NCBI GenBank assembly: GCA_022842285.1
Contig: JALHPV010000025.1
Location: 1-42,074 of the forward strand
Length of the DNA: 42,074 nucleotides
Source of the DNA: Kofleriaceae bacterium
GTDB taxonomy: Bacteria; Myxococcota_A; Polyangia; Haliangiales; Haliangiaceae
Direction of reading: 5' to 3'
Below, in pieces: positions 1-42,074 of the stretch. Positions within the stretch are counted from its first letter, which is position 1, and each line of letters opens with the position of its first letter. The position numbers were made by a program, and so were the translations under genes. The notes beneath the pieces were generated by a model. The model ran no database searches. It worked only from the letters and a program-made list of their open reading frames with translations, and was not told the origin of the DNA.

Positions 1-555
1 GGCGACTTCCGGCTGATCGACCGCAAGATCATCGACGTGATCGTGAAGATGCCGGAGCGGCACCGCTTCATGAAGGGCATCTTCGCGTGGCCCGGCTTCA
101 AGGTCACCGCCGTCGAGTTCCAGGCGAACGTCCGCGCGAACGACACCGCGTCGACGTGGAGCTTCTTCAAGCTGTGGCGCTTCGCCCTCGACGGCCTGTT
201 CTCGTTCTCGACGGCGCCGCTCAAGATGTGGACGTACGTCGGCGTGCTGACGGCCGTCGGGGCATTCGCATACCTCGTGGTCACGCTCGTGCAGAAGGTC
301 GCCTTCGGCATCGACGTGCCCGGCTACGCGTCGCTGTTGATCCTGATGCTGTTCTTCAACGGCATGCTGCTCGTCTCGAACGGCATCCAGGGCGAGTACA
401 TCGCGCGCATCTTCGAAGAGGTGAAGGGGCGCCCGCTGTACGTCGTCGGGCAGACCTTTGGCTTCGATGAGGCGGCCGACAAGCCGGCGGGTCTCGCGGC
501 GCCGATCGCGCGTCCGACTGCCGAGCCCACGGCCGCTCCGCGCGAACCTTCGTGA
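1..555 (+). CDS. Family 2 glycosyltransferase, C-terminal part (polyprenyl-phosphate sugar transferase type)
   Basis: The frame is open from the first base, so the gene starts upstream of the window and only the C-terminal ~184 residues are visible. They begin GDFRLIDRKIIDVIV and continue with MPERHRFMKGIFAW, the end of the catalytic domain typical of DPM1/GtrB-like GT2 enzymes. These move a sugar from a nucleotide donor onto polyprenyl phosphate at the inner membrane. Two hydrophobic segments follow (about bases 220-310 and 325-400), separated by a short loop, as usual for the GtrB-type membrane anchor. The tail is rich in Ala/Pro/Thr. The stop overlaps the next start (GTGA), so the two are probably co-translated. 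The GT2 family assignment is firm; the sugar and acceptor are unknown. Confidence 0.85.
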   Translation, partial: GDFRLIDRKIIDVIVKMPERHRFMKGIFAWPGFKVTAVEFQANVRANDTASTWSFFKLWRFALDGLFSFSTAPLKMWTYVGVLTAVGAFAYLVVTLVQKVAFGIDVPGYASLLILMLFFNGMLLVSNGIQGEYIARIFEEVKGRPLYVVGQTFGFDEAADKPAGLAAPIARPTAEPTAAPREPS

Positions 556-2294
556 AGCTGTCCGCGCGCGTCAGTGCCGTCCTCGTGGCTGCCTACGCCG
601 CGCTGACGGCCCTGCACATCGCGTACGTCGTCGCGCACGCCCCGTTCACGTTCGATGCGTGGAATGTCGCGATGGACACGCGCGGCGAGAGCTTCTCCGT
701 CGGGCGCCTGCTGGCCTTCTGGAGCGATCAGTACGTCCACGCCAATCCGCGCCTCGGGCAGCTGCCGTCGTATCTCGGCTACAAGCTGACCGGCTTCGCC
801 GAGGTGATGACGCCAGTCGCGTTTCTCGCGCTGACCTATGCGGTGACGGCCCTGGGCCTGGGGCGCATGCCCCGCCGAGGCCGCGACCTCCTCATGTGGA
901 TGATCGCGATCGGCTGTGCCTGGTTCGCGCTGCCGCAGATCGGGCGCAACCTCTGGTCGCACGCGTACAGCGCGAACTACGTCTACACGGCAGCGGTGCA
1001 GCTCTGGTTCCTCGTGCCGCTGCGCCTCGCGACCACCGAGCGCGCGCCGCTCTACGGATGCTTCGGGGTCGTCGCGGGCATGTGCAACGAGCACACGGGC
1101 CCGATGCTGCTCGCCCTGGCCCTGCTCGCGGCCTGGCAGCGTCGTGACGCGGAGCGCCGGTTCGCGCTGGCAGGCGCCGTCGGGGTGGCGATCGGCTTCG
1201 CGCTCATCTTCTTCGCGCCGGGCCAGGGCGAGCGCTACGGCGAGCTCGCGCAACAGGTCGGACTCGTGACGCGCTTGCTGCAGCGCGGAGCCGGTGGGCT
1301 CCTCGACATCGTGCGGAGCTACATCGTCTATGCGGCCCCGCTCCTGTTCCTGGCCGTGCTCACCGCGTGGCGCTCGCCGGCGAAGACCTGGAAGTGGTTC
1401 GGGCTCGCGATCGGGGCCGGCCTGCTCGTGACCATGACCCTGTTCGTCTCGCCCAAGCTCGGCTCGCGCTTCTTCATCGTCCCCATGGGCCTGTTGCTCG
1501 CCGCGGTCATTGGCCTCGTCGACGACTCCGACGAGCGGCCGTGGCTGGCGCTCGCCGTGGTGGCCTCGCTCTATGCCGTCGTGCGCACCGTGCCCACCTA
1601 TCGCGAGGCCGGCGCGAAGAGCGAGGCGCGCCTGGCGATGCTGGCCGCCGCGCGACCGGGCAGTGTGGTCGTGGCCGACGCCTTCGGTCAGGTCGAGGAG
1701 AGCTGGTGGTTCATCGGCGACGACTTTCGCGACTGGCGGAAGCGGGATGCGATCGCGCGGTACCTCGGACTCGAGCGCGTGGCGTTCATTCGCCCCGACC
1801 TCGATGCCCCGCTCGGGGTGGCGGGCGTGCGGCTCGTGCCGCTCGTCGACGGGCAGGAGGATCCTGGCTTCGACCTCGCCATCAAGGACGGCTTCGACCT
1901 CGAGGGGATGCGCACCTCCGCGCGCGATGCGGTCACGCGGCTCACTCGCACGCGCGCCGTCACGACGTTCGAGCTCCGCGCCGCCGTGCCGAACATCGAA
2001 GCGATGGGGTTGCCGCGGGAGCAGCTCGTCATCGCGCGCTGGGAGGCGGGCTCCCTGACATCGCACGTGGGCAAGGTCACCCGGTCTGGCCGCTCGACGG
2101 CGCGCACGGTGAAGCTGCCCGATGGTGTGCCAGGCCTCGAGCTCTACGTCGCGGCCGTCACGGGGGGCTCGGAGCCCGCGCGGCAGCTGGCGGCAGATCT
2201 CACGTACACGCCCTGGCGACGGGGGACGTACTGGATCCTCGCCTGCGACGCTACGGAGTGCTGGGTGGTAGCAGCGACGCGTCAGGGTTCCTAG
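552..2294 (+). CDS. Polytopic membrane protein, GT-C glycosyltransferase-like
   Basis: This 580-residue protein has a hydrophobic N-terminus, roughly ten membrane segments up to about residue 330, and a soluble C-terminal domain of about 240 residues. The first extracytoplasmic loop holds an acidic motif (TFDAWNVAMDT) placed like the catalytic acidic residues of GT-C enzymes, followed by HANPRLGQLPS. That pattern resembles the DUF6056-like membrane proteins. Such proteins are thought to use polyprenyl-linked sugars made by partners like the GT2 enzyme just upstream, whose stop codon overlaps this GTG start. I infer a role in glycosylating a surface polymer or lipid. The 3' end overlaps the convergent gene by 44 bp. 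Family assignment is tentative. Confidence 0.65.
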   Translation: MKLSARVSAVLVAAYAALTALHIAYVVAHAPFTFDAWNVAMDTRGESFSVGRLLAFWSDQYVHANPRLGQLPSYLGYKLTGFAEVMTPVAFLALTYAVTALGLGRMPRRGRDLLMWMIAIGCAWFALPQIGRNLWSHAYSANYVYTAAVQLWFLVPLRLATTERAPLYGCFGVVAGMCNEHTGPMLLALALLAAWQRRDAERRFALAGAVGVAIGFALIFFAPGQGERYGELAQQVGLVTRLLQRGAGGLLDIVRSYIVYAAPLLFLAVLTAWRSPAKTWKWFGLAIGAGLLVTMTLFVSPKLGSRFFIVPMGLLLAAVIGLVDDSDERPWLALAVVASLYAVVRTVPTYREAGAKSEARLAMLAAARPGSVVVADAFGQVEESWWFIGDDFRDWRKRDAIARYLGLERVAFIRPDLDAPLGVAGVRLVPLVDGQEDPGFDLAIKDGFDLEGMRTSARDAVTRLTRTRAVTTFELRAAVPNIEAMGLPREQLVIARWEAGSLTSHVGKVTRSGRSTARTVKLPDGVPGLELYVAAVTGGSEPARQLAADLTYTPWRRGTYWILACDATECWVVAATRQGS

Positions 2295-3606
2295 CGCGTC
2301 GGATCAGCATCGCGGCCGCGAGCACGGTCATCACGACGAGCCAGTGCGAGTAGCGATAGTCGCGGCTGGCGGCGAGCGGGTAGAGCGTGAATTCCATCAG
2401 GATGCCGCTCGCGAGGAAGGCGAAGACATCGCGCTGCTTGCGGGCGACGACGAGCAGCCCGCACGCGATCAGGAGGTAGATCCACGGCGTGAAGAGCGGG
2501 GTGTGGCGCCAGAGCCAGGTGAGGCCAGCCGTCGCGTAGATCTGCGCCGGCAACCATTCGACGAGGAGGCCGCGCTCGCGGGCGTAGTCGGGATACTTCG
2601 TCTCGCGCTTGGGTACAGCGCCGGCGGGCTTGGCCCCGATGGCGAGCGCGCTCCCGAACACCTTCGCGCGGTGGATCAGGTAGGCACCGGGAAACTCCGT
2701 GACCGTGTCCCACCAGGCGCGCCCGATGGCTTCGCGCTGCGGCTCGGGGGCCGGCGTCTCGCCGTAGATGGGCATCGTCCACAGGGCGTCCTCGGGGTCC
2801 GTGATGATCGGGATGAAGTCGCGCGGGTTGTAGATCTTGCGCATCGCCGCGTGGACGTTCTTGTGGACCTGCACCTCGGTGCCGGCGAAGCGCGCCTCCA
2901 GCTCCGCGTCGGGCACGGTGTCGTCGACGTTGGCGTACGTGCCGACGATGTCGAAGAGCGCGAGCGAGCTGTGCCAGAGGTGCATCTGCCGGTCGGTGAG
3001 CGCGGCATTGAGCAGGAGCGCCGCCATCGCCGTCGCGAGCCACGCCGAGAGGGCGATGCCATAGCGCTTCCACCGCGCGATGCCGGGCCGCCATTCGAAC
3101 AGCAGCATGACGAGCGGGAAGGTCGCGCCGAAGGCGTTGTAGCGGAGCGCGGTCACGATGGTGATGGCGAGCAGGGCCACGATGCGCAGCGGGCGCCGCG
3201 TCGAGAGCAGCCCGGCGATCGCGCTGAGGAGCAGCCCCGCCATGATGCAGTCCTTCCAGACGACCGCCATCGGGGCGAGCACGGGCGGGAACACGAAGAT
3301 GCCGAGGGCCATCCACGCAGCCCGCTCGCGCGAGAAGGCGCGCTTCAGCAGCACGTACAGGCCGAGCAGGAACGTCGTCGTCTGCAGGATCAGTACGAGC
3401 AGCGGGCCCTTCACGAGCGAGTCGCAGAGCCAGAACAGCGCCGGCACGATGGGCGGGTGCCCGTCGGTATAGAAGCCGGTCCGCGCCTGCTCGAAGTGAT
3501 CGAGCGTGTCGGGCGTGAGCTGCCCGGGGTAGCCGTACGCGAGGATCAGGCACCACGCGCCGAGCAGGACTGCGTGCGGATACACACGGCGCAACCAGTC
3601 GGGCAC
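2251..3606 (-). CDS. Polytopic membrane protein, possible GT-C-like transferase
   Basis: A 451-residue integral membrane protein with about ten hydrophobic segments. The first loop carries YGYPGQLTPDTLDHFEQA and then TDGHPP. The acidic residue plus 'DxHP' arrangement is seen in DUF6020-like and other GT-C fold families. Further in, 'PPVLAPMAVVWKDC' precedes a helix. A large loop at about residues 215-320 is polar and probably periplasmic, and the C-terminus ends in a basic tail. It runs opposite to the previous membrane protein and overlaps it tail-to-tail. The shared topology and position suggest both act on envelope glycans, but substrate and reaction are not visible. Confidence 0.6.
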   Translation of the reverse strand: MPDWLRRVYPHAVLLGAWCLILAYGYPGQLTPDTLDHFEQARTGFYTDGHPPIVPALFWLCDSLVKGPLLVLILQTTTFLLGLYVLLKRAFSRERAAWMALGIFVFPPVLAPMAVVWKDCIMAGLLLSAIAGLLSTRRPLRIVALLAITIVTALRYNAFGATFPLVMLLFEWRPGIARWKRYGIALSAWLATAMAALLLNAALTDRQMHLWHSSLALFDIVGTYANVDDTVPDAELEARFAGTEVQVHKNVHAAMRKIYNPRDFIPIITDPEDALWTMPIYGETPAPEPQREAIGRAWWDTVTEFPGAYLIHRAKVFGSALAIGAKPAGAVPKRETKYPDYARERGLLVEWLPAQIYATAGLTWLWRHTPLFTPWIYLLIACGLLVVARKQRDVFAFLASGILMEFTLYPLAASRDYRYSHWLVVMTVLAAAMLIRRARNPDASLLPPSTP

Positions 3607-3625
3607 GGGACAGCACTGTAGCTGG

Positions 3626-4882
3626 TCACGTCGCGAGGCGAAACGCTGGCGCCATCCGCTCCTGCTCGGTACGTGGGAGCTTGGCCCGCTTGGCCTCGGC
3701 CGGCCACGTCGCGACGGCCGCGCGCACCTCGGCGATGATGGCCTTCGCTCGTGCGGCCTTCACGCGGAAGTGCTCCGCGACCTCGGTGACGAGCCCGAGG
3801 TCCTGTGCGTTGTCAGAGTCGCTGATGTTCAGCGCCAGGCCCGCTCCGTCCGGGTTGGGATTCATGTCGTAGGCAGGTGCGAGGCTCCAGGCGTCGCCCT
3901 CGAGCAAGAAGCCATGATTGCGGAGGTGATCGTCGACGTTCGAGACACACACATTGAACACGACGCGACGCCAGAGCTGCTCCAGGTCTCGTGAGACGTG
4001 CGCACCGGATCGAGTCAGGAACTCCGCGATATCGACATAGCTCGCGCCATCGTCCCCGTCGCGCCGGTCGAGCATCGTCATCGCCGACGCGAAGTGAATC
4101 CGGCCGGTGGCCCGTGAGCGATCGAAGCGCTTCGTGAGGAACGTGTACCGGCGGCTGCCGAAGGTCTGCCGACGGGCCTCGGCCGTCGAGACGCCCGCCC
4201 GTGTGGCCAGACCGTGGACCACGCTCTCCCATCCGCCGACGTCGACGTCGTCATGCGCACTCGGAAACTTCGCGAGCCACAGCTGTCCCTGCGCGTCCAC
4301 GACGCTGGCTTTCGGACGCGCCCCACCCAGGGAGCGGCCTGGTGCGATCAGCATGCGAAGCCATGCTCCATACTTCGGGTCGTCCTCCGCCCCGTCCTGC
4401 TCGAGCGCAAGACTCGCTTGTTCGAGCTCGCGCAGCGACGCCCACGGTGGCGATGCCAGCTCCTCGTTGTCATCGAGGAAGGGCCCGGCCCCGATGCGAT
4501 ACCGCAGCCCCCCAAGGCGGTGGCCGTCGAAGACCCCCAGCAGATAGTCGACGTCGCCGAGCCTTCGCGGCGGACGCCTCGCGGCGCGCGCGAGCAGCGC
4601 CTCGCGCCTCTGCATGAGCACGCGGCCCCAGCGATCGGGCGACGAGTCGAGAAGGACCCCGAAGCTCTCCGTCCCCGACCGAGGGTATTGAGGCCCCCGC
4701 ACGGGTTGGAGCCCAGGATCGAGGACCAAGGTGGGAGCCGTCGCGAGCCACGCCGGGTCGAGCTCGATGCCAAACACCTCCTTGCCACGAACCGGGATCG
4801 CTCGCAGGACGCCAATGCGGGTGGATGGTCCGGCAGAGATCCATCCGGCGTGCACTTCGATCTCGGAACGCTCGGGCGCCAT
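3626..4882 (-). CDS. hipA: HipA-family serine/threonine kinase toxin
   Basis: A 418-residue protein, the usual HipA length. The N-terminal HipA domain contains FGVLLDSSPDRWGRVLM. The kinase core has GGARPKASVVD (ATP-site loop), LTKRFDR, the catalytic segment NVSNVDDHLRNHGF-like (here VCVSNVDDHLRNHGFL) and the metal-binding APAYDMNP. All key catalytic positions I can recognise are present, so the kinase is probably active. HipA toxins phosphorylate aminoacyl-tRNA synthetases and arrest growth until neutralised by HipB. The gene follows the hipB-like gene with only a few bases between; an ATG at 4882 and a GTG at 4885 are alternative starts. Which synthetase it targets cannot be read here. Confidence 0.88.
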   Translation of the reverse strand: MAPERSEIEVHAGWISAGPSTRIGVLRAIPVRGKEVFGIELDPAWLATAPTLVLDPGLQPVRGPQYPRSGTESFGVLLDSSPDRWGRVLMQRREALLARAARRPPRRLGDVDYLLGVFDGHRLGGLRYRIGAGPFLDDNEELASPPWASLRELEQASLALEQDGAEDDPKYGAWLRMLIAPGRSLGGARPKASVVDAQGQLWLAKFPSAHDDVDVGGWESVVHGLATRAGVSTAEARRQTFGSRRYTFLTKRFDRSRATGRIHFASAMTMLDRRDGDDGASYVDIAEFLTRSGAHVSRDLEQLWRRVVFNVCVSNVDDHLRNHGFLLEGDAWSLAPAYDMNPNPDGAGLALNISDSDNAQDLGLVTEVAEHFRVKAARAKAIIAEVRAAVATWPAEAKRAKLPRTEQERMAPAFRLAT

Positions 4883-4885
4883 CAC

Positions 4886-5203
4886 TCACCGCTTCCGTCG
4901 GGCGGCGCGGGGGGACGCCTGCAGCCGAGCGTCCTCGAGCTGGTGGCCGAGCTCGTCGGTACGGCCGACGCCGATGAGGTCGTCGACGAGGCCGAGGCTG
5001 TTGAGCACGTTGGCGATCGCTCCGATGGTGACGGAGGGGTCGCCGCGCTCGATCGCCCGCAGCGTGGGGCGGGACATGCCGGCGCGCTCGACGAGCAAGC
5101 CCGCCGACAGCCCTCGGCGCAGCCGTGCGAGCCGCAGGTTGCGACCCAGCTCGGCCAAGGCGCGGGTGACACGAGGAAACGGGGCGGAGCTTCGGCGCGG
5201 CAA
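4886..5203 (-). CDS. hipB: HipB-like XRE-family antitoxin / repressor
   Basis: The frame holds a clear Cro/CI-type helix-turn-helix: LGRNLRLARLRRGLSAGLL, then VERAGMSRPTLRAIERGDPS and VTIGAIANVLNSLGLVDDL. A basic tail (ASPRAARRKR) ends just before hipA. HipB proteins bind their toxin and repress the operon. The start is uncertain. The stretch 5204-5254 in this frame has AT-rich third positions unlike coding DNA here, so I place the start at TTG 5203 (105 aa). GTG 5254 and TTG 5158 are alternatives. No good ribosome binding site precedes any of them, in keeping with a leaderless or near-leaderless transcript. Confidence 0.75.
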   Translation of the reverse strand: MPRRSSAPFPRVTRALAELGRNLRLARLRRGLSAGLLVERAGMSRPTLRAIERGDPSVTIGAIANVLNSLGLVDDLIGVGRTDELGHQLEDARLQASPRAARRKR

Positions 5204-5210
5204 AGTGAAT

Positions 5211-5257
5211 CTATTGTTTCCACTAAGTGGGCTGTGTGGCAAGAATAGTTTCACTAC
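5211..5257 (-). promoter_or_regulatory. Probable hipBA promoter and operator island
   Basis: This is an AT-rich island in a very GC-rich region. Reading leftward, TTGCCA (5242-5237) and AACAAT (5218-5213), 18 bp apart, are a plausible -35/-10 pair. The spacer holds the 11-bp palindrome CCACTAAGTGG (5220-5230). On the plus strand, TTTCCACTA (5217-5225) and TTTCACTA (5249-5256) form a near-direct repeat about three helical turns apart. Autoregulation by HipB at such sites is typical of the family; the assignment is inference. Confidence 0.5.
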
Positions 5258-5260
5258 GAA

Positions 5261-5285
5261 CCGGTCCGATTCGGCGGTGGACCGG
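5261..5285. repeat. Inverted repeat between hipB and add
   Basis: CCGGTCC (5261-5267) and GGACCGG (5279-5285) are perfect 7-bp arms around an 11-base loop. The repeat lies between two divergent genes, so it may be an operator or the stem of an RNA leader. There is no T-run, which argues against a terminator. Confidence 0.45.
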
Positions 5286-5330
5286 CCAGCGGTCTTGCGT
5301 CCGCCGCGCGGACAGCGACATAGTCCGGTC

Positions 5331-6362
5331 GTGATCACCGAGGAGCTGCTGCGCCGGTTACCCAAGACCGATCTGCATTGCCACCTCGACGGATCCCTGC
5401 GCCTCGACACGATCCTCGACCTCGCGCAGCAGCAGGGCGTCACGCTGCCCACGACGGATCGGGCCCGGCTCGAGGCCATGCTCGTCGCCGGCGAGCATGT
5501 CGCGTCGCTCGAGGAGTACCTGCGCGCGTTCGACATCACGCTGTCCGTCATGCAGACCGAGGACGCCCTCGAGCGCTGCGCGTACGAGCTCGCCGAGGAT
5601 GCGTGGGCCGAGAACGTCCGCTACCTCGAGGTGAGGTACTCACCGGTGCTGCACACGCGCAACGGCCTCCGCCCCCCGCAGGTCGTCGAGGCGGTCCTGC
5701 GCGGGCTCTCTGCGGCGAACCGCGCCTTCGGGATCCGGTACGGGGTGATCCTGTCGGCGATCCGCGGCCTCGGACCCGAGTCGTCACTCCTGATCGCCGA
5801 GCTCTGCGTCGCCTTCAAGAACCGCGGCGTCGTGGCCTTCGACCTCGCGGGCGCCGAGGCCAACTTCCCGGCCAAGGATCACCGGCAGTCGTTCCAGCTC
5901 GTCATCGACAACAACCTCAACTGCACGGCGCACGCCGGCGAGTCCTACGGCCCCGAGTCGATCCATCAGGCCCTCCACAAGTGCGGCGCACACCGCATCG
6001 GTCACGGCACGCGCCTCGTCGAGAACGGCGACCTGATGAACTACGTCAACGACCGGCGCATTGCCCTCGAGGTGTGTCCGACCTCGAACATGCAGACGCG
6101 CGCCGCCGAGTCGTGGGCCTCGCACCCCGTGAGCTTCTACGTGGACTACGGGCTGCGCGTGACGATCAACACCGACAACCGGCTCATGTCCGCCACGACG
6201 GTGACGCGCGAGCTCTGGCTCTGCCACCAGCACTACGGCTGGTCCCTCGAGACGCTGAAGAAGATCATCCTCGCCGGCTTCAAGAGTGCGTTCTTGCCGT
6301 ACCGCGAGCGCAGCGTGCTCCTCGCTGCCGTGTCGCGCGAGCTCGACGAGCTGACGCGGTGA
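5331..6362 (+). CDS. add: Adenosine deaminase
   Basis: A 343-residue cytosolic metal-dependent hydrolase that converts adenosine (and deoxyadenosine) to inosine in purine salvage. Visible motifs are the metal-binding HCHLDGS near residue 16, THAGESYG-like 'CTAHAGESYGP', the catalytic RIGHGTRL, the 'EVCPTSNMQT' strand and the metal-binding Asp in TINTDNRLMS. The second Asp of the commoner 'NTDD' is Asn, as I recall from actinobacterial-type enzymes, so this is a subfamily trait rather than damage. GTG at 5331 is the first start ahead of the conserved TEELLRRLPKTDLHCH. The hexamer CATAGT ends 6 nt before it, with TTGCGT 18 bp further upstream, so the transcript may be leaderless. Confidence 0.92.
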   Translation: MITEELLRRLPKTDLHCHLDGSLRLDTILDLAQQQGVTLPTTDRARLEAMLVAGEHVASLEEYLRAFDITLSVMQTEDALERCAYELAEDAWAENVRYLEVRYSPVLHTRNGLRPPQVVEAVLRGLSAANRAFGIRYGVILSAIRGLGPESSLLIAELCVAFKNRGVVAFDLAGAEANFPAKDHRQSFQLVIDNNLNCTAHAGESYGPESIHQALHKCGAHRIGHGTRLVENGDLMNYVNDRRIALEVCPTSNMQTRAAESWASHPVSFYVDYGLRVTINTDNRLMSATTVTRELWLCHQHYGWSLETLKKIILAGFKSAFLPYRERSVLLAAVSRELDELTR

Positions 6363-6374
6363 TCGAGCACGTGG

Positions 6375-7445
6375 TCACCGAAAGCACTCGTTCGCGATGA
6401 AGTTACGCACCGCGGTGCGCTGGGCCGGGATCGGCTGGTCGATCAAGAGGCGGGTGGTCACGCCGATGTCGGCGAGCGAGCGGCGGCCGTAGGCGCTGGC
6501 GACGGCCGTCGGCGTGCCGCTGGCCACGTACTCGCCGAGCTCCGGGCTGTGGATGTTGCCCTCGCCCGGGCCGAGGTCATAGGTCAGCAGCACGTCAAGG
6601 TCGCTGTCGTCGTCACTCACGTGGCTGATCGGAGAGGCCACGCGAAAGCTGTCGGCGAGTGCGAGCTTATGGGTCTCGGGGGCGGCGTAGTACTCCTCGA
6701 CGGTGAGCCCGTACAGCCCGGTGATGCCCTCGTCGGCGCGCCAGCCGTCGGCGCCGAGCAGGGCCTCGACCTCGCCGATATCGAGGGTGGGTTGCGTGTT
6801 CGAGAGCGCGACGCACGGCACGCGCGTCGACTGCCCGGATGGAGACGCCGAGCCGTCGCCGAGATCGTCGTGCAGCGCGAGCCACATCGAGATGCCACCG
6901 CCGGCCGAGCCCCCGGTGAGCACGACGCGCTGCGCGTCCACACCGAAGCTCGCGGCACGCGCGCGCAGTTGCTGCAAGGCGCGCGCCCCATCCTCCATCG
7001 CCACCGGATAGTCCCCCGTTTCTCCGAGCACGAACGGGAACTCGCCGCTCAGGCGATAGTTGATCGTGGCGTAGGCGTAGCCGGCGGCGAGGAAGTACTC
7101 CGGTGCGAAGAGTGGCGACGTGTACGCCGAGGACTTGTCGCCCTGGAGGTAGCCGCCCCCGTGGACGTAAATGACCAGGGGCGCGTCCACCGCGTCGAGC
7201 GGCGCGTAGAAGTCGTAGACTTGCAGCGGGTGGCTCCCATACGCCGCATCGACCTCGCATGCGTAGGTCTGGCCACCGAGCACACAGGTAGGCACTTCTG
7301 CGTCGAGCGGCGCGTCCACCGGGGACTGGGTCGGATCCATCGCGTCGGGCGCCTCGGGATCGAGGGGGGGAGCGTTGTCGGCGCTTCCGCACGCCGAGAC
7401 GAAGGTAAGAGTCACGCCGAGGGCGAAACGCGAGCGCGGGGGCAT
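6375..7445 (-). CDS. Exported alpha/beta-hydrolase lipoprotein (esterase-like)
   Basis: 356 residues from ATG 7445, preceded by GGTGAGGGC. The N-terminus is a lipoprotein signal (basic MPPRSR, hydrophobic stretch, lipobox VSAC). A Pro/Asp/Ala linker then leads into an alpha/beta hydrolase of the hormone-sensitive-lipase/BD-FAE type: oxyanion-hole motif YVHGGGYLQGDK, then INYRLSGEFPF, and the nucleophile elbow GGSAGGG. The nucleophile Ser is therefore present, and Asp/His candidates lie in the last third (GPGEGNIHSPE). I infer an outer-membrane or periplasmic esterase, substrate unknown. The upstream region carries the tandem YGTCATCG box shared with the genes at 13107, 16172 and 16280. A longer open frame upstream lacks a signal peptide and is unlikely to be the true start. 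Confidence 0.82.
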   Translation of the reverse strand: MPPRSRFALGVTLTFVSACGSADNAPPLDPEAPDAMDPTQSPVDAPLDAEVPTCVLGGQTYACEVDAAYGSHPLQVYDFYAPLDAVDAPLVIYVHGGGYLQGDKSSAYTSPLFAPEYFLAAGYAYATINYRLSGEFPFVLGETGDYPVAMEDGARALQQLRARAASFGVDAQRVVLTGGSAGGGISMWLALHDDLGDGSASPSGQSTRVPCVALSNTQPTLDIGEVEALLGADGWRADEGITGLYGLTVEEYYAAPETHKLALADSFRVASPISHVSDDDSDLDVLLTYDLGPGEGNIHSPELGEYVASGTPTAVASAYGRRSLADIGVTTRLLIDQPIPAQRTAVRNFIANECFR

Positions 7446-7477
7446 GCCCTCACCATGCCGGTGCAGATGGGCGTACG

Positions 7478-7496
7478 CGATGACGCGTCGATGACA
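7478..7496 (-). promoter_or_regulatory. Tandem YGTCATCG box for the 7445 hydrolase gene
   Basis: Leftward, TGTCATCG (7496-7489), ACG, CGTCATCG (7485-7478). The repeat period is 11 bp, and the last base lies exactly 32 nt before the ATG at 7445. The same layout and distance occur before the genes at 13107, 16172 and 16280. Confidence 0.7.
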
Positions 7497-7560
7497 CGCC
7501 TGGAAGGCCACCCGGGCATACCGTCGCAGCGCCGGTCGCCACCCGTGTTAGCGTCGCGAG

Positions 7561-8523
7561 GTGTCGACGTGGTACGCGGTCACCAGCGATGGGACTGCAC
7601 GACGCATCGGGGCGTTGGGACTTGTCGTGGGGCGGGCGACGAGCGCGGACATCGTGCTCCAGGACCCCGCGTCCAGCCGGCGCCATGCGTTGCTTCACGC
7701 CTCGACCGACGGGGGCCTCGAGGTCGTGCCCATCCCGGGGGCGCCGACGAAGCTGAACGGGGCGCTGATCGGCAGCCCCACGCGAGCTACATCGGGCGAC
7801 ACGCTGGAGTTCCCGGGCCGCATCCTGGTGACGCTGCGCCAGGATGCGAGCGTGCGCGCGCCCGAGCTGGTGTGGAGCGTGCTGATCGACGGTCAGCGGA
7901 TCGGCCTCCGCAGCGACGCCGTCATCGGGGGCGCGGACGCCGACGTGATCGTGCCCGGCTGGCCCATGCACGTGCTGCACTGGTCGGCCAGTCCGATCCA
8001 CGGTGCGCAGATCCTCGTCCTCGCGGCAGGCGTATCCGTCGACGGCCAGCCGCTCGAGGTGAGCACGACCCATCACGTCGCTTCCGATCAGCAACTCACG
8101 CTGGCGGGGCGCACGATCACGTTTCAGCAAGTCCCGGAGACGGCCGAGGCCACGCGGCGCGACGACATCCTGCAGCGCATTACCCTCGAGATGCTGCCCA
8201 CGGGCGGGCAGCTGACGCTCGAGCTCTCGGGGACGCGGTCGAGCGTTCTCCTCGCCGAGCGCCGCTATGCCCTTGCCGCGACGCTCCTGGCGCCGCCCGC
8301 CCCGTACCGACCGGGCGAGCTGATCCCCGACGATGTCGTGCTGGCGGCGGTGTGGCCGCGCAGCGAGACGGCGGATCGCGGCGATCTGAACCAGCTCGCA
8401 TTCCGGTTGCGCGCCGACCTGCGCGGCGCGGGCCTCACGCGTACGCTCGTCGAACGGTTCGCAAAGGGTGGGGCGACGCGCTTCATCACCGAGGGGGCCG
8501 AGGTCGTGGTCAAGCGGACATGA
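7561..8523 (+). CDS. FHA-domain protein with C-terminal winged-helix domain
   Basis: 320 residues. Residues ~20-95 form an FHA domain (GLVVGRATSADIVLQDPASSRRHALLH: Gly-Arg, Ser and His of the phosphothreonine pocket present, then the KLNGALI turn). A second, weaker FHA-like unit covers ~105-195. The C-terminal ~110 residues (ERRYALAATLLAPP, IPDDVVLAAVWPRSE, DLNQLAFRLRADLRGAGL) resemble the winged-helix DNA-binding fold of the OmpR/SARP type. I infer a transcription regulator or scaffold that docks onto a phosphorylated partner. The kinase whose ATG overlaps its stop (ATGA) is the obvious candidate. TAGCGT (7549-7554) ends exactly 6 nt before the GTG start, with no ribosome binding site, which suggests a leaderless message. 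Confidence 0.78.
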   Translation: MSTWYAVTSDGTARRIGALGLVVGRATSADIVLQDPASSRRHALLHASTDGGLEVVPIPGAPTKLNGALIGSPTRATSGDTLEFPGRILVTLRQDASVRAPELVWSVLIDGQRIGLRSDAVIGGADADVIVPGWPMHVLHWSASPIHGAQILVLAAGVSVDGQPLEVSTTHHVASDQQLTLAGRTITFQQVPETAEATRRDDILQRITLEMLPTGGQLTLELSGTRSSVLLAERRYALAATLLAPPAPYRPGELIPDDVVLAAVWPRSETADRGDLNQLAFRLRADLRGAGLTRTLVERFAKGGATRFITEGAEVVVKRT

Positions 8524-9698
8524 CCGCCGACCTCACCCTGCCGCTGCGACCGTCGCTGCCGCCGAAGTCCGGAGATCGGATCGGCCGCTATGTCCTCACG
8601 GGCCGGATCCTCGGGGCGGGAGGCTTCGGCGCCGTCTACGAAGCGACCCATCCCGAGGTGGAGCTCCGCGTCGCGATCAAGGTGTCCGAGCCCCACCTCG
8701 ACCCTGGCCTTCGTCAGCGAGCGCTGCGCGAAGCGAACGCGCTCGCCCGGATCCAGCATCGCCACGTCGTGCGCGTCTTCGATGCGGGCGAGGCCCCGGA
8801 CGGGCGGGTGTACCTGGCGATGGAGCTGCTGGCGGGCGAGCCCCTGTCAGATCTCCTCGAGCGAGGGCCCGTGGAGCGCCGCCGCGCGGCCGTGATCGTC
8901 ACCGCCGTCGGCAATGCCCTCGACGCCATCCACACCCGAGGCCTCGTTCACCGCGACGTCAAACCAGGCAACATCTTCCTGTGTCGCGATGATGACGGCG
9001 AGGTCTACCCGAAGCTCATCGATTTCGGGATCGCCAAGGATGTCGCCGCGGGGGCTCCCAAGGACCTCACCCGCGAGGGCGCGTTCATCGGCACGCCGAC
9101 GTACAGCTCGCCCGAGCAGTGCAACGGTGCGGCGGACCTGGGGCCACGCTCGGATATCTACGCGCTCGGGATCCTCGCCTTCCACCTCGTCACCGGTCAT
9201 CCGCCGTACGAAGGCGCGACGTTCACCGTCGCGCATCACCACGTCCACGCCCCCATACCCAGCGCCGGAGATCCGGCGCTCGATGAGGTGCTGCAGCGCG
9301 TGCTGGCCAAGCTTCCCGAACACCGCCCGGCGACGGCGGGAGAAGCAGGAGAGCTGCTCGCGGCGGCGCTGCTGGCCGTGCCGGCCCGGCCGTCCCGTCG
9401 CCGAGCAGGCGTGCTTGCTTCCGTCGCGATCGCGGCCGTCCTCGGCGGCGGCGCGGTGGTGCTGGTGGGGCGCGGTTCCGGCGAGGCGGCTCCCCTCGAT
9501 GCACCTGTGACCGAGGCGCCGGCCGTCGAGGGTCGGGTCGACGCGGCACGGGAACCCGATGCGGCCGTCGATGCGGCCGTCGATGCGGCCGTCGCCGACG
9601 CGCCTGCTCTTGACGCCTCCCGGTCGCTCGACGCGGCTCCGAAACCTCGTCCCCAGAAAAGGAACATCGACGATGTCGAGAGCCTGGATTCTGACTAG
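8520..9698 (+). CDS. Membrane-anchored Ser/Thr protein kinase (Hanks type)
   Basis: 392 residues. The kinase domain covers ~20-285: glycine loop LGAGGFGAVYE, Lys54 in VAIKV, catalytic HRDVKPGN (Asp146), DFG at 168-170, and GTPTYSSPEQ in the activation region. All core residues are intact. A single membrane segment (VLASVAIAAVLGGGAVVLVG) follows at about 300-322, then an extracytoplasmic tail of Asp-Ala repeats (DAAVDAAVDAAV) and a basic end. It is the second gene of an operon, with its ATG inside the FHA gene's stop and its 3' end overlapping the next gene by 26 bp. The likely job is to phosphorylate the upstream FHA protein or relay an envelope signal; the target is inferred. Confidence 0.9.
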   Translation: MTADLTLPLRPSLPPKSGDRIGRYVLTGRILGAGGFGAVYEATHPEVELRVAIKVSEPHLDPGLRQRALREANALARIQHRHVVRVFDAGEAPDGRVYLAMELLAGEPLSDLLERGPVERRRAAVIVTAVGNALDAIHTRGLVHRDVKPGNIFLCRDDDGEVYPKLIDFGIAKDVAAGAPKDLTREGAFIGTPTYSSPEQCNGAADLGPRSDIYALGILAFHLVTGHPPYEGATFTVAHHHVHAPIPSAGDPALDEVLQRVLAKLPEHRPATAGEAGELLAAALLAVPARPSRRRAGVLASVAIAAVLGGGAVVLVGRGSGEAAPLDAPVTEAPAVEGRVDAAREPDAAVDAAVDAAVADAPALDASRSLDAAPKPRPQKRNIDDVESLDSD

Positions 9699-11970
9699 CG
9701 TTCTCGTGACGAGCGCCTGCGCTGATCTTCCGGAGGTCACACCGGGGATGTGCGGCAACCGCGCCGTCGAGAGCGACGAGGACTGCGAGGCCGATCAGGA
9801 TGGGCTCACCTGCGTGCAGTGCCGCTTCGTATGCAGCCCGCAAGAGGCGGCCCCGGCGTGCCCCGACGGGTGGGGGTGCAGCACGGCCGGAACCTGCGCG
9901 CACGGCGCCTCGACGTTCGTCGCGACCGCCCCCGTCTCGGCCCGGTTCCCCGGGGCGATGGTCACCGCCAACCTGGTGAACGAGACGGCCGACGAGCTGG
10001 TGCTGACGGACGTCGTGGACGCGGGCTTCACGCGGGTCAGCGGCAGCGGGCGCACGCTCGTCTTCGACGAGATCCAGGGGGTCGGCACCGACGTCATTAC
10101 CGCCGGCGACCTCACGGGAGATGCCTATGACGAGCTCGTGCGCACGATCGCGCAGGGCGCGGGGAGGACAGCGCTGTTCGCTCAGCGCGGACAGGTCGAC
10201 GACGCGCTCGCCATCGTGCCCGCGCTGTCGCCGCTCGGGGACAGTCCCGAGACCGTGAAGCCTCGGTTCGGGTTTCTCTCCGATGACGAGAAGACCGCAA
10301 TCGTCGCCTGGAAAGACGGGACCACGGTGTCGGCGCGCATAGGCAGGTATGTGGGGAACGCGGTCAACGTCACGGGCGGCGATCTGTTGCCCGTCGTGAT
10401 GGGCGCGGTCGTTCCCCCGCCCATCGCGGAGGGGAGCACGCAGCAAGCGATCACCGCGGCGGACGGCGGGTCGATCGTCTTCGTCGTGGGACTCGCCCGA
10501 CCCGGCGAACCCGGTGAGTCGATCCTCGCGCGCCAGTTAACGTTTTCGCTCGGTGCGATCGTTGATGTCCGCGTCGCGGACATCGACCTCGACGGCCAGC
10601 CCGACATCGTGGTCGCCACGTCCGACTCGGTCTACAGGTACACGGGCAACTTCCTCATGAACCACACCTGGACCCGGCTCGGTCCGGTCGTCGACGATCT
10701 GCGGGGCTCCGAGTGTGTGGAAGGCCCCGGAGCCGTACCGCTCGCATCGGCGGACCTGGATGGAGATGGTTCCACCGACTACGTGACGCGGTTCGGGGTG
10801 ATGCGCGGAGACGGACCGAGCTCGTGCCTCGAACATCGGCTCGGCGACTCCGCGCTCACTCACGCCGCCATCATCGATGTCGACAACGACACCCACCTCG
10901 ATATCGCCACGGCTGTTGCCGGCGCGCGGGCGCTCACCTTCTTGCGCGCGTACCGCGGCGACTTCGTGCTGGATGTCATACGTACGACCGATCCGGTCGT
11001 CGACCTCCTCGGCGCCGACCTGGATGCCAACGACTACAAGGATCTGGTCATCGCGACGTCCGTCTCGGGGCGCGATCAGACGCGCATCGCCTTCCTGCGA
11101 GGCAGCAACCTCGGGTTCGAGGACGATCCGACCCCGGTGGTGGAGATCCCGACGGTGCTCGCCATCCTGGCGGTGCCCCGCGCGCAGAGCGACGAGCTCG
11201 CCGTCGCGGGGCTGGTGAACGGCAGCCTGTACGGAGCTCGCATCGGGATCGCGACGGCGTCCTCGATCGCCTTCTCGCAGGTCTTGATCGCTGGCGGCAA
11301 GGTCACGGGGCTCGCGATCGGCGATGCTCACGGCGACGGCACCGCCGACGATCTGTATGCGATCGTGCAACGACCTGGGATGCCCGACGAGCTCCAGCTG
11401 CTCGGGGATCAGCGGGGCTACCTCACGACGATCGACTCGATGCCCTTCGTCGAGGGCGGCGAGCTCTCTGGGCCGCTGCAGCTGCTCGATCTGAACGGAG
11501 ACGGCATCGACGAGGCCGTGATGGCGAGGGGCGACACGGTGAGCCGCTGGGATCCCGTCGGGGCGTGGACGAGTCTCGTCGTGCCTGCGAGCGCGCAACG
11601 CGCCGTGGTTCGCGGTTCGACAGACTGCCTCGCCTTCAGCGACGCCGCGGGACTCTCGCTCCTGTGCGGGAGCGAGGCGACGCAGATCGGAGACGAGGCC
11701 GCGCTCGCCATGATCGGGGTCGAGGTCGACGCCGATCCGGACCAGGAGCTCGCGGTGGTCTTCGCGGACCGGGTCGCACTCTATGACCTGACCGAGCAAC
11801 GCTGGATCACCGAGTTCGCGGTCGACCTCGCGGGCCCGCTCGCCCAGCTCGCCGCCGCCGACCTGGATGGCGATGGGGTCGCGGATCTGGCGGTGGCGAG
11901 TGCGGCCCCGACCAGCACTGACGGCACGCTCCAGATCTTGTGGGGCGTGACGGCGCGAGGTTCGCTGTGA
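9673..11970 (+). CDS. FG-GAP-repeat lipoprotein
   Basis: 765 residues. A short signal ends in lipobox TSAC, followed by a Cys-rich region (about residues 20-75; GMCGNRAVESDEDCEADQDG, CVQCRFVCSP, CPDGWGCSTAGTC) of the kind common in myxobacterial surface lipoproteins. The rest is a beta-propeller-like array of FG-GAP/VCBS units with calcium-binding Asp motifs: DIDLDGQPDIVVA, DLDGDGSTDYV, DVDNDTHLDIA, DLDANDYKDLVIA, DLNGDGIDEAVMA, DLDGDGVADLAVA. Such proteins are usually exposed on the outer membrane and bind ligands or matrix. The start overlaps the kinase gene by 26 bp, and the stop overlaps the next start, so the four genes from 7561 look like one operon. Confidence 0.82.
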   Translation: MSRAWILTSVLVTSACADLPEVTPGMCGNRAVESDEDCEADQDGLTCVQCRFVCSPQEAAPACPDGWGCSTAGTCAHGASTFVATAPVSARFPGAMVTANLVNETADELVLTDVVDAGFTRVSGSGRTLVFDEIQGVGTDVITAGDLTGDAYDELVRTIAQGAGRTALFAQRGQVDDALAIVPALSPLGDSPETVKPRFGFLSDDEKTAIVAWKDGTTVSARIGRYVGNAVNVTGGDLLPVVMGAVVPPPIAEGSTQQAITAADGGSIVFVVGLARPGEPGESILARQLTFSLGAIVDVRVADIDLDGQPDIVVATSDSVYRYTGNFLMNHTWTRLGPVVDDLRGSECVEGPGAVPLASADLDGDGSTDYVTRFGVMRGDGPSSCLEHRLGDSALTHAAIIDVDNDTHLDIATAVAGARALTFLRAYRGDFVLDVIRTTDPVVDLLGADLDANDYKDLVIATSVSGRDQTRIAFLRGSNLGFEDDPTPVVEIPTVLAILAVPRAQSDELAVAGLVNGSLYGARIGIATASSIAFSQVLIAGGKVTGLAIGDAHGDGTADDLYAIVQRPGMPDELQLLGDQRGYLTTIDSMPFVEGGELSGPLQLLDLNGDGIDEAVMARGDTVSRWDPVGAWTSLVVPASAQRAVVRGSTDCLAFSDAAGLSLLCGSEATQIGDEAALAMIGVEVDADPDQELAVVFADRVALYDLTEQRWITEFAVDLAGPLAQLAAADLDGDGVADLAVASAAPTSTDGTLQILWGVTARGSL

Positions 11971-13052
11971 TGCGACAACTGGCGGCGGTCGCGCTCATCG
12001 TGGCCGGGACCCGGGGCACTGCGACCGCGCAGGACGCCGACGCGATGCATCGGGCCGGCGAGGCAGCTTACAAGGCGCGAGAGTTCCGGGCGGCCGCGAC
12101 GGCCTTCGAGTCGGCGCGGACCGCGAATCCGCGCCCCGCGACCATCTTCTCGCTGGCCCAGTCGTATCGCCAGCTCTACGTCACCGACCACCAGCCCGCG
12201 GATCTGCTGCGCGCCGTCGAGCTGTATCGCGAGTATCTCGCGGCGGCACCGCGTGGTCCGCGGAGTGAGGACGCGCGCGAGTTGCTATCGAACCTCGAGC
12301 CTCTCGCGGAGCTCGTGCGAAGCCGCGAGCCAGCCCTGCAAGCCACCCAGGCCGACCCGGGGACGCGGCTCTTGCTGTGGTCAGCGGCAGAGGGCGCCAC
12401 CGTGCAGGTGGACGATGAAGCCCCGCAGCCGATGCCATTGCTCGTGGAGGTGACGCCGGGGGCGCATCGAGCCACGATCACGGCTCCCCATCACGACGAG
12501 GTGAAGCTGGAGGCCACCGCCGTCGCCGGTCAGCTCGTCCCTGTCGAAGCTCGGCTCGAGCCGCATCCGGCCACCGTCACGATCGGCGCGCCGTCCGGCA
12601 GCCAGGTCGTGCTCGACGACGTGCCGCGCGGTTCGGCGACGGTCCTGTCCGCGCCGCCGGGGCAGCATCGGCTCTGGGTCGGCGCGCGCGGCACTCAGGG
12701 CGTCGAGAGGACGTTCGTCGTGCGGCCTGGCGACGCGCAGACCCTCACGTTCGATCTGCCTCCATCCCCGCGGCGGCCGGTCACGCGTGCGGTGCTCGTG
12801 GGTGGACTCACCCTGCTCGCGCTGGGCACGGGTAGCCTCGTCTACGCTGGCGTTCAGCATCACGAGGCGAGCGATCTGCTCGCCGTCCAGCGTGAACGAC
12901 CCTGGACGGCGTCCGAGCTGGATGACTACACCCACCACCGTGACTCGTACGGCACCTGGAGCAGCGCCGGCATCGTCGCGGTCTCGGCGGGCGTCATCGG
13001 CATCGCGGTGGCGGCCCTGCTTCACTACACCGACGTGCCCACGCCCCGCTGA
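11970..13052 (+). CDS. TPR/PEGA-type exported membrane protein
   Basis: 360 residues from ATG 11970 (GTG 11967 is just ahead). A signal peptide ends near ATAQDADA. A tetratricopeptide-like block follows (AGEAAYKAREFRAAATAFESA, then PATIFSLAQSYRQLY and AVELYREYLAAAP). Next come two PEGA-like beta units, with PHPATVTIGAPSGSQVVLDD as the clearest. Two membrane segments close the protein (about 275-295 and 330-352). This layout is common in myxobacterial envelope proteins encoded beside kinases. It is the last gene of the 7561 operon, and I infer an envelope scaffold or sensor working with the kinase; no catalytic motif is seen. Confidence 0.75.
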   Translation: MRQLAAVALIVAGTRGTATAQDADAMHRAGEAAYKAREFRAAATAFESARTANPRPATIFSLAQSYRQLYVTDHQPADLLRAVELYREYLAAAPRGPRSEDARELLSNLEPLAELVRSREPALQATQADPGTRLLLWSAAEGATVQVDDEAPQPMPLLVEVTPGAHRATITAPHHDEVKLEATAVAGQLVPVEARLEPHPATVTIGAPSGSQVVLDDVPRGSATVLSAPPGQHRLWVGARGTQGVERTFVVRPGDAQTLTFDLPPSPRRPVTRAVLVGGLTLLALGTGSLVYAGVQHHEASDLLAVQRERPWTASELDDYTHHRDSYGTWSSAGIVAVSAGVIGIAVAALLHYTDVPTPR

Positions 13053-13055
13053 CGC

Positions 13056-13074
13056 CGTCATCGTCCTGTCATCG
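13056..13074 (+). promoter_or_regulatory. Tandem YGTCATCG box for the 13107 lipoprotein gene
   Basis: CGTCATCG (13056-13063), TCC, TGTCATCG (13067-13074), ending 32 nt before ATG 13107. Read as CCGTCAT-CGTC-CTGTCAT it is very close to the 7-4-7 Pho-box layout known from PhoB. Confidence 0.7.
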
Positions 13075-13106
13075 GGGGCTGGCCGCTCACCTCCGATGCT
13101 GAGCGG

Positions 13107-14582
13107 ATGAGACGAGCCCTCGCTGCCCCCCTGGGATTGACCTTCTTCGCGGCCTGCACCGGCCCACCGGTTGACGTATCGGTTGATGGTCCGGGCGTCG
13201 ACGCCGGCGTCGAAGTCGATGCTCCGCCGGACCCGGCGCCGGGTGCGAGGTACGTGTGGGCCCGGATGCTGAGCGGGCCGTCCGACGAAGACGAGGTCGA
13301 TGCCGTGGCCTCCGATGCGGCGGGCAACGTGTACATCAGCGGCAAGTTCGAGGAGAGCCTCACCATCGAGGGGCACCCGGACGTCCTCGTGAGCCGCGGC
13401 CGGGCCGACATCATGGTGGCGAGCTACACGCCCGACGGCACGTTGCGGTGGGTGCGGCACGTCGGGGGCGCGGGCGAGGACAACATCTTCGACGCGGCCG
13501 TGACGCCCGAGGGCGATCTCGTGCTGAGCGGCTACTTCGCCGGTCGGCTCGTGCTCGGCGATACCGTGCTCGAGTCGAGCAGCATCGATGATCTCGACAT
13601 GCTGGTCGTGAAGCTCGACAGCAACGGGAACCTGCGCTGGGCGATCCGGGCGGGCGGTCCCGGCTCGGATGGCGGCAACGAGGTGAACGTCGCGCCCGAC
13701 GGCACGATCGTCGCGCTGGCAGGCACGAGCGGCGCGTTCGCCGTGGAGCCCGGGGTCCAGGTCGCGGCGACGAGCGGTCCCCAGCAGGCCGTGGTCGTGA
13801 CGCTCGACGGGGCGACGGGCGCAGCGAGGTGGGCCGCGGCGGTCGGAGGGACGGGCGGGGCGCGGGCGAAGTGTCTCGCGGTTGCCCCGGATGGCAGCAT
13901 CTTCGCGGGCGGCGACTACGCCGGCGACGTCGCGGACCGTGCCAGCGGCACCACGGCCGAGTTCCCCCGCTCACGCTCGCTCGACGCGTACATCGTCGCC
14001 TACTCCGCCCAGGGAGCGCGGCGCTGGTTCAAGACGTGGGGCGGAACGGACCTGGACCTCTGCAAAGGGGCCGAGGCGAGCGAGCCCGGAACGCTCTATC
14101 TCGTCGGGTACGCGAGCGACGGGGCCCGGTTCGATGCGGAGGCACCGCCGATCACGGGTCGCGATCTCTTCGTGTGGAAGCTCGATACGAACGGGACGTC
14201 GCGGTGGCTTGCTCACGTGGCATCCGACACCGACCTGACCGGCGCGGAGGTCACGAGCGCGCCCGCTGGTGGCATCGTGTTCGGCCACGCGATGGACGCC
14301 CGCGTGGTGTACGGCGCCGCGGCGGGGGCGCCGCTCACCGTCGAGCTACCGGTGGCGGGGACCCAGTGGCCGAGCTTCGTGCGCTACACCGCGGACGGTG
14401 AGGTCGCCGAACAGCTCTTCCCGGCGCAGAGCGGAATGGCCGCGAACATGGACGAGGTGAGCCGGAGCGGCATCCGCGTGTACATCGACGTGCCCATCTT
14501 CGCCGGTACGTTTCAGTTCGGCAGCGACGTCCGCCAGGGCAATGGGACGAAGGACGCGCTGCTAGTGGCGATCGATCTCTGA
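13107..14582 (+). CDS. SBBP-type beta-propeller lipoprotein
   Basis: 491 residues. The signal peptide has lipobox FAAC, then a Val/Asp/Pro linker. The body is a series of ~45-55-residue repeats of the SBBP ('beta-propeller repeat') kind: DAVASDAAGNVYISGKF, DAAVTPEGDLVLSGYFAG, VKLDSNGNLRWAIRAGG, AYSAQGARRWFKTWGG, VWKLDTNGTSRWLAH. The repeating 'D..GN.Y..G.F' and 'LRW....GG' are diagnostic. It is probably surface exposed; function unknown. It sits alone behind a tandem YGTCATCG box rather than reading on from the TPR operon, and its 3' end overlaps the convergent carboxylesterase by 21 bp. Confidence 0.8.
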   Translation: MRRALAAPLGLTFFAACTGPPVDVSVDGPGVDAGVEVDAPPDPAPGARYVWARMLSGPSDEDEVDAVASDAAGNVYISGKFEESLTIEGHPDVLVSRGRADIMVASYTPDGTLRWVRHVGGAGEDNIFDAAVTPEGDLVLSGYFAGRLVLGDTVLESSSIDDLDMLVVKLDSNGNLRWAIRAGGPGSDGGNEVNVAPDGTIVALAGTSGAFAVEPGVQVAATSGPQQAVVVTLDGATGAARWAAAVGGTGGARAKCLAVAPDGSIFAGGDYAGDVADRASGTTAEFPRSRSLDAYIVAYSAQGARRWFKTWGGTDLDLCKGAEASEPGTLYLVGYASDGARFDAEAPPITGRDLFVWKLDTNGTSRWLAHVASDTDLTGAEVTSAPAGGIVFGHAMDARVVYGAAAGAPLTVELPVAGTQWPSFVRYTADGEVAEQLFPAQSGMAANMDEVSRSGIRVYIDVPIFAGTFQFGSDVRQGNGTKDALLVAIDL

Positions 14583-16172
14583 GCTGACGAGCTGCGCGAG
14601 GGCATCGCACTGGGCGGTGCGATAGTTCGCGCCGGCGGCGATCGTGTCGTCCAGCGTCAGGTGAGCCTCGGCGCTGGTCGTGAAGGGAGTCCACAGGGCG
14701 AGCTGCGGGGTACCGCTCGCCGCGAGGGCGCCCCACGCCTGGCCCATCGCGCTCGCCACCGCGGCGTCCGCCGGCCCGGCGGCCGACCCGAGCGCATCGA
14801 AGACGTACGCGAGCTCGAGGCCGTGGAAGGCGCCCAGGGCCTGCACACTCGGGGCGGCGTTGTCGGGCACCTTGCCGAACACGTACCGAAAGACGGGCTC
14901 GCTCTGGGCCGCGGCGAACGTGCGCAACACCTTCTGGCTCGGGCACGTGAACTTCACATCGGTGAGCAGGGCAACCATGGCGTCGCGGGGCTGGGGATAC
15001 GAGCTCACGGGGTAGAGCGCAAGAAGGTCGTCCGCGAGCTGCGGGGCGCCGAGGCTGGTCGCGTAGCTCTGCACGGCCGCCTCGTACTGCGGCTCCGTCA
15101 TCTGGCGAGGCACTTCGCGACCCTGCTCCTCGGTATTCGACCCGATGATCATCGGGACCCGGTTGTGGGTTCCGTCGGCGATCAGCTCGAGGGGCGCGCG
15201 CGTCAAGGCATAGCCATCGATCACGCCGTCGAAGGTCTGCCTCAGCGAGCCGCCCTCGAGCTCGGGCGTGCTGCCCACGATCATCTCCACCGACGAGGCG
15301 CGCAGACAGGTCGCGTCCGTGCAGCCGATCGACGCCGCGATCTCCTCTCCGATCTCCTCGGCATCGGCGAGCGAGCGTGCGACGCAGGCCCCGCTCTCCA
15401 TGATCGCCGCCCCGAACAGACCGGCCGCGAGCGGCGACGCGACGAGCCGGCACACGCTCACCGCGCCCGCCGATTCACCGAAGACGAGCACGCGTGATGG
15501 GTCCCCGCCGAACGCCCTCGCGTGATCTTTCACCCACTCGAGCGCCGCGATCTGGTCGAGCATCCCGTAGTTCCCCGAGCCGTGCGTCGACTCCGCCGAC
15601 AGCGCGGGATGCGCGAGGAAGCCGAGCGCCCCGAGCCGGTAGTTGAGCGTCACGACCACCGCGCGGGCCGTGTTGGCCAGGCGCGCGCCGTCGTAGATCG
15701 CGACGCCGTTCTGGAGCTGCGACGTCGAGCCGTTCTGGTGACCACCGCCATGGACGAACACCAGCACCGGCAGGGCCTCGCTCCCGATCGCGGCCGGCGC
15801 CCATACGTTCAACTGCAAGCAGTCTTCCGCGCCGACAAACGTCCCGTCCTCGAGCTGCGGGCATTTCGGCCCGAACTGCGTGGCCGGGCTCACCCCGGAC
15901 CGACACGGGGGCGGCTGGGGCGGCTGGTACCGGAGCGCACCCACCGGGGCCGCCGCATACGGGATGCCGAGCCAGTGGGTGCCGGACGAGTCGGCGGCGC
16001 CCTGGATCACGCCCGACGACGTGACCACCTGACCGGCGCCGAGCTCGATGCCCTCCCCGCACGACAGGGTCGCCGGTGCATCGGGCATGGCGGCATCGGG
16101 GTCGGGTGCTTCGCCGCCGTCGTCGCCGCAACCTACGAGGACCATGAACAGAATGCCGCCCAGTAGCTTCAT
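14562..16172 (-). CDS. Exported type-B carboxylesterase lipoprotein
   Basis: 536 residues, normal for the carboxylesterase/cholinesterase family. A signal peptide with lipobox LVGC is followed by an Asp/Ala/Pro linker. Family landmarks are GIPYAAAPVGALRYQPP, the EDCLQLNVWAP signature, the oxyanion-hole VFVHGGGHQNGS, nucleophile GESAGAVS, the triad Glu within GSNTEEQGRE and the triad His within FHGLELAYVF. The triad is complete, so it should hydrolyse carboxylic esters outside the cytoplasm. The start is ATG 16172 behind GGAGG. It is divergent from the 16280 hydrolase, and both promoters carry the tandem YGTCATCG box. Confidence 0.88.
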   Translation of the reverse strand: MKLLGGILFMVLVGCGDDGGEAPDPDAAMPDAPATLSCGEGIELGAGQVVTSSGVIQGAADSSGTHWLGIPYAAAPVGALRYQPPQPPPCRSGVSPATQFGPKCPQLEDGTFVGAEDCLQLNVWAPAAIGSEALPVLVFVHGGGHQNGSTSQLQNGVAIYDGARLANTARAVVVTLNYRLGALGFLAHPALSAESTHGSGNYGMLDQIAALEWVKDHARAFGGDPSRVLVFGESAGAVSVCRLVASPLAAGLFGAAIMESGACVARSLADAEEIGEEIAASIGCTDATCLRASSVEMIVGSTPELEGGSLRQTFDGVIDGYALTRAPLELIADGTHNRVPMIIGSNTEEQGREVPRQMTEPQYEAAVQSYATSLGAPQLADDLLALYPVSSYPQPRDAMVALLTDVKFTCPSQKVLRTFAAAQSEPVFRYVFGKVPDNAAPSVQALGAFHGLELAYVFDALGSAAGPADAAVASAMGQAWGALAASGTPQLALWTPFTTSAEAHLTLDDTIAAGANYRTAQCDALAQLVSSEIDRH

Positions 16173-16204
16173 GGCCTCGTTATCCTCCAGGGGTGCCGGG
16201 GCCC

Positions 16205-16223
16205 CGATGTCATCCCGATGACG
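16205..16223 (-). promoter_or_regulatory. Tandem YGTCATCG box for the 16172 carboxylesterase gene
   Basis: Leftward, CGTCATCG (16223-16216), GGA, TGACATCG (16212-16205). The period is 11 bp, and exactly 32 nt separate the box from ATG 16172. One base differs from the consensus in the second half-site. Confidence 0.65.
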
Positions 16224-16228
16224 TGCCC

Positions 16229-16247
16229 TGGAATCGGCCTGTCATCG
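16229..16247 (+). promoter_or_regulatory. Tandem YGTCATCG box for the 16280 hydrolase gene
   Basis: TGGAATCG (16229-16236, degenerate), GCC, TGTCATCG (16240-16247), ending 32 nt before ATG 16280. The proximal half reads CTGTCAT, a perfect PhoB half-site. It lies back-to-back with the carboxylesterase box. Confidence 0.6.
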
Positions 16248-16279
16248 GCGTGGCGGGGCGGAGGCCCGAGAGTGAATGC

Positions 16280-17206
16280 ATGACGCTCGCATCGTTTCGG
16301 TTGTCCGTCATCGTCGCGGCCCTCGGGGCATGCGGTTCGCCCGCCACTGACGAGGATCCCGAAGCCGACCCGCCGGATGCCCCGGTCGTGGCGGCCACCT
16401 GCGGCGCGTCGACGCTCGCGCTGGCCACGACCGCTCGCTACCGGGACGACGTCGGACCGGCGGATCTCGTGAGCCTCGACATCTTTGCTCCCCCCGAGGC
16501 CGAGCGCGGCTGCGCGCGACCGGTCCTGGTGTACGTGCATGGAGGCTCGTGGACCGTCGGCGACAAGGCGAACCCGCCGAGTACGGCTGGCAAGCTCACG
16601 CTCGCGGCTGACGGCGGGTACATCTACGTGAGCATCAACTACCGGCTGAGCCCCGCGGTGATGCATCCCGCACACATCTCGGATGTCGATGCGGCCGTCG
16701 ACTGGGTCCGCGCTCACATCGCCGAGTACGGGGGGGACCCCACGCGGGTCGTGCTCATCGGCCACTCGGCGGGCGGGCACCTCGTCGCGCTCGCATCGAC
16801 GCATGCTCGCTATCACGCCGGGGCCGTATGCACGGTGGTCATCGATAGCGATCAGTTCGATCTCTCCCACGGGATCGAGTTCGGCGGCCCCGACGAGCAA
16901 GCGTCCATCGAGCAGGCGTTCGGCACCGATCCGGCGACGCTGCAAGATGGCTCCCCCCTGCGGCAGGTGACCGCGAGTGCGCCGCCTCCGCCGATGCTCG
17001 TCATCACGCGTGGCAGCGAAGCGCGGATGCAGCGGGCGCACGAATTCGCGGCGCTCGTGAACACCGTCAGCGAGGCCGACGTGGTCGAGGCCGGCGCGGT
17101 GTCTCACGAGGAGGTCAACAACCAGCTCGGCACCCCGGCCGATGCGATCGCCACGCCGGTCGTGGCCGACTTCCTTCGCTCCTGCGCCACGCTCAGTAGA
17201 TCGTGA
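16280..17206 (+). CDS. Exported alpha/beta-hydrolase lipoprotein (BD-FAE/esterase-like)
   Basis: 308 residues. A signal peptide with lipobox LGAC is followed by a Pro/Asp/Ala linker. The hydrolase domain shows LVYVHGGSWTVGDKAN (oxyanion hole), SINYRLSPAVMHPAH, DVDAAVDWVRAHIAEYGGDP and the nucleophile elbow GHSAGGHL. A late VSHEEVNNQLG provides the likely catalytic His, and an Asp candidate lies in VIDSDQFDL. This matches the BD-FAE/esterase family, so it probably hydrolyses short esters in the periplasm or on the cell surface. The start ATG 16280 is chosen because it begins the signal peptide and keeps the 32-nt spacing to the shared box. The 3' end overlaps the next, convergent gene by 14 bp. 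Confidence 0.84.
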   Translation: MTLASFRLSVIVAALGACGSPATDEDPEADPPDAPVVAATCGASTLALATTARYRDDVGPADLVSLDIFAPPEAERGCARPVLVYVHGGSWTVGDKANPPSTAGKLTLAADGGYIYVSINYRLSPAVMHPAHISDVDAAVDWVRAHIAEYGGDPTRVVLIGHSAGGHLVALASTHARYHAGAVCTVVIDSDQFDLSHGIEFGGPDEQASIEQAFGTDPATLQDGSPLRQVTASAPPPPMLVITRGSEARMQRAHEFAALVNTVSEADVVEAGAVSHEEVNNQLGTPADAIATPVVADFLRSCATLSRS

Positions 17207-17789
17207 TCGGCACGTCGAACTCTTTTACCGAGCTGTAGACCAGCAAGCGGTACTGGCCGGCCGGCACCGCGCCCACGCGCTGCGGCTGGCAATCGGCGTC
17301 GTAGGTCTCGAGCCGGCCGTCCACGACGAAGGGGATACGCAGGGTGCCGGACGGCCGCAGCGTGAACGTCACGGTGCTGCTGCTGCAGCCGCGCCCCATG
17401 CCGCACTGCGGGCCCGTGATGTCGACTCGATCCCCGTTCGCGTCCACGATGACCGCGCTCACCTCGCTCGCCGCTCCGCAGGAGTCGTCGAGGCTGACCT
17501 CGACGTCTTCGCGCGCGGTGTTCCTGAGGACGATCGCCGACCGGCGCGTGGCCCCTCCGTCGACCGTCATGGGCGAGGCGTCGAGCTCGATGTGGACCAC
17601 CTCGGGGATGGCCTCGTCCCCGCCGTGGTCGGCGCAGCTCGCCTGCACGGGGCCGATCTGGAGGTTGCTTCCGCGACAGGGCTCGTCGGGCTCGGCCGGC
17701 TTCGCCACGACCGCGGGCACCGGGGCGGGCGAGGGCGGGGTGGGCCCGCGCCAGCACCCGCTCACCGCGAGCAGCCAGAGGGCGCGCAT
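17193..17789 (-). CDS. Small lipoprotein, partner of the sigma factor
   Basis: 198 residues starting at ATG 17789, which shares one base with the sigma-factor stop (TGATG), so translation is almost certainly coupled. The N-terminus MRALWLLAVSGCWRG has a lipobox (VSGC). The rest looks like a small beta-sandwich: RRSAIVLRNTAREDVEVSLDDSC, then VTFTLRPSGTLRIPFVV and PAGQYRLLVYSS. Several Cys residues could form disulfides outside the cell. No family is recognised. Position suggests it senses or modulates something for the sigma factor, or is simply co-expressed with it. The longer frame to 18020 overlaps the sigma factor out of frame and lacks a signal. Confidence 0.72.
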   Translation of the reverse strand: MRALWLLAVSGCWRGPTPPSPAPVPAVVAKPAEPDEPCRGSNLQIGPVQASCADHGGDEAIPEVVHIELDASPMTVDGGATRRSAIVLRNTAREDVEVSLDDSCGAASEVSAVIVDANGDRVDITGPQCGMGRGCSSSTVTFTLRPSGTLRIPFVVDGRLETYDADCQPQRVGAVPAGQYRLLVYSSVKEFDVPITIY

Positions 17790-18580
17790 CACCCGAGGCG
17801 CTCGATCAGCTTCGCTGCCAGATCGGGCTGCATGTCGGGGTCGGGCAGGGAGCCGTAGATCGCGCCGATGTCGCGGAGCGGGGCGTCGTCGTTGCCAATG
17901 CCCGTGCCATAGCGGCCATAGGGCTCGGGCTTGCGGAGGGAGACCTCGCCGCCGGAGCGCGGGACCTGCGAGATGAAGCCCTTGTTGAGCGCGGTGCCGA
18001 CGCGGGCCGGGCAGCGACACGGGTTCATCGGGTTGACGTGCTCGCAGCGCGGGGCGAGGTAGTCGCCGACCTTCTTGCGCGCGCGAGACAGGCGGACCTT
18101 GTACGCACTCTCGGTGACGCCGAGGCTCTGGGCGGCGGCACTGTCTGACAACTTCAGCACGTGGGCGACGACGAAGGCCGCGCGCTCGCCCGGTGGCAGG
18201 CAGTTGATGACCGCGGTCATGCAGCCCTGCTTGAGCTCCCAGAGGAGGAAGTCGCGTTGCGGGTCGGTGAGCGAGCGGACGACGTCGGTGCGCGTGGCCT
18301 CGTTGCGGAGGGTGTCGTCGAGGATGTCGAAGTTGACCTCGGGCTGGCGAGGCAGGCGCTGCTCGAGCAGCTGGTTCGCGAGCCCCAGGAGCCAGACTTC
18401 GCGGTCCTCCGCCGGCGCCTCGGCGAGCTTGGAGACCGCGAGCGCGAACACATCGGCCAGGTAGCGCTCGGCCCGGTCGCGGTCGAGCGTCAGGCGAAAG
18501 ATGAAGTTGTAGAGCCGCTGGCAGTGCGGCTCCACGAGCGCTCGGACGCTCTCGCGGGAAGTCACGCTCCCATCGTACAC
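17789..18580 (-). CDS. Sigma-70-family (ECF-like) RNA polymerase sigma factor with Cys-containing tail
   Basis: 263 residues. Region 2-like: HCQRLYNFIFRLTLDRDRAERYLADVF. Region 4: LPPGERAAFVVAHVLKLSDSAAAQSLGV and then TESAYKVRLSRARKKVGDYL, a clear sigma-4 helix-turn-helix. Instead of ending there, the protein adds ~75 residues that begin with a cysteine cluster (RCEHVNPMNPCRCPARVG) and end in a charged segment (LPDPDMQPDLAAKLIERLG). This tail could bind metal or act as a built-in anti-sigma segment, as fused C-terminal domains do in some ECF groups. Start GTG 18580 (a second GTG five codons on). It is divergent, 18 bp away, from the 18599 lipoprotein gene. Confidence 0.78.
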   Translation of the reverse strand: MYDGSVTSRESVRALVEPHCQRLYNFIFRLTLDRDRAERYLADVFALAVSKLAEAPAEDREVWLLGLANQLLEQRLPRQPEVNFDILDDTLRNEATRTDVVRSLTDPQRDFLLWELKQGCMTAVINCLPPGERAAFVVAHVLKLSDSAAAQSLGVTESAYKVRLSRARKKVGDYLAPRCEHVNPMNPCRCPARVGTALNKGFISQVPRSGGEVSLRKPEPYGRYGTGIGNDDAPLRDIGAIYGSLPDPDMQPDLAAKLIERLG

Positions 18581-18598
18581 CGTGCTACCGTCGAATCG

Positions 18599-18985
18599 AT
18601 GATGCGCGCGCTCCTCGCCGTGGCGCTGGCGCTGGGAGCCGGCTGCTACAACGAGCCCCGCCCGGTCTGCGGGTTCTTCTGTGGGCCGAATGCCTCGTGC
18701 CCCGACGACTACTCGTGCAATGCCGAGGGCCGCTGCGTGCTCGTCGGGACCCCGGCCTCGACGGTATGCGCTGGCCTCGACGCCTCCGTCGATGCCCCGC
18801 CCGACATGGTCGACGCGCCGCCGGTCGATGCGCCGCCCTCCGACAGCGACGTCGACGCGATGATCGATGCCCCCGTCGATGCGGACGTGGATGCGATGGT
18901 CGATGCGGACGTGGATGCGATGGTCGATGCGGGCGTGGATGCCATGCCCGATGCCATGGACGACGCGGGCGTCGACGCGCTGTAG
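18599..18985 (+). CDS. Asp-rich repeat lipoprotein
   Basis: 128 residues. The signal peptide ends in lipobox GAGC. A short Cys-rich region follows (CGFFCGPNASCPDDYSCNAEGRC; six cysteines, perhaps three disulfides). Residues ~60-128 are almost entirely Val/Asp/Ala/Met/Pro repeats (DVDAMIDAPVDADVDAMVDA and so on). Similar acidic linkers appear in other lipoproteins of this window, but here the repeat forms the whole C-terminus, with nothing after it. It is probably surface anchored and strongly negative, possibly calcium binding; no known domain. TACCGT (18586-18591) lies 7 nt before the first ATG, so the transcript may be leaderless. Confidence 0.7.
   Translation: MMRALLAVALALGAGCYNEPRPVCGFFCGPNASCPDDYSCNAEGRCVLVGTPASTVCAGLDASVDAPPDMVDAPPVDAPPSDSDVDAMIDAPVDADVDAMVDADVDAMVDAGVDAMPDAMDDAGVDAL
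18840..18981 (+). repeat. Imperfect tandem repeat (gatgcgGACGTG-type) inside the 18599 gene
   Basis: Repeated units of about 12-24 bp, such as GTCGATGCGGACGTGGATGCG, encode DADVDAMV and variants. The two best copies are adjacent at about 18882-18925. Near-identical copies suggest recent expansion by slippage or recombination. Confidence 0.6.
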
Positions 18986-19009
18986 CTACCGCTTCCGCGG
19001 GCGCGGAAC
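18986..19009. repeat. 24-bp palindromic repeat, copy 1
   Basis: An exact 24-base match to 21804-21827, in the same orientation. It contains the perfect palindromic arms TTCCGCG and CGCGGAA around GG. It lies in the tail-to-tail gap between the 18599 gene and the kinase gene ending at 19036. It could be a bidirectional terminator or a REP-like element. Confidence 0.6.
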
Positions 19010-19035
19010 CGAATCGACGACGTCGTCGCACCGTT

Positions 19036-21735
19036 TCATGGCGGTGCGGGCGAGTCCGGCTTGGGCGCGCACAGGACCGGCTCGATCGTGCACGCACGCT
19101 GATGAAACTCGGTCGCGCGGGTCGGGTCCTGGGTGACGCCCGAGGTCGACGAGCGCAACATCTCCTCGGCGGCGAGGCACGCCTTGCCCCAGCCGAGCCC
19201 ACAGGCCTTCTCGAACGCGGCGAGCGCATCTCCGGGGCTGGCCGCGACGCCGTCTCCGTCGCGCAGCCGGAGGCCGAGCGCGTGGCAGGTGACCGGTGCG
19301 CCGCTATTGCAGCCGGTCTCGAGCACCGCCCGCGCCTTCGCGGGATCGGCCTTGACCCCCGTGCCCTTGAAGTACGCGGTGGCGAGCTGCGGACACCCGA
19401 CCTGCCCGCCCGACAGCGTGCACGCGGTGTCGAAGTGTCGATTCGCGTGGACATGATCCGACCGCGTCCGCTCGCGCAGCCCGAGTTGGTAACAGCCAGT
19501 CGCCGAGCCGAGCGCGCAGGCGCGGACCACCAGCCGCTCGATCTCGGCGTCCGGGCGCGGCTGATCTCCGACCTTGGCGCTGGCCGCACCCGAACATGCA
19601 TCGGCATCCCCGGCGGCGCAGGCCCGATCGAAGTAGCTCTTGGACCGCGCCTGATCGACGGGCGTACCGATGCCGTGCGCATGGAAGGTTCCGAGTGTCC
19701 CGCAGTACGCGTCGCCATGTTGTTCACACGCCGCGTGCGCCAGCGTGAACGCCTTGGCCGGATCGGGCGGACCGACCAGGCCGCGGAAATGGCCCAGCGC
19801 CAGCGTGTTGCACCCCGAGGCGTAGCCCCGCGAGCAGCCTCGTTCGAGCAGTTCCCGGCCTCGATCCGGATCCTTGGCGACGGCCATACCCAAGAGGTGC
19901 AGCTCGCCCAGCTCCGCGCAGGCCTCGACCGACCCGAGGTCGCACGCGCGCAGCATCAGGGGGCCCGCCCGCGACGCATCGGCGGGGATCCCGAGGCCCT
20001 GCAAGAACACGTGGCCTGCCACCCGGCATGATTGCCCGTCCCGGGCGGCGCAGCCTCGCTCGGCGGTACGCAGGGTCTCGGCCTCGAGCCGGGCTGCTTC
20101 GGCGACATCGCGCTCGACCCCGAGGCCGTGGCGCAGGGTCGACGCGGCGCTCTGGCATCCACCCGCCGCGCCGAGCTCGCAGCCGTGCTTCCAGTAGGGG
20201 AGCGCCGCGCCACGGTCCGGGGCGCCGAGCGCGCCTCGCGCGATCGCGTCGCCAAGCAGGTCACAGCCGAGCGCGCTGTTGCCTCCGCACGCGCGCTCGG
20301 CATACTGCTTCGCGCGCTGGAGGTCTGCGCGCATCCCGTTGCCCTGCAGCAACATCCACGCGGCGTGGGCACAACCTTCCAGCTCGCCGGAGTCGCAGGC
20401 CGTCGTCATCCGCGCGAATACCCGGGTCAGATCGGGGTCGCTGGCGGCGCTCTCCCGCCGGCCGAGCGCGTAGCAAGCGCGTCCGGAACGCTGATCGCAC
20501 GCCTGCGCGAGCTCGGCATCGCTCGCGCGGTCGAGGTCGAGCGCGGGAGGCGTCGTACGACCTCGCAGGACGACGAACCCGATCACGGCCACGGCCAGCG
20601 CCGCGCACATGATCGCGACGACGACCAGGGCCGTGCGGCGCCGCGGAGGCGCCGCGAGCGTGCCAGCCGCGGGCGAAGGGGGAGCGCTGGCGGTGGCGAG
20701 CGTCGCGTCCGCGACCGACGGCGCGGGTCGGGCCGCGGAGTCGACGGTGGCGGCGAGCGCGCCCGGGCGCGAGTCGATCGTGTGATCGAGCGCGACGGGC
20801 AGCGGGCCGGGCGCCTGCGTGGCCTCGAGGCCCGGCCCAGGTCGGGTCTCGCGTCGGGGACTCGTGTCCGCGCCGATCGCGAGCGCGCCAACGACGTCGT
20901 TGGCGGTCGCGGGGCGGTGTTCCCGCTCCTTGGCCAGCAGCTCGAGGATCAACACCTCGAGCCGCGCCGGGATCGCGGCGTTCACGGATCGAGGAGGTGT
21001 CGGGGTCGAGTTGAGGTGTTGATCGAGCAGGTCCCCCAGGGTCGGGCCCCGAAACGGTGGCGCCCCTGTCACCATCTCGTACAGCACCACGCCGAGCGCG
21101 TACAGATCGGCCCGGTGGTCGACCGGGCCGCGACGCGACGTACACTGTTCCGGCGCCATGTAGACCGGCGTACCGATGATCGCACCGGTGACCGTGAGGC
21201 CGAGCTCGTCCGTGACCTTGCCGGTGGACTTCGCGACGCCGAAATCGAGGAGCTTGACGCGGAGGCCGGACCGGGTCGCCGGATCGGGCACGAGGAACAC
21301 GTTCGCCGGCTTGAGATCGCGATGCACGACCCCGGCGGCGTGCGCGGCGGCGAGCGCCTCGGCGATCTGCAGGCCGAGGTCGGTGGCGAGCTCGATCGGC
21401 AACGCACCGCGCACGAGCCGCTCGGCCAGCGACTCGCCGTCGAGCAGCTCCATCACCAAATACGTGCCGCCGGCAGGGCGTACACCGAAGTCGCTGACGG
21501 TCACCACGCCGGGGTGGCGGATCCGTGCCGTCGACTTGGCCTCGTGGAGGAACCGCGCGGCCGCATCGTTGTCGTTCGGATCACCGAGCACCAGCTTGAT
21601 CGCGACCTGGCTCTTGATCTGGACGTGCTCGGCGAGCCAGACCTCGCCCATGCCTCCACGGCCGAGTGGGCGGACGAGTCGGTACGAACCGACGAGCTCG
21701 TCCTTCGCCCCAGCGAACATCGCGGTGCGAACCAT
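19036..21735 (-). CDS. Membrane Ser/Thr kinase with extracytoplasmic Sel1 repeats
   Basis: 899 residues from ATG 21735, preceded by GAGGA 6 nt away. The kinase domain spans ~16-275: LGRGGMGEVWLAEH, Lys47 in VAIKLV, HRDLKPAN (Asp140), DFG 164-166, GTPVYMAPEQ; fully intact. A Pro/Ala-rich linker leads to one membrane helix at ~369-391. Outside lie about a dozen Sel1-like repeats (residues ~405-890) of the pattern 'G..GC..LG.....G..V..D..RA...Y..AC', many with paired Cys (for example SRGYASGCNTLALGHFRG). Sel1 arrays bind proteins and often act in envelope signalling. It is the last gene of a leftward operon behind the FHA/sigma-54 activator, a plausible phospho-dependent partner. Confidence 0.88.
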   Translation of the reverse strand: MVRTAMFAGAKDELVGSYRLVRPLGRGGMGEVWLAEHVQIKSQVAIKLVLGDPNDNDAAARFLHEAKSTARIRHPGVVTVSDFGVRPAGGTYLVMELLDGESLAERLVRGALPIELATDLGLQIAEALAAAHAAGVVHRDLKPANVFLVPDPATRSGLRVKLLDFGVAKSTGKVTDELGLTVTGAIIGTPVYMAPEQCTSRRGPVDHRADLYALGVVLYEMVTGAPPFRGPTLGDLLDQHLNSTPTPPRSVNAAIPARLEVLILELLAKEREHRPATANDVVGALAIGADTSPRRETRPGPGLEATQAPGPLPVALDHTIDSRPGALAATVDSAARPAPSVADATLATASAPPSPAAGTLAAPPRRRTALVVVAIMCAALAVAVIGFVVLRGRTTPPALDLDRASDAELAQACDQRSGRACYALGRRESAASDPDLTRVFARMTTACDSGELEGCAHAAWMLLQGNGMRADLQRAKQYAERACGGNSALGCDLLGDAIARGALGAPDRGAALPYWKHGCELGAAGGCQSAASTLRHGLGVERDVAEAARLEAETLRTAERGCAARDGQSCRVAGHVFLQGLGIPADASRAGPLMLRACDLGSVEACAELGELHLLGMAVAKDPDRGRELLERGCSRGYASGCNTLALGHFRGLVGPPDPAKAFTLAHAACEQHGDAYCGTLGTFHAHGIGTPVDQARSKSYFDRACAAGDADACSGAASAKVGDQPRPDAEIERLVVRACALGSATGCYQLGLRERTRSDHVHANRHFDTACTLSGGQVGCPQLATAYFKGTGVKADPAKARAVLETGCNSGAPVTCHALGLRLRDGDGVAASPGDALAAFEKACGLGWGKACLAAEEMLRSSTSGVTQDPTRATEFHQRACTIEPVLCAPKPDSPAPP

Positions 21736-21803
21736 AGCAGGTCCTCGGACGGAGGCCGATGCGGCACTGGCGGTCGCGGTAGCAGACGGGCCGCGTCGCG
21801 GAT

Positions 21804-21827
21804 CTACCGCTTCCGCGGGCGCGGAAC
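21804..21827. repeat. 24-bp palindromic repeat, copy 2
   Basis: Identical to 18986-19009. Here its first three bases are the stop codon of the sigma-54 activator, and the rest encodes the protein's end VPRPRKR. Both copies therefore sit at gene 3' ends. Confidence 0.6.
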
Positions 21828-23543
21828 GGCGTACTTCTCGAGCTTGTTGACAAGCGTCCGGCGCGACACGCCGAGGAGCTTGGCGGCGTGGGTCTGGTTC
21901 CCGTGGCACTGGTCCAGCGCATCGAGGACCTTTTGCAGCTCGGGATCCGGTGGCTCATCGCTGACGATGACGGACGGCATCTGCGCCGTGACCCGCGGGG
22001 GCGTCGTCGACGAGCGGGTGCTCTGCATCCGGCCGAGTGGCAGGTCGGTCGCCTCGATCTCGTCGCTGTTCGCGAGGATCGCGGCGCGCTCCATCACGTT
22101 GCGAAGCTCGCGAATGTTGCCGGGCCACGGATACGCCTGCATCGCCGCGAGGGCGGTGGGCGCGAGCCGTAGCGATGGTCGCTCGAGCTTGAGCCCGGCC
22201 GCGGACAGGAACTGGATGGCCAGGGGCTCGATCTCGGCGATGCGCTCGCGGAGGGGAGGGATGAGGATCGACATCGCATTCAGGCGATACAGCAGGTCGA
22301 GGCGGTAGGTGCCCCGCTCGACCTCGGAATCGAGGTCACGGTTCGTCGCGGAGACGACGCGCACATCGATCGAGCGCGGGACGACGGAGCCGACGCGCAG
22401 GACCTTACGCTCGTCGAGGACGCGGAGGAGCTTGGCCTGCGTGGCGAGGGAGAGCTCGCCGACCTCGTCGAGAAACACCACGCCACCTTCGGCCACCTCG
22501 AAGAGTCCGGGCTTGCTCTGCAGGGCGCCCGTGAAGGCCCCGCGCTCGTGGCCGAAGAGCTCGCTCTCGAGGAGGGTCTCGGTGAGGGCGGCGCAGTTGA
22601 GGCGAAGGAAGGGCCGATCGGCCCGGGCGGAGAGGCGGTGGATCTGCTCGGCCACGACCTCCTTGCCGACGCCCGTCTCGCCGAGCAGGAGCACGCTGAT
22701 GTCGGCGGCCGCGACGCGCGCGACGAGCTGGTGCAGCGCCGACATCTTCTCGTCGGCGACCACGATCTCGGACGAGACGGACACGGGCTGGCCATGCGCG
22801 CGGGCTCGCGCCCGGGCCGCGAGAGTGGCCGCCTCACGACTGTCGCGCGGGTACCACGCCGAGCCGGTCTCGAGGTCGAAGCCGAGCATGCGCAGCTGCT
22901 GCTCGACACGTCGCACGACGGGGAGCCCGTGCTCGGCCGTCGTGTCGAGCAGCATGAGCTCGAGCTCGCCCCGACCATACGGGGCCACCACATCACCTTC
23001 GCGCAGGCACGCCGCGGCCGCATCGCAGCCCTCGCTGTCCGAGCCGCCACTGCGCAGCACGATGTGCACGATGCCAAAGCTCATCGCGTGGCGGGCCCCG
23101 CGCGCGCACTCGTCTTCGATCCGACTCTCGAAGTAGTCGTGGCTGCGCACCCGGCGGGTGCGACTCCGATGGTGCCGCCGCTGGACGACGATCGTCACGG
23201 CGCCGACGCGGACCGCTTCGTTCAGCTGCAGGGCGGCGGGCGTGTTGGGCGCCAGGCGCTGCTCGCGGACGACGGTTCCGTTCGCGCTGCCGAGGTCGAC
23301 GATCGAGAGCGGGTCGAGCACGATCTTCGCGTGCGTGCGCGAGATCGAGGCGTCGTCGATCCGGACGTCGCAGTCGCTCGCGCGTCCGATGATCGCCTCG
23401 CCCACGCCGGGGAGAACCTCGGTGGTGTGCACGTCATCGCCGATGACGAGCAGGACCAGCGGATCGCTCGCATTCGCCGAGGTCTCGCGGGTCGCGTGCG
23501 TGGCCTCGGGCGTCGCGGTATCGCCTCTACCGCGAGCGGCCAC
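21804..23543 (-). CDS. FHA-domain sigma-54-dependent activator
   Basis: 579 residues. FHA domain at ~45-110 (AIIGRASDCDVRIDDASISRTHAK, LGSANGTVV). A middle part (~130-225) ends LREGDVVAPYGRGELELMLL and resembles a degenerate GGDEF domain without a catalytic signature. The AAA+ domain (~235-465) has Walker A GETGVGKE, GAFTGA, Walker B VVFLDEVGE and the arginine-finger region, so it can open sigma-54 promoters. A Fis-type helix-turn-helix closes the protein (THAAKLLGVSRRTLVNKLEKY). FHA replaces the usual receiver, so activity should depend on phosphothreonine made by a kinase; the neighbouring kinases on both sides are prime candidates. GTG start at 23543 overlaps the upstream kinase gene by 17 bp. 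Confidence 0.92.
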   Translation of the reverse strand: MAARGRGDTATPEATHATRETSANASDPLVLLVIGDDVHTTEVLPGVGEAIIGRASDCDVRIDDASISRTHAKIVLDPLSIVDLGSANGTVVREQRLAPNTPAALQLNEAVRVGAVTIVVQRRHHRSRTRRVRSHDYFESRIEDECARGARHAMSFGIVHIVLRSGGSDSEGCDAAAACLREGDVVAPYGRGELELMLLDTTAEHGLPVVRRVEQQLRMLGFDLETGSAWYPRDSREAATLAARARARAHGQPVSVSSEIVVADEKMSALHQLVARVAAADISVLLLGETGVGKEVVAEQIHRLSARADRPFLRLNCAALTETLLESELFGHERGAFTGALQSKPGLFEVAEGGVVFLDEVGELSLATQAKLLRVLDERKVLRVGSVVPRSIDVRVVSATNRDLDSEVERGTYRLDLLYRLNAMSILIPPLRERIAEIEPLAIQFLSAAGLKLERPSLRLAPTALAAMQAYPWPGNIRELRNVMERAAILANSDEIEATDLPLGRMQSTRSSTTPPRVTAQMPSVIVSDEPPDPELQKVLDALDQCHGNQTHAAKLLGVSRRTLVNKLEKYAVPRPRKR

Positions 23544-24903
23544 GGCTCGATTTGATCACGGTGGCATCCTCGGAGATGTGGAGCGGAATCTCTTCTTCGA
23601 TCATCTCGGCGATGACCTCGTCGACGCGAATCGTATGATCGGCGCTGGCCAGCTCGCCGAAGAGGCCGAGGAGGGTGGCTTGCTGGAGTGACTCGGCCCC
23701 CCGGTCGATCGCGTCGCCGAGCGACTCCCCGGGGGCGGGCGCGAAGAGACTGATGGCGCCATCGAAACACTCTTCGCGCAGCGCCATCGCCGCGCGGGCC
23801 GCGGTCATCGCGCCGGCCTTCCCACTCTCGGGCGAGGCCATCACGACCGAGCCGTCCTCGAGCATGAAGCTCTCGAGGCCGAAGCGATCCGAGATGCGCT
23901 TGACCGAGCCGGCTGCGTCGGCGGGTTCCTCCGCGGGGGCCTCGGAGGCCTCATCGTACTGCGGCATCACCGAGAAGAAGATGTAGCTCGGTCCGTCCGG
24001 CGGCGGCTTCGTGCCGCTGGCGGCCCGCGGAGGAACCGCGACGGTGGGCCCTTCTTTCTGGCCCCCGCGCCGCCGCTTCCCGTCGATGATCGGGGGGAGG
24101 GCGCGCAGCCACGCCGCCGCCAGGTCGCCGGTCGGAGGACGATCTTGCGGGCGCTTGCTCAACATCGCGTGCACGAGGTCCACGAGCGCCGACGGTGCTT
24201 CGGGGCAGTGGGTATCCAGGCGCTCGGGCTGCGACATGAGCACCTTGGCGCGCACGGCCTCGGGCGTCCGTCCGGCGAACGCCTTGCGCCCGGTCAGGGC
24301 CTCGTAGAGCACGCAGCCAAGGGCCCAGACGTCGGCGTTCGCGTCGATGACGACCGAGCCTCGCGCCTGCTCGGGAGACATGTACGACGGCGTTCCGATC
24401 AGGACGCCAGTACGCGTGAGCACGCCCGCATCTGCGGCCAGTCGGGCGATGCCGAAGTCGACGAGCTTGATGCGGTCGACCTCGCCCCGATCGAGGATCA
24501 GATTTCCTGGCTTCACGTCGCGATGCACGATGCCGAGGCGGTGAGCGGCCCCGAGGGCATCGGCGATCCCAATCGCCATCTGGATGGCCTCCGTCGGAAC
24601 GAAGCCAATGGTGACGAGCTGCGTTCCCACCGTGATGCCGTCGACCCACTCCTGGACCAGGTAGTGGATTCCGTCGGAGACCCCATGGGTCACGTAGCGC
24701 ACGACGTTCGGATGGTGGAGCTGCGCGAGCATGGCCGCTTCGCGCTCGAACCGCGCGACGTCGGGGCGCCCGTCGAGGGAGAGGACCTTCACCGCCACCT
24801 GAGATCCCGTCGTCAGGTCGCGAGCGCGCCATACCGAACCCATGCCTCCTCGGGCCGCTTGCTGGGTCAGCTCGAAGCGCTCCCCGAGGACTGTGGGACG
24901 CAC
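23527..24903 (-). CDS. Soluble Ser/Thr protein kinase
   Basis: 458 residues if started at GTG 24903. Kinase domain ~8-270: ARGGMGSVWRA, Lys39 in VAVKV, HRDVKPGN (Asp129), DFG 149-151, GTPSYMSPEQ, all intact. No membrane helix is seen. The C-terminal ~170 residues are acidic and carry no domain I recognise (DRFGLESFMLEDGSVVM, RVDEVIAEMIEEEIPLH). I prefer GTG 24903 because TATACT ends exactly 6 nt before it and the protein then begins right at the kinase fold. ATG 24933, ten codons up, is the alternative but would sit 15 bp from the divergent gene. As first gene of the leftward operon, it probably phosphorylates the FHA activator that follows. Confidence 0.87.
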   Translation of the reverse strand: MRPTVLGERFELTQQAARGGMGSVWRARDLTTGSQVAVKVLSLDGRPDVARFEREAAMLAQLHHPNVVRYVTHGVSDGIHYLVQEWVDGITVGTQLVTIGFVPTEAIQMAIGIADALGAAHRLGIVHRDVKPGNLILDRGEVDRIKLVDFGIARLAADAGVLTRTGVLIGTPSYMSPEQARGSVVIDANADVWALGCVLYEALTGRKAFAGRTPEAVRAKVLMSQPERLDTHCPEAPSALVDLVHAMLSKRPQDRPPTGDLAAAWLRALPPIIDGKRRRGGQKEGPTVAVPPRAASGTKPPPDGPSYIFFSVMPQYDEASEAPAEEPADAAGSVKRISDRFGLESFMLEDGSVVMASPESGKAGAMTAARAAMALREECFDGAISLFAPAPGESLGDAIDRGAESLQQATLLGLFGELASADHTIRVDEVIAEMIEEEIPLHISEDATVIKSSRGRSR

Positions 24904-24909
24904 GCTTCG

Positions 24910-24933
24910 AGTATACGGGGTTTCTGCTACCAT
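24910..24933. promoter_or_regulatory. Divergent promoter elements between kinase and HlyD-fusion genes
   Basis: GTATAC (24911-24916) is self-complementary. Leftward it gives TATACT followed by 6 nt and GTG 24903. Rightward, TACCAT (24928-24933) precedes ATG 24949 by 15 nt. No convincing -35 is visible on either side. Confidence 0.4.
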
Positions 24934-24948
24934 CGCTCTCTCGGCCAG

Positions 24949-26835
24949 ATGGGTGATTGGGACGAGTCTACCCAGCTCCGCGCACTTCCGTTCGTCGGGA
25001 CCGATCGGATCCTGGTCGCGGAGGCGGACCCACACGTGCGCGCATGGCTCCGCGAGATGCTGGCCGGTCACTTCGGCGTCGAGGAGGTCGAGAGTGGCCG
25101 GGCTGCGCTCGAGCGCCTCACCGTGGAGCCGCCGCGGGTGCTGGTCGTCGGTGCGCAACTCGCCGACATGAGTGGAAGTGTCCTGCTTAGCCATGCGGCG
25201 CGCCATGGCCTGCTCTCGGCGCATACCGGCGGCCCGGTCGCGTTCACCGTCGCGAACATGCTCGGGCAGGCCCCCGAGATCGACGAGAACCTCGTCCCCG
25301 TCTTCTACCGCCTCTCGTATTCGCTCCTGCCCGAGCAGGTGCGCGAGCTCCTCACCCAGGCCATCGCGCGGTTGCCGCCGGTGGTGCAGAAGCGTCCCAC
25401 CGAGGAGGACGCGAAGCTCACGCGGCAGGTCATCGAGCACGCGAAGCGCCTCGGCACGCAGCCCGATCTCAAGAGCGCCACCCGCGTCGCCATCGCCGCC
25501 GTGATCGAGCTCGCGTCGGCGGATCGCGCGCGCTGCCTGTTCTACGACGAGGAAGGGGGCACCCTCTGGTCCGAGACGGATGGCGAGGACCTGACGCATG
25601 CGTCGGCGGGACTGGCGGGTTTCGCCGTGCGTGCGCGCTCGGGCGTCGTGCTGCCCGATGTCTCCGCCGACCGGATCTATATCCGCGAGATCGATGATCC
25701 GCAGGGGACGGGCGGCGAGCGCATGGTCGTGCAGCCGGTGGCCGACCGCGACGGCCGTGTCCACGCCGTCCTGATCGCGGTCCGGCGCGCGAAGTCGCCG
25801 CAGTTCTCGGAAGCCGACCTGCGCAAGCTCGAGGCGCTGGCCGAAGCGTGGGCTCCCTTCATCCATCAGCTCGCCCAGCAGCAAGAGGCCGCGCACATCC
25901 TCGAGCAGCGCGAGGGCAAGAACGAGGTGTTTCGCCAGGAGGCGATCGACCATCTGGTCCGGCGCGGTCAGCGTGGCGACGTGGTGCGCGTGCATCCGGG
26001 CTGGGTCCACGCGGCGTACTGGCTGCTGATCCTGTTCGTCGTGGGGGCCGGTGCCTACGTCGCGTTTGCGCGGGTGTCGCAATGGTCGGAGGGGCCGGCC
26101 GTGATCCGCGTGATGGGGCGAACCGACATCCGCGCCGTCGAGCCGGGGACCGTCACCGCACTCGAGGTCGCGCCGGGAGAGTCCGTCACCGAGGGGCAGA
26201 TCCTCGCGCGTCTCCACGACTCGGAACAAGCGGGCCGGCTGCGGGCCCTCAACACGGAATTCGAACGGCGCCTCGTGGCCTACCTCCAGACACCGGCCGA
26301 ACCGTCCGTGCGACAGGCGCTCTCCTCCTTGGTTACCGAGCGCGAGAGCGCGCAAGCGAGCGTGGAAGCGCGTGCGTTCCGCGCGCCGCATGCGGGCATC
26401 GTCAAAGAAGTCCACGTCGCGAATGGACAGCTCGTCGAGGCCGGCAAGACCATCATCTCGCTCGTCGAGACCGGGGCGACCGAGGGCATGTCGGTCCTCG
26501 CGTTCTTGCCCGGCCAGGACCGCCCCCGGATTCGCGTCGGCCAGCGGCTGCGCTTCACGCTCCCCGGGTACCGCGGTGCGCACATCGAGCTCGACGTCCG
26601 CGCGGTCTCGGCCGAGGTGATCGGCGCGGCCGACGCGCGCGAGCGTTACCTCGGTGATCGCTTTCGCGAGGCGCTGCCCATTCAAGGCTCGGTGGTCGTC
26701 ATCGAGGGATCTCTCGTCACGACCACGTTTCGCGCCGACGACGAGACCTACGAGTTGCACGACGGCATGACGGGGTTCGCCGAGGTCCGCCTCCAGTCGC
26801 GCACCATCCTCGAAACCCTGTTGCCGGGGGGCTGA
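24949..26835 (+). CDS. Pseudo-receiver-GAF-HlyD fusion adaptor for peptide export
   Basis: 628 residues with an unusual order. Residues ~18-140 look like a response-regulator receiver (DRILVAEADPHVRAWLREML), but the strand that should end in the phospho-acceptor Asp reads VLVVGAQLADMSG, with Gly68 in its place. The conserved Lys is also not seen, so it should not be phosphorylated normally. Residues ~175-310 form a GAF domain (RCLFYDEEGGTLWSE, SGVVLPDVSAD, VQPVADRDGRVHAVLIAV). One membrane helix follows (~355-375). The periplasmic part is HlyD-type with two lipoyl half-motifs (VEPGTVTALEVAPGESVTEG and RAPHAGIVKEVHVANGQLVE). The stop overlaps the ABC exporter start (TGATG). I infer an exporter adaptor that reads a cytosolic ligand or partner. 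Confidence 0.85.
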   Translation: MGDWDESTQLRALPFVGTDRILVAEADPHVRAWLREMLAGHFGVEEVESGRAALERLTVEPPRVLVVGAQLADMSGSVLLSHAARHGLLSAHTGGPVAFTVANMLGQAPEIDENLVPVFYRLSYSLLPEQVRELLTQAIARLPPVVQKRPTEEDAKLTRQVIEHAKRLGTQPDLKSATRVAIAAVIELASADRARCLFYDEEGGTLWSETDGEDLTHASAGLAGFAVRARSGVVLPDVSADRIYIREIDDPQGTGGERMVVQPVADRDGRVHAVLIAVRRAKSPQFSEADLRKLEALAEAWAPFIHQLAQQQEAAHILEQREGKNEVFRQEAIDHLVRRGQRGDVVRVHPGWVHAAYWLLILFVVGAGAYVAFARVSQWSEGPAVIRVMGRTDIRAVEPGTVTALEVAPGESVTEGQILARLHDSEQAGRLRALNTEFERRLVAYLQTPAEPSVRQALSSLVTERESAQASVEARAFRAPHAGIVKEVHVANGQLVEAGKTIISLVETGATEGMSVLAFLPGQDRPRIRVGQRLRFTLPGYRGAHIELDVRAVSAEVIGAADARERYLGDRFREALPIQGSVVVIEGSLVTTTFRADDETYELHDGMTGFAEVRLQSRTILETLLPGG

Positions 26836-29096
26836 TGAGTATTCCCCGCGACAACGATCCCACCGACGCTCCCACCACCAGTCCGGACGCCGCGGCCGAG
26901 CTGTTCCCCTCGCTCGAGCGCCTCGCGGCCGAGCGGAAGGGCACCATCCCCTACGTCCAGCAGCTCGAATGGACCGACTGCGGTCCGGCGAGCCTCGCGA
27001 TGGTGCTGAAGTACCTGGGACGCGACGTCACTCTCGACGAAGTACGGGAGGTCGTGGGGAGTGGACGCGAGGGTTCGGATGCGCTGGCCCTCATGAAGGG
27101 AGCCGAGTGGTACGGGCTCACCGCGCGCGGCATCTCGCTCGACATCGAGCACTTTCGCTTCCTGCCGACGGGCTCGATCCTTCACTGGGAGTTCGACCAC
27201 TACGTCGTCTTCGAGAAGAACCTGAAGGACGGCATTCAGATCGTGGATCCGGGCCGGGGTCGGCGCGTGATCCCCCTGAAGCAGCTGCGCACGGCATTCA
27301 CCGGCGTGGCCCTGGTCTTCGAGCGGACCGACAAGTTCGTCGAGCGCAAGGCGGGCTCGGGGCGGTGGTCCTGGTACATCTCGCAGATCGCGGGCCAGCG
27401 CTCGCTCGTGACGCGCGTGATGGTGATGTCGCTGCTGCTGCGCGTGTTCGCACTCGCGGTTCCGCTGCTCACGGCCGTCATCGTCGACCGCGTGATCCCG
27501 CGCGGCGACTACACCCTGATGCTCGTCGTCGTGGCTGGTCTCGTCGGCACGATGGCCTTCCAGATCTTGACGTCCTTGGTCCGCACGCACCTCCTCCTGC
27601 AGATGCGAACGAACCTCGATACCCGGCTCACGCTCGGCTTCGTGGACTACCTCACCCGTCTCCCGTTCGACTTCTTTCAGCGTCGGTCGACCGGCGACCT
27701 GATGCAGCGTGTGAACAACAACTCGACGATCCGCGAGGTGCTCACGACCAGCGTGCTCTCGACGCTGCTCGATGGGCTGTTCGTCACCCTGTACGCGGTG
27801 CTGATCTTCGTGATCTCGCCGCTGCTCGGCGCGATCGTCCTGGGACTCGGAGCGGTCCAGCTCATCGTGCTCGCCATCGCGCGGCGCAAGTATCGCGATC
27901 AGCTCGTCCGGTCGCTCGATGCGCAGGCGCGCTCGCAGTCGTACCTGATCGAGATGTTTGCCGGCATGTCGACGTTGAAGGCGTGTGCGGCCGAGAGTCG
28001 CGCCGTCGAGCGCTGGAGCAACCTGTACGTCGACGAGCTCAACGTCTCCCTGGAGCGCGGGCGGACGGCGGCGCGTGTCGACGCGATGATGACCGTCCTC
28101 ACGAGTGGGTCGCCGCTCCTGATCTTCGTGATCGGGGCCGTCCAGGTCGTGGACAACTCGATGTCGCTCGGCACGATGCTGGCGGTGAACTCCGTGGCCA
28201 TCGGGCTCCTGACCCCGCTGGCCGCTCTGGTGAACAGCGGGCTCCAGCTCCAGCTCCTCGGCGGCTACATGGATCGCGTCGAGGACGTACTGAACACGAA
28301 GCCGGAGCAGTCGGGGCAGGACGCGGCGCGCGTCCCCCAGCTCACGGGTCGCGTCACCCTCCAGGACGTCTCCTTCCGGTACAGCGAGCGGGCTCCCCTC
28401 GTCGTGCGCGGGGTCTCGGTCGATATCCGCGCCGGCTCCTCGGTGGCCATCGTGGGGCGGTCGGGATGCGGCAAGTCCACGCTCGCGGCGATGATCGCGG
28501 GCCTGTATCGCCCGGTCGAGGGTCGCATCCTCTTCGACGGCAATGACCTCATGCGCCTCGACCTGCGGTCCCTCCGGCGTCAGCTCGGCATCGTGTTCCA
28601 GCAGCCGTATCTGTTCGCGGGCTCGATCCGCAGCAACATCGCGCTGACCGATCCGTCGATCCCGCTCGACCGCGTGATGAATGCGGCGAAGGCGGCGGCG
28701 ATTCACGAGGACATCGAGGCGATGGCGATGGGCTACGACACCCTGATCGCCGACGGTGGCTCGTCGCTGTCTGGTGGCCAGCGCCAGCGCATCGCCCTCG
28801 CCCGCGCGCTCGTGCATCGACCGTCCCTCTTGATCCTGGACGAAGCCACGAGTGCGCTCGACTCCGAAACGGAGCGTCAGGTCATGTACAGCCTCGCGCA
28901 GATCCGCTGCACGCGAATCATCCTCGCCCACCGGCTCAGCACCATCGCGAGCGCGGACCAGATCCTCGTCATGGATCACGGCGAGGTCGTGGAGGCGGGC
29001 ACGCACGACGAGCTGATCGCAAAGGGGCAGCTCTACAGCCGGCTGGTCCAGGCCCAGATGCGGCACGCCGCCCCGCCGCCCCGGGGGCCGACGTGA
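26835..29096 (+). CDS. C39-peptidase ABC exporter for a RiPP peptide
   Basis: 753 residues, full length for a peptidase-containing exporter (NHLP/LanT-like). The N-terminal C39 protease (~35-165) has Cys49 in WTDCGPASLAMVLKYLG, His122 in HWEFDHYVVF and Asp138 in QIVDPGRG, a complete catalytic set that cuts leaders after a double-glycine-type site. The six-helix membrane domain covers ~185-475. The ATPase (~505-740) has Walker A GRSGCGKST, signature LSGGQRQR, Walker B LLILDEATSALD and the H-loop AHRLST. It should cut and export the peptide encoded at 30077, whose leader ends VSGA. It is coupled to adaptors on both sides by overlapping codons (TGATG and GTGA). Confidence 0.94.
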   Translation: MSIPRDNDPTDAPTTSPDAAAELFPSLERLAAERKGTIPYVQQLEWTDCGPASLAMVLKYLGRDVTLDEVREVVGSGREGSDALALMKGAEWYGLTARGISLDIEHFRFLPTGSILHWEFDHYVVFEKNLKDGIQIVDPGRGRRVIPLKQLRTAFTGVALVFERTDKFVERKAGSGRWSWYISQIAGQRSLVTRVMVMSLLLRVFALAVPLLTAVIVDRVIPRGDYTLMLVVVAGLVGTMAFQILTSLVRTHLLLQMRTNLDTRLTLGFVDYLTRLPFDFFQRRSTGDLMQRVNNNSTIREVLTTSVLSTLLDGLFVTLYAVLIFVISPLLGAIVLGLGAVQLIVLAIARRKYRDQLVRSLDAQARSQSYLIEMFAGMSTLKACAAESRAVERWSNLYVDELNVSLERGRTAARVDAMMTVLTSGSPLLIFVIGAVQVVDNSMSLGTMLAVNSVAIGLLTPLAALVNSGLQLQLLGGYMDRVEDVLNTKPEQSGQDAARVPQLTGRVTLQDVSFRYSERAPLVVRGVSVDIRAGSSVAIVGRSGCGKSTLAAMIAGLYRPVEGRILFDGNDLMRLDLRSLRRQLGIVFQQPYLFAGSIRSNIALTDPSIPLDRVMNAAKAAAIHEDIEAMAMGYDTLIADGGSSLSGGQRQRIALARALVHRPSLLILDEATSALDSETERQVMYSLAQIRCTRIILAHRLSTIASADQILVMDHGEVVEAGTHDELIAKGQLYSRLVQAQMRHAAPPPRGPT

Positions 29097-29923
29097 GGCG
29101 CGGTATCTGGCTGGTCGTGCTCGCCGCGTGCGGGCGCGGCGATGGGGGCGAGCCGGTGGGCAGTGGCTCCGCGGCCGAACCGACGCCGATCACCCGCATC
29201 GAGCGGCGCGCGGAGACGGCGGAGGCCTCCGGCTGGGTCGGCGTGCTCACGCCGCGCGAGACCATCGAGGTCACAGCGCCGTTCACGAGCAAGGTCGAGA
29301 AGCTCTACGTGCAGCTGGGCGAGGACGTCGCCGTCGATGCACCGCTGGTGCTGCTCGATGCGCGACCGCTCAAGGACGAGCTGGCGACGGCGAAGGCGGC
29401 CTACAAGGAAGCGTCCGTCGCGAGCGCGGCGGCCGCGTCGCGCTACGCCCGCGAGAAACGGGCGCTCAAGGAGAAGGTCGCATCGAAGGCGGATGTCGAT
29501 GCGGCCGCGTTCGAGGCCAGCCAGGCGGCGGCCGCGGTGGGGCAGCACAAGACGAAGATCAGCCAGATCGAGGCGCGCCTGAAGGACACGCGACTCACGT
29601 CGACGATCACCGGGCGCGTGGCCCTGCGCTACGTCGAGGAAGGCGCCCGCGTGACCGAGGGCCAGCCCGTCGTCCGCGTGATCTCGTCGGGCCGGATGTT
29701 CATTCGCTTCGCGATCCCCGGTGCGGAGGCCAAGGCCGTCGCTCCCGGCGCCGCGGTCGAGGTTCGCTTCGACGGGCTGAACCTCCAGGGCGTCGTGAAG
29801 ACGGTCGCGCCCGAGCTCGATGCGGTTTCCCAGATGGTGCTCGCCGAGGCGGAGCTGACCGGGGATGCGAAGGGACTCTCGCCCGGTCAGGTCTGCCGGA
29901 TCGTCGCCGCGTCCCCGAAGTAG
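29093..29923 (+). CDS. Membrane-fusion-protein (HlyD/RND adaptor) lipoprotein
   Basis: 276 residues; the GTG start overlaps the exporter stop. The signal has lipobox LAAC. The lipoyl halves (TAPFTSKVEKLYVQLGEDVAVD and the TITGRVALRYVEEGARVTEG strand) flank a coiled-coil hairpin rich in Ala/Lys/Glu (~95-165). A beta-barrel follows (FIRFAIPGAEAKAVAPGAAV), and the protein ends at VCRIVAAS. It is short and lipid-anchored, closer to RND/MacA-type adaptors than to HlyD. Together with the HlyD fusion upstream it gives the exporter two different adaptors. No outer-membrane channel is encoded in the window, so that part is probably borrowed. Confidence 0.87.
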   Translation: MRRGIWLVVLAACGRGDGGEPVGSGSAAEPTPITRIERRAETAEASGWVGVLTPRETIEVTAPFTSKVEKLYVQLGEDVAVDAPLVLLDARPLKDELATAKAAYKEASVASAAAASRYAREKRALKEKVASKADVDAAAFEASQAAAAVGQHKTKISQIEARLKDTRLTSTITGRVALRYVEEGARVTEGQPVVRVISSGRMFIRFAIPGAEAKAVAPGAAVEVRFDGLNLQGVVKTVAPELDAVSQMVLAEAELTGDAKGLSPGQVCRIVAASPK

Positions 29924-29945
29924 CCGCATGTAGGCGCGACGCGCA

Positions 29946-29987
29946 CTTCACAGTTTGTGAAGGCCCATCTGCACAATTGGTAAAGGC
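29946..29987 (+). promoter_or_regulatory. Candidate operator/enhancer upstream of the precursor gene
   Basis: A perfect inverted repeat, CTTCACA-GTT-TGTGAAG, lies at 29946-29962. Its right half recurs as a direct repeat 23 bp downstream: 29949-29964 and 29972-29987 agree at 13 of 16 bases. It sits about 115-130 bp before the precursor ATG, in the 153-bp gap after the adaptor gene. It could bind an activator at a distance typical of sigma-54 enhancers. A terminator hairpin is less likely because no T-run follows. Confidence 0.5.
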
Positions 29988-30048
29988 GCGACCGGAACCC
30001 TGTCGCAGGACCTGACTGATCACGAGGAGATCCGGAGGCCGCGGATCC

Positions 30049-30062
30049 GGCACGCCGCGTGC
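30049..30062 (+). promoter_or_regulatory. Possible sigma-54 (-24/-12) promoter before the precursor gene
   Basis: GGCACG-CCGC-GTGC matches the -24/-12 consensus GGCACG-N4-TTGC at all but one base, with GG and GC correctly spaced. Transcription would begin near 30074, only 3-4 nt before ATG 30077, giving a nearly leaderless message. That is odd for this promoter class and lowers confidence. Confidence 0.35.
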
Positions 30063-30076
30063 TCTAGAGAAAGCCC

Positions 30077-30388
30077 ATGAAGCGGACCGGCGTACAAAAG
30101 CTCGAGCTCAAGAAGCTGACCGTGAAGCAGCTCTCCGAGGTTTCAGGCGCTGGACACAAGATCGGAACCCGATGGTGCTCGGGAACCTGCATCTGCGCCA
30201 CGACCGGTACTTGCGTCGACGTCAAGGACGAGGCTGGGTACAACGAGTGCGACTACCAGGCCCTCGGCATCGCCGGTTGTGATGGGAGTTGTGTACAGCC
30301 GCAGGGCGGCGGCGGCGGCGGTTGTGGCGGTGGTGGCGGTGGCGGTTGTGGCGGTGGTGGTGAACGCCAACTCGTTTGCCTGGTCTGA
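30077..30388 (+). CDS. RiPP precursor peptide: lanthipeptide-like core plus Gly-Cys tail
   Basis: 103 residues. Residues 1-25 form a leader (KLELKKLTVKQLSEVSGA) resembling class I lanthipeptide and double-glycine leaders. The likely C39 cut is after GA at residue 25. Residues 31-46 (TRWCSGTCICATTGTC) are packed with Ser/Thr and Cys, ideal for LanB/LanC thioether rings. A middle part has Cys58, 68 and 72 but just one Ser. Residues 77-95 are six Gly, Cys83, seven Gly, Cys91, four Gly; the end is ERQLVCLV. In all there are ten Cys against seven Ser/Thr after residue 25, so three or more cysteines cannot be lanthionine partners and may be MNIO substrates. The tail recalls microcin B17. It is the only small Cys-rich frame in the cluster. 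Confidence 0.85.
   Translation: MKRTGVQKLELKKLTVKQLSEVSGAGHKIGTRWCSGTCICATTGTCVDVKDEAGYNECDYQALGIAGCDGSCVQPQGGGGGGCGGGGGGGCGGGGERQLVCLV
30305..30361 (+). repeat. GGN simple-sequence tract encoding the Gly-Cys tail
   Basis: A run of ggc/ggt codons interrupted twice by tgt encodes G6-C-G7-C-G4. Such trinucleotide tracts gain or lose codons by slippage, so tail length may vary between strains without breaking the frame. Confidence 0.8.
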
Positions 30389-30393
30389 CCGCA

Positions 30394-31398
30394 CTACGCA
30401 CGAGTCAGGAGTCCGACATCCAGTAGCGCGTCCGCGATCTCGACGGTTGTCATCGCATCAACCTCGGTCGCGAGCACGGCCAGGATCTCGCGCAGCGGCG
30501 CGAGCGTCTTGAACGCCTCCACCACGCGCGCCAGGCGGGCGTCGCTGCCCGCCATGACCGCCTCGCCATCGGCGGTGCAGATCTGAATGGCGCCGTCGAC
30601 CTCGCGGCTCGCGACGCCCGCGAGGAGCTGGTACTGCGCCTCGAGGTCGCGACCAACGGTGACGACGGGGGGCGAGCGGACGTCGATCGGGGGTAGCTCC
30701 ACATCGGCGAGCGAGCCCGCCAGGATGCCGGCTCGCGAGAACCGCTCGATCGTATCGGCCACGGCAGCGAGGCTGGCGGGGATGTTCTCCAGCACGACCT
30801 CGCCGGCCGCGAGCTGAGCGAACAACGCCCGCTGCGCATCGTCGAGGGGGGTGACGATCGCGACCTCGGCCGGCGTGGTCCAGATCACGGCACAGCCGGG
30901 GCGGGCGGCAGGCGGGGAGGTGCGGTCGCGGCCGACGAACCAGCGCGCGATATCGGCGGTGAGCTCGAGCACCCGAACGCCGTCGCCCACGCGCAGGGGG
31001 CCGTCGCGGGTCGGGACCCCGATGGGAGGCTGGTTGAAGAGTGCCCATTCGAGTGTGGCCACCTCGGCGAGCCACGGCCGATCACGTGTGACGTCGTGAG
31101 TCAGCAGATACGCGGCGAAGCCGTCGCCGGCCGGCGCCCAGTCGTACGCGCCCCACGGCGTCGTGCGGTAGTAGGCGGCGGCGAGGGCCGGCCAGGCCTC
31201 GCCCACCACCTGGGCGCACGCCGGAAACGCGAGGCGCAGCTCGCGTGCCCGTCCAGGCTCGAGCGTGTCGTACAGGGCGAGGCGCCGGCCATGGACACCG
31301 GTTGCCGCCTCGCCGTAAACGGCCTCGGCCGTCTCCTCCGGGGTCGCCGTACCGACGAACATCGGCCGCATGTGGGCGAAGAGGTCGTGCAGTTTCAC
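30394..31398 (-). CDS. BufC-like MNIO partner protein (DUF2063 N-terminus)
   Basis: 334 residues; GTG start. The N-terminal ~120 residues show the BufC/HvfC DUF2063 pattern: RRLALYDTLEPGRARELRLAF, FPACAQVVGEAWPALAAAYY, DGFAAYLL and AEVATLEWALFNQP. These proteins bind the precursor leader and present it to a neighbouring DUF692 oxygenase. The remaining ~200 residues probably comprise further helical or winged-helix-like units (TPLDDAQRALFAQLAAGEVV, FSRAGIL), with an unassigned end. It is divergent from the MNIO gene, 37 bp apart, and runs tail-to-tail toward the precursor with a 5-bp gap. The usual order is same-strand, directly downstream of the MNIO gene. Confidence 0.8.
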   Translation of the reverse strand: MKLHDLFAHMRPMFVGTATPEETAEAVYGEAATGVHGRRLALYDTLEPGRARELRLAFPACAQVVGEAWPALAAAYYRTTPWGAYDWAPAGDGFAAYLLTHDVTRDRPWLAEVATLEWALFNQPPIGVPTRDGPLRVGDGVRVLELTADIARWFVGRDRTSPPAARPGCAVIWTTPAEVAIVTPLDDAQRALFAQLAAGEVVLENIPASLAAVADTIERFSRAGILAGSLADVELPPIDVRSPPVVTVGRDLEAQYQLLAGVASREVDGAIQICTADGEAVMAGSDARLARVVEAFKTLAPLREILAVLATEVDAMTTVEIADALLDVGLLTRA

Positions 31399-31435
31399 GG
31401 TGGCGGGCTCCGATGGAGTGGGGTCAAATCACGAG

Positions 31436-32293
31436 ATGAGGCCGCTCGCAGGCGTAGGGCTCGGGCTTCGCCACGATCACGTGAAGTCGCTCCTCGCGAG
31501 CGAACGGCCTGTCGACTTCATCGAGATCATACCCGAGAACTGGTTGCGTCCTCGGGACCGCGCGGCGCTCGCTCCCTGCATCGAGCGCTGGCCCACGTCG
31601 CCACACAGCGTGCATCTCTCGATCGGCGGCCCGGACCCGATCGATCACGAGTTTCTCGCCGCGATGCGGGCCGCGGTGGCCGCCTGCGACGCCCCGTTCT
31701 TCTCCGACCACCTCTGCTATTCGTCGATCGGTGGCATCCAGACGCGCGAGCTCCTCCCGCTGCCGTTCTCCGACGAGGCGATCGAGCACACCGTCGCGCG
31801 CATCCACGCGGTGAAGCGCGAGCTCGACGTGCCGCTTGTCCTCGAGAACGCCACCTACTATGCGGTCATGCCGGGCTCGACGATGGACGAGGCCCGCTTC
31901 GTCACGACCGTCCTGGCCGAAGGTGACTGCGGCTTCTTGCTCGACGTGAACAACGTCTTCGTCAATGCGCGCAATCACGGCTACGACGCGCGGGCCTTCA
32001 TCGATCAGATGCCCCTCGAGCGGGTCGTGCAGCTCCACGTGGCCGGGCACCACATTGATCAGGACCTCGACACCCTCGTCGATACCCACACCGCCGTGGC
32101 GCGCTCGGAGGTGTGGGAGCTCTTCGAGTACACGCTGCGCCGCGCGGGGCGGATGATCCCGACCATCATCGAGTGGGACGACCCGACCCCGCCGCTCGAG
32201 ACGCTACTCGACGAGGTGGAGCGGGCACGTACTCACGCCGCCCACGCGCTGGCTCAGGGACAGCCGGCCGCGTCGTTCGGCACCACGGCCTGA
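31436..32293 (+). CDS. MNIO-family iron-dependent peptide oxygenase (DUF692)
   Basis: 285 residues, the usual size. The TIM-barrel family landmarks run in order: GVGLGLRHDH, EIIPENW, HLSIGG (His60), SDHLCY (His92), LVLENATYY (Glu138), FLLDVNNVFVNARNHG (Asp170, His181), LHVAGHH (His201-206), DTH (Asp216, His218) and IIEWDD (Glu246). The multi-iron ligands expected of MbnB/BufB-like enzymes all appear to be there. Family members oxidise Cys (to oxazolone-thioamide, thiooxazole and related groups) or other residues of precursor peptides, with a BufC-like partner. Here the partner is the divergent gene. ATG 31436 is chosen; TCAAAT ends 6 nt before it. The 3' end overlaps the opposite kinase gene by 40 bp. 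Confidence 0.93.
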   Translation: MRPLAGVGLGLRHDHVKSLLASERPVDFIEIIPENWLRPRDRAALAPCIERWPTSPHSVHLSIGGPDPIDHEFLAAMRAAVAACDAPFFSDHLCYSSIGGIQTRELLPLPFSDEAIEHTVARIHAVKRELDVPLVLENATYYAVMPGSTMDEARFVTTVLAEGDCGFLLDVNNVFVNARNHGYDARAFIDQMPLERVVQLHVAGHHIDQDLDTLVDTHTAVARSEVWELFEYTLRRAGRMIPTIIEWDDPTPPLETLLDEVERARTHAAHALAQGQPAASFGTTA

Positions 32294-35200
32294 CCCTCGA
32301 GCCGGTACGGGAGGCGGCAGCGCACGAGCTCGGCGAGGTCGCGGGGCGTGATGTTCGAACGGTCCGCACGCCGGACGTCGAGCATCGTGTCGTCGGTGGT
32401 GACGAGGTAGCGGCTGGTCGGATCGAACGCGGCCGCGACGGTGCCGGGCGGAGCGGCGATCCGATCGAGGGGGCGCCAGGTGCGGGCGTCCCAGACGATC
32501 ACGATATCGTCCGCCCCGACCGTCGCCGCGAGCTCGCCGTCGGCACTGATGGTGGTCGAGAGGACGTACGAGCTGTGCGCCGCGATCCGGGCCCGCCGCG
32601 TGTAGCCGGCACCCTCCGCCGCGAAGCGCTCGAGCGAGCCATCGGTCTCGCCGACGATCAGCTCGGTTCCCGAGGGATGCCAGGCGACGTCCGAGGCGTT
32701 CGATCCGAGCGGCAGCCGTGCGAGCTCGCGGCCGTGCACGTCGCGAACGTGAAGCTCGGCCCCGTGGCCGATCGCGACGCGTGATCCGTCCGGGGCGAGG
32801 ACCGCGCGGGACACATCGGGCAGGGTGGCGCGCAGCGCGAGGTCGGGGCCGAGGAGCCAGGCCTGGCTGGGCGCGTCGTCAGAGACCGACACGGCGACGA
32901 TCACCGCGTTCGACCTCGCCCACTCGAGCGACGTCGCCACCCCCGGGAGGGTCACCCGCGCGAGCTCGGTGCCATCGTCGCGATAGGTCACGAGCGAGCG
33001 ATCACGGCCCGCCGCGAGGAGGGTTCCGTCCGGCGCGAAGGCCAGCGCGCTGATGCCCGCGGTCGCGCCGGTCCACGTCGCGCGGAGCTGCCCCGACGCC
33101 GCCACCACGCTGATGGTCCCGGCGGCGTCACCGACCGCGACCCGCTCGCCGGTGGCCGTGACGGCGCGGCACGTGGCGACCGTCGCCGTCGCCACCCGCG
33201 TGACGGCGTGCGTGCCCAGGGACCAGAGCTCGAGGCCACTGTCCGAATGACGGACAGCAAGCTCCCCCGGCGCGAGGAGCGGCGCGGGCACGTACGGGGT
33301 TCCCGTCGGTGCACCCGGCAGCGTGTGGACGGTCTGGCGCCCGAGGTCCCAGACCTTTGCCGTGCCGTCCCAGCTCCCCGACACCATGCGTCGCCCCGTG
33401 AGGTCGACATCGACCGCGAAGAGGTAGCCACTATGCGCGAGCTCGGCGAGGAGTTGCCCGCGCGCCGGATCCCAGACCCGCGCGGAGCCGTCCGCCGATA
33501 CCGTCGCGAGGCGGTCGTTCGCCAGGTACCGCACGCGATTCACCTGAGCGGTGTGTCCCCGCAGCACCTGGACCGCGGTGCCCGTCTCCGGATCCCAGAT
33601 CCGCACGGTGCCGTCGACGCTCGCGGTGGCGACGCGGGTTCCATCGAGGTTCCACACGGCATCGCGGATCGACTTGTCATGACCGCGCAGCACCGCGCCG
33701 GGGCGTCCAGTCTCGGCATCCCAGATCCGCGCGGTCCCATCGACGCTGCCGGTCACGACGCGCCTGCCCGTGGGATCGAAGGCCACGGCGACCACCCCTG
33801 CCTCGTGCCCGACGAGGGTGCGCGCGCGGGGCGGCGTCGTCAGGGACCACACGGTCGCACTGCCGCCACCCGTGGCGTCCTCGACGATCCCGACGGCGAC
33901 CGCCCGGGCGTCGGGGGCGAACGCCGCGACCGTGGACGAACCGGGAGTCTCGGCTCCGAGATCGACGCCCACCCCGGACGCGAGGTTCCACACGCGCACC
34001 TGGCCCGCGGTCGTCGCGACGAGGACATGCCGGCCGTCGCGCGTCACTCCGAGCTGGTTCACCGGCTGCGAGTTGCCCGCGAGCTCGCGGCGCGGGGTGC
34101 CCGTGGCCGCATCGAGCAACTTCACCGTCCCGTCGGGTCCGGCGACGGCCAGCTGCGTATCATCGAGCCACGCCACGAACGTCATGCCCTCTGGCACGGC
34201 GACGGTGCGGGTGGCTTCGCCCGTCGTCGCGTTCCAGACGCGCACGCTGCCGTCGTCGGCGGCGGTGGCGGCGCGCGTGGCGTCGGGCGAAAGCGAGACG
34301 GCGAACACCTGCCCGGTGTGGCCGCGCAGGCGGGCCAGCTCGGGCGCGAGAGGCTCGAGGGCGCGTCCGATCAGGTAGCGCACGGCCACCGTATCGCCGC
34401 CGCCCTGCAGCGCTTGATCGAGATAGAGCAGGGCCTCGGTCGTCCGATCCTCGACGAGTGCGCGGCGGCCTTGCTCGATCTGGCTCTCGAGCAAGCTGCG
34501 GCGGACCTCGCTCTCGCTCGCGATCGCGCGCGCCGAGCTGGCCTCGGCGACGACCCGGTTCGCATCGGCCTCGCTGCGGAGTCGCGCGAAGATCACGAGC
34601 GCGACCACGAGGCCGAGCAGGACGGCCCCGAGCAGGCCCCGCCGCCAGCGTCGACCGCGCGCCGCGTCGGCCACACTCGCCGCGCCGAACGCTTCCTCGA
34701 CGGATGTGAGCGAGCCGGGATAGCGCGCGCGCCAGAGCCGGTACTCGGTGAGCGCTTCGCCACGCCACAGGAGACCGCGCGTCTCGCCCTTGTCGTGCCA
34801 CTGCCGGGCCGCCACGCGAATCTGATCGCGCAGACGCGCGCCCTCGGCATCCTCTTGCCGCCAGCGCACGAGGCGGGGCCACGCCGACAGCAGCGCTTCG
34901 TGCACCACCTCGATGCTCTCGCCCCCGGGCGTCTCCATCGCCACGAGCAGGCGGCCGGTGATGAGCTGCTCGAGCGCCGTCTCGGCGCGCACACCACCGG
35001 AGACTTGCAGCAGCTCGGCCCGGCTCAGCACGGCGCGGGTGCCCTCGGCGGTCACGAGGTGCCGGAACATCTCGCGCACCATCGCCTGGTCCTCGGACGG
35101 CATCGCGGCGAGCGTGCTCTCGGCGTGCTGGGCGAGCGCGCCGCCGACGCCCCCGAGGGCGCGGTAGGCCTTGCGGGTGAGCTGGCGAAACTGCCGATCG

Positions 35201-37635
35201 CGGTACTGCCAGAGCTGGTACGCCGTGAACGACACGAGCGCGAGCGCGGCTGGCTGGGCGGCGACCTCGGCGACCATCTCCTCGGCGAGCTTGCCGTCCT
35301 CGAACTCGTAGCCCGCGCGGCGCGCCGGCTCGACGAGGATGCGCAGCAGGTCGGCCGCCACCGGCGTCGTCAGGAGCTGGAGGCTCGTGGCGAGGCGCTC
35401 GCGAAACACCACGAGCTGCGCGGCGCGCACGAGGAAGTCGTCGCGGAGCGTCACCACGACGCGTACGGCATCGTCGTCGGTGCGCGCGGCGCGCACGAGC
35501 GCATCGGCGTAGACCTCTTGCTCGGTCGGATCGAGGCAGAGCGTGAAGAGCTCCTCGAACTGGTCGATGACGACGAGCAGGCTGGCGCCCTGCGCGCGCG
35601 CGTGGGCTCGCAGGGCGGCGCCGAGGGCATCGCGATCGGCGCGCAACCGGTCCGGGGTGAGCGTGATCCCGAGGTCCGCGTCGATGCGTGCGCAGAGCGT
35701 CGTCAGGGGCGTCGCGCCGGGGCGGGCCACGAGAGAGCGCCACGTATCGCCGAGCGCCGGCAGGACACCGGCGCGTACGAACGAGCTCTTGCCCGCGCCC
35801 GACGGACCGACCACCGCGACGAGCGGCATCGCGCGCAGGCGGTTCACGAAGCCCTCGACCTCGCGCTCGCGACCGAAGAACAGCGAGGCGTCGGCCTCGG
35901 TGAAGGTCATGAGCCCGCGATACGGGGCCGCCTCGTCACCATCCTTGCGGGCTGCGGTGTCTCCGTCGGCCCGCAAGCCCAGGCGCGGCCATGCATCGAG
36001 ATCGCCTCGCGTGAGCCGACCGGGCAGGGCGAGGAGCCGCGCGCCGCCCTGGCGTCGCGGGCCGTCGAGCCAGAACACCTCGGGGGGAGCACCCGGGGCC
36101 GGGGCCCCGACCTGCGCGACGGGGGCGAGATCCGCGACGAGCGCGCCCTGCGCGTCGACGACGATCACGCGGGCCGCCTCCGTGCGCTCGACGCTCGCTC
36201 GCACCGCGATCGGGGCTCGCACGGGTCGTCGCACGCCGCTCCAGTGCTCGCTGCGATCGGGATCGATCACGACCAGTGGATAGCTGGCGAGGAACTGCAG
36301 CGACCGCAGCATCGCGCCCGCGGCCGGGATCGCCGCCACGAGGTACGCGTGGAGCTCGTCGGCGCTCGCGGTCGGGCCGGGATCGGCGACGGCGAGGAGC
36401 ACCTCCATGGCGGTACGCAGGGACGCGCCGCGCTCGAAGAACAGCGCGATCAGCTCGGGCATCGGATGCGCATCACCGATCGTCGCGAACGGACGACCGA
36501 GCTCGCGCGCGAGCTTCCACCAGCCCGCGGCATCGAGGCCCTCGGCGCGGACCTGCTCGAGCAGCGCGACGGTGGCCGGCGCGGTGGGCGGGCCGGCCGC
36601 GCGCAGCGCACACGCGAGTCCGACGAGCGCGACGTACTGCGCGCACGTCTTGGTCGCCTGCAGCAGGGCCTCGCGCGCCTGTGCTGGCGCCCGCGCGACA
36701 TCGAGGGCCGCGACCGCCTCCGCGATCGGCTGCGGCGCTCGCATCACGAGCTCGTCGCGCGTGAGCTCGTCGAGCTGCGGCAAGTTCACCGAGTCGAGCG
36801 ACACCCCCGACGCCTGCATGAGCGCCTCGCCGAACGCCAGCGCCGTCGGAAAGCGCTGGGCCGGCTGCTTGGCGAGCGCCTTCGCGATGGCCTCGTCGAG
36901 GCCCGCCGGGAATGCCGCCCCGAGGGAGGGGGGCTTCGCGCGCGCGTGCTTGGCCGCGATCTCGAGCGGACTCTTGCCGAGGAATGGCGGTGCACCCGTC
37001 AGGAGCTCGTAGGCGACCGCTCCCAGGGCGTAGACGTCGGCGGGCGGGCCGATCGGGATCCGTCCCCCGAGCCAGAGCTCCGGGGCCATGTACAGCGGCG
37101 TGCCCGTCGGCTTGGCCACGCCCGCCACCGTCGTCGCCGGCGCGCGCAGATCGGCGGCGATGCCGAGGTCGAGCAACTTCGGGAACACGCTGCCCGCACG
37201 CGAGACGACCATGACGTTCGCCGGCTTGAGATCGCGGTGCACGATGCCCTGCTCGTGGGCGGTGTGGACCACCTCGCAGAGCCGGCGCAGGAAGGGGATG
37301 GCGCGCTCCAGCGGCAGCGGCCCTTGCTCGGCGAGGAGCACGTCGAGCGGCGTACCCCGCACGAGCTCCATCGCGATCCACAGCAGGTCATCGGCCTCGG
37401 CGCCGAAGGCATACACGTGGGCGGCGAACGGATGATCGATGCGCGATGCGAGCCGGGCCTCGGCGAGGAACCGCTGGGTGGCTTGCGCGTCCCCCGCGGC
37501 CTCCGCGCGTGCGACCTTCACGACGGCCTCGCGCTCGAGCGTGGGCTGCTCGGCGCGAAACACGAGGCCGAACCCACCCTCGCCCAGATGCTCGCGGAGC
37601 ACGAACTCGCCCAGGCGTCGGCCGACCAGCTCCAA
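32254..37635 (-). CDS. Giant Ser/Thr kinase-STAND NTPase-WD40 protein
   Basis: About 1793 residues. Kinase domain ~8-265: LGEGGFGLVFRAEQ, Lys40 (AVVKV), HRDLKPAN (Asp135), DLG at 156-158 instead of DFG, TPLYMAPELW. A long helical middle follows, then an nSTAND1-type NTPase (PYRGLMTFTEADASLFFGRE; P-loop VVGPSGAGKSSF near residue 610; VVIDQFEELF Walker B). One membrane helix lies near 1000-1020, and at least a dozen WD40 blades fill ~1090-1770 (repeats like GSVDGTARIWDAETG). TTG 37635 gives a start right at MELVGRRLGEF; GTG 37674 is the alternative and would overlap lanC. STAND-WD40 proteins assemble on sensing a trigger. It sits inside the RiPP cluster in opposite orientation, so it may regulate the pathway or act as a self-protection sensor; this is inference. 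Confidence 0.88.
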   Translation of the reverse strand: MELVGRRLGEFVLREHLGEGGFGLVFRAEQPTLEREAVVKVARAEAAGDAQATQRFLAEARLASRIDHPFAAHVYAFGAEADDLLWIAMELVRGTPLDVLLAEQGPLPLERAIPFLRRLCEVVHTAHEQGIVHRDLKPANVMVVSRAGSVFPKLLDLGIAADLRAPATTVAGVAKPTGTPLYMAPELWLGGRIPIGPPADVYALGAVAYELLTGAPPFLGKSPLEIAAKHARAKPPSLGAAFPAGLDEAIAKALAKQPAQRFPTALAFGEALMQASGVSLDSVNLPQLDELTRDELVMRAPQPIAEAVAALDVARAPAQAREALLQATKTCAQYVALVGLACALRAAGPPTAPATVALLEQVRAEGLDAAGWWKLARELGRPFATIGDAHPMPELIALFFERGASLRTAMEVLLAVADPGPTASADELHAYLVAAIPAAGAMLRSLQFLASYPLVVIDPDRSEHWSGVRRPVRAPIAVRASVERTEAARVIVVDAQGALVADLAPVAQVGAPAPGAPPEVFWLDGPRRQGGARLLALPGRLTRGDLDAWPRLGLRADGDTAARKDGDEAAPYRGLMTFTEADASLFFGREREVEGFVNRLRAMPLVAVVGPSGAGKSSFVRAGVLPALGDTWRSLVARPGATPLTTLCARIDADLGITLTPDRLRADRDALGAALRAHARAQGASLLVVIDQFEELFTLCLDPTEQEVYADALVRAARTDDDAVRVVVTLRDDFLVRAAQLVVFRERLATSLQLLTTPVAADLLRILVEPARRAGYEFEDGKLAEEMVAEVAAQPAALALVSFTAYQLWQYRDRQFRQLTRKAYRALGGVGGALAQHAESTLAAMPSEDQAMVREMFRHLVTAEGTRAVLSRAELLQVSGGVRAETALEQLITGRLLVAMETPGGESIEVVHEALLSAWPRLVRWRQEDAEGARLRDQIRVAARQWHDKGETRGLLWRGEALTEYRLWRARYPGSLTSVEEAFGAASVADAARGRRWRRGLLGAVLLGLVVALVIFARLRSEADANRVVAEASSARAIASESEVRRSLLESQIEQGRRALVEDRTTEALLYLDQALQGGGDTVAVRYLIGRALEPLAPELARLRGHTGQVFAVSLSPDATRAATAADDGSVRVWNATTGEATRTVAVPEGMTFVAWLDDTQLAVAGPDGTVKLLDAATGTPRRELAGNSQPVNQLGVTRDGRHVLVATTAGQVRVWNLASGVGVDLGAETPGSSTVAAFAPDARAVAVGIVEDATGGGSATVWSLTTPPRARTLVGHEAGVVAVAFDPTGRRVVTGSVDGTARIWDAETGRPGAVLRGHDKSIRDAVWNLDGTRVATASVDGTVRIWDPETGTAVQVLRGHTAQVNRVRYLANDRLATVSADGSARVWDPARGQLLAELAHSGYLFAVDVDLTGRRMVSGSWDGTAKVWDLGRQTVHTLPGAPTGTPYVPAPLLAPGELAVRHSDSGLELWSLGTHAVTRVATATVATCRAVTATGERVAVGDAAGTISVVAASGQLRATWTGATAGISALAFAPDGTLLAAGRDRSLVTYRDDGTELARVTLPGVATSLEWARSNAVIVAVSVSDDAPSQAWLLGPDLALRATLPDVSRAVLAPDGSRVAIGHGAELHVRDVHGRELARLPLGSNASDVAWHPSGTELIVGETDGSLERFAAEGAGYTRRARIAAHSSYVLSTTISADGELAATVGADDIVIVWDARTWRPLDRIAAPPGTVAAAFDPTSRYLVTTDDTMLDVRRADRSNITPRDLAELVRCRLPYRLEGQAVVPNDAAGCP

Positions 37636-37643
37636 CGGTAGCG

Positions 37644-37653
37644 ATGGTATCGT
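37644..37653. promoter_or_regulatory. Overlapping divergent -10 elements between kinase-WD40 and lanC genes
   Basis: Rightward, TATCGT (37648-37653) ends exactly 6 nt before lanC GTG 37660. Leftward, TACCAT (37649-37644) ends 8 nt before TTG 37635. The two hexamers overlap in a near-symmetric GGTATC/GATACC core, the arrangement of a bidirectional promoter. No -35 is obvious. Confidence 0.4.
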
Positions 37654-37659
37654 GAGTTC

Positions 37660-38883
37660 GTGAGCGATGGACACTGGCCGCCGATCCTCACGGGACCGGT
37701 GGCCAGCGCGGCGCGGGCTGCGGCCCGGGCCATCTCCGACGATCTCGCGCGCGAGACGATCGCGGTCGAGGCGGGCGACACCGCGGCGGTGGCGCTGTTC
37801 TTCGCCTACGCCGCGGGCGAATGGGACGACGACGCGACGAACGCGGCCTACGCCCGAGCCGTCGAACGCCTGGTCGCGCAGCTCGATGGGGAGCACTCGT
37901 ACCTGCACCTCTTCGGTGGTCTCGCGGGCGACGGCTGGGTGCTCGCGCACATCGCGGGCGATGGCGCGGGTGATGCGCTGGCGGCGATCGATCGGGCCCT
38001 GCTCGACCAGCTCGCGAGCACGCCGGCCTACGATCTGGGGGAAGGTCTCGTCGGATTCGGGGCCTACTTCGTCGAGCGGCTCGTCAACGACCCCACCGCC
38101 GCCTTGCCCCGCGAGGGCCTCGCCCGCGTCGTGAGCCAGCTCGTCGCTCGCAGCCGCGCCGTGCCCGAGGGCGCCGCCTGGGAGACCACGCGCAGCGGGC
38201 GTACGGTCCTCGATTGCGGCGCCGCGCATGGTGTGGCGGGCGTGATCGCCCTCCTCGGCAAGGCGTTCGACTTCGGGGTCGCTGGCCCGCCCGAGCGAGA
38301 GCTCCTGGCAGCAGCCGTGACCTGGCTGTGGGCCCAGGCCGGGCCGGTCACGCCTCGCGGTCGGTTTCCCGCGCAGGTGAGGGCGCCCGATCCGAGCGAC
38401 GCGGGCCCGGGGCACGCGCCTCATCCGACACGCACGGCGTGGTGCTATGGCGATCCGGGCGTCGCGGTGCTCACCTGGGGGGCGTGTGCGCGCACCGGCG
38501 CGAGCATCGCCGACGCGCGCGAGCTGATGGCGCTCGTGGCCGAGCGTGACCTGAAGGCCACGGGCATCGTCGACGCCGGGCTGTGCCACGGCGCGAGTGG
38601 CCTCGGGCACTTGCTCGGTCGAGCCTACGCCGCATCCGGTGACGTTGCCCTGCGCGCCGCGAGCACGCGGTGGTTCGAGCGCGCGCTCGCGTTCCGCCGC
38701 GAGGGCGGCATCGGAGGGTTCTGGTCGCCGCCGCCCGGTGGCCAGACGGGAGACTGGTCGCCCACCCCCGGGTTCCTCGAGGGCGCCACCGGCATCGGAC
38801 TCGCGCTCCTCGGCGCGCTCGGGACGGCGGAGCCGGCCTGGGACCGGCTCCTGCTCGTCGACCTCCCACCGGCGGGGCAATGA
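37660..38883 (+). CDS. lanC: LanC-like lanthionine cyclase
   Basis: 407 residues, normal for LanC. The double alpha-barrel motifs include GGLAGDGWVLAHI, DLGEGLVGFG, LDCGAAHGVAGVIALL (His190) and TAWCYGDPGVAV. Zinc ligands Cys262 (WCYGDPG), Cys309 and His310 (LCHGASGLGHLL) are all present, as is a late GFLEGATGIGLAL. LanC enzymes add Cys thiols to dehydrated Ser/Thr to form (methyl)lanthionine rings. The stop overlaps the lanB ATG (ATGA), so the two are co-translated. GTG 37660 is preceded by TATCGT 6 nt upstream and no ribosome binding site, suggesting leaderless expression. Order C-then-B is the reverse of nisin-type clusters but common elsewhere. Confidence 0.93.
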   Translation: MSDGHWPPILTGPVASAARAAARAISDDLARETIAVEAGDTAAVALFFAYAAGEWDDDATNAAYARAVERLVAQLDGEHSYLHLFGGLAGDGWVLAHIAGDGAGDALAAIDRALLDQLASTPAYDLGEGLVGFGAYFVERLVNDPTAALPREGLARVVSQLVARSRAVPEGAAWETTRSGRTVLDCGAAHGVAGVIALLGKAFDFGVAGPPERELLAAAVTWLWAQAGPVTPRGRFPAQVRAPDPSDAGPGHAPHPTRTAWCYGDPGVAVLTWGACARTGASIADARELMALVAERDLKATGIVDAGLCHGASGLGHLLGRAYAASGDVALRAASTRWFERALAFRREGGIGGFWSPPPGGQTGDWSPTPGFLEGATGIGLALLGALGTAEPAWDRLLLVDLPPAGQ

Positions 38884-41800
38884 GCGACCGCGACTTCGAG
38901 CACCGCCCGCTGTCGACCTGTGTCGCGCGTGTGCCCCTGCTCCCGATCGAGACGCTCGTGACCTGGGTGGGCGACGCTGCTGCGCTACGCCCGCAGCTGC
39001 GTGCGCTCGTCGAGGATCCCGTCGTACGGGAGGCCTTGTTCATCGCGTCGCCCGTGCTCGTCGGCGAGCTCGCGCGCTGGATCGCCAATCCCGATGATCC
39101 GGAGACCCGTGGGGTCGAGCAGTCGCTGGTGCGCTACCTCGCGCGCATGGCCGCCCGTCCGACGCCGTTCGGGCTGTTCTCGACGCTGGGCGTTGGCCGC
39201 GTGGGGGGCGCCACCCAGCTCGCCATCGGACCGCGAGCCACGGCGCGCCGCCACGTCCGGCTCGAGAACGACTACCTCGCCCGCGCGGCCACGACGCTCG
39301 CCGCCGACCCGGATATCGCGGCGACGCTCGTCTACCGCCCCAACAGCAGCCTGTATCGCGCGGCCGGACGCCTGCGGTACGCCGAAGTACGCGAGGAGCC
39401 GCAGCGGGCGTATCACCTCGTCGAGCTCGAGCCGACCGACTACCTGCTCGCGGTGATCGCGCGGGCCGAGGGCGGGGCGACGCGGGCGGAGCTGGTCGCC
39501 ACGCTGTGCGCCGATCCCGACATCGGAGCCGATAATGCGGCGGCGTTCGTCGATCAGCTCGTGGCGTCGCAGATCCTCGTCGATCCGCTCGCGCCGCAGG
39601 TCACGGGACGGGAACCGACCGACCCGCTGATCGAGCAGCTCGCCGCGGGTGGCAACCCCCGGGCCGCGGAGGCCTTGCGGGCCGCCCGCGATCAGCTCGC
39701 GACTATCAGCGAGGCGCCGCTCGGCATCGCCCCGGCGGCGTACGAGCAGGTGGTGACGGCCCTCGAACCGCTCGGCGTGCCCGTGACCCTCGACCGCCTC
39801 GTGCAGGTGGACCTGTTTCGCTCCGCCAGCGAGCTCGTCGTCGGTGACGACGTCGTGAAGGAGGTCACGCGCGGGCTCGCGCTGCTCCATCGCATCGGCG
39901 CGGGCTCCGACAGCGATGGCATGGGGGCCTTCCGGACGGCGTTCACGGCGCGCTACGACCAGCGCGAGATGCCGCTCGTCGACGTGCTCGACGACGAGAT
40001 CGGGATCGGGTTCGGGCACGCGAAGCCGCTGGCCGCTCCGCTTCTCGACGTCGCGCCGCCGACGCGCCCGCCGAACCGGCAGGTGGCGTGGAGCGCGCGC
40101 GAGACCCATCTCTTGAGTCTGGTCGCCACCGGCGCGCGCGTGCTCGACCTCACGCCCGCCGACGAGGCGGCGCTCGCTCGCGATCCGATGCCCCGGCTCG
40201 CCGACAGCTTCGTCGCCCCGATCGCGATCGCCGCCGCATCGCCGGCCGCCCTCGCCCAGGGCGCGTTCCTCGTGCGCATCCTGCCTCCGGACGCCCCGGG
40301 CGCGCGGATGCTCGGGCGGTTCTGTCACGGCGAGCCCGCCATCGAAGCGCTCACCCGCGAGCTCGTGGGCGAGGAAGCTGCGCGCCGGCCCGACGCGGCG
40401 TTCGCCGAGATCGCACATCTCCCCGATGGGCGCGTCGGCAACGTGTTGCTGCGGCCGGTGCTCCGCGACTACGAGATTCCGTACCTCGGGCGCAGCGGCC
40501 TCGTCGAGGCGCAGCAGCTGCCGGTGACCGACCTCCTCGTCTCCGTGGTCGACGGTCGGGTGGTGCTGCGGTCGCGACGTCTCGATCGCGAGGTCGTGCC
40601 GTGCCTCACCACCGCGCACAACTACCAGCGCGGCTCGCTCGCGATGTACCGCTTCCTCGGCACGCTCGCCCAGCAGGGGCGCGCCACGCCGCAGTGGAGC
40701 TGGGGCGCACTCGGTGATGCGCCGCGACTGCCGCGCGTGACGAGCGGCCGCGTGGTGATCGCCCGGGCGCGCTGGGTGCTCGGAGCGAGCGACATCGGCG
40801 CGCTGGCGGCCGCGAGCTCTCTCGCCGCCGGCGTGGCCGCGCTGCGCACCCGGCTCGAGTGGCCGCGCTGGATCGTCCTCGCCGACGCGGACAACGAGCT
40901 GGCGGTCGATCTCGACAATCCCCTCTCGGTGGCGAGCTTCGCCAACCTCGTACGCGGCCAAACGACCGCCATCGTGCTCGAGCTGTTCCCCGCGCCGGGG
41001 GAGCTCGCGGTCACGAGCGACGACGGCCACTACGTCCACGAGCTCCAGCTCTTCTACTCGCGGCCCGTAGTTGCGGCCCCGGTCGCCCCGGTCCGCGCGC
41101 GCCCCGGCGTGATCGCGCGCTCGTTTCCGCCGGGCTCGCCGTGGTTGTTCGTGAAGTACTACGCCGGACCGTCGGTGCAGGACGACGTGCTGCGCCTCCT
41201 CGTGCCGGCGCTGCGCGAGGTCGTGGCCGCGGGCCACGCGACGCAGTGGTTCTTTCTCCGCTACGCGGATCCGGACCCGCATCTGCGGGTGCGCGTGGAG
41301 GGTGAGGCCGCGACGCTCCTGTCGACCGTGCTCCCCCGGCTCGCCGAGGCGGTCGCCCCCGCCCTCGAGGCGGGCATCGTGTGGCGGACGCAGCTCGACA
41401 CCTACGAGCGCGAGGTCGAGCGCTACGGAGGAGCATCGTGGATCGAGACCGCGGAGCGCATCTTCGCTGCCGACAGCGAGGCCGCGGCCACGATCATCGA
41501 GGCGTACCCGGGCGCAGAGGGCACCGAGCTCCTCTGGCGCGCCACCCTCGTCGGGATCGACCGCATGTTCGACGATCTCGGCCTCGACGAAGCCGCGAAG
41601 CGGCGGCGCATCACGAGCCTGCGTGACACGTTCGGTGCCGAAGTCCGCATGGACACCGATCATCAGCGACGCCTCGGCGAGAAGTACCGTCGCGTGCGCG
41701 CCGAGGTGGAGGCTGCGCTCACCGAGAGCGAGCCCGCGCTTGCCCCGGCGCGGGCGGCGTTCGCGGTCCGCTCGACGGCGATCCGCGCCCTCGCCCCCGC

Positions 41801-41960
41801 GCTGGCGGGGACCGACCTCCCCGAGCTCGCAGGGAGCTTCGTACACATGCACGTGAACCGCGTCCTCGCCGCTTCTCCGCGCGCGCAGGAGCTGGTGCTC
41901 TACGATCTGCTACGCCGTTACTACGACATGGTGGCCGGTAAGCGAAAGCAGGCGCGATGA
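38880..41960 (+). CDS. lanB: Full-length LanB lantibiotic dehydratase
   Basis: 1026 residues. The N-terminal glutamylation domain (~1-700) begins with EHRPLSTCVARVPLLPIETL and has the family signature LARMAARPTPFGLFSTLGVG, then RRHVRLENDYL and an HNYQRGSLAMYRFLGTLA segment near its end. The C-terminal elimination domain (SpaB_C, ~750-1010) shows WLFVKYYAGPSVQDDVLRLL, WFFLRYADPDPHLRVRVEG and EVERYGGASWIETAERIFAAD. Both halves are in one chain, as in NisB, so it should use Glu-tRNA to glutamylate Ser/Thr and then eliminate to Dha/Dhb. It is not the small or split type seen in thiopeptide and pearlin pathways. The ATG overlaps the lanC stop. Confidence 0.94.
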   Translation: MSDRDFEHRPLSTCVARVPLLPIETLVTWVGDAAALRPQLRALVEDPVVREALFIASPVLVGELARWIANPDDPETRGVEQSLVRYLARMAARPTPFGLFSTLGVGRVGGATQLAIGPRATARRHVRLENDYLARAATTLAADPDIAATLVYRPNSSLYRAAGRLRYAEVREEPQRAYHLVELEPTDYLLAVIARAEGGATRAELVATLCADPDIGADNAAAFVDQLVASQILVDPLAPQVTGREPTDPLIEQLAAGGNPRAAEALRAARDQLATISEAPLGIAPAAYEQVVTALEPLGVPVTLDRLVQVDLFRSASELVVGDDVVKEVTRGLALLHRIGAGSDSDGMGAFRTAFTARYDQREMPLVDVLDDEIGIGFGHAKPLAAPLLDVAPPTRPPNRQVAWSARETHLLSLVATGARVLDLTPADEAALARDPMPRLADSFVAPIAIAAASPAALAQGAFLVRILPPDAPGARMLGRFCHGEPAIEALTRELVGEEAARRPDAAFAEIAHLPDGRVGNVLLRPVLRDYEIPYLGRSGLVEAQQLPVTDLLVSVVDGRVVLRSRRLDREVVPCLTTAHNYQRGSLAMYRFLGTLAQQGRATPQWSWGALGDAPRLPRVTSGRVVIARARWVLGASDIGALAAASSLAAGVAALRTRLEWPRWIVLADADNELAVDLDNPLSVASFANLVRGQTTAIVLELFPAPGELAVTSDDGHYVHELQLFYSRPVVAAPVAPVRARPGVIARSFPPGSPWLFVKYYAGPSVQDDVLRLLVPALREVVAAGHATQWFFLRYADPDPHLRVRVEGEAATLLSTVLPRLAEAVAPALEAGIVWRTQLDTYEREVERYGGASWIETAERIFAADSEAAATIIEAYPGAEGTELLWRATLVGIDRMFDDLGLDEAAKRRRITSLRDTFGAEVRMDTDHQRRLGEKYRRVRAEVEAALTESEPALAPARAAFAVRSTAIRALAPALAGTDLPELAGSFVHMHVNRVLAASPRAQELVLYDLLRRYYDMVAGKRKQAR

Positions 41961-42074
41961 GGCTCGCGGCGTGCCCGAGGGCCGAAGCGCCGCCGAAGGG
42001 CGGTGCGATGTGATGAGGCTCGCGGCGTGCCCGAGGGCCGAAGCGCCGCCGAAGGGCGGTGCGATGTGATGAGG
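41957..42074 (+). repeat. 56-bp tandem repeat at the lanB 3' end, running off the window
   Basis: Two perfect 56-bp units (41957-42012, 42013-42068) and the first 6 bases of a third. The first unit begins one base before the lanB stop. Each unit starts ATGAGGCTCGCG and could encode the same 18-residue peptide (MRLAACPRAEAPPKGGAM), whose TGA overlaps the next unit's ATG. The period is not a multiple of three, so this is not a protein repeat. It may be a real array or an assembly artefact at a contig end. Confidence 0.75.

Follow-up and report, generated by a model that had tools for sequence, protein, structure and literature searches.

We think it probable that the sequence at 30048–30063 of the window (the whole 42,074-nt stretch of DNA that was analysed) works as the sigma-54 promoter of a peptide precursor gene, fired by an enhancer-binding protein on tandem operators and giving a near-leaderless message. 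In the proposed mechanism, an enhancer-binding protein would sit on the operators at 29946–29985, and the activator, most likely the FHA protein encoded at 21804–23543 and probably switched by the Ser/Thr kinase of the overlapping gene, would fire the promoter. RNA would start near 30074, which would place the 5′ end of the mRNA about 3 nt before the AUG, and the precursor message would be translated as a near-leaderless mRNA. The features concerned are as follows.

21804–23543, minus strand: FHA-type sigma-54 activator (FHA, AAA+ with GAFTGA, Fis-type HTH), from domain and motif matches
23527–24900, minus strand: Ser/Thr kinase (STK2), kinase domain with HRD and DFG motifs; the gene overlaps the activator gene
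24931–26835, plus strand: GAF plus HlyD adaptor, transcribed divergently from STK2 and conserved in the clusters of relatives
26835–29096, plus strand: C39 peptidase ABC exporter, domain match
29093–29923, plus strand: HlyD/RND-type adaptor, domain match
29946–29962, unstranded: putative upstream operator 1, inverted repeat CTTCACA-GTT-TGTGAAG, centred at about −119
29970–29985, unstranded: putative upstream operator 2, TGCACAATTGGTAAAG, centred at about −96 and aligned with TGCACGATCTGTAAAG in the relative G002
30048–30063, plus strand: putative sigma-54 (−24/−12) promoter, CGGCACGCCGCGTGCT, the top-scoring site in the window, aligned with a full match in G002
30077–30388, plus strand: gene of the precursor peptide (103 aa), with leader KLELKKLTVKQLSEVSGA followed by a Cys- and Gly-rich core
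30394–31398, minus strand: putative DUF2063/HvfC-like partner, a weak match below cut-offs (HvfC 22 bits against a cut-off of 142)
31439–32293, plus strand: MNIO (DUF692) RiPP-modifying enzyme, PF05114 at 299 bits, over the cut-off

A putative −24/−12 element and tandem operators before the precursor gene

The gap between the end of the HlyD-type gene (29923) and the precursor ATG (30077) is 153 bp long and contains tandem 16-bp sites at 29947–29962 and 29970–29985 as well as CGGCACGCCGCGTGCT at 30048–30063. A reading made from the sequence alone had described GGCACG-N4-GTGC with correct −24/−12 spacing at 30049–30062, and both the sequence and its placement were confirmed: GGCACG-CCGC-GTGC has its GG at −25/−24 (30049–30050) and its GC at −13/−12 (30061–30062). 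The 10-nt spacing from GG to GC, in near-consensus surroundings, is that of a −24/−12 element. With C(−12) at 30062, the predicted +1 is at 30074, 3 nt 5′ of the ATG, and an in-frame TAG at 30065–30067 excludes an earlier start codon.

Taken singly, each of the window features is modest. Sequences matching GGCAC-N5-TTGC with at most one mismatch were found 10 times in the window against 10.6 expected, which is chance level. With an unfitted weight matrix that follows the published sigma-54 consensus, the promoter site scored 12.0 (maximum near 19) and ranked first in the window; the one other position scoring 10 or more was at 6973 on the minus strand. When the gap was dinucleotide-shuffled 2000 times, 14 of the shuffles reached the score of the promoter site. 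RpoN, on which the promoter would depend, is encoded in the window's own genome (G000:C59, match over the cut-off).

The perfect inverted repeat CTTCACA-GTT-TGTGAAG reported in the sequence-only reading was found again at 29946–29962; by itself it is mildly unusual, 45 of 1000 gap shuffles containing an inverted repeat of equal arm length. The same reading had placed a second half-site 23 bp further on. The distance was correct but the type was not, as TGCACAATTGGTAAAG is a full, imperfect 16-bp copy, and an equally good 16-mer direct repeat arose in 7 of 1000 shuffles. Allowing up to three mismatches, the 16-bp operator pattern had three matches in the window, all in the gap, against 0.25 expected, a count that includes the palindrome read on the opposite strand and that uses a pattern written from these two copies.

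In a quite improbable alternative, the precursor is co-transcribed with the HlyD and C39 exporter genes from promoters further upstream and has a normal leader, the −24/−12 likeness and the inverted repeat being coincidental or belonging to another regulator. The genes do lie on the same strand across the 153-bp gap, in which no terminator was found, and purine-rich AGAGAAAG just 5′ of the ATG could serve as a weak ribosome site; the chance-level frequency of one-mismatch motifs and the shuffles that reproduce the inverted repeat point the same way. This alternative is opposed by the aligned, stronger site in G002, by the enrichment of sites before other precursors and by the genome-wide spacing peak, all of which are described below and favour a sigma-54 promoter. 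The sigma-54 reading is also favoured by a search of the gap that found neither a sigma-70-like promoter nor a terminator.

Conservation and enrichment of sites before double-glycine peptide genes

In the corresponding gap of G002, whose precursor is 62% identical to that of the window, CGGCACTCCGTTTGCT is a full match to GGCAC-N5-TTGC lying 16 nt before the ATG, with an implied leader of 4 nt and a score of 13.5. It aligns with the window site although the surrounding DNA has diverged, and it scores higher. Loss of the −24/−12 bases in related clusters had been named in advance as evidence against the promoter; in G002, the sole close relative found, these bases are kept, so that site conservation among relatives rests on the single pair of window and G002.

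Precursor searches covered 56, 35 and 317 genomes (overlapping sets that include the window's own genome) and GTDB contigs, and G002 was the one clear relative that they gave. Among the 35 genomes of the order, strong matches came only from the window's genome and G002, together with two weak matches, and the 317 genomes of the class gave no further strong match. The weaker matches were rejected as relatives; examples are L024, L025 and L038, the last from a Geobacteraceae MAG and with 17 residues matched. No precursor was visible in G011 in the 385 bp between the HlyD match and the contig end, or in G015 just 3′ of the HlyD gene.

The surroundings of relatives of the activator and of the C39 exporter were then fetched, and double-glycine peptide ORFs were defined in them blind to promoters. 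In the window's family (33 loci, 495,024 bp, part of them fetched for their activator and some of their precursors homologous to each other), a site scoring 10 or more with a leader of 0–40 nt preceded 10 of the 22 double-glycine ORFs, compared with 11 of 2512 control ORFs, several start codons being allowed for candidates and one for controls. The corresponding figures for other families (41 loci, 727,202 bp) were 2 of 46 and 21 of 4224 (p 0.025). When the window and G002 were removed, 8 of 20 family ORFs retained a site (Fisher p about 2e-13 against controls and 7e-4 against other families). Among the ten positive ORFs, the implied leaders were 3 nt in the window, 4 nt in G002, 4 nt in G012 and 3 nt in G004, and 14–32 nt in the other six. 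Some of the 12 family ORFs lacking a site are second genes of tandems or chance-like ORFs; those in L118, L126 and L128 resemble real precursors.

The earlier proposal that the precursor is under sigma-54 control is supported by the bases kept in G002 and by the similar sites enriched before family double-glycine ORFs, and 30048–30063 is likely to be the sigma-54 promoter of the precursor.

Within the same family we also noted Met-rich (MMMMMM) double-glycine peptides in L116 (18282–18614), L127 (1668–1991), L119 (5914–6183) and L125 (2044–2328), with −24/−12 sites that imply leaders of 21–32 nt.

Spacing of −24/−12 sites from start codons across genomes

Genomes were scanned for GGCAC-N5-TTGC followed by ATG after 5–35 nt, which gives 31 possible lengths, with the reversed pattern as control. 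The window's genome gave 36 matches (34 sites) against 10 for the reversed pattern, and G002 gave 34 (30 sites) against 7. Implied leaders of 2–5 nt accounted for 28 of the 36 matches in the window's genome (binomial p about 1e-18) and 18 of the 34 in G002 (3e-8); 24 of the 36 fell at 2–3 nt. The only genomes that the first scan took from the order were eight of the family and G030; in these there were 215 matches at leaders of 1–4 nt against 27 at 12–15 nt, the reversed controls giving 8 and 9. These figures are limited to those genomes, and a wider scan took in 38, of which 29 had been chosen partly by earlier counts. Some other families of the class showed the short-leader excess too; several non-family genomes (G044, G052, G202, G107 and G399) did not. 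It is not universal in the phylum.

The sequence-only reading had counted the predicted leader of 3–4 nt against its own proposal. Such a leader is the usual spacing of strict −24/−12 sites in the window's genome and its relatives; given the genome-wide peak, the precursor gene follows the habit of its lineage, and its short implied leader is no anomaly.

The surroundings were read for 19 distinct sites with leaders of 2–5 nt. At 18 of them the ORF opened has 56 codons or more, and at the remaining one (L185) it has 18; the L176 site, with a leader of 1 nt, opens an ORF of 4 codons. A Pfam scan of ten short-leader and similar genes identified a pilin-like gene from the window's genome (leader 3 nt) and a FliL gene (leader 2 nt). 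Elsewhere, sigma-54 is well known to drive pilin and flagellar genes. In family loci, a Shine-Dalgarno-like motif preceded 2 of 16 ATGs with leaders of 0–7 nt, compared with 8 of 12 with leaders of 16 nt or more; in other loci, the proportions were 1 of 7 short-leader ATGs and 4 of 10 at 16 nt or more. Start codons at leaders of 0–3 nt were ATG in 10 cases, GTG in three and TTG in none.

Judged from promoter spacing, the AUG would lie within a few nucleotides of the mRNA 5′ end. We consider it unlikely that the sigma-54 promoter is real but translation is not near-leaderless, with either the start site shifted or translation beginning further downstream. The start at 30074 is a predicted one, and the start codons used in the genome scan are unproven, with the frame open far upstream in some loci. 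Such a shift is nevertheless hard to reconcile with the conservation of the precursor ATG and following codons along with the peptide leader, with a 2–3-nt peak that spans many unrelated genes, with ORFs of at least 56 codons at 18 of the 19 sites read, or with the preference for ATG over GTG and TTG.

We lean, by a little, towards the broader view that much of the lineage's sigma-54 regulon is near-leaderless. The −24/−12 element would lie at a fixed distance from the AUG and transcription would start 2–5 nt before it, bypassing the Shine-Dalgarno sequence, in genes for pilin-like, flagellar, lipoprotein and secreted-peptide products; FHA activators in peptide-export clusters would switch their own peptide in this way. 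On this view, the bacterial promoter class under the strictest control would be coupled, genome-wide, to Shine-Dalgarno-independent translation. Should mapped 5′ ends bear it out, −24/−12 elements could be used in this class to call both start codons and sigma-54 targets from sequence.

PMC12340547 describes leaderless genes of Deinococcus-Thermus in which a −10 box adjoins the ORF. The two layouts share a promoter element at a short fixed distance from the start codon and, as predicted for the window, the lack of a leader; the Deinococcus-Thermus genes use RpoD and a −10 box, whereas the window has a −24/−12 element that would need an activator. Searches of an open-licence library gave no report joining −24/−12 elements to near-leaderless starts, which does not prove that there is none.

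Two further observations concern sites with short leaders. A near-perfect −24/−12 site (score 18.1) lies at 19630 on the plus strand of L102, 2 nt before the ATG of a second C39 exporter ORF in G028. In G490, a member of the phylum with a 4.8-Mb genome, 44 short-leader matches were found, and the ten listed are nearly identical, which looks like a repeat family.

The FHA activator and the peptide export cluster

The FHA/sigma-54 activator had been placed at 21804–23543 between kinase genes, and a kinase gene does lie on each side. Walker A, GAFTGA and HTH are intact in the protein, as in enhancer-binding proteins, and its FHA domain is over the cut-off and has the phosphothreonine-binding signature residues GR, SRTH and NGT. 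The frame of STK2 is open further upstream, making its start codon uncertain; the extent given was taken from locus comparisons. Sigma-54 activators with an FHA domain and a neighbouring Ser/Thr kinase are a known arrangement. The window's activator has the same FHA, AAA+ with GAFTGA, HTH and adjacent kinase gene, and differs in lying within a peptide modification and export cluster.

In G011 the activator and kinase genes adjoin those for GAF-HlyD, the C39 exporter and HlyD, and in G028 and G004 they lie near them. In G002 the pair is on a separate short contig, and in G015 an activator lies on the exporter contig with no kinase match. G012 has an activator–kinase pair, with the activator gene and a precursor 7 bp apart. 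The GAF-bearing HlyD-type adaptor (24931–26835) is kept beside the C39 exporter in many relatives. Among family loci fetched by the exporter alone, 11 of 19 also had an activator, compared with 6 of 41 loci of other families, and a strict FHA pattern was present in 11 of the 16 family loci holding both activator and exporter, however fetched.

Part of this linkage is background, because the window's genome has no fewer than 39 of these activators (E up to 1e-60; 39 scored of 162 candidates). With activators frequent enough to fall near clusters by chance, there is a minor but appreciable probability that another enhancer-binding protein of that genome drives a real sigma-54 promoter here, the cluster FHA activator serving some other target. 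The half-sites also bear on this. TTGTG[AC]A half-sites occur upstream of the window precursor, the G002 precursor and one G028 precursor, and are absent from 7 of the 10 promoters tested, the motif having been derived from the window and G002, two of its three positives. They are thus not common to all linked promoters; the excess of activators in family exporter loci, the activator gene 7 bp from the precursor in G012 and the G028 precursor with half-sites directly behind its activator gene argue instead for the cluster FHA protein. Of the earlier claim that this protein drives the precursor, the recurring linkage and shared half-sites stand in favour, and the many activators and the seven promoters lacking half-sites against. 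On balance the cluster FHA protein is the better candidate for the precursor's activator, and 29946–29985 is its candidate binding site. Kinase input to the protein is only plausible.

A broader 16-bp operator pattern with up to two mismatches matched 59 times in the window's genome and 58 times in G002; the reversed pattern matched 19 and 24 times, respectively, so the operator was rejected as the marker of a clear regulon. Contig C241 of the window's genome carries two of the matches, which lie in lipoprotein-like genes or overlap their −12 region; these genes have their own −24/−12 sites.

Sigma-54 control of natural products is already known. In Myxococcus xanthus, sigma-54 and Nla28 control natural product genes through −24/−12 promoters (PMC7910581); an enhancer-binding protein and −24/−12 promoters over biosynthetic genes in a myxobacterium would be common to both systems. 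Most of the promoters described there are intragenic, and the clusters make polyketides and non-ribosomal peptides; unlike these, the window site is intergenic, 3 nt from a RiPP precursor start by its predicted leader, and the putative activator bears an FHA domain. The present reading offers a testable hypothesis of regulation for many cryptic peptide clusters of little-studied genomes.

The cluster was also compared with bufferin-type MNIO clusters, which PMC12452194 ties to sigma-70-type sigma and anti-sigma genes. It resembles those described there in having, near a Cys-rich precursor, an MNIO enzyme (PF05114) and a weakly matching DUF2063/HvfC-like partner, and differs in its double-glycine-type leader, C39 exporter, nearby LanB/LanC and precursor without a family model. 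At the model level, the BufB maturase match reached 264.6 bits against a cut-off of 310, HvfC was under its cut-off and the precursor had no match, as was also the case for the precursor against Pfam and NCBIfam. An Rfam search of the window and a plasmid search with 26835–30400 gave no match.

The exported peptide is probably MNIO-modified. LanC (37660–38883) and LanB (38880–41960) join the MNIO enzyme and the weak HvfC-like partner in the cluster (30394–41960), which may be cut at the contig end (42074), and MNIO and LanB/LanC chemistries could both act on the precursor. Elsewhere in the window, a HipA-like protein is encoded at 3626–4885 on the minus strand. A large protein with kinase, STAND NTPase and WD40 domains (32254–37680, minus strand) is divergent from LanC, and a kinase similar to it adjoins activators in G004 and G006.

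Follow-up and report, generated by a model that had tools for sequence, protein, structure and literature searches.

A probable chimeric lanthipeptide precursor with a glycine-cysteine tail, encoded beside LanB, LanC and MNIO genes in a Kofleriaceae bacterium

Here, we describe a locus in a Kofleriaceae bacterium, a soil myxobacterium relative (contig JALHPV010000025.1; the window is the whole 42,074-nucleotide stretch analysed) that encodes a probable chimeric lanthipeptide precursor together with a LanB dehydratase, a LanC cyclase, a C39-peptidase ABC exporter, and an MNIO with a putative DUF2063-type partner. We propose that this one RiPP precursor undergoes two chemistries on different segments. 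LanB would dehydrate Ser/Thr of residues 31-43, and LanC would close (methyl)lanthionine rings with C34, C38, C40 and C46; the MNIO and its partner would form 5-thiooxazole-type groups by oxidising cysteines that stand in a [GS]C-x-[GA] context, with C83 and C91 of the Gly-rich tail the likeliest sites and C68 a possible one; and the exporter would cut after G24-A25 and export a product with a lanthionine head and a metal-binding tail. Thiooxazoles are Cu-binding groups, and it is for this reason that we expect the mature tail to bind metal. We consider it very likely that the precursor is a LanBC substrate and probable that the MNIO and partner act on it, while the complete proposal, a lanthipeptide-thiooxazole hybrid with LanBC acting on the N-terminal core and the MNIO/DUF2063 pair on the C-terminal GCGG cysteines of a metal-binding tail, is put forward tentatively and could as easily fail as hold. 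A preliminary description had read the peptide as a two-part fusion of a lanthipeptide-like core and a microcin B17-like Gly-Cys tail, an interpretation that is probably right in part.

The precursor gene (30077-30388, plus strand, as are the segments below) encodes 103 residues, MKRTGVQKLELKKLTVKQLSEVSGA followed by GHKIGTRWCSGTCICATTGTCVDVKDEAGYNECDYQALGIAGCDGSCVQPQGGGGGGCGGGGGGGCGGGGERQLVCLV. By inspection, its leader (residues 1-25; 30077..30151) is charged and lacks a hydrophobic Sec signal, and it ends in V-S-G-A, a putative C39-peptidase type cleavage site. The lanthionine segment follows (residues 26-46; 30152..30214), with C34, C38, C40 and C46 set among T31, S35, T37, T42 and T43, and then a Cys block (residues 58-72, CDYQALGIAGCDGSC; 30248..30292), in which a motif scan finds a GCDG site at C68. 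The Gly-Cys tail (residues 77-103; 30305..30385) includes G6-C-G7-C-G4-ERQLVCLV, with C83 at 30323-30325, C91 at 30347-30349 and C101 at 30377-30379; its Gly runs use only GGC and GGT codons. The translation agrees with the counts given in the preliminary description: ten cysteines (34, 38, 40, 46, 58, 68, 72, 83, 91 and 101), seven Ser/Thr beyond residue 25 (T31, S35, T37, T42, T43, T45 and S71), and no Ser/Thr near C83, C91 or C101. At least three cysteines are in excess of the Ser/Thr supply, a point in favour of MNIO action on the peptide. DNA encoding GGGGCGGGG occurs in the organism's own 7.9-Mb genome as two neighbouring matches, only at the precursor tail, and the precursor protein matches no NCBIfam model, TIGR04222 included.

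A precursor search of 318 genomes of the class recovered a homologue in only one other, a MAG of the same genus (G003, contig C653); the other Gly-rich matches were rejected as false positives, as were weak precursor matches in G026, G211 and G258 (frames with stops or unrelated repeats), and a search of the genome contig collection gave no match. The G003 peptide reads MKRTGIKKLELKRLTVQQLTEVAGGGHQIATRYCSGTCNCTTSDVCNTTQTGAAGDNNQYADCDYVALGIAGCDGACRADDADQ, then a run of about 22 Gly, then CAAIIMMC, and the exporter genes upstream of it are 63-74% identical to those of the window. We take the precursor to be a real gene because this homologue, 60-67% identical, follows the matching exporter genes in a second genome of the genus. 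Common to the two peptides are seven core cysteines, the block CDYxALGIAGCDGxC, which is free of Ser/Thr, and a poly-Gly tail. Their leaders agree at 18 of 25 positions, ending in V-A-G-G in G003, and in the lanthionine segment all four cysteines and five Ser/Thr positions are kept (T45 is not conserved), as the preliminary description had predicted for residues 31-46. The linker between lanthionine segment and block is variable, with a 5-residue indel, and the block itself is identical at 13 of 15 positions. The precursor thus has three parts rather than the two first described, since residues 58-72, with three cysteines, form a separate conserved block without conserved Ser/Thr. In the tail, the prediction of conserved Cys and variable Gly fails for C83 and C91: the G003 tail is still Gly-rich, but its Gly run is uninterrupted and holds no equivalent of either. 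The C-terminal Cys of G003 was considered as a TglA-like site and dropped, the last Cys of the window peptide standing at -3 and TglB being a short LanB.

Upstream of the window precursor, at 29946-29990, a perfect palindrome CTTCACAGTTTGTGAAG is followed by ATCTGCAC[AG]AT..GTAAAGGC. A counterpart palindrome, GTGCAGATCGATCTGCAC, with the same element after it, lies at a similar distance upstream of the G003 gene (L013, about 4036-4070), and the pattern suggests that the palindrome-containing element is likely a regulatory element common to both precursor genes. A search of 29000-38000 with Rfam gave no RNA family match.

Three exporter genes precede the precursor on the plus strand: a GAF-HlyD fusion subunit (24145..26832; Pfam), which adjoins the C39-ABC gene also in G003, G023 and G029; the C39-peptidase ABC exporter (26835..29096; PF03412, PF00664 and PF00005; NHLM_ABC1 636 bits, below cut-off; 73% identical in G003), whose expected role is leader cleavage and peptide export; and a membrane-fusion protein of RND/HlyD type (29093..29923; TIGR01730 113.5 bits, above cut-off). 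The fusion of a GAF domain to the HlyD adaptor recurs in LanBC clusters of relatives. The LanB and LanC genes named in the preliminary description are confirmed by Pfam. LanC (37660..38883, plus strand; PF05147, E 9e-26) carries WCYG and CHG zinc-ligand motifs that align to LanC structures, and LanB (38670..41960, plus strand; PF04738, E 2e-146; PF14028, E 2e-59) is full length, with glutamylation and elimination domains, and 55.5% identical in G003; translation probably begins downstream of 38670, and the contig ends just past it, at 42074. Both lie 7.3-11.6 kb downstream of the precursor, past a kinase-nSTAND1-WD40 gene on the opposite strand (32254..37650, upper end approximate; Pfam; 597 of 869 aligned positions identical in G003), so the precursor is not in their transcription unit. 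This kinase gene also adjoins LanC in G003.

Although the opposite-strand gene intervenes, the locus and the synteny of the exporter link the precursor to LanB and LanC. The exporter stands before the precursor in both genomes that have one, and relatives repeatedly carry exporter, LanC and LanB as a single cluster (G023/L083 and L098). In G003, LanB and LanC lie on another contig, beside the kinase gene and divergent from it, as in the window; the assembly breaks beside the precursor and inside the kinase gene, leaving a gap between contigs C653 and C1408, and a search of G003 for the WD40 end of the kinase, which would have bridged that gap, gave no match. G023 carries the exporter trio, LanC and LanB in one gene run with a precursor candidate, MKRQDQRKLKLNKVALRQLNEPSLSQVNGGNGYHSSCGVPCGCEPDPFASFLYCAP, whose leader aligns to that of the window with a score of 52 (shuffle mean 21.8, sd 4.0) while the cores are dissimilar. 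This candidate has neither block nor tail, and G023, which is 75% complete, has no detected MNIO; the case, a single one, agrees with the view that block and tail accompany the MNIO. Together, the conserved Cys and Ser/Thr of the homologue and the leader shared with a LanBC/exporter precursor argue for the proposed action of LanB and LanC on residues 31-46. As in class I lanthipeptides with a C39 ABC exporter, the locus encodes a LanB with both domains, a LanC with zinc-ligand motifs, a peptidase-containing exporter, and a precursor with a KLxLKKLTVxxL...G[GA]-type leader and a Cys/Ser/Thr core. It differs from them in the long extension formed by Cys block and Gly-Cys tail, in the Cys excess, and in the presence of an MNIO with a putative DUF2063 partner. 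Elsewhere, an Allomuricauda ORF that resembles a class I lanthipeptide precursor (L137:10827-11033) contains a Gly6 stretch, SAGGGGGGSAATHNPKC, without an MNIO in its vicinity.

The MNIO gene (31436..32293, plus strand; the ORF opens at 31370, with the domain and the likely start near 31436) encodes a member of the MbnB_TglH_ChrH family (PF05114, E 3.4e-89, 299 bits against a cut-off of 25) that keeps the active-site and metal-binding His/Asp/Glu motifs in an alignment to 3bww. We place it in the HvfB/BufB group without claiming equivalog membership, since it scores below the curated cut-offs for both BufB (264.2 bits; cut-off 310) and HvfB (257.4 bits; cut-off 360). Its putative partner, an HvfC-like relative of PME type 1 proteins (30394..31398, minus strand), is divergent from the MNIO gene and separated from the end of the precursor by 6 bp. 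This protein falls short of PF09836 (23.6 bits, cut-off 27.2; E 6e-5); the PME encoded next to the closest MNIO relative, in G125, is 30% identical to it (E 8e-16) and does pass PF09836. A phmmer search of the PDB with the partner gave no match, and an AlphaFold2 model made without an alignment was unusable (pLDDT 37).

The closest MNIO relatives, 51-57% identical, come from other families of the class, and most have a DUF2063 partner. A maximum-likelihood tree puts the window MNIO in a clade with support 93/86 (inner fork 96/95); the recognised precursors of this clade (G090, G120, G122, G124 and G132) begin like signal peptides and carry EKSCGGDK, EKGCGGDK or KSCSGDK repeats. All 15 cysteines of these five precursors stand in a [GS]C-x-[GA] context. 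In the window precursor only C68 (GCDG), C83 and C91 (both GCGG) fit this context, all three outside the lanthionine segment, and in the G003 homologue only the GCDG and GCAA sites do. Gly-flanked cysteines are thus favoured as MNIO sites, yet the match is moderate evidence from sequence, because the rule was set after the relatives' precursors had been viewed and a Gly-rich tail meets it easily; in addition, Lys or Glu stands close to the Cys in the clade precursors and is lacking in the window tail. Across the class we also noted signal-peptide precursors with EKSCGGDK/EKGCGGDK repeats adjoining MNIO genes, mostly with DUF2063 as well (L245, L246, L249, L250 and L251), an EGKCG-repeat variant, and, likewise adjoining MNIO genes, signal-peptide proteins whose repeats are AGCPGTE/AGCPT or CPAVDAGCPAG (L252, L254 and L255; L061 and L062).

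A further parallel comes from proteins with (GGGGGC)n tails. A search of the 318 genomes for DNA encoding GGGGCGGGG found tandem sites, and 20 loci were chosen, mostly for tandem matches. All 20 encode C-terminal Gly-Cys tails (for example SSSSCGGGGGCGGGGGCGGGGGC), and at 17 of them an MNIO lies no more than about 3 kb from the tailed protein, all in the same class (L194-L201, L203-L210 and L212); only one of these loci, L194 in G012, is from the window's own genus. Eight of ten tailed proteins scanned match TIGR04222, five above cut-off, a family whose members are proposed MNIO substrates (PMC12452194). These proteins resemble the window peptide in their C-terminal (G4-7 C)n tail and nearby MNIO gene, and differ in being large membrane proteins. 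Their adjacency to MNIOs again favours Gly-flanked Cys as MNIO sites; since their MNIOs form a distinct, strongly supported clade from that of the window, the parallel is an analogy of substrate type, not of descent.

We infer that the MNIO works on this precursor because MNIO and partner sit inside an otherwise conserved cluster, between precursor and LanC, with no other candidate Cys-rich substrate ORF seen near them at the locus. A further point in favour is that an ORF at the same place and orientation beside the G003 precursor resembles the window partner, having 84 residues in common with its C-terminal domain (two-sequence BLASTP, E 3e-5). An alternative, which we think rather unlikely, is that MNIO and partner are unrelated neighbours with their substrate elsewhere in the genome; the peptide would then be a large class I lanthipeptide of the ordinary kind, its extra cysteines paired in disulfides or left free. 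MNIO genes are widespread in the class, occurring in 231 of 318 genomes, and the organism's own genome has four. Eight diverse MNIO queries found no MNIO in the surroundings (up to 10 kb; 1.42 Mb altogether) of 80 related LanB genes, although the same queries recover 14 of 14 control loci; the LanBC-MNIO pairing is thus rare, does not form a recurring cluster, and may be accidental. The divergent orientation of MNIO and partner, as opposed to an MNIO directly behind the precursor in one operon, fits this alternative, as does the observation that PME1-type pairs usually serve signal-peptide precursors (PMC12452194), whereas this precursor has a C39 leader. Against it count the position of the pair, the fact that no other Cys-rich substrate was seen in the locus, the partner-like ORF in G003, and the clade's own motif context around cysteines of the precursor. 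The other MNIOs of G003 are of different types from that of the window, and one on contig C1259, considered as the missing partner enzyme, was rejected as belonging to a Buf2-type locus.

If the MNIO does act on the precursor, it could instead modify the C58/C68/C72 block, leaving the Gly tail as a flexible spacer or an export/stability tail with drifting cysteines. The block is the best-conserved core stretch, its GCDG site fits the clade motif in both homologues, and the only homologue has no Gly-flanked inner tail cysteines; slippage would give the GGC/GGT-only codons of the tail, TGT is one base from GGT, and the Allomuricauda ORF shows a Gly6 run where no MNIO is near. Yet the block cysteines are followed by Asp or Val rather than Gly, and the clade precursors place their cysteines in low-complexity, Gly-containing repeats that are closer to the tail than to the block, and we judge modification of the block in place of the tail unlikely. 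That the MNIO acts on the Gly-flanked cysteines, as first suggested, is backed by the SCGG/GCGG repeats of clade precursors and by the (GGGGGC)n tails near MNIOs, and is set back by the absence of C83 and C91 in G003; nor can the division of labour be read straight from the sequence, as had been claimed, when the conserved block is also a good MNIO target. The likeness to microcin B17 drawn at the outset lies in the poly-Gly flanks of the cysteines and is superficial; on that model the tail cysteines would become thiazoles through cyclodehydration and oxidation. Among the main window ORFs, a Pfam scan detected neither a YcaO cyclodehydratase nor an McbC-like oxidase, the enzyme at hand is an MNIO, whose chemistry is oxidation rather than cyclodehydration, and thiazole formation by MNIOs is not described in the literature examined; we therefore reject the microcin B17 model as highly improbable.

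By analogy, HvfB/BufB-type chemistry, a four-electron oxidation of Cys to 5-thiooxazole (PMC12668002), would fit better. Captophorins/oxazolin (HvfABC), fontiphorin (FonABC) and bufferins (BufABC) are 5-thiooxazole RiPPs made by an MNIO and a DUF2063 partner (PMC12668002, PMC12452194). The window shares with them an MNIO of the same group, a putative DUF2063-type partner and Gly-adjacent cysteines in low-complexity sequence, and the nearest relatives of its MNIO serve precursors with SCGG/GCGG repeats; these systems differ in having Sec signal peptides and no lanthionine machinery, in place of a C39 leader and a LanBC segment, and in the Lys of GKCG or KSCGG that the window tail lacks. Two further systems combine chemistries in comparable ways. 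Nocathioamides, as cited in PMC13174530, join lanthionine and a second RiPP chemistry on one precursor, the second enzyme there being a YcaO-TfuA (thioamide) rather than an MNIO, and pearlins combine a LanB-superfamily protein and an MNIO (TglB and TglHI), although TglB is short, lacks the elimination domain and adds a C-terminal Cys by tRNA ligation, with no LanC (PMC11002830). A gene pair tied to a new lanthipeptide class has also been seen beside DUF692 clusters (PMC7794033). The novelty of the window is lowered by these precedents, the pearlins, the DUF692-adjacent lanthipeptide gene pair and the YcaO chimeric lanthipeptides; in the open-access literature searched, where subscription papers are mostly missing, we found no full LanB, LanC and MNIO hybrid.

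Our comparison ties three Gly/Cys-rich repeat types of the class, (GGGGGC)n, KSCGG/KGCGG and GCPG, to MNIO genes. If the proposed lanthipeptide-thiooxazole hybrid is real, it would be a new combination of RiPP chemistries: a natural peptide in which lanthionine formation and MNIO oxidation are kept to separate segments, showing how two enzyme systems share one Cys-rich substrate without cross-reaction. It would also equip an exported lanthipeptide with what is likely a copper-binding module, and offer engineers a modular tail.
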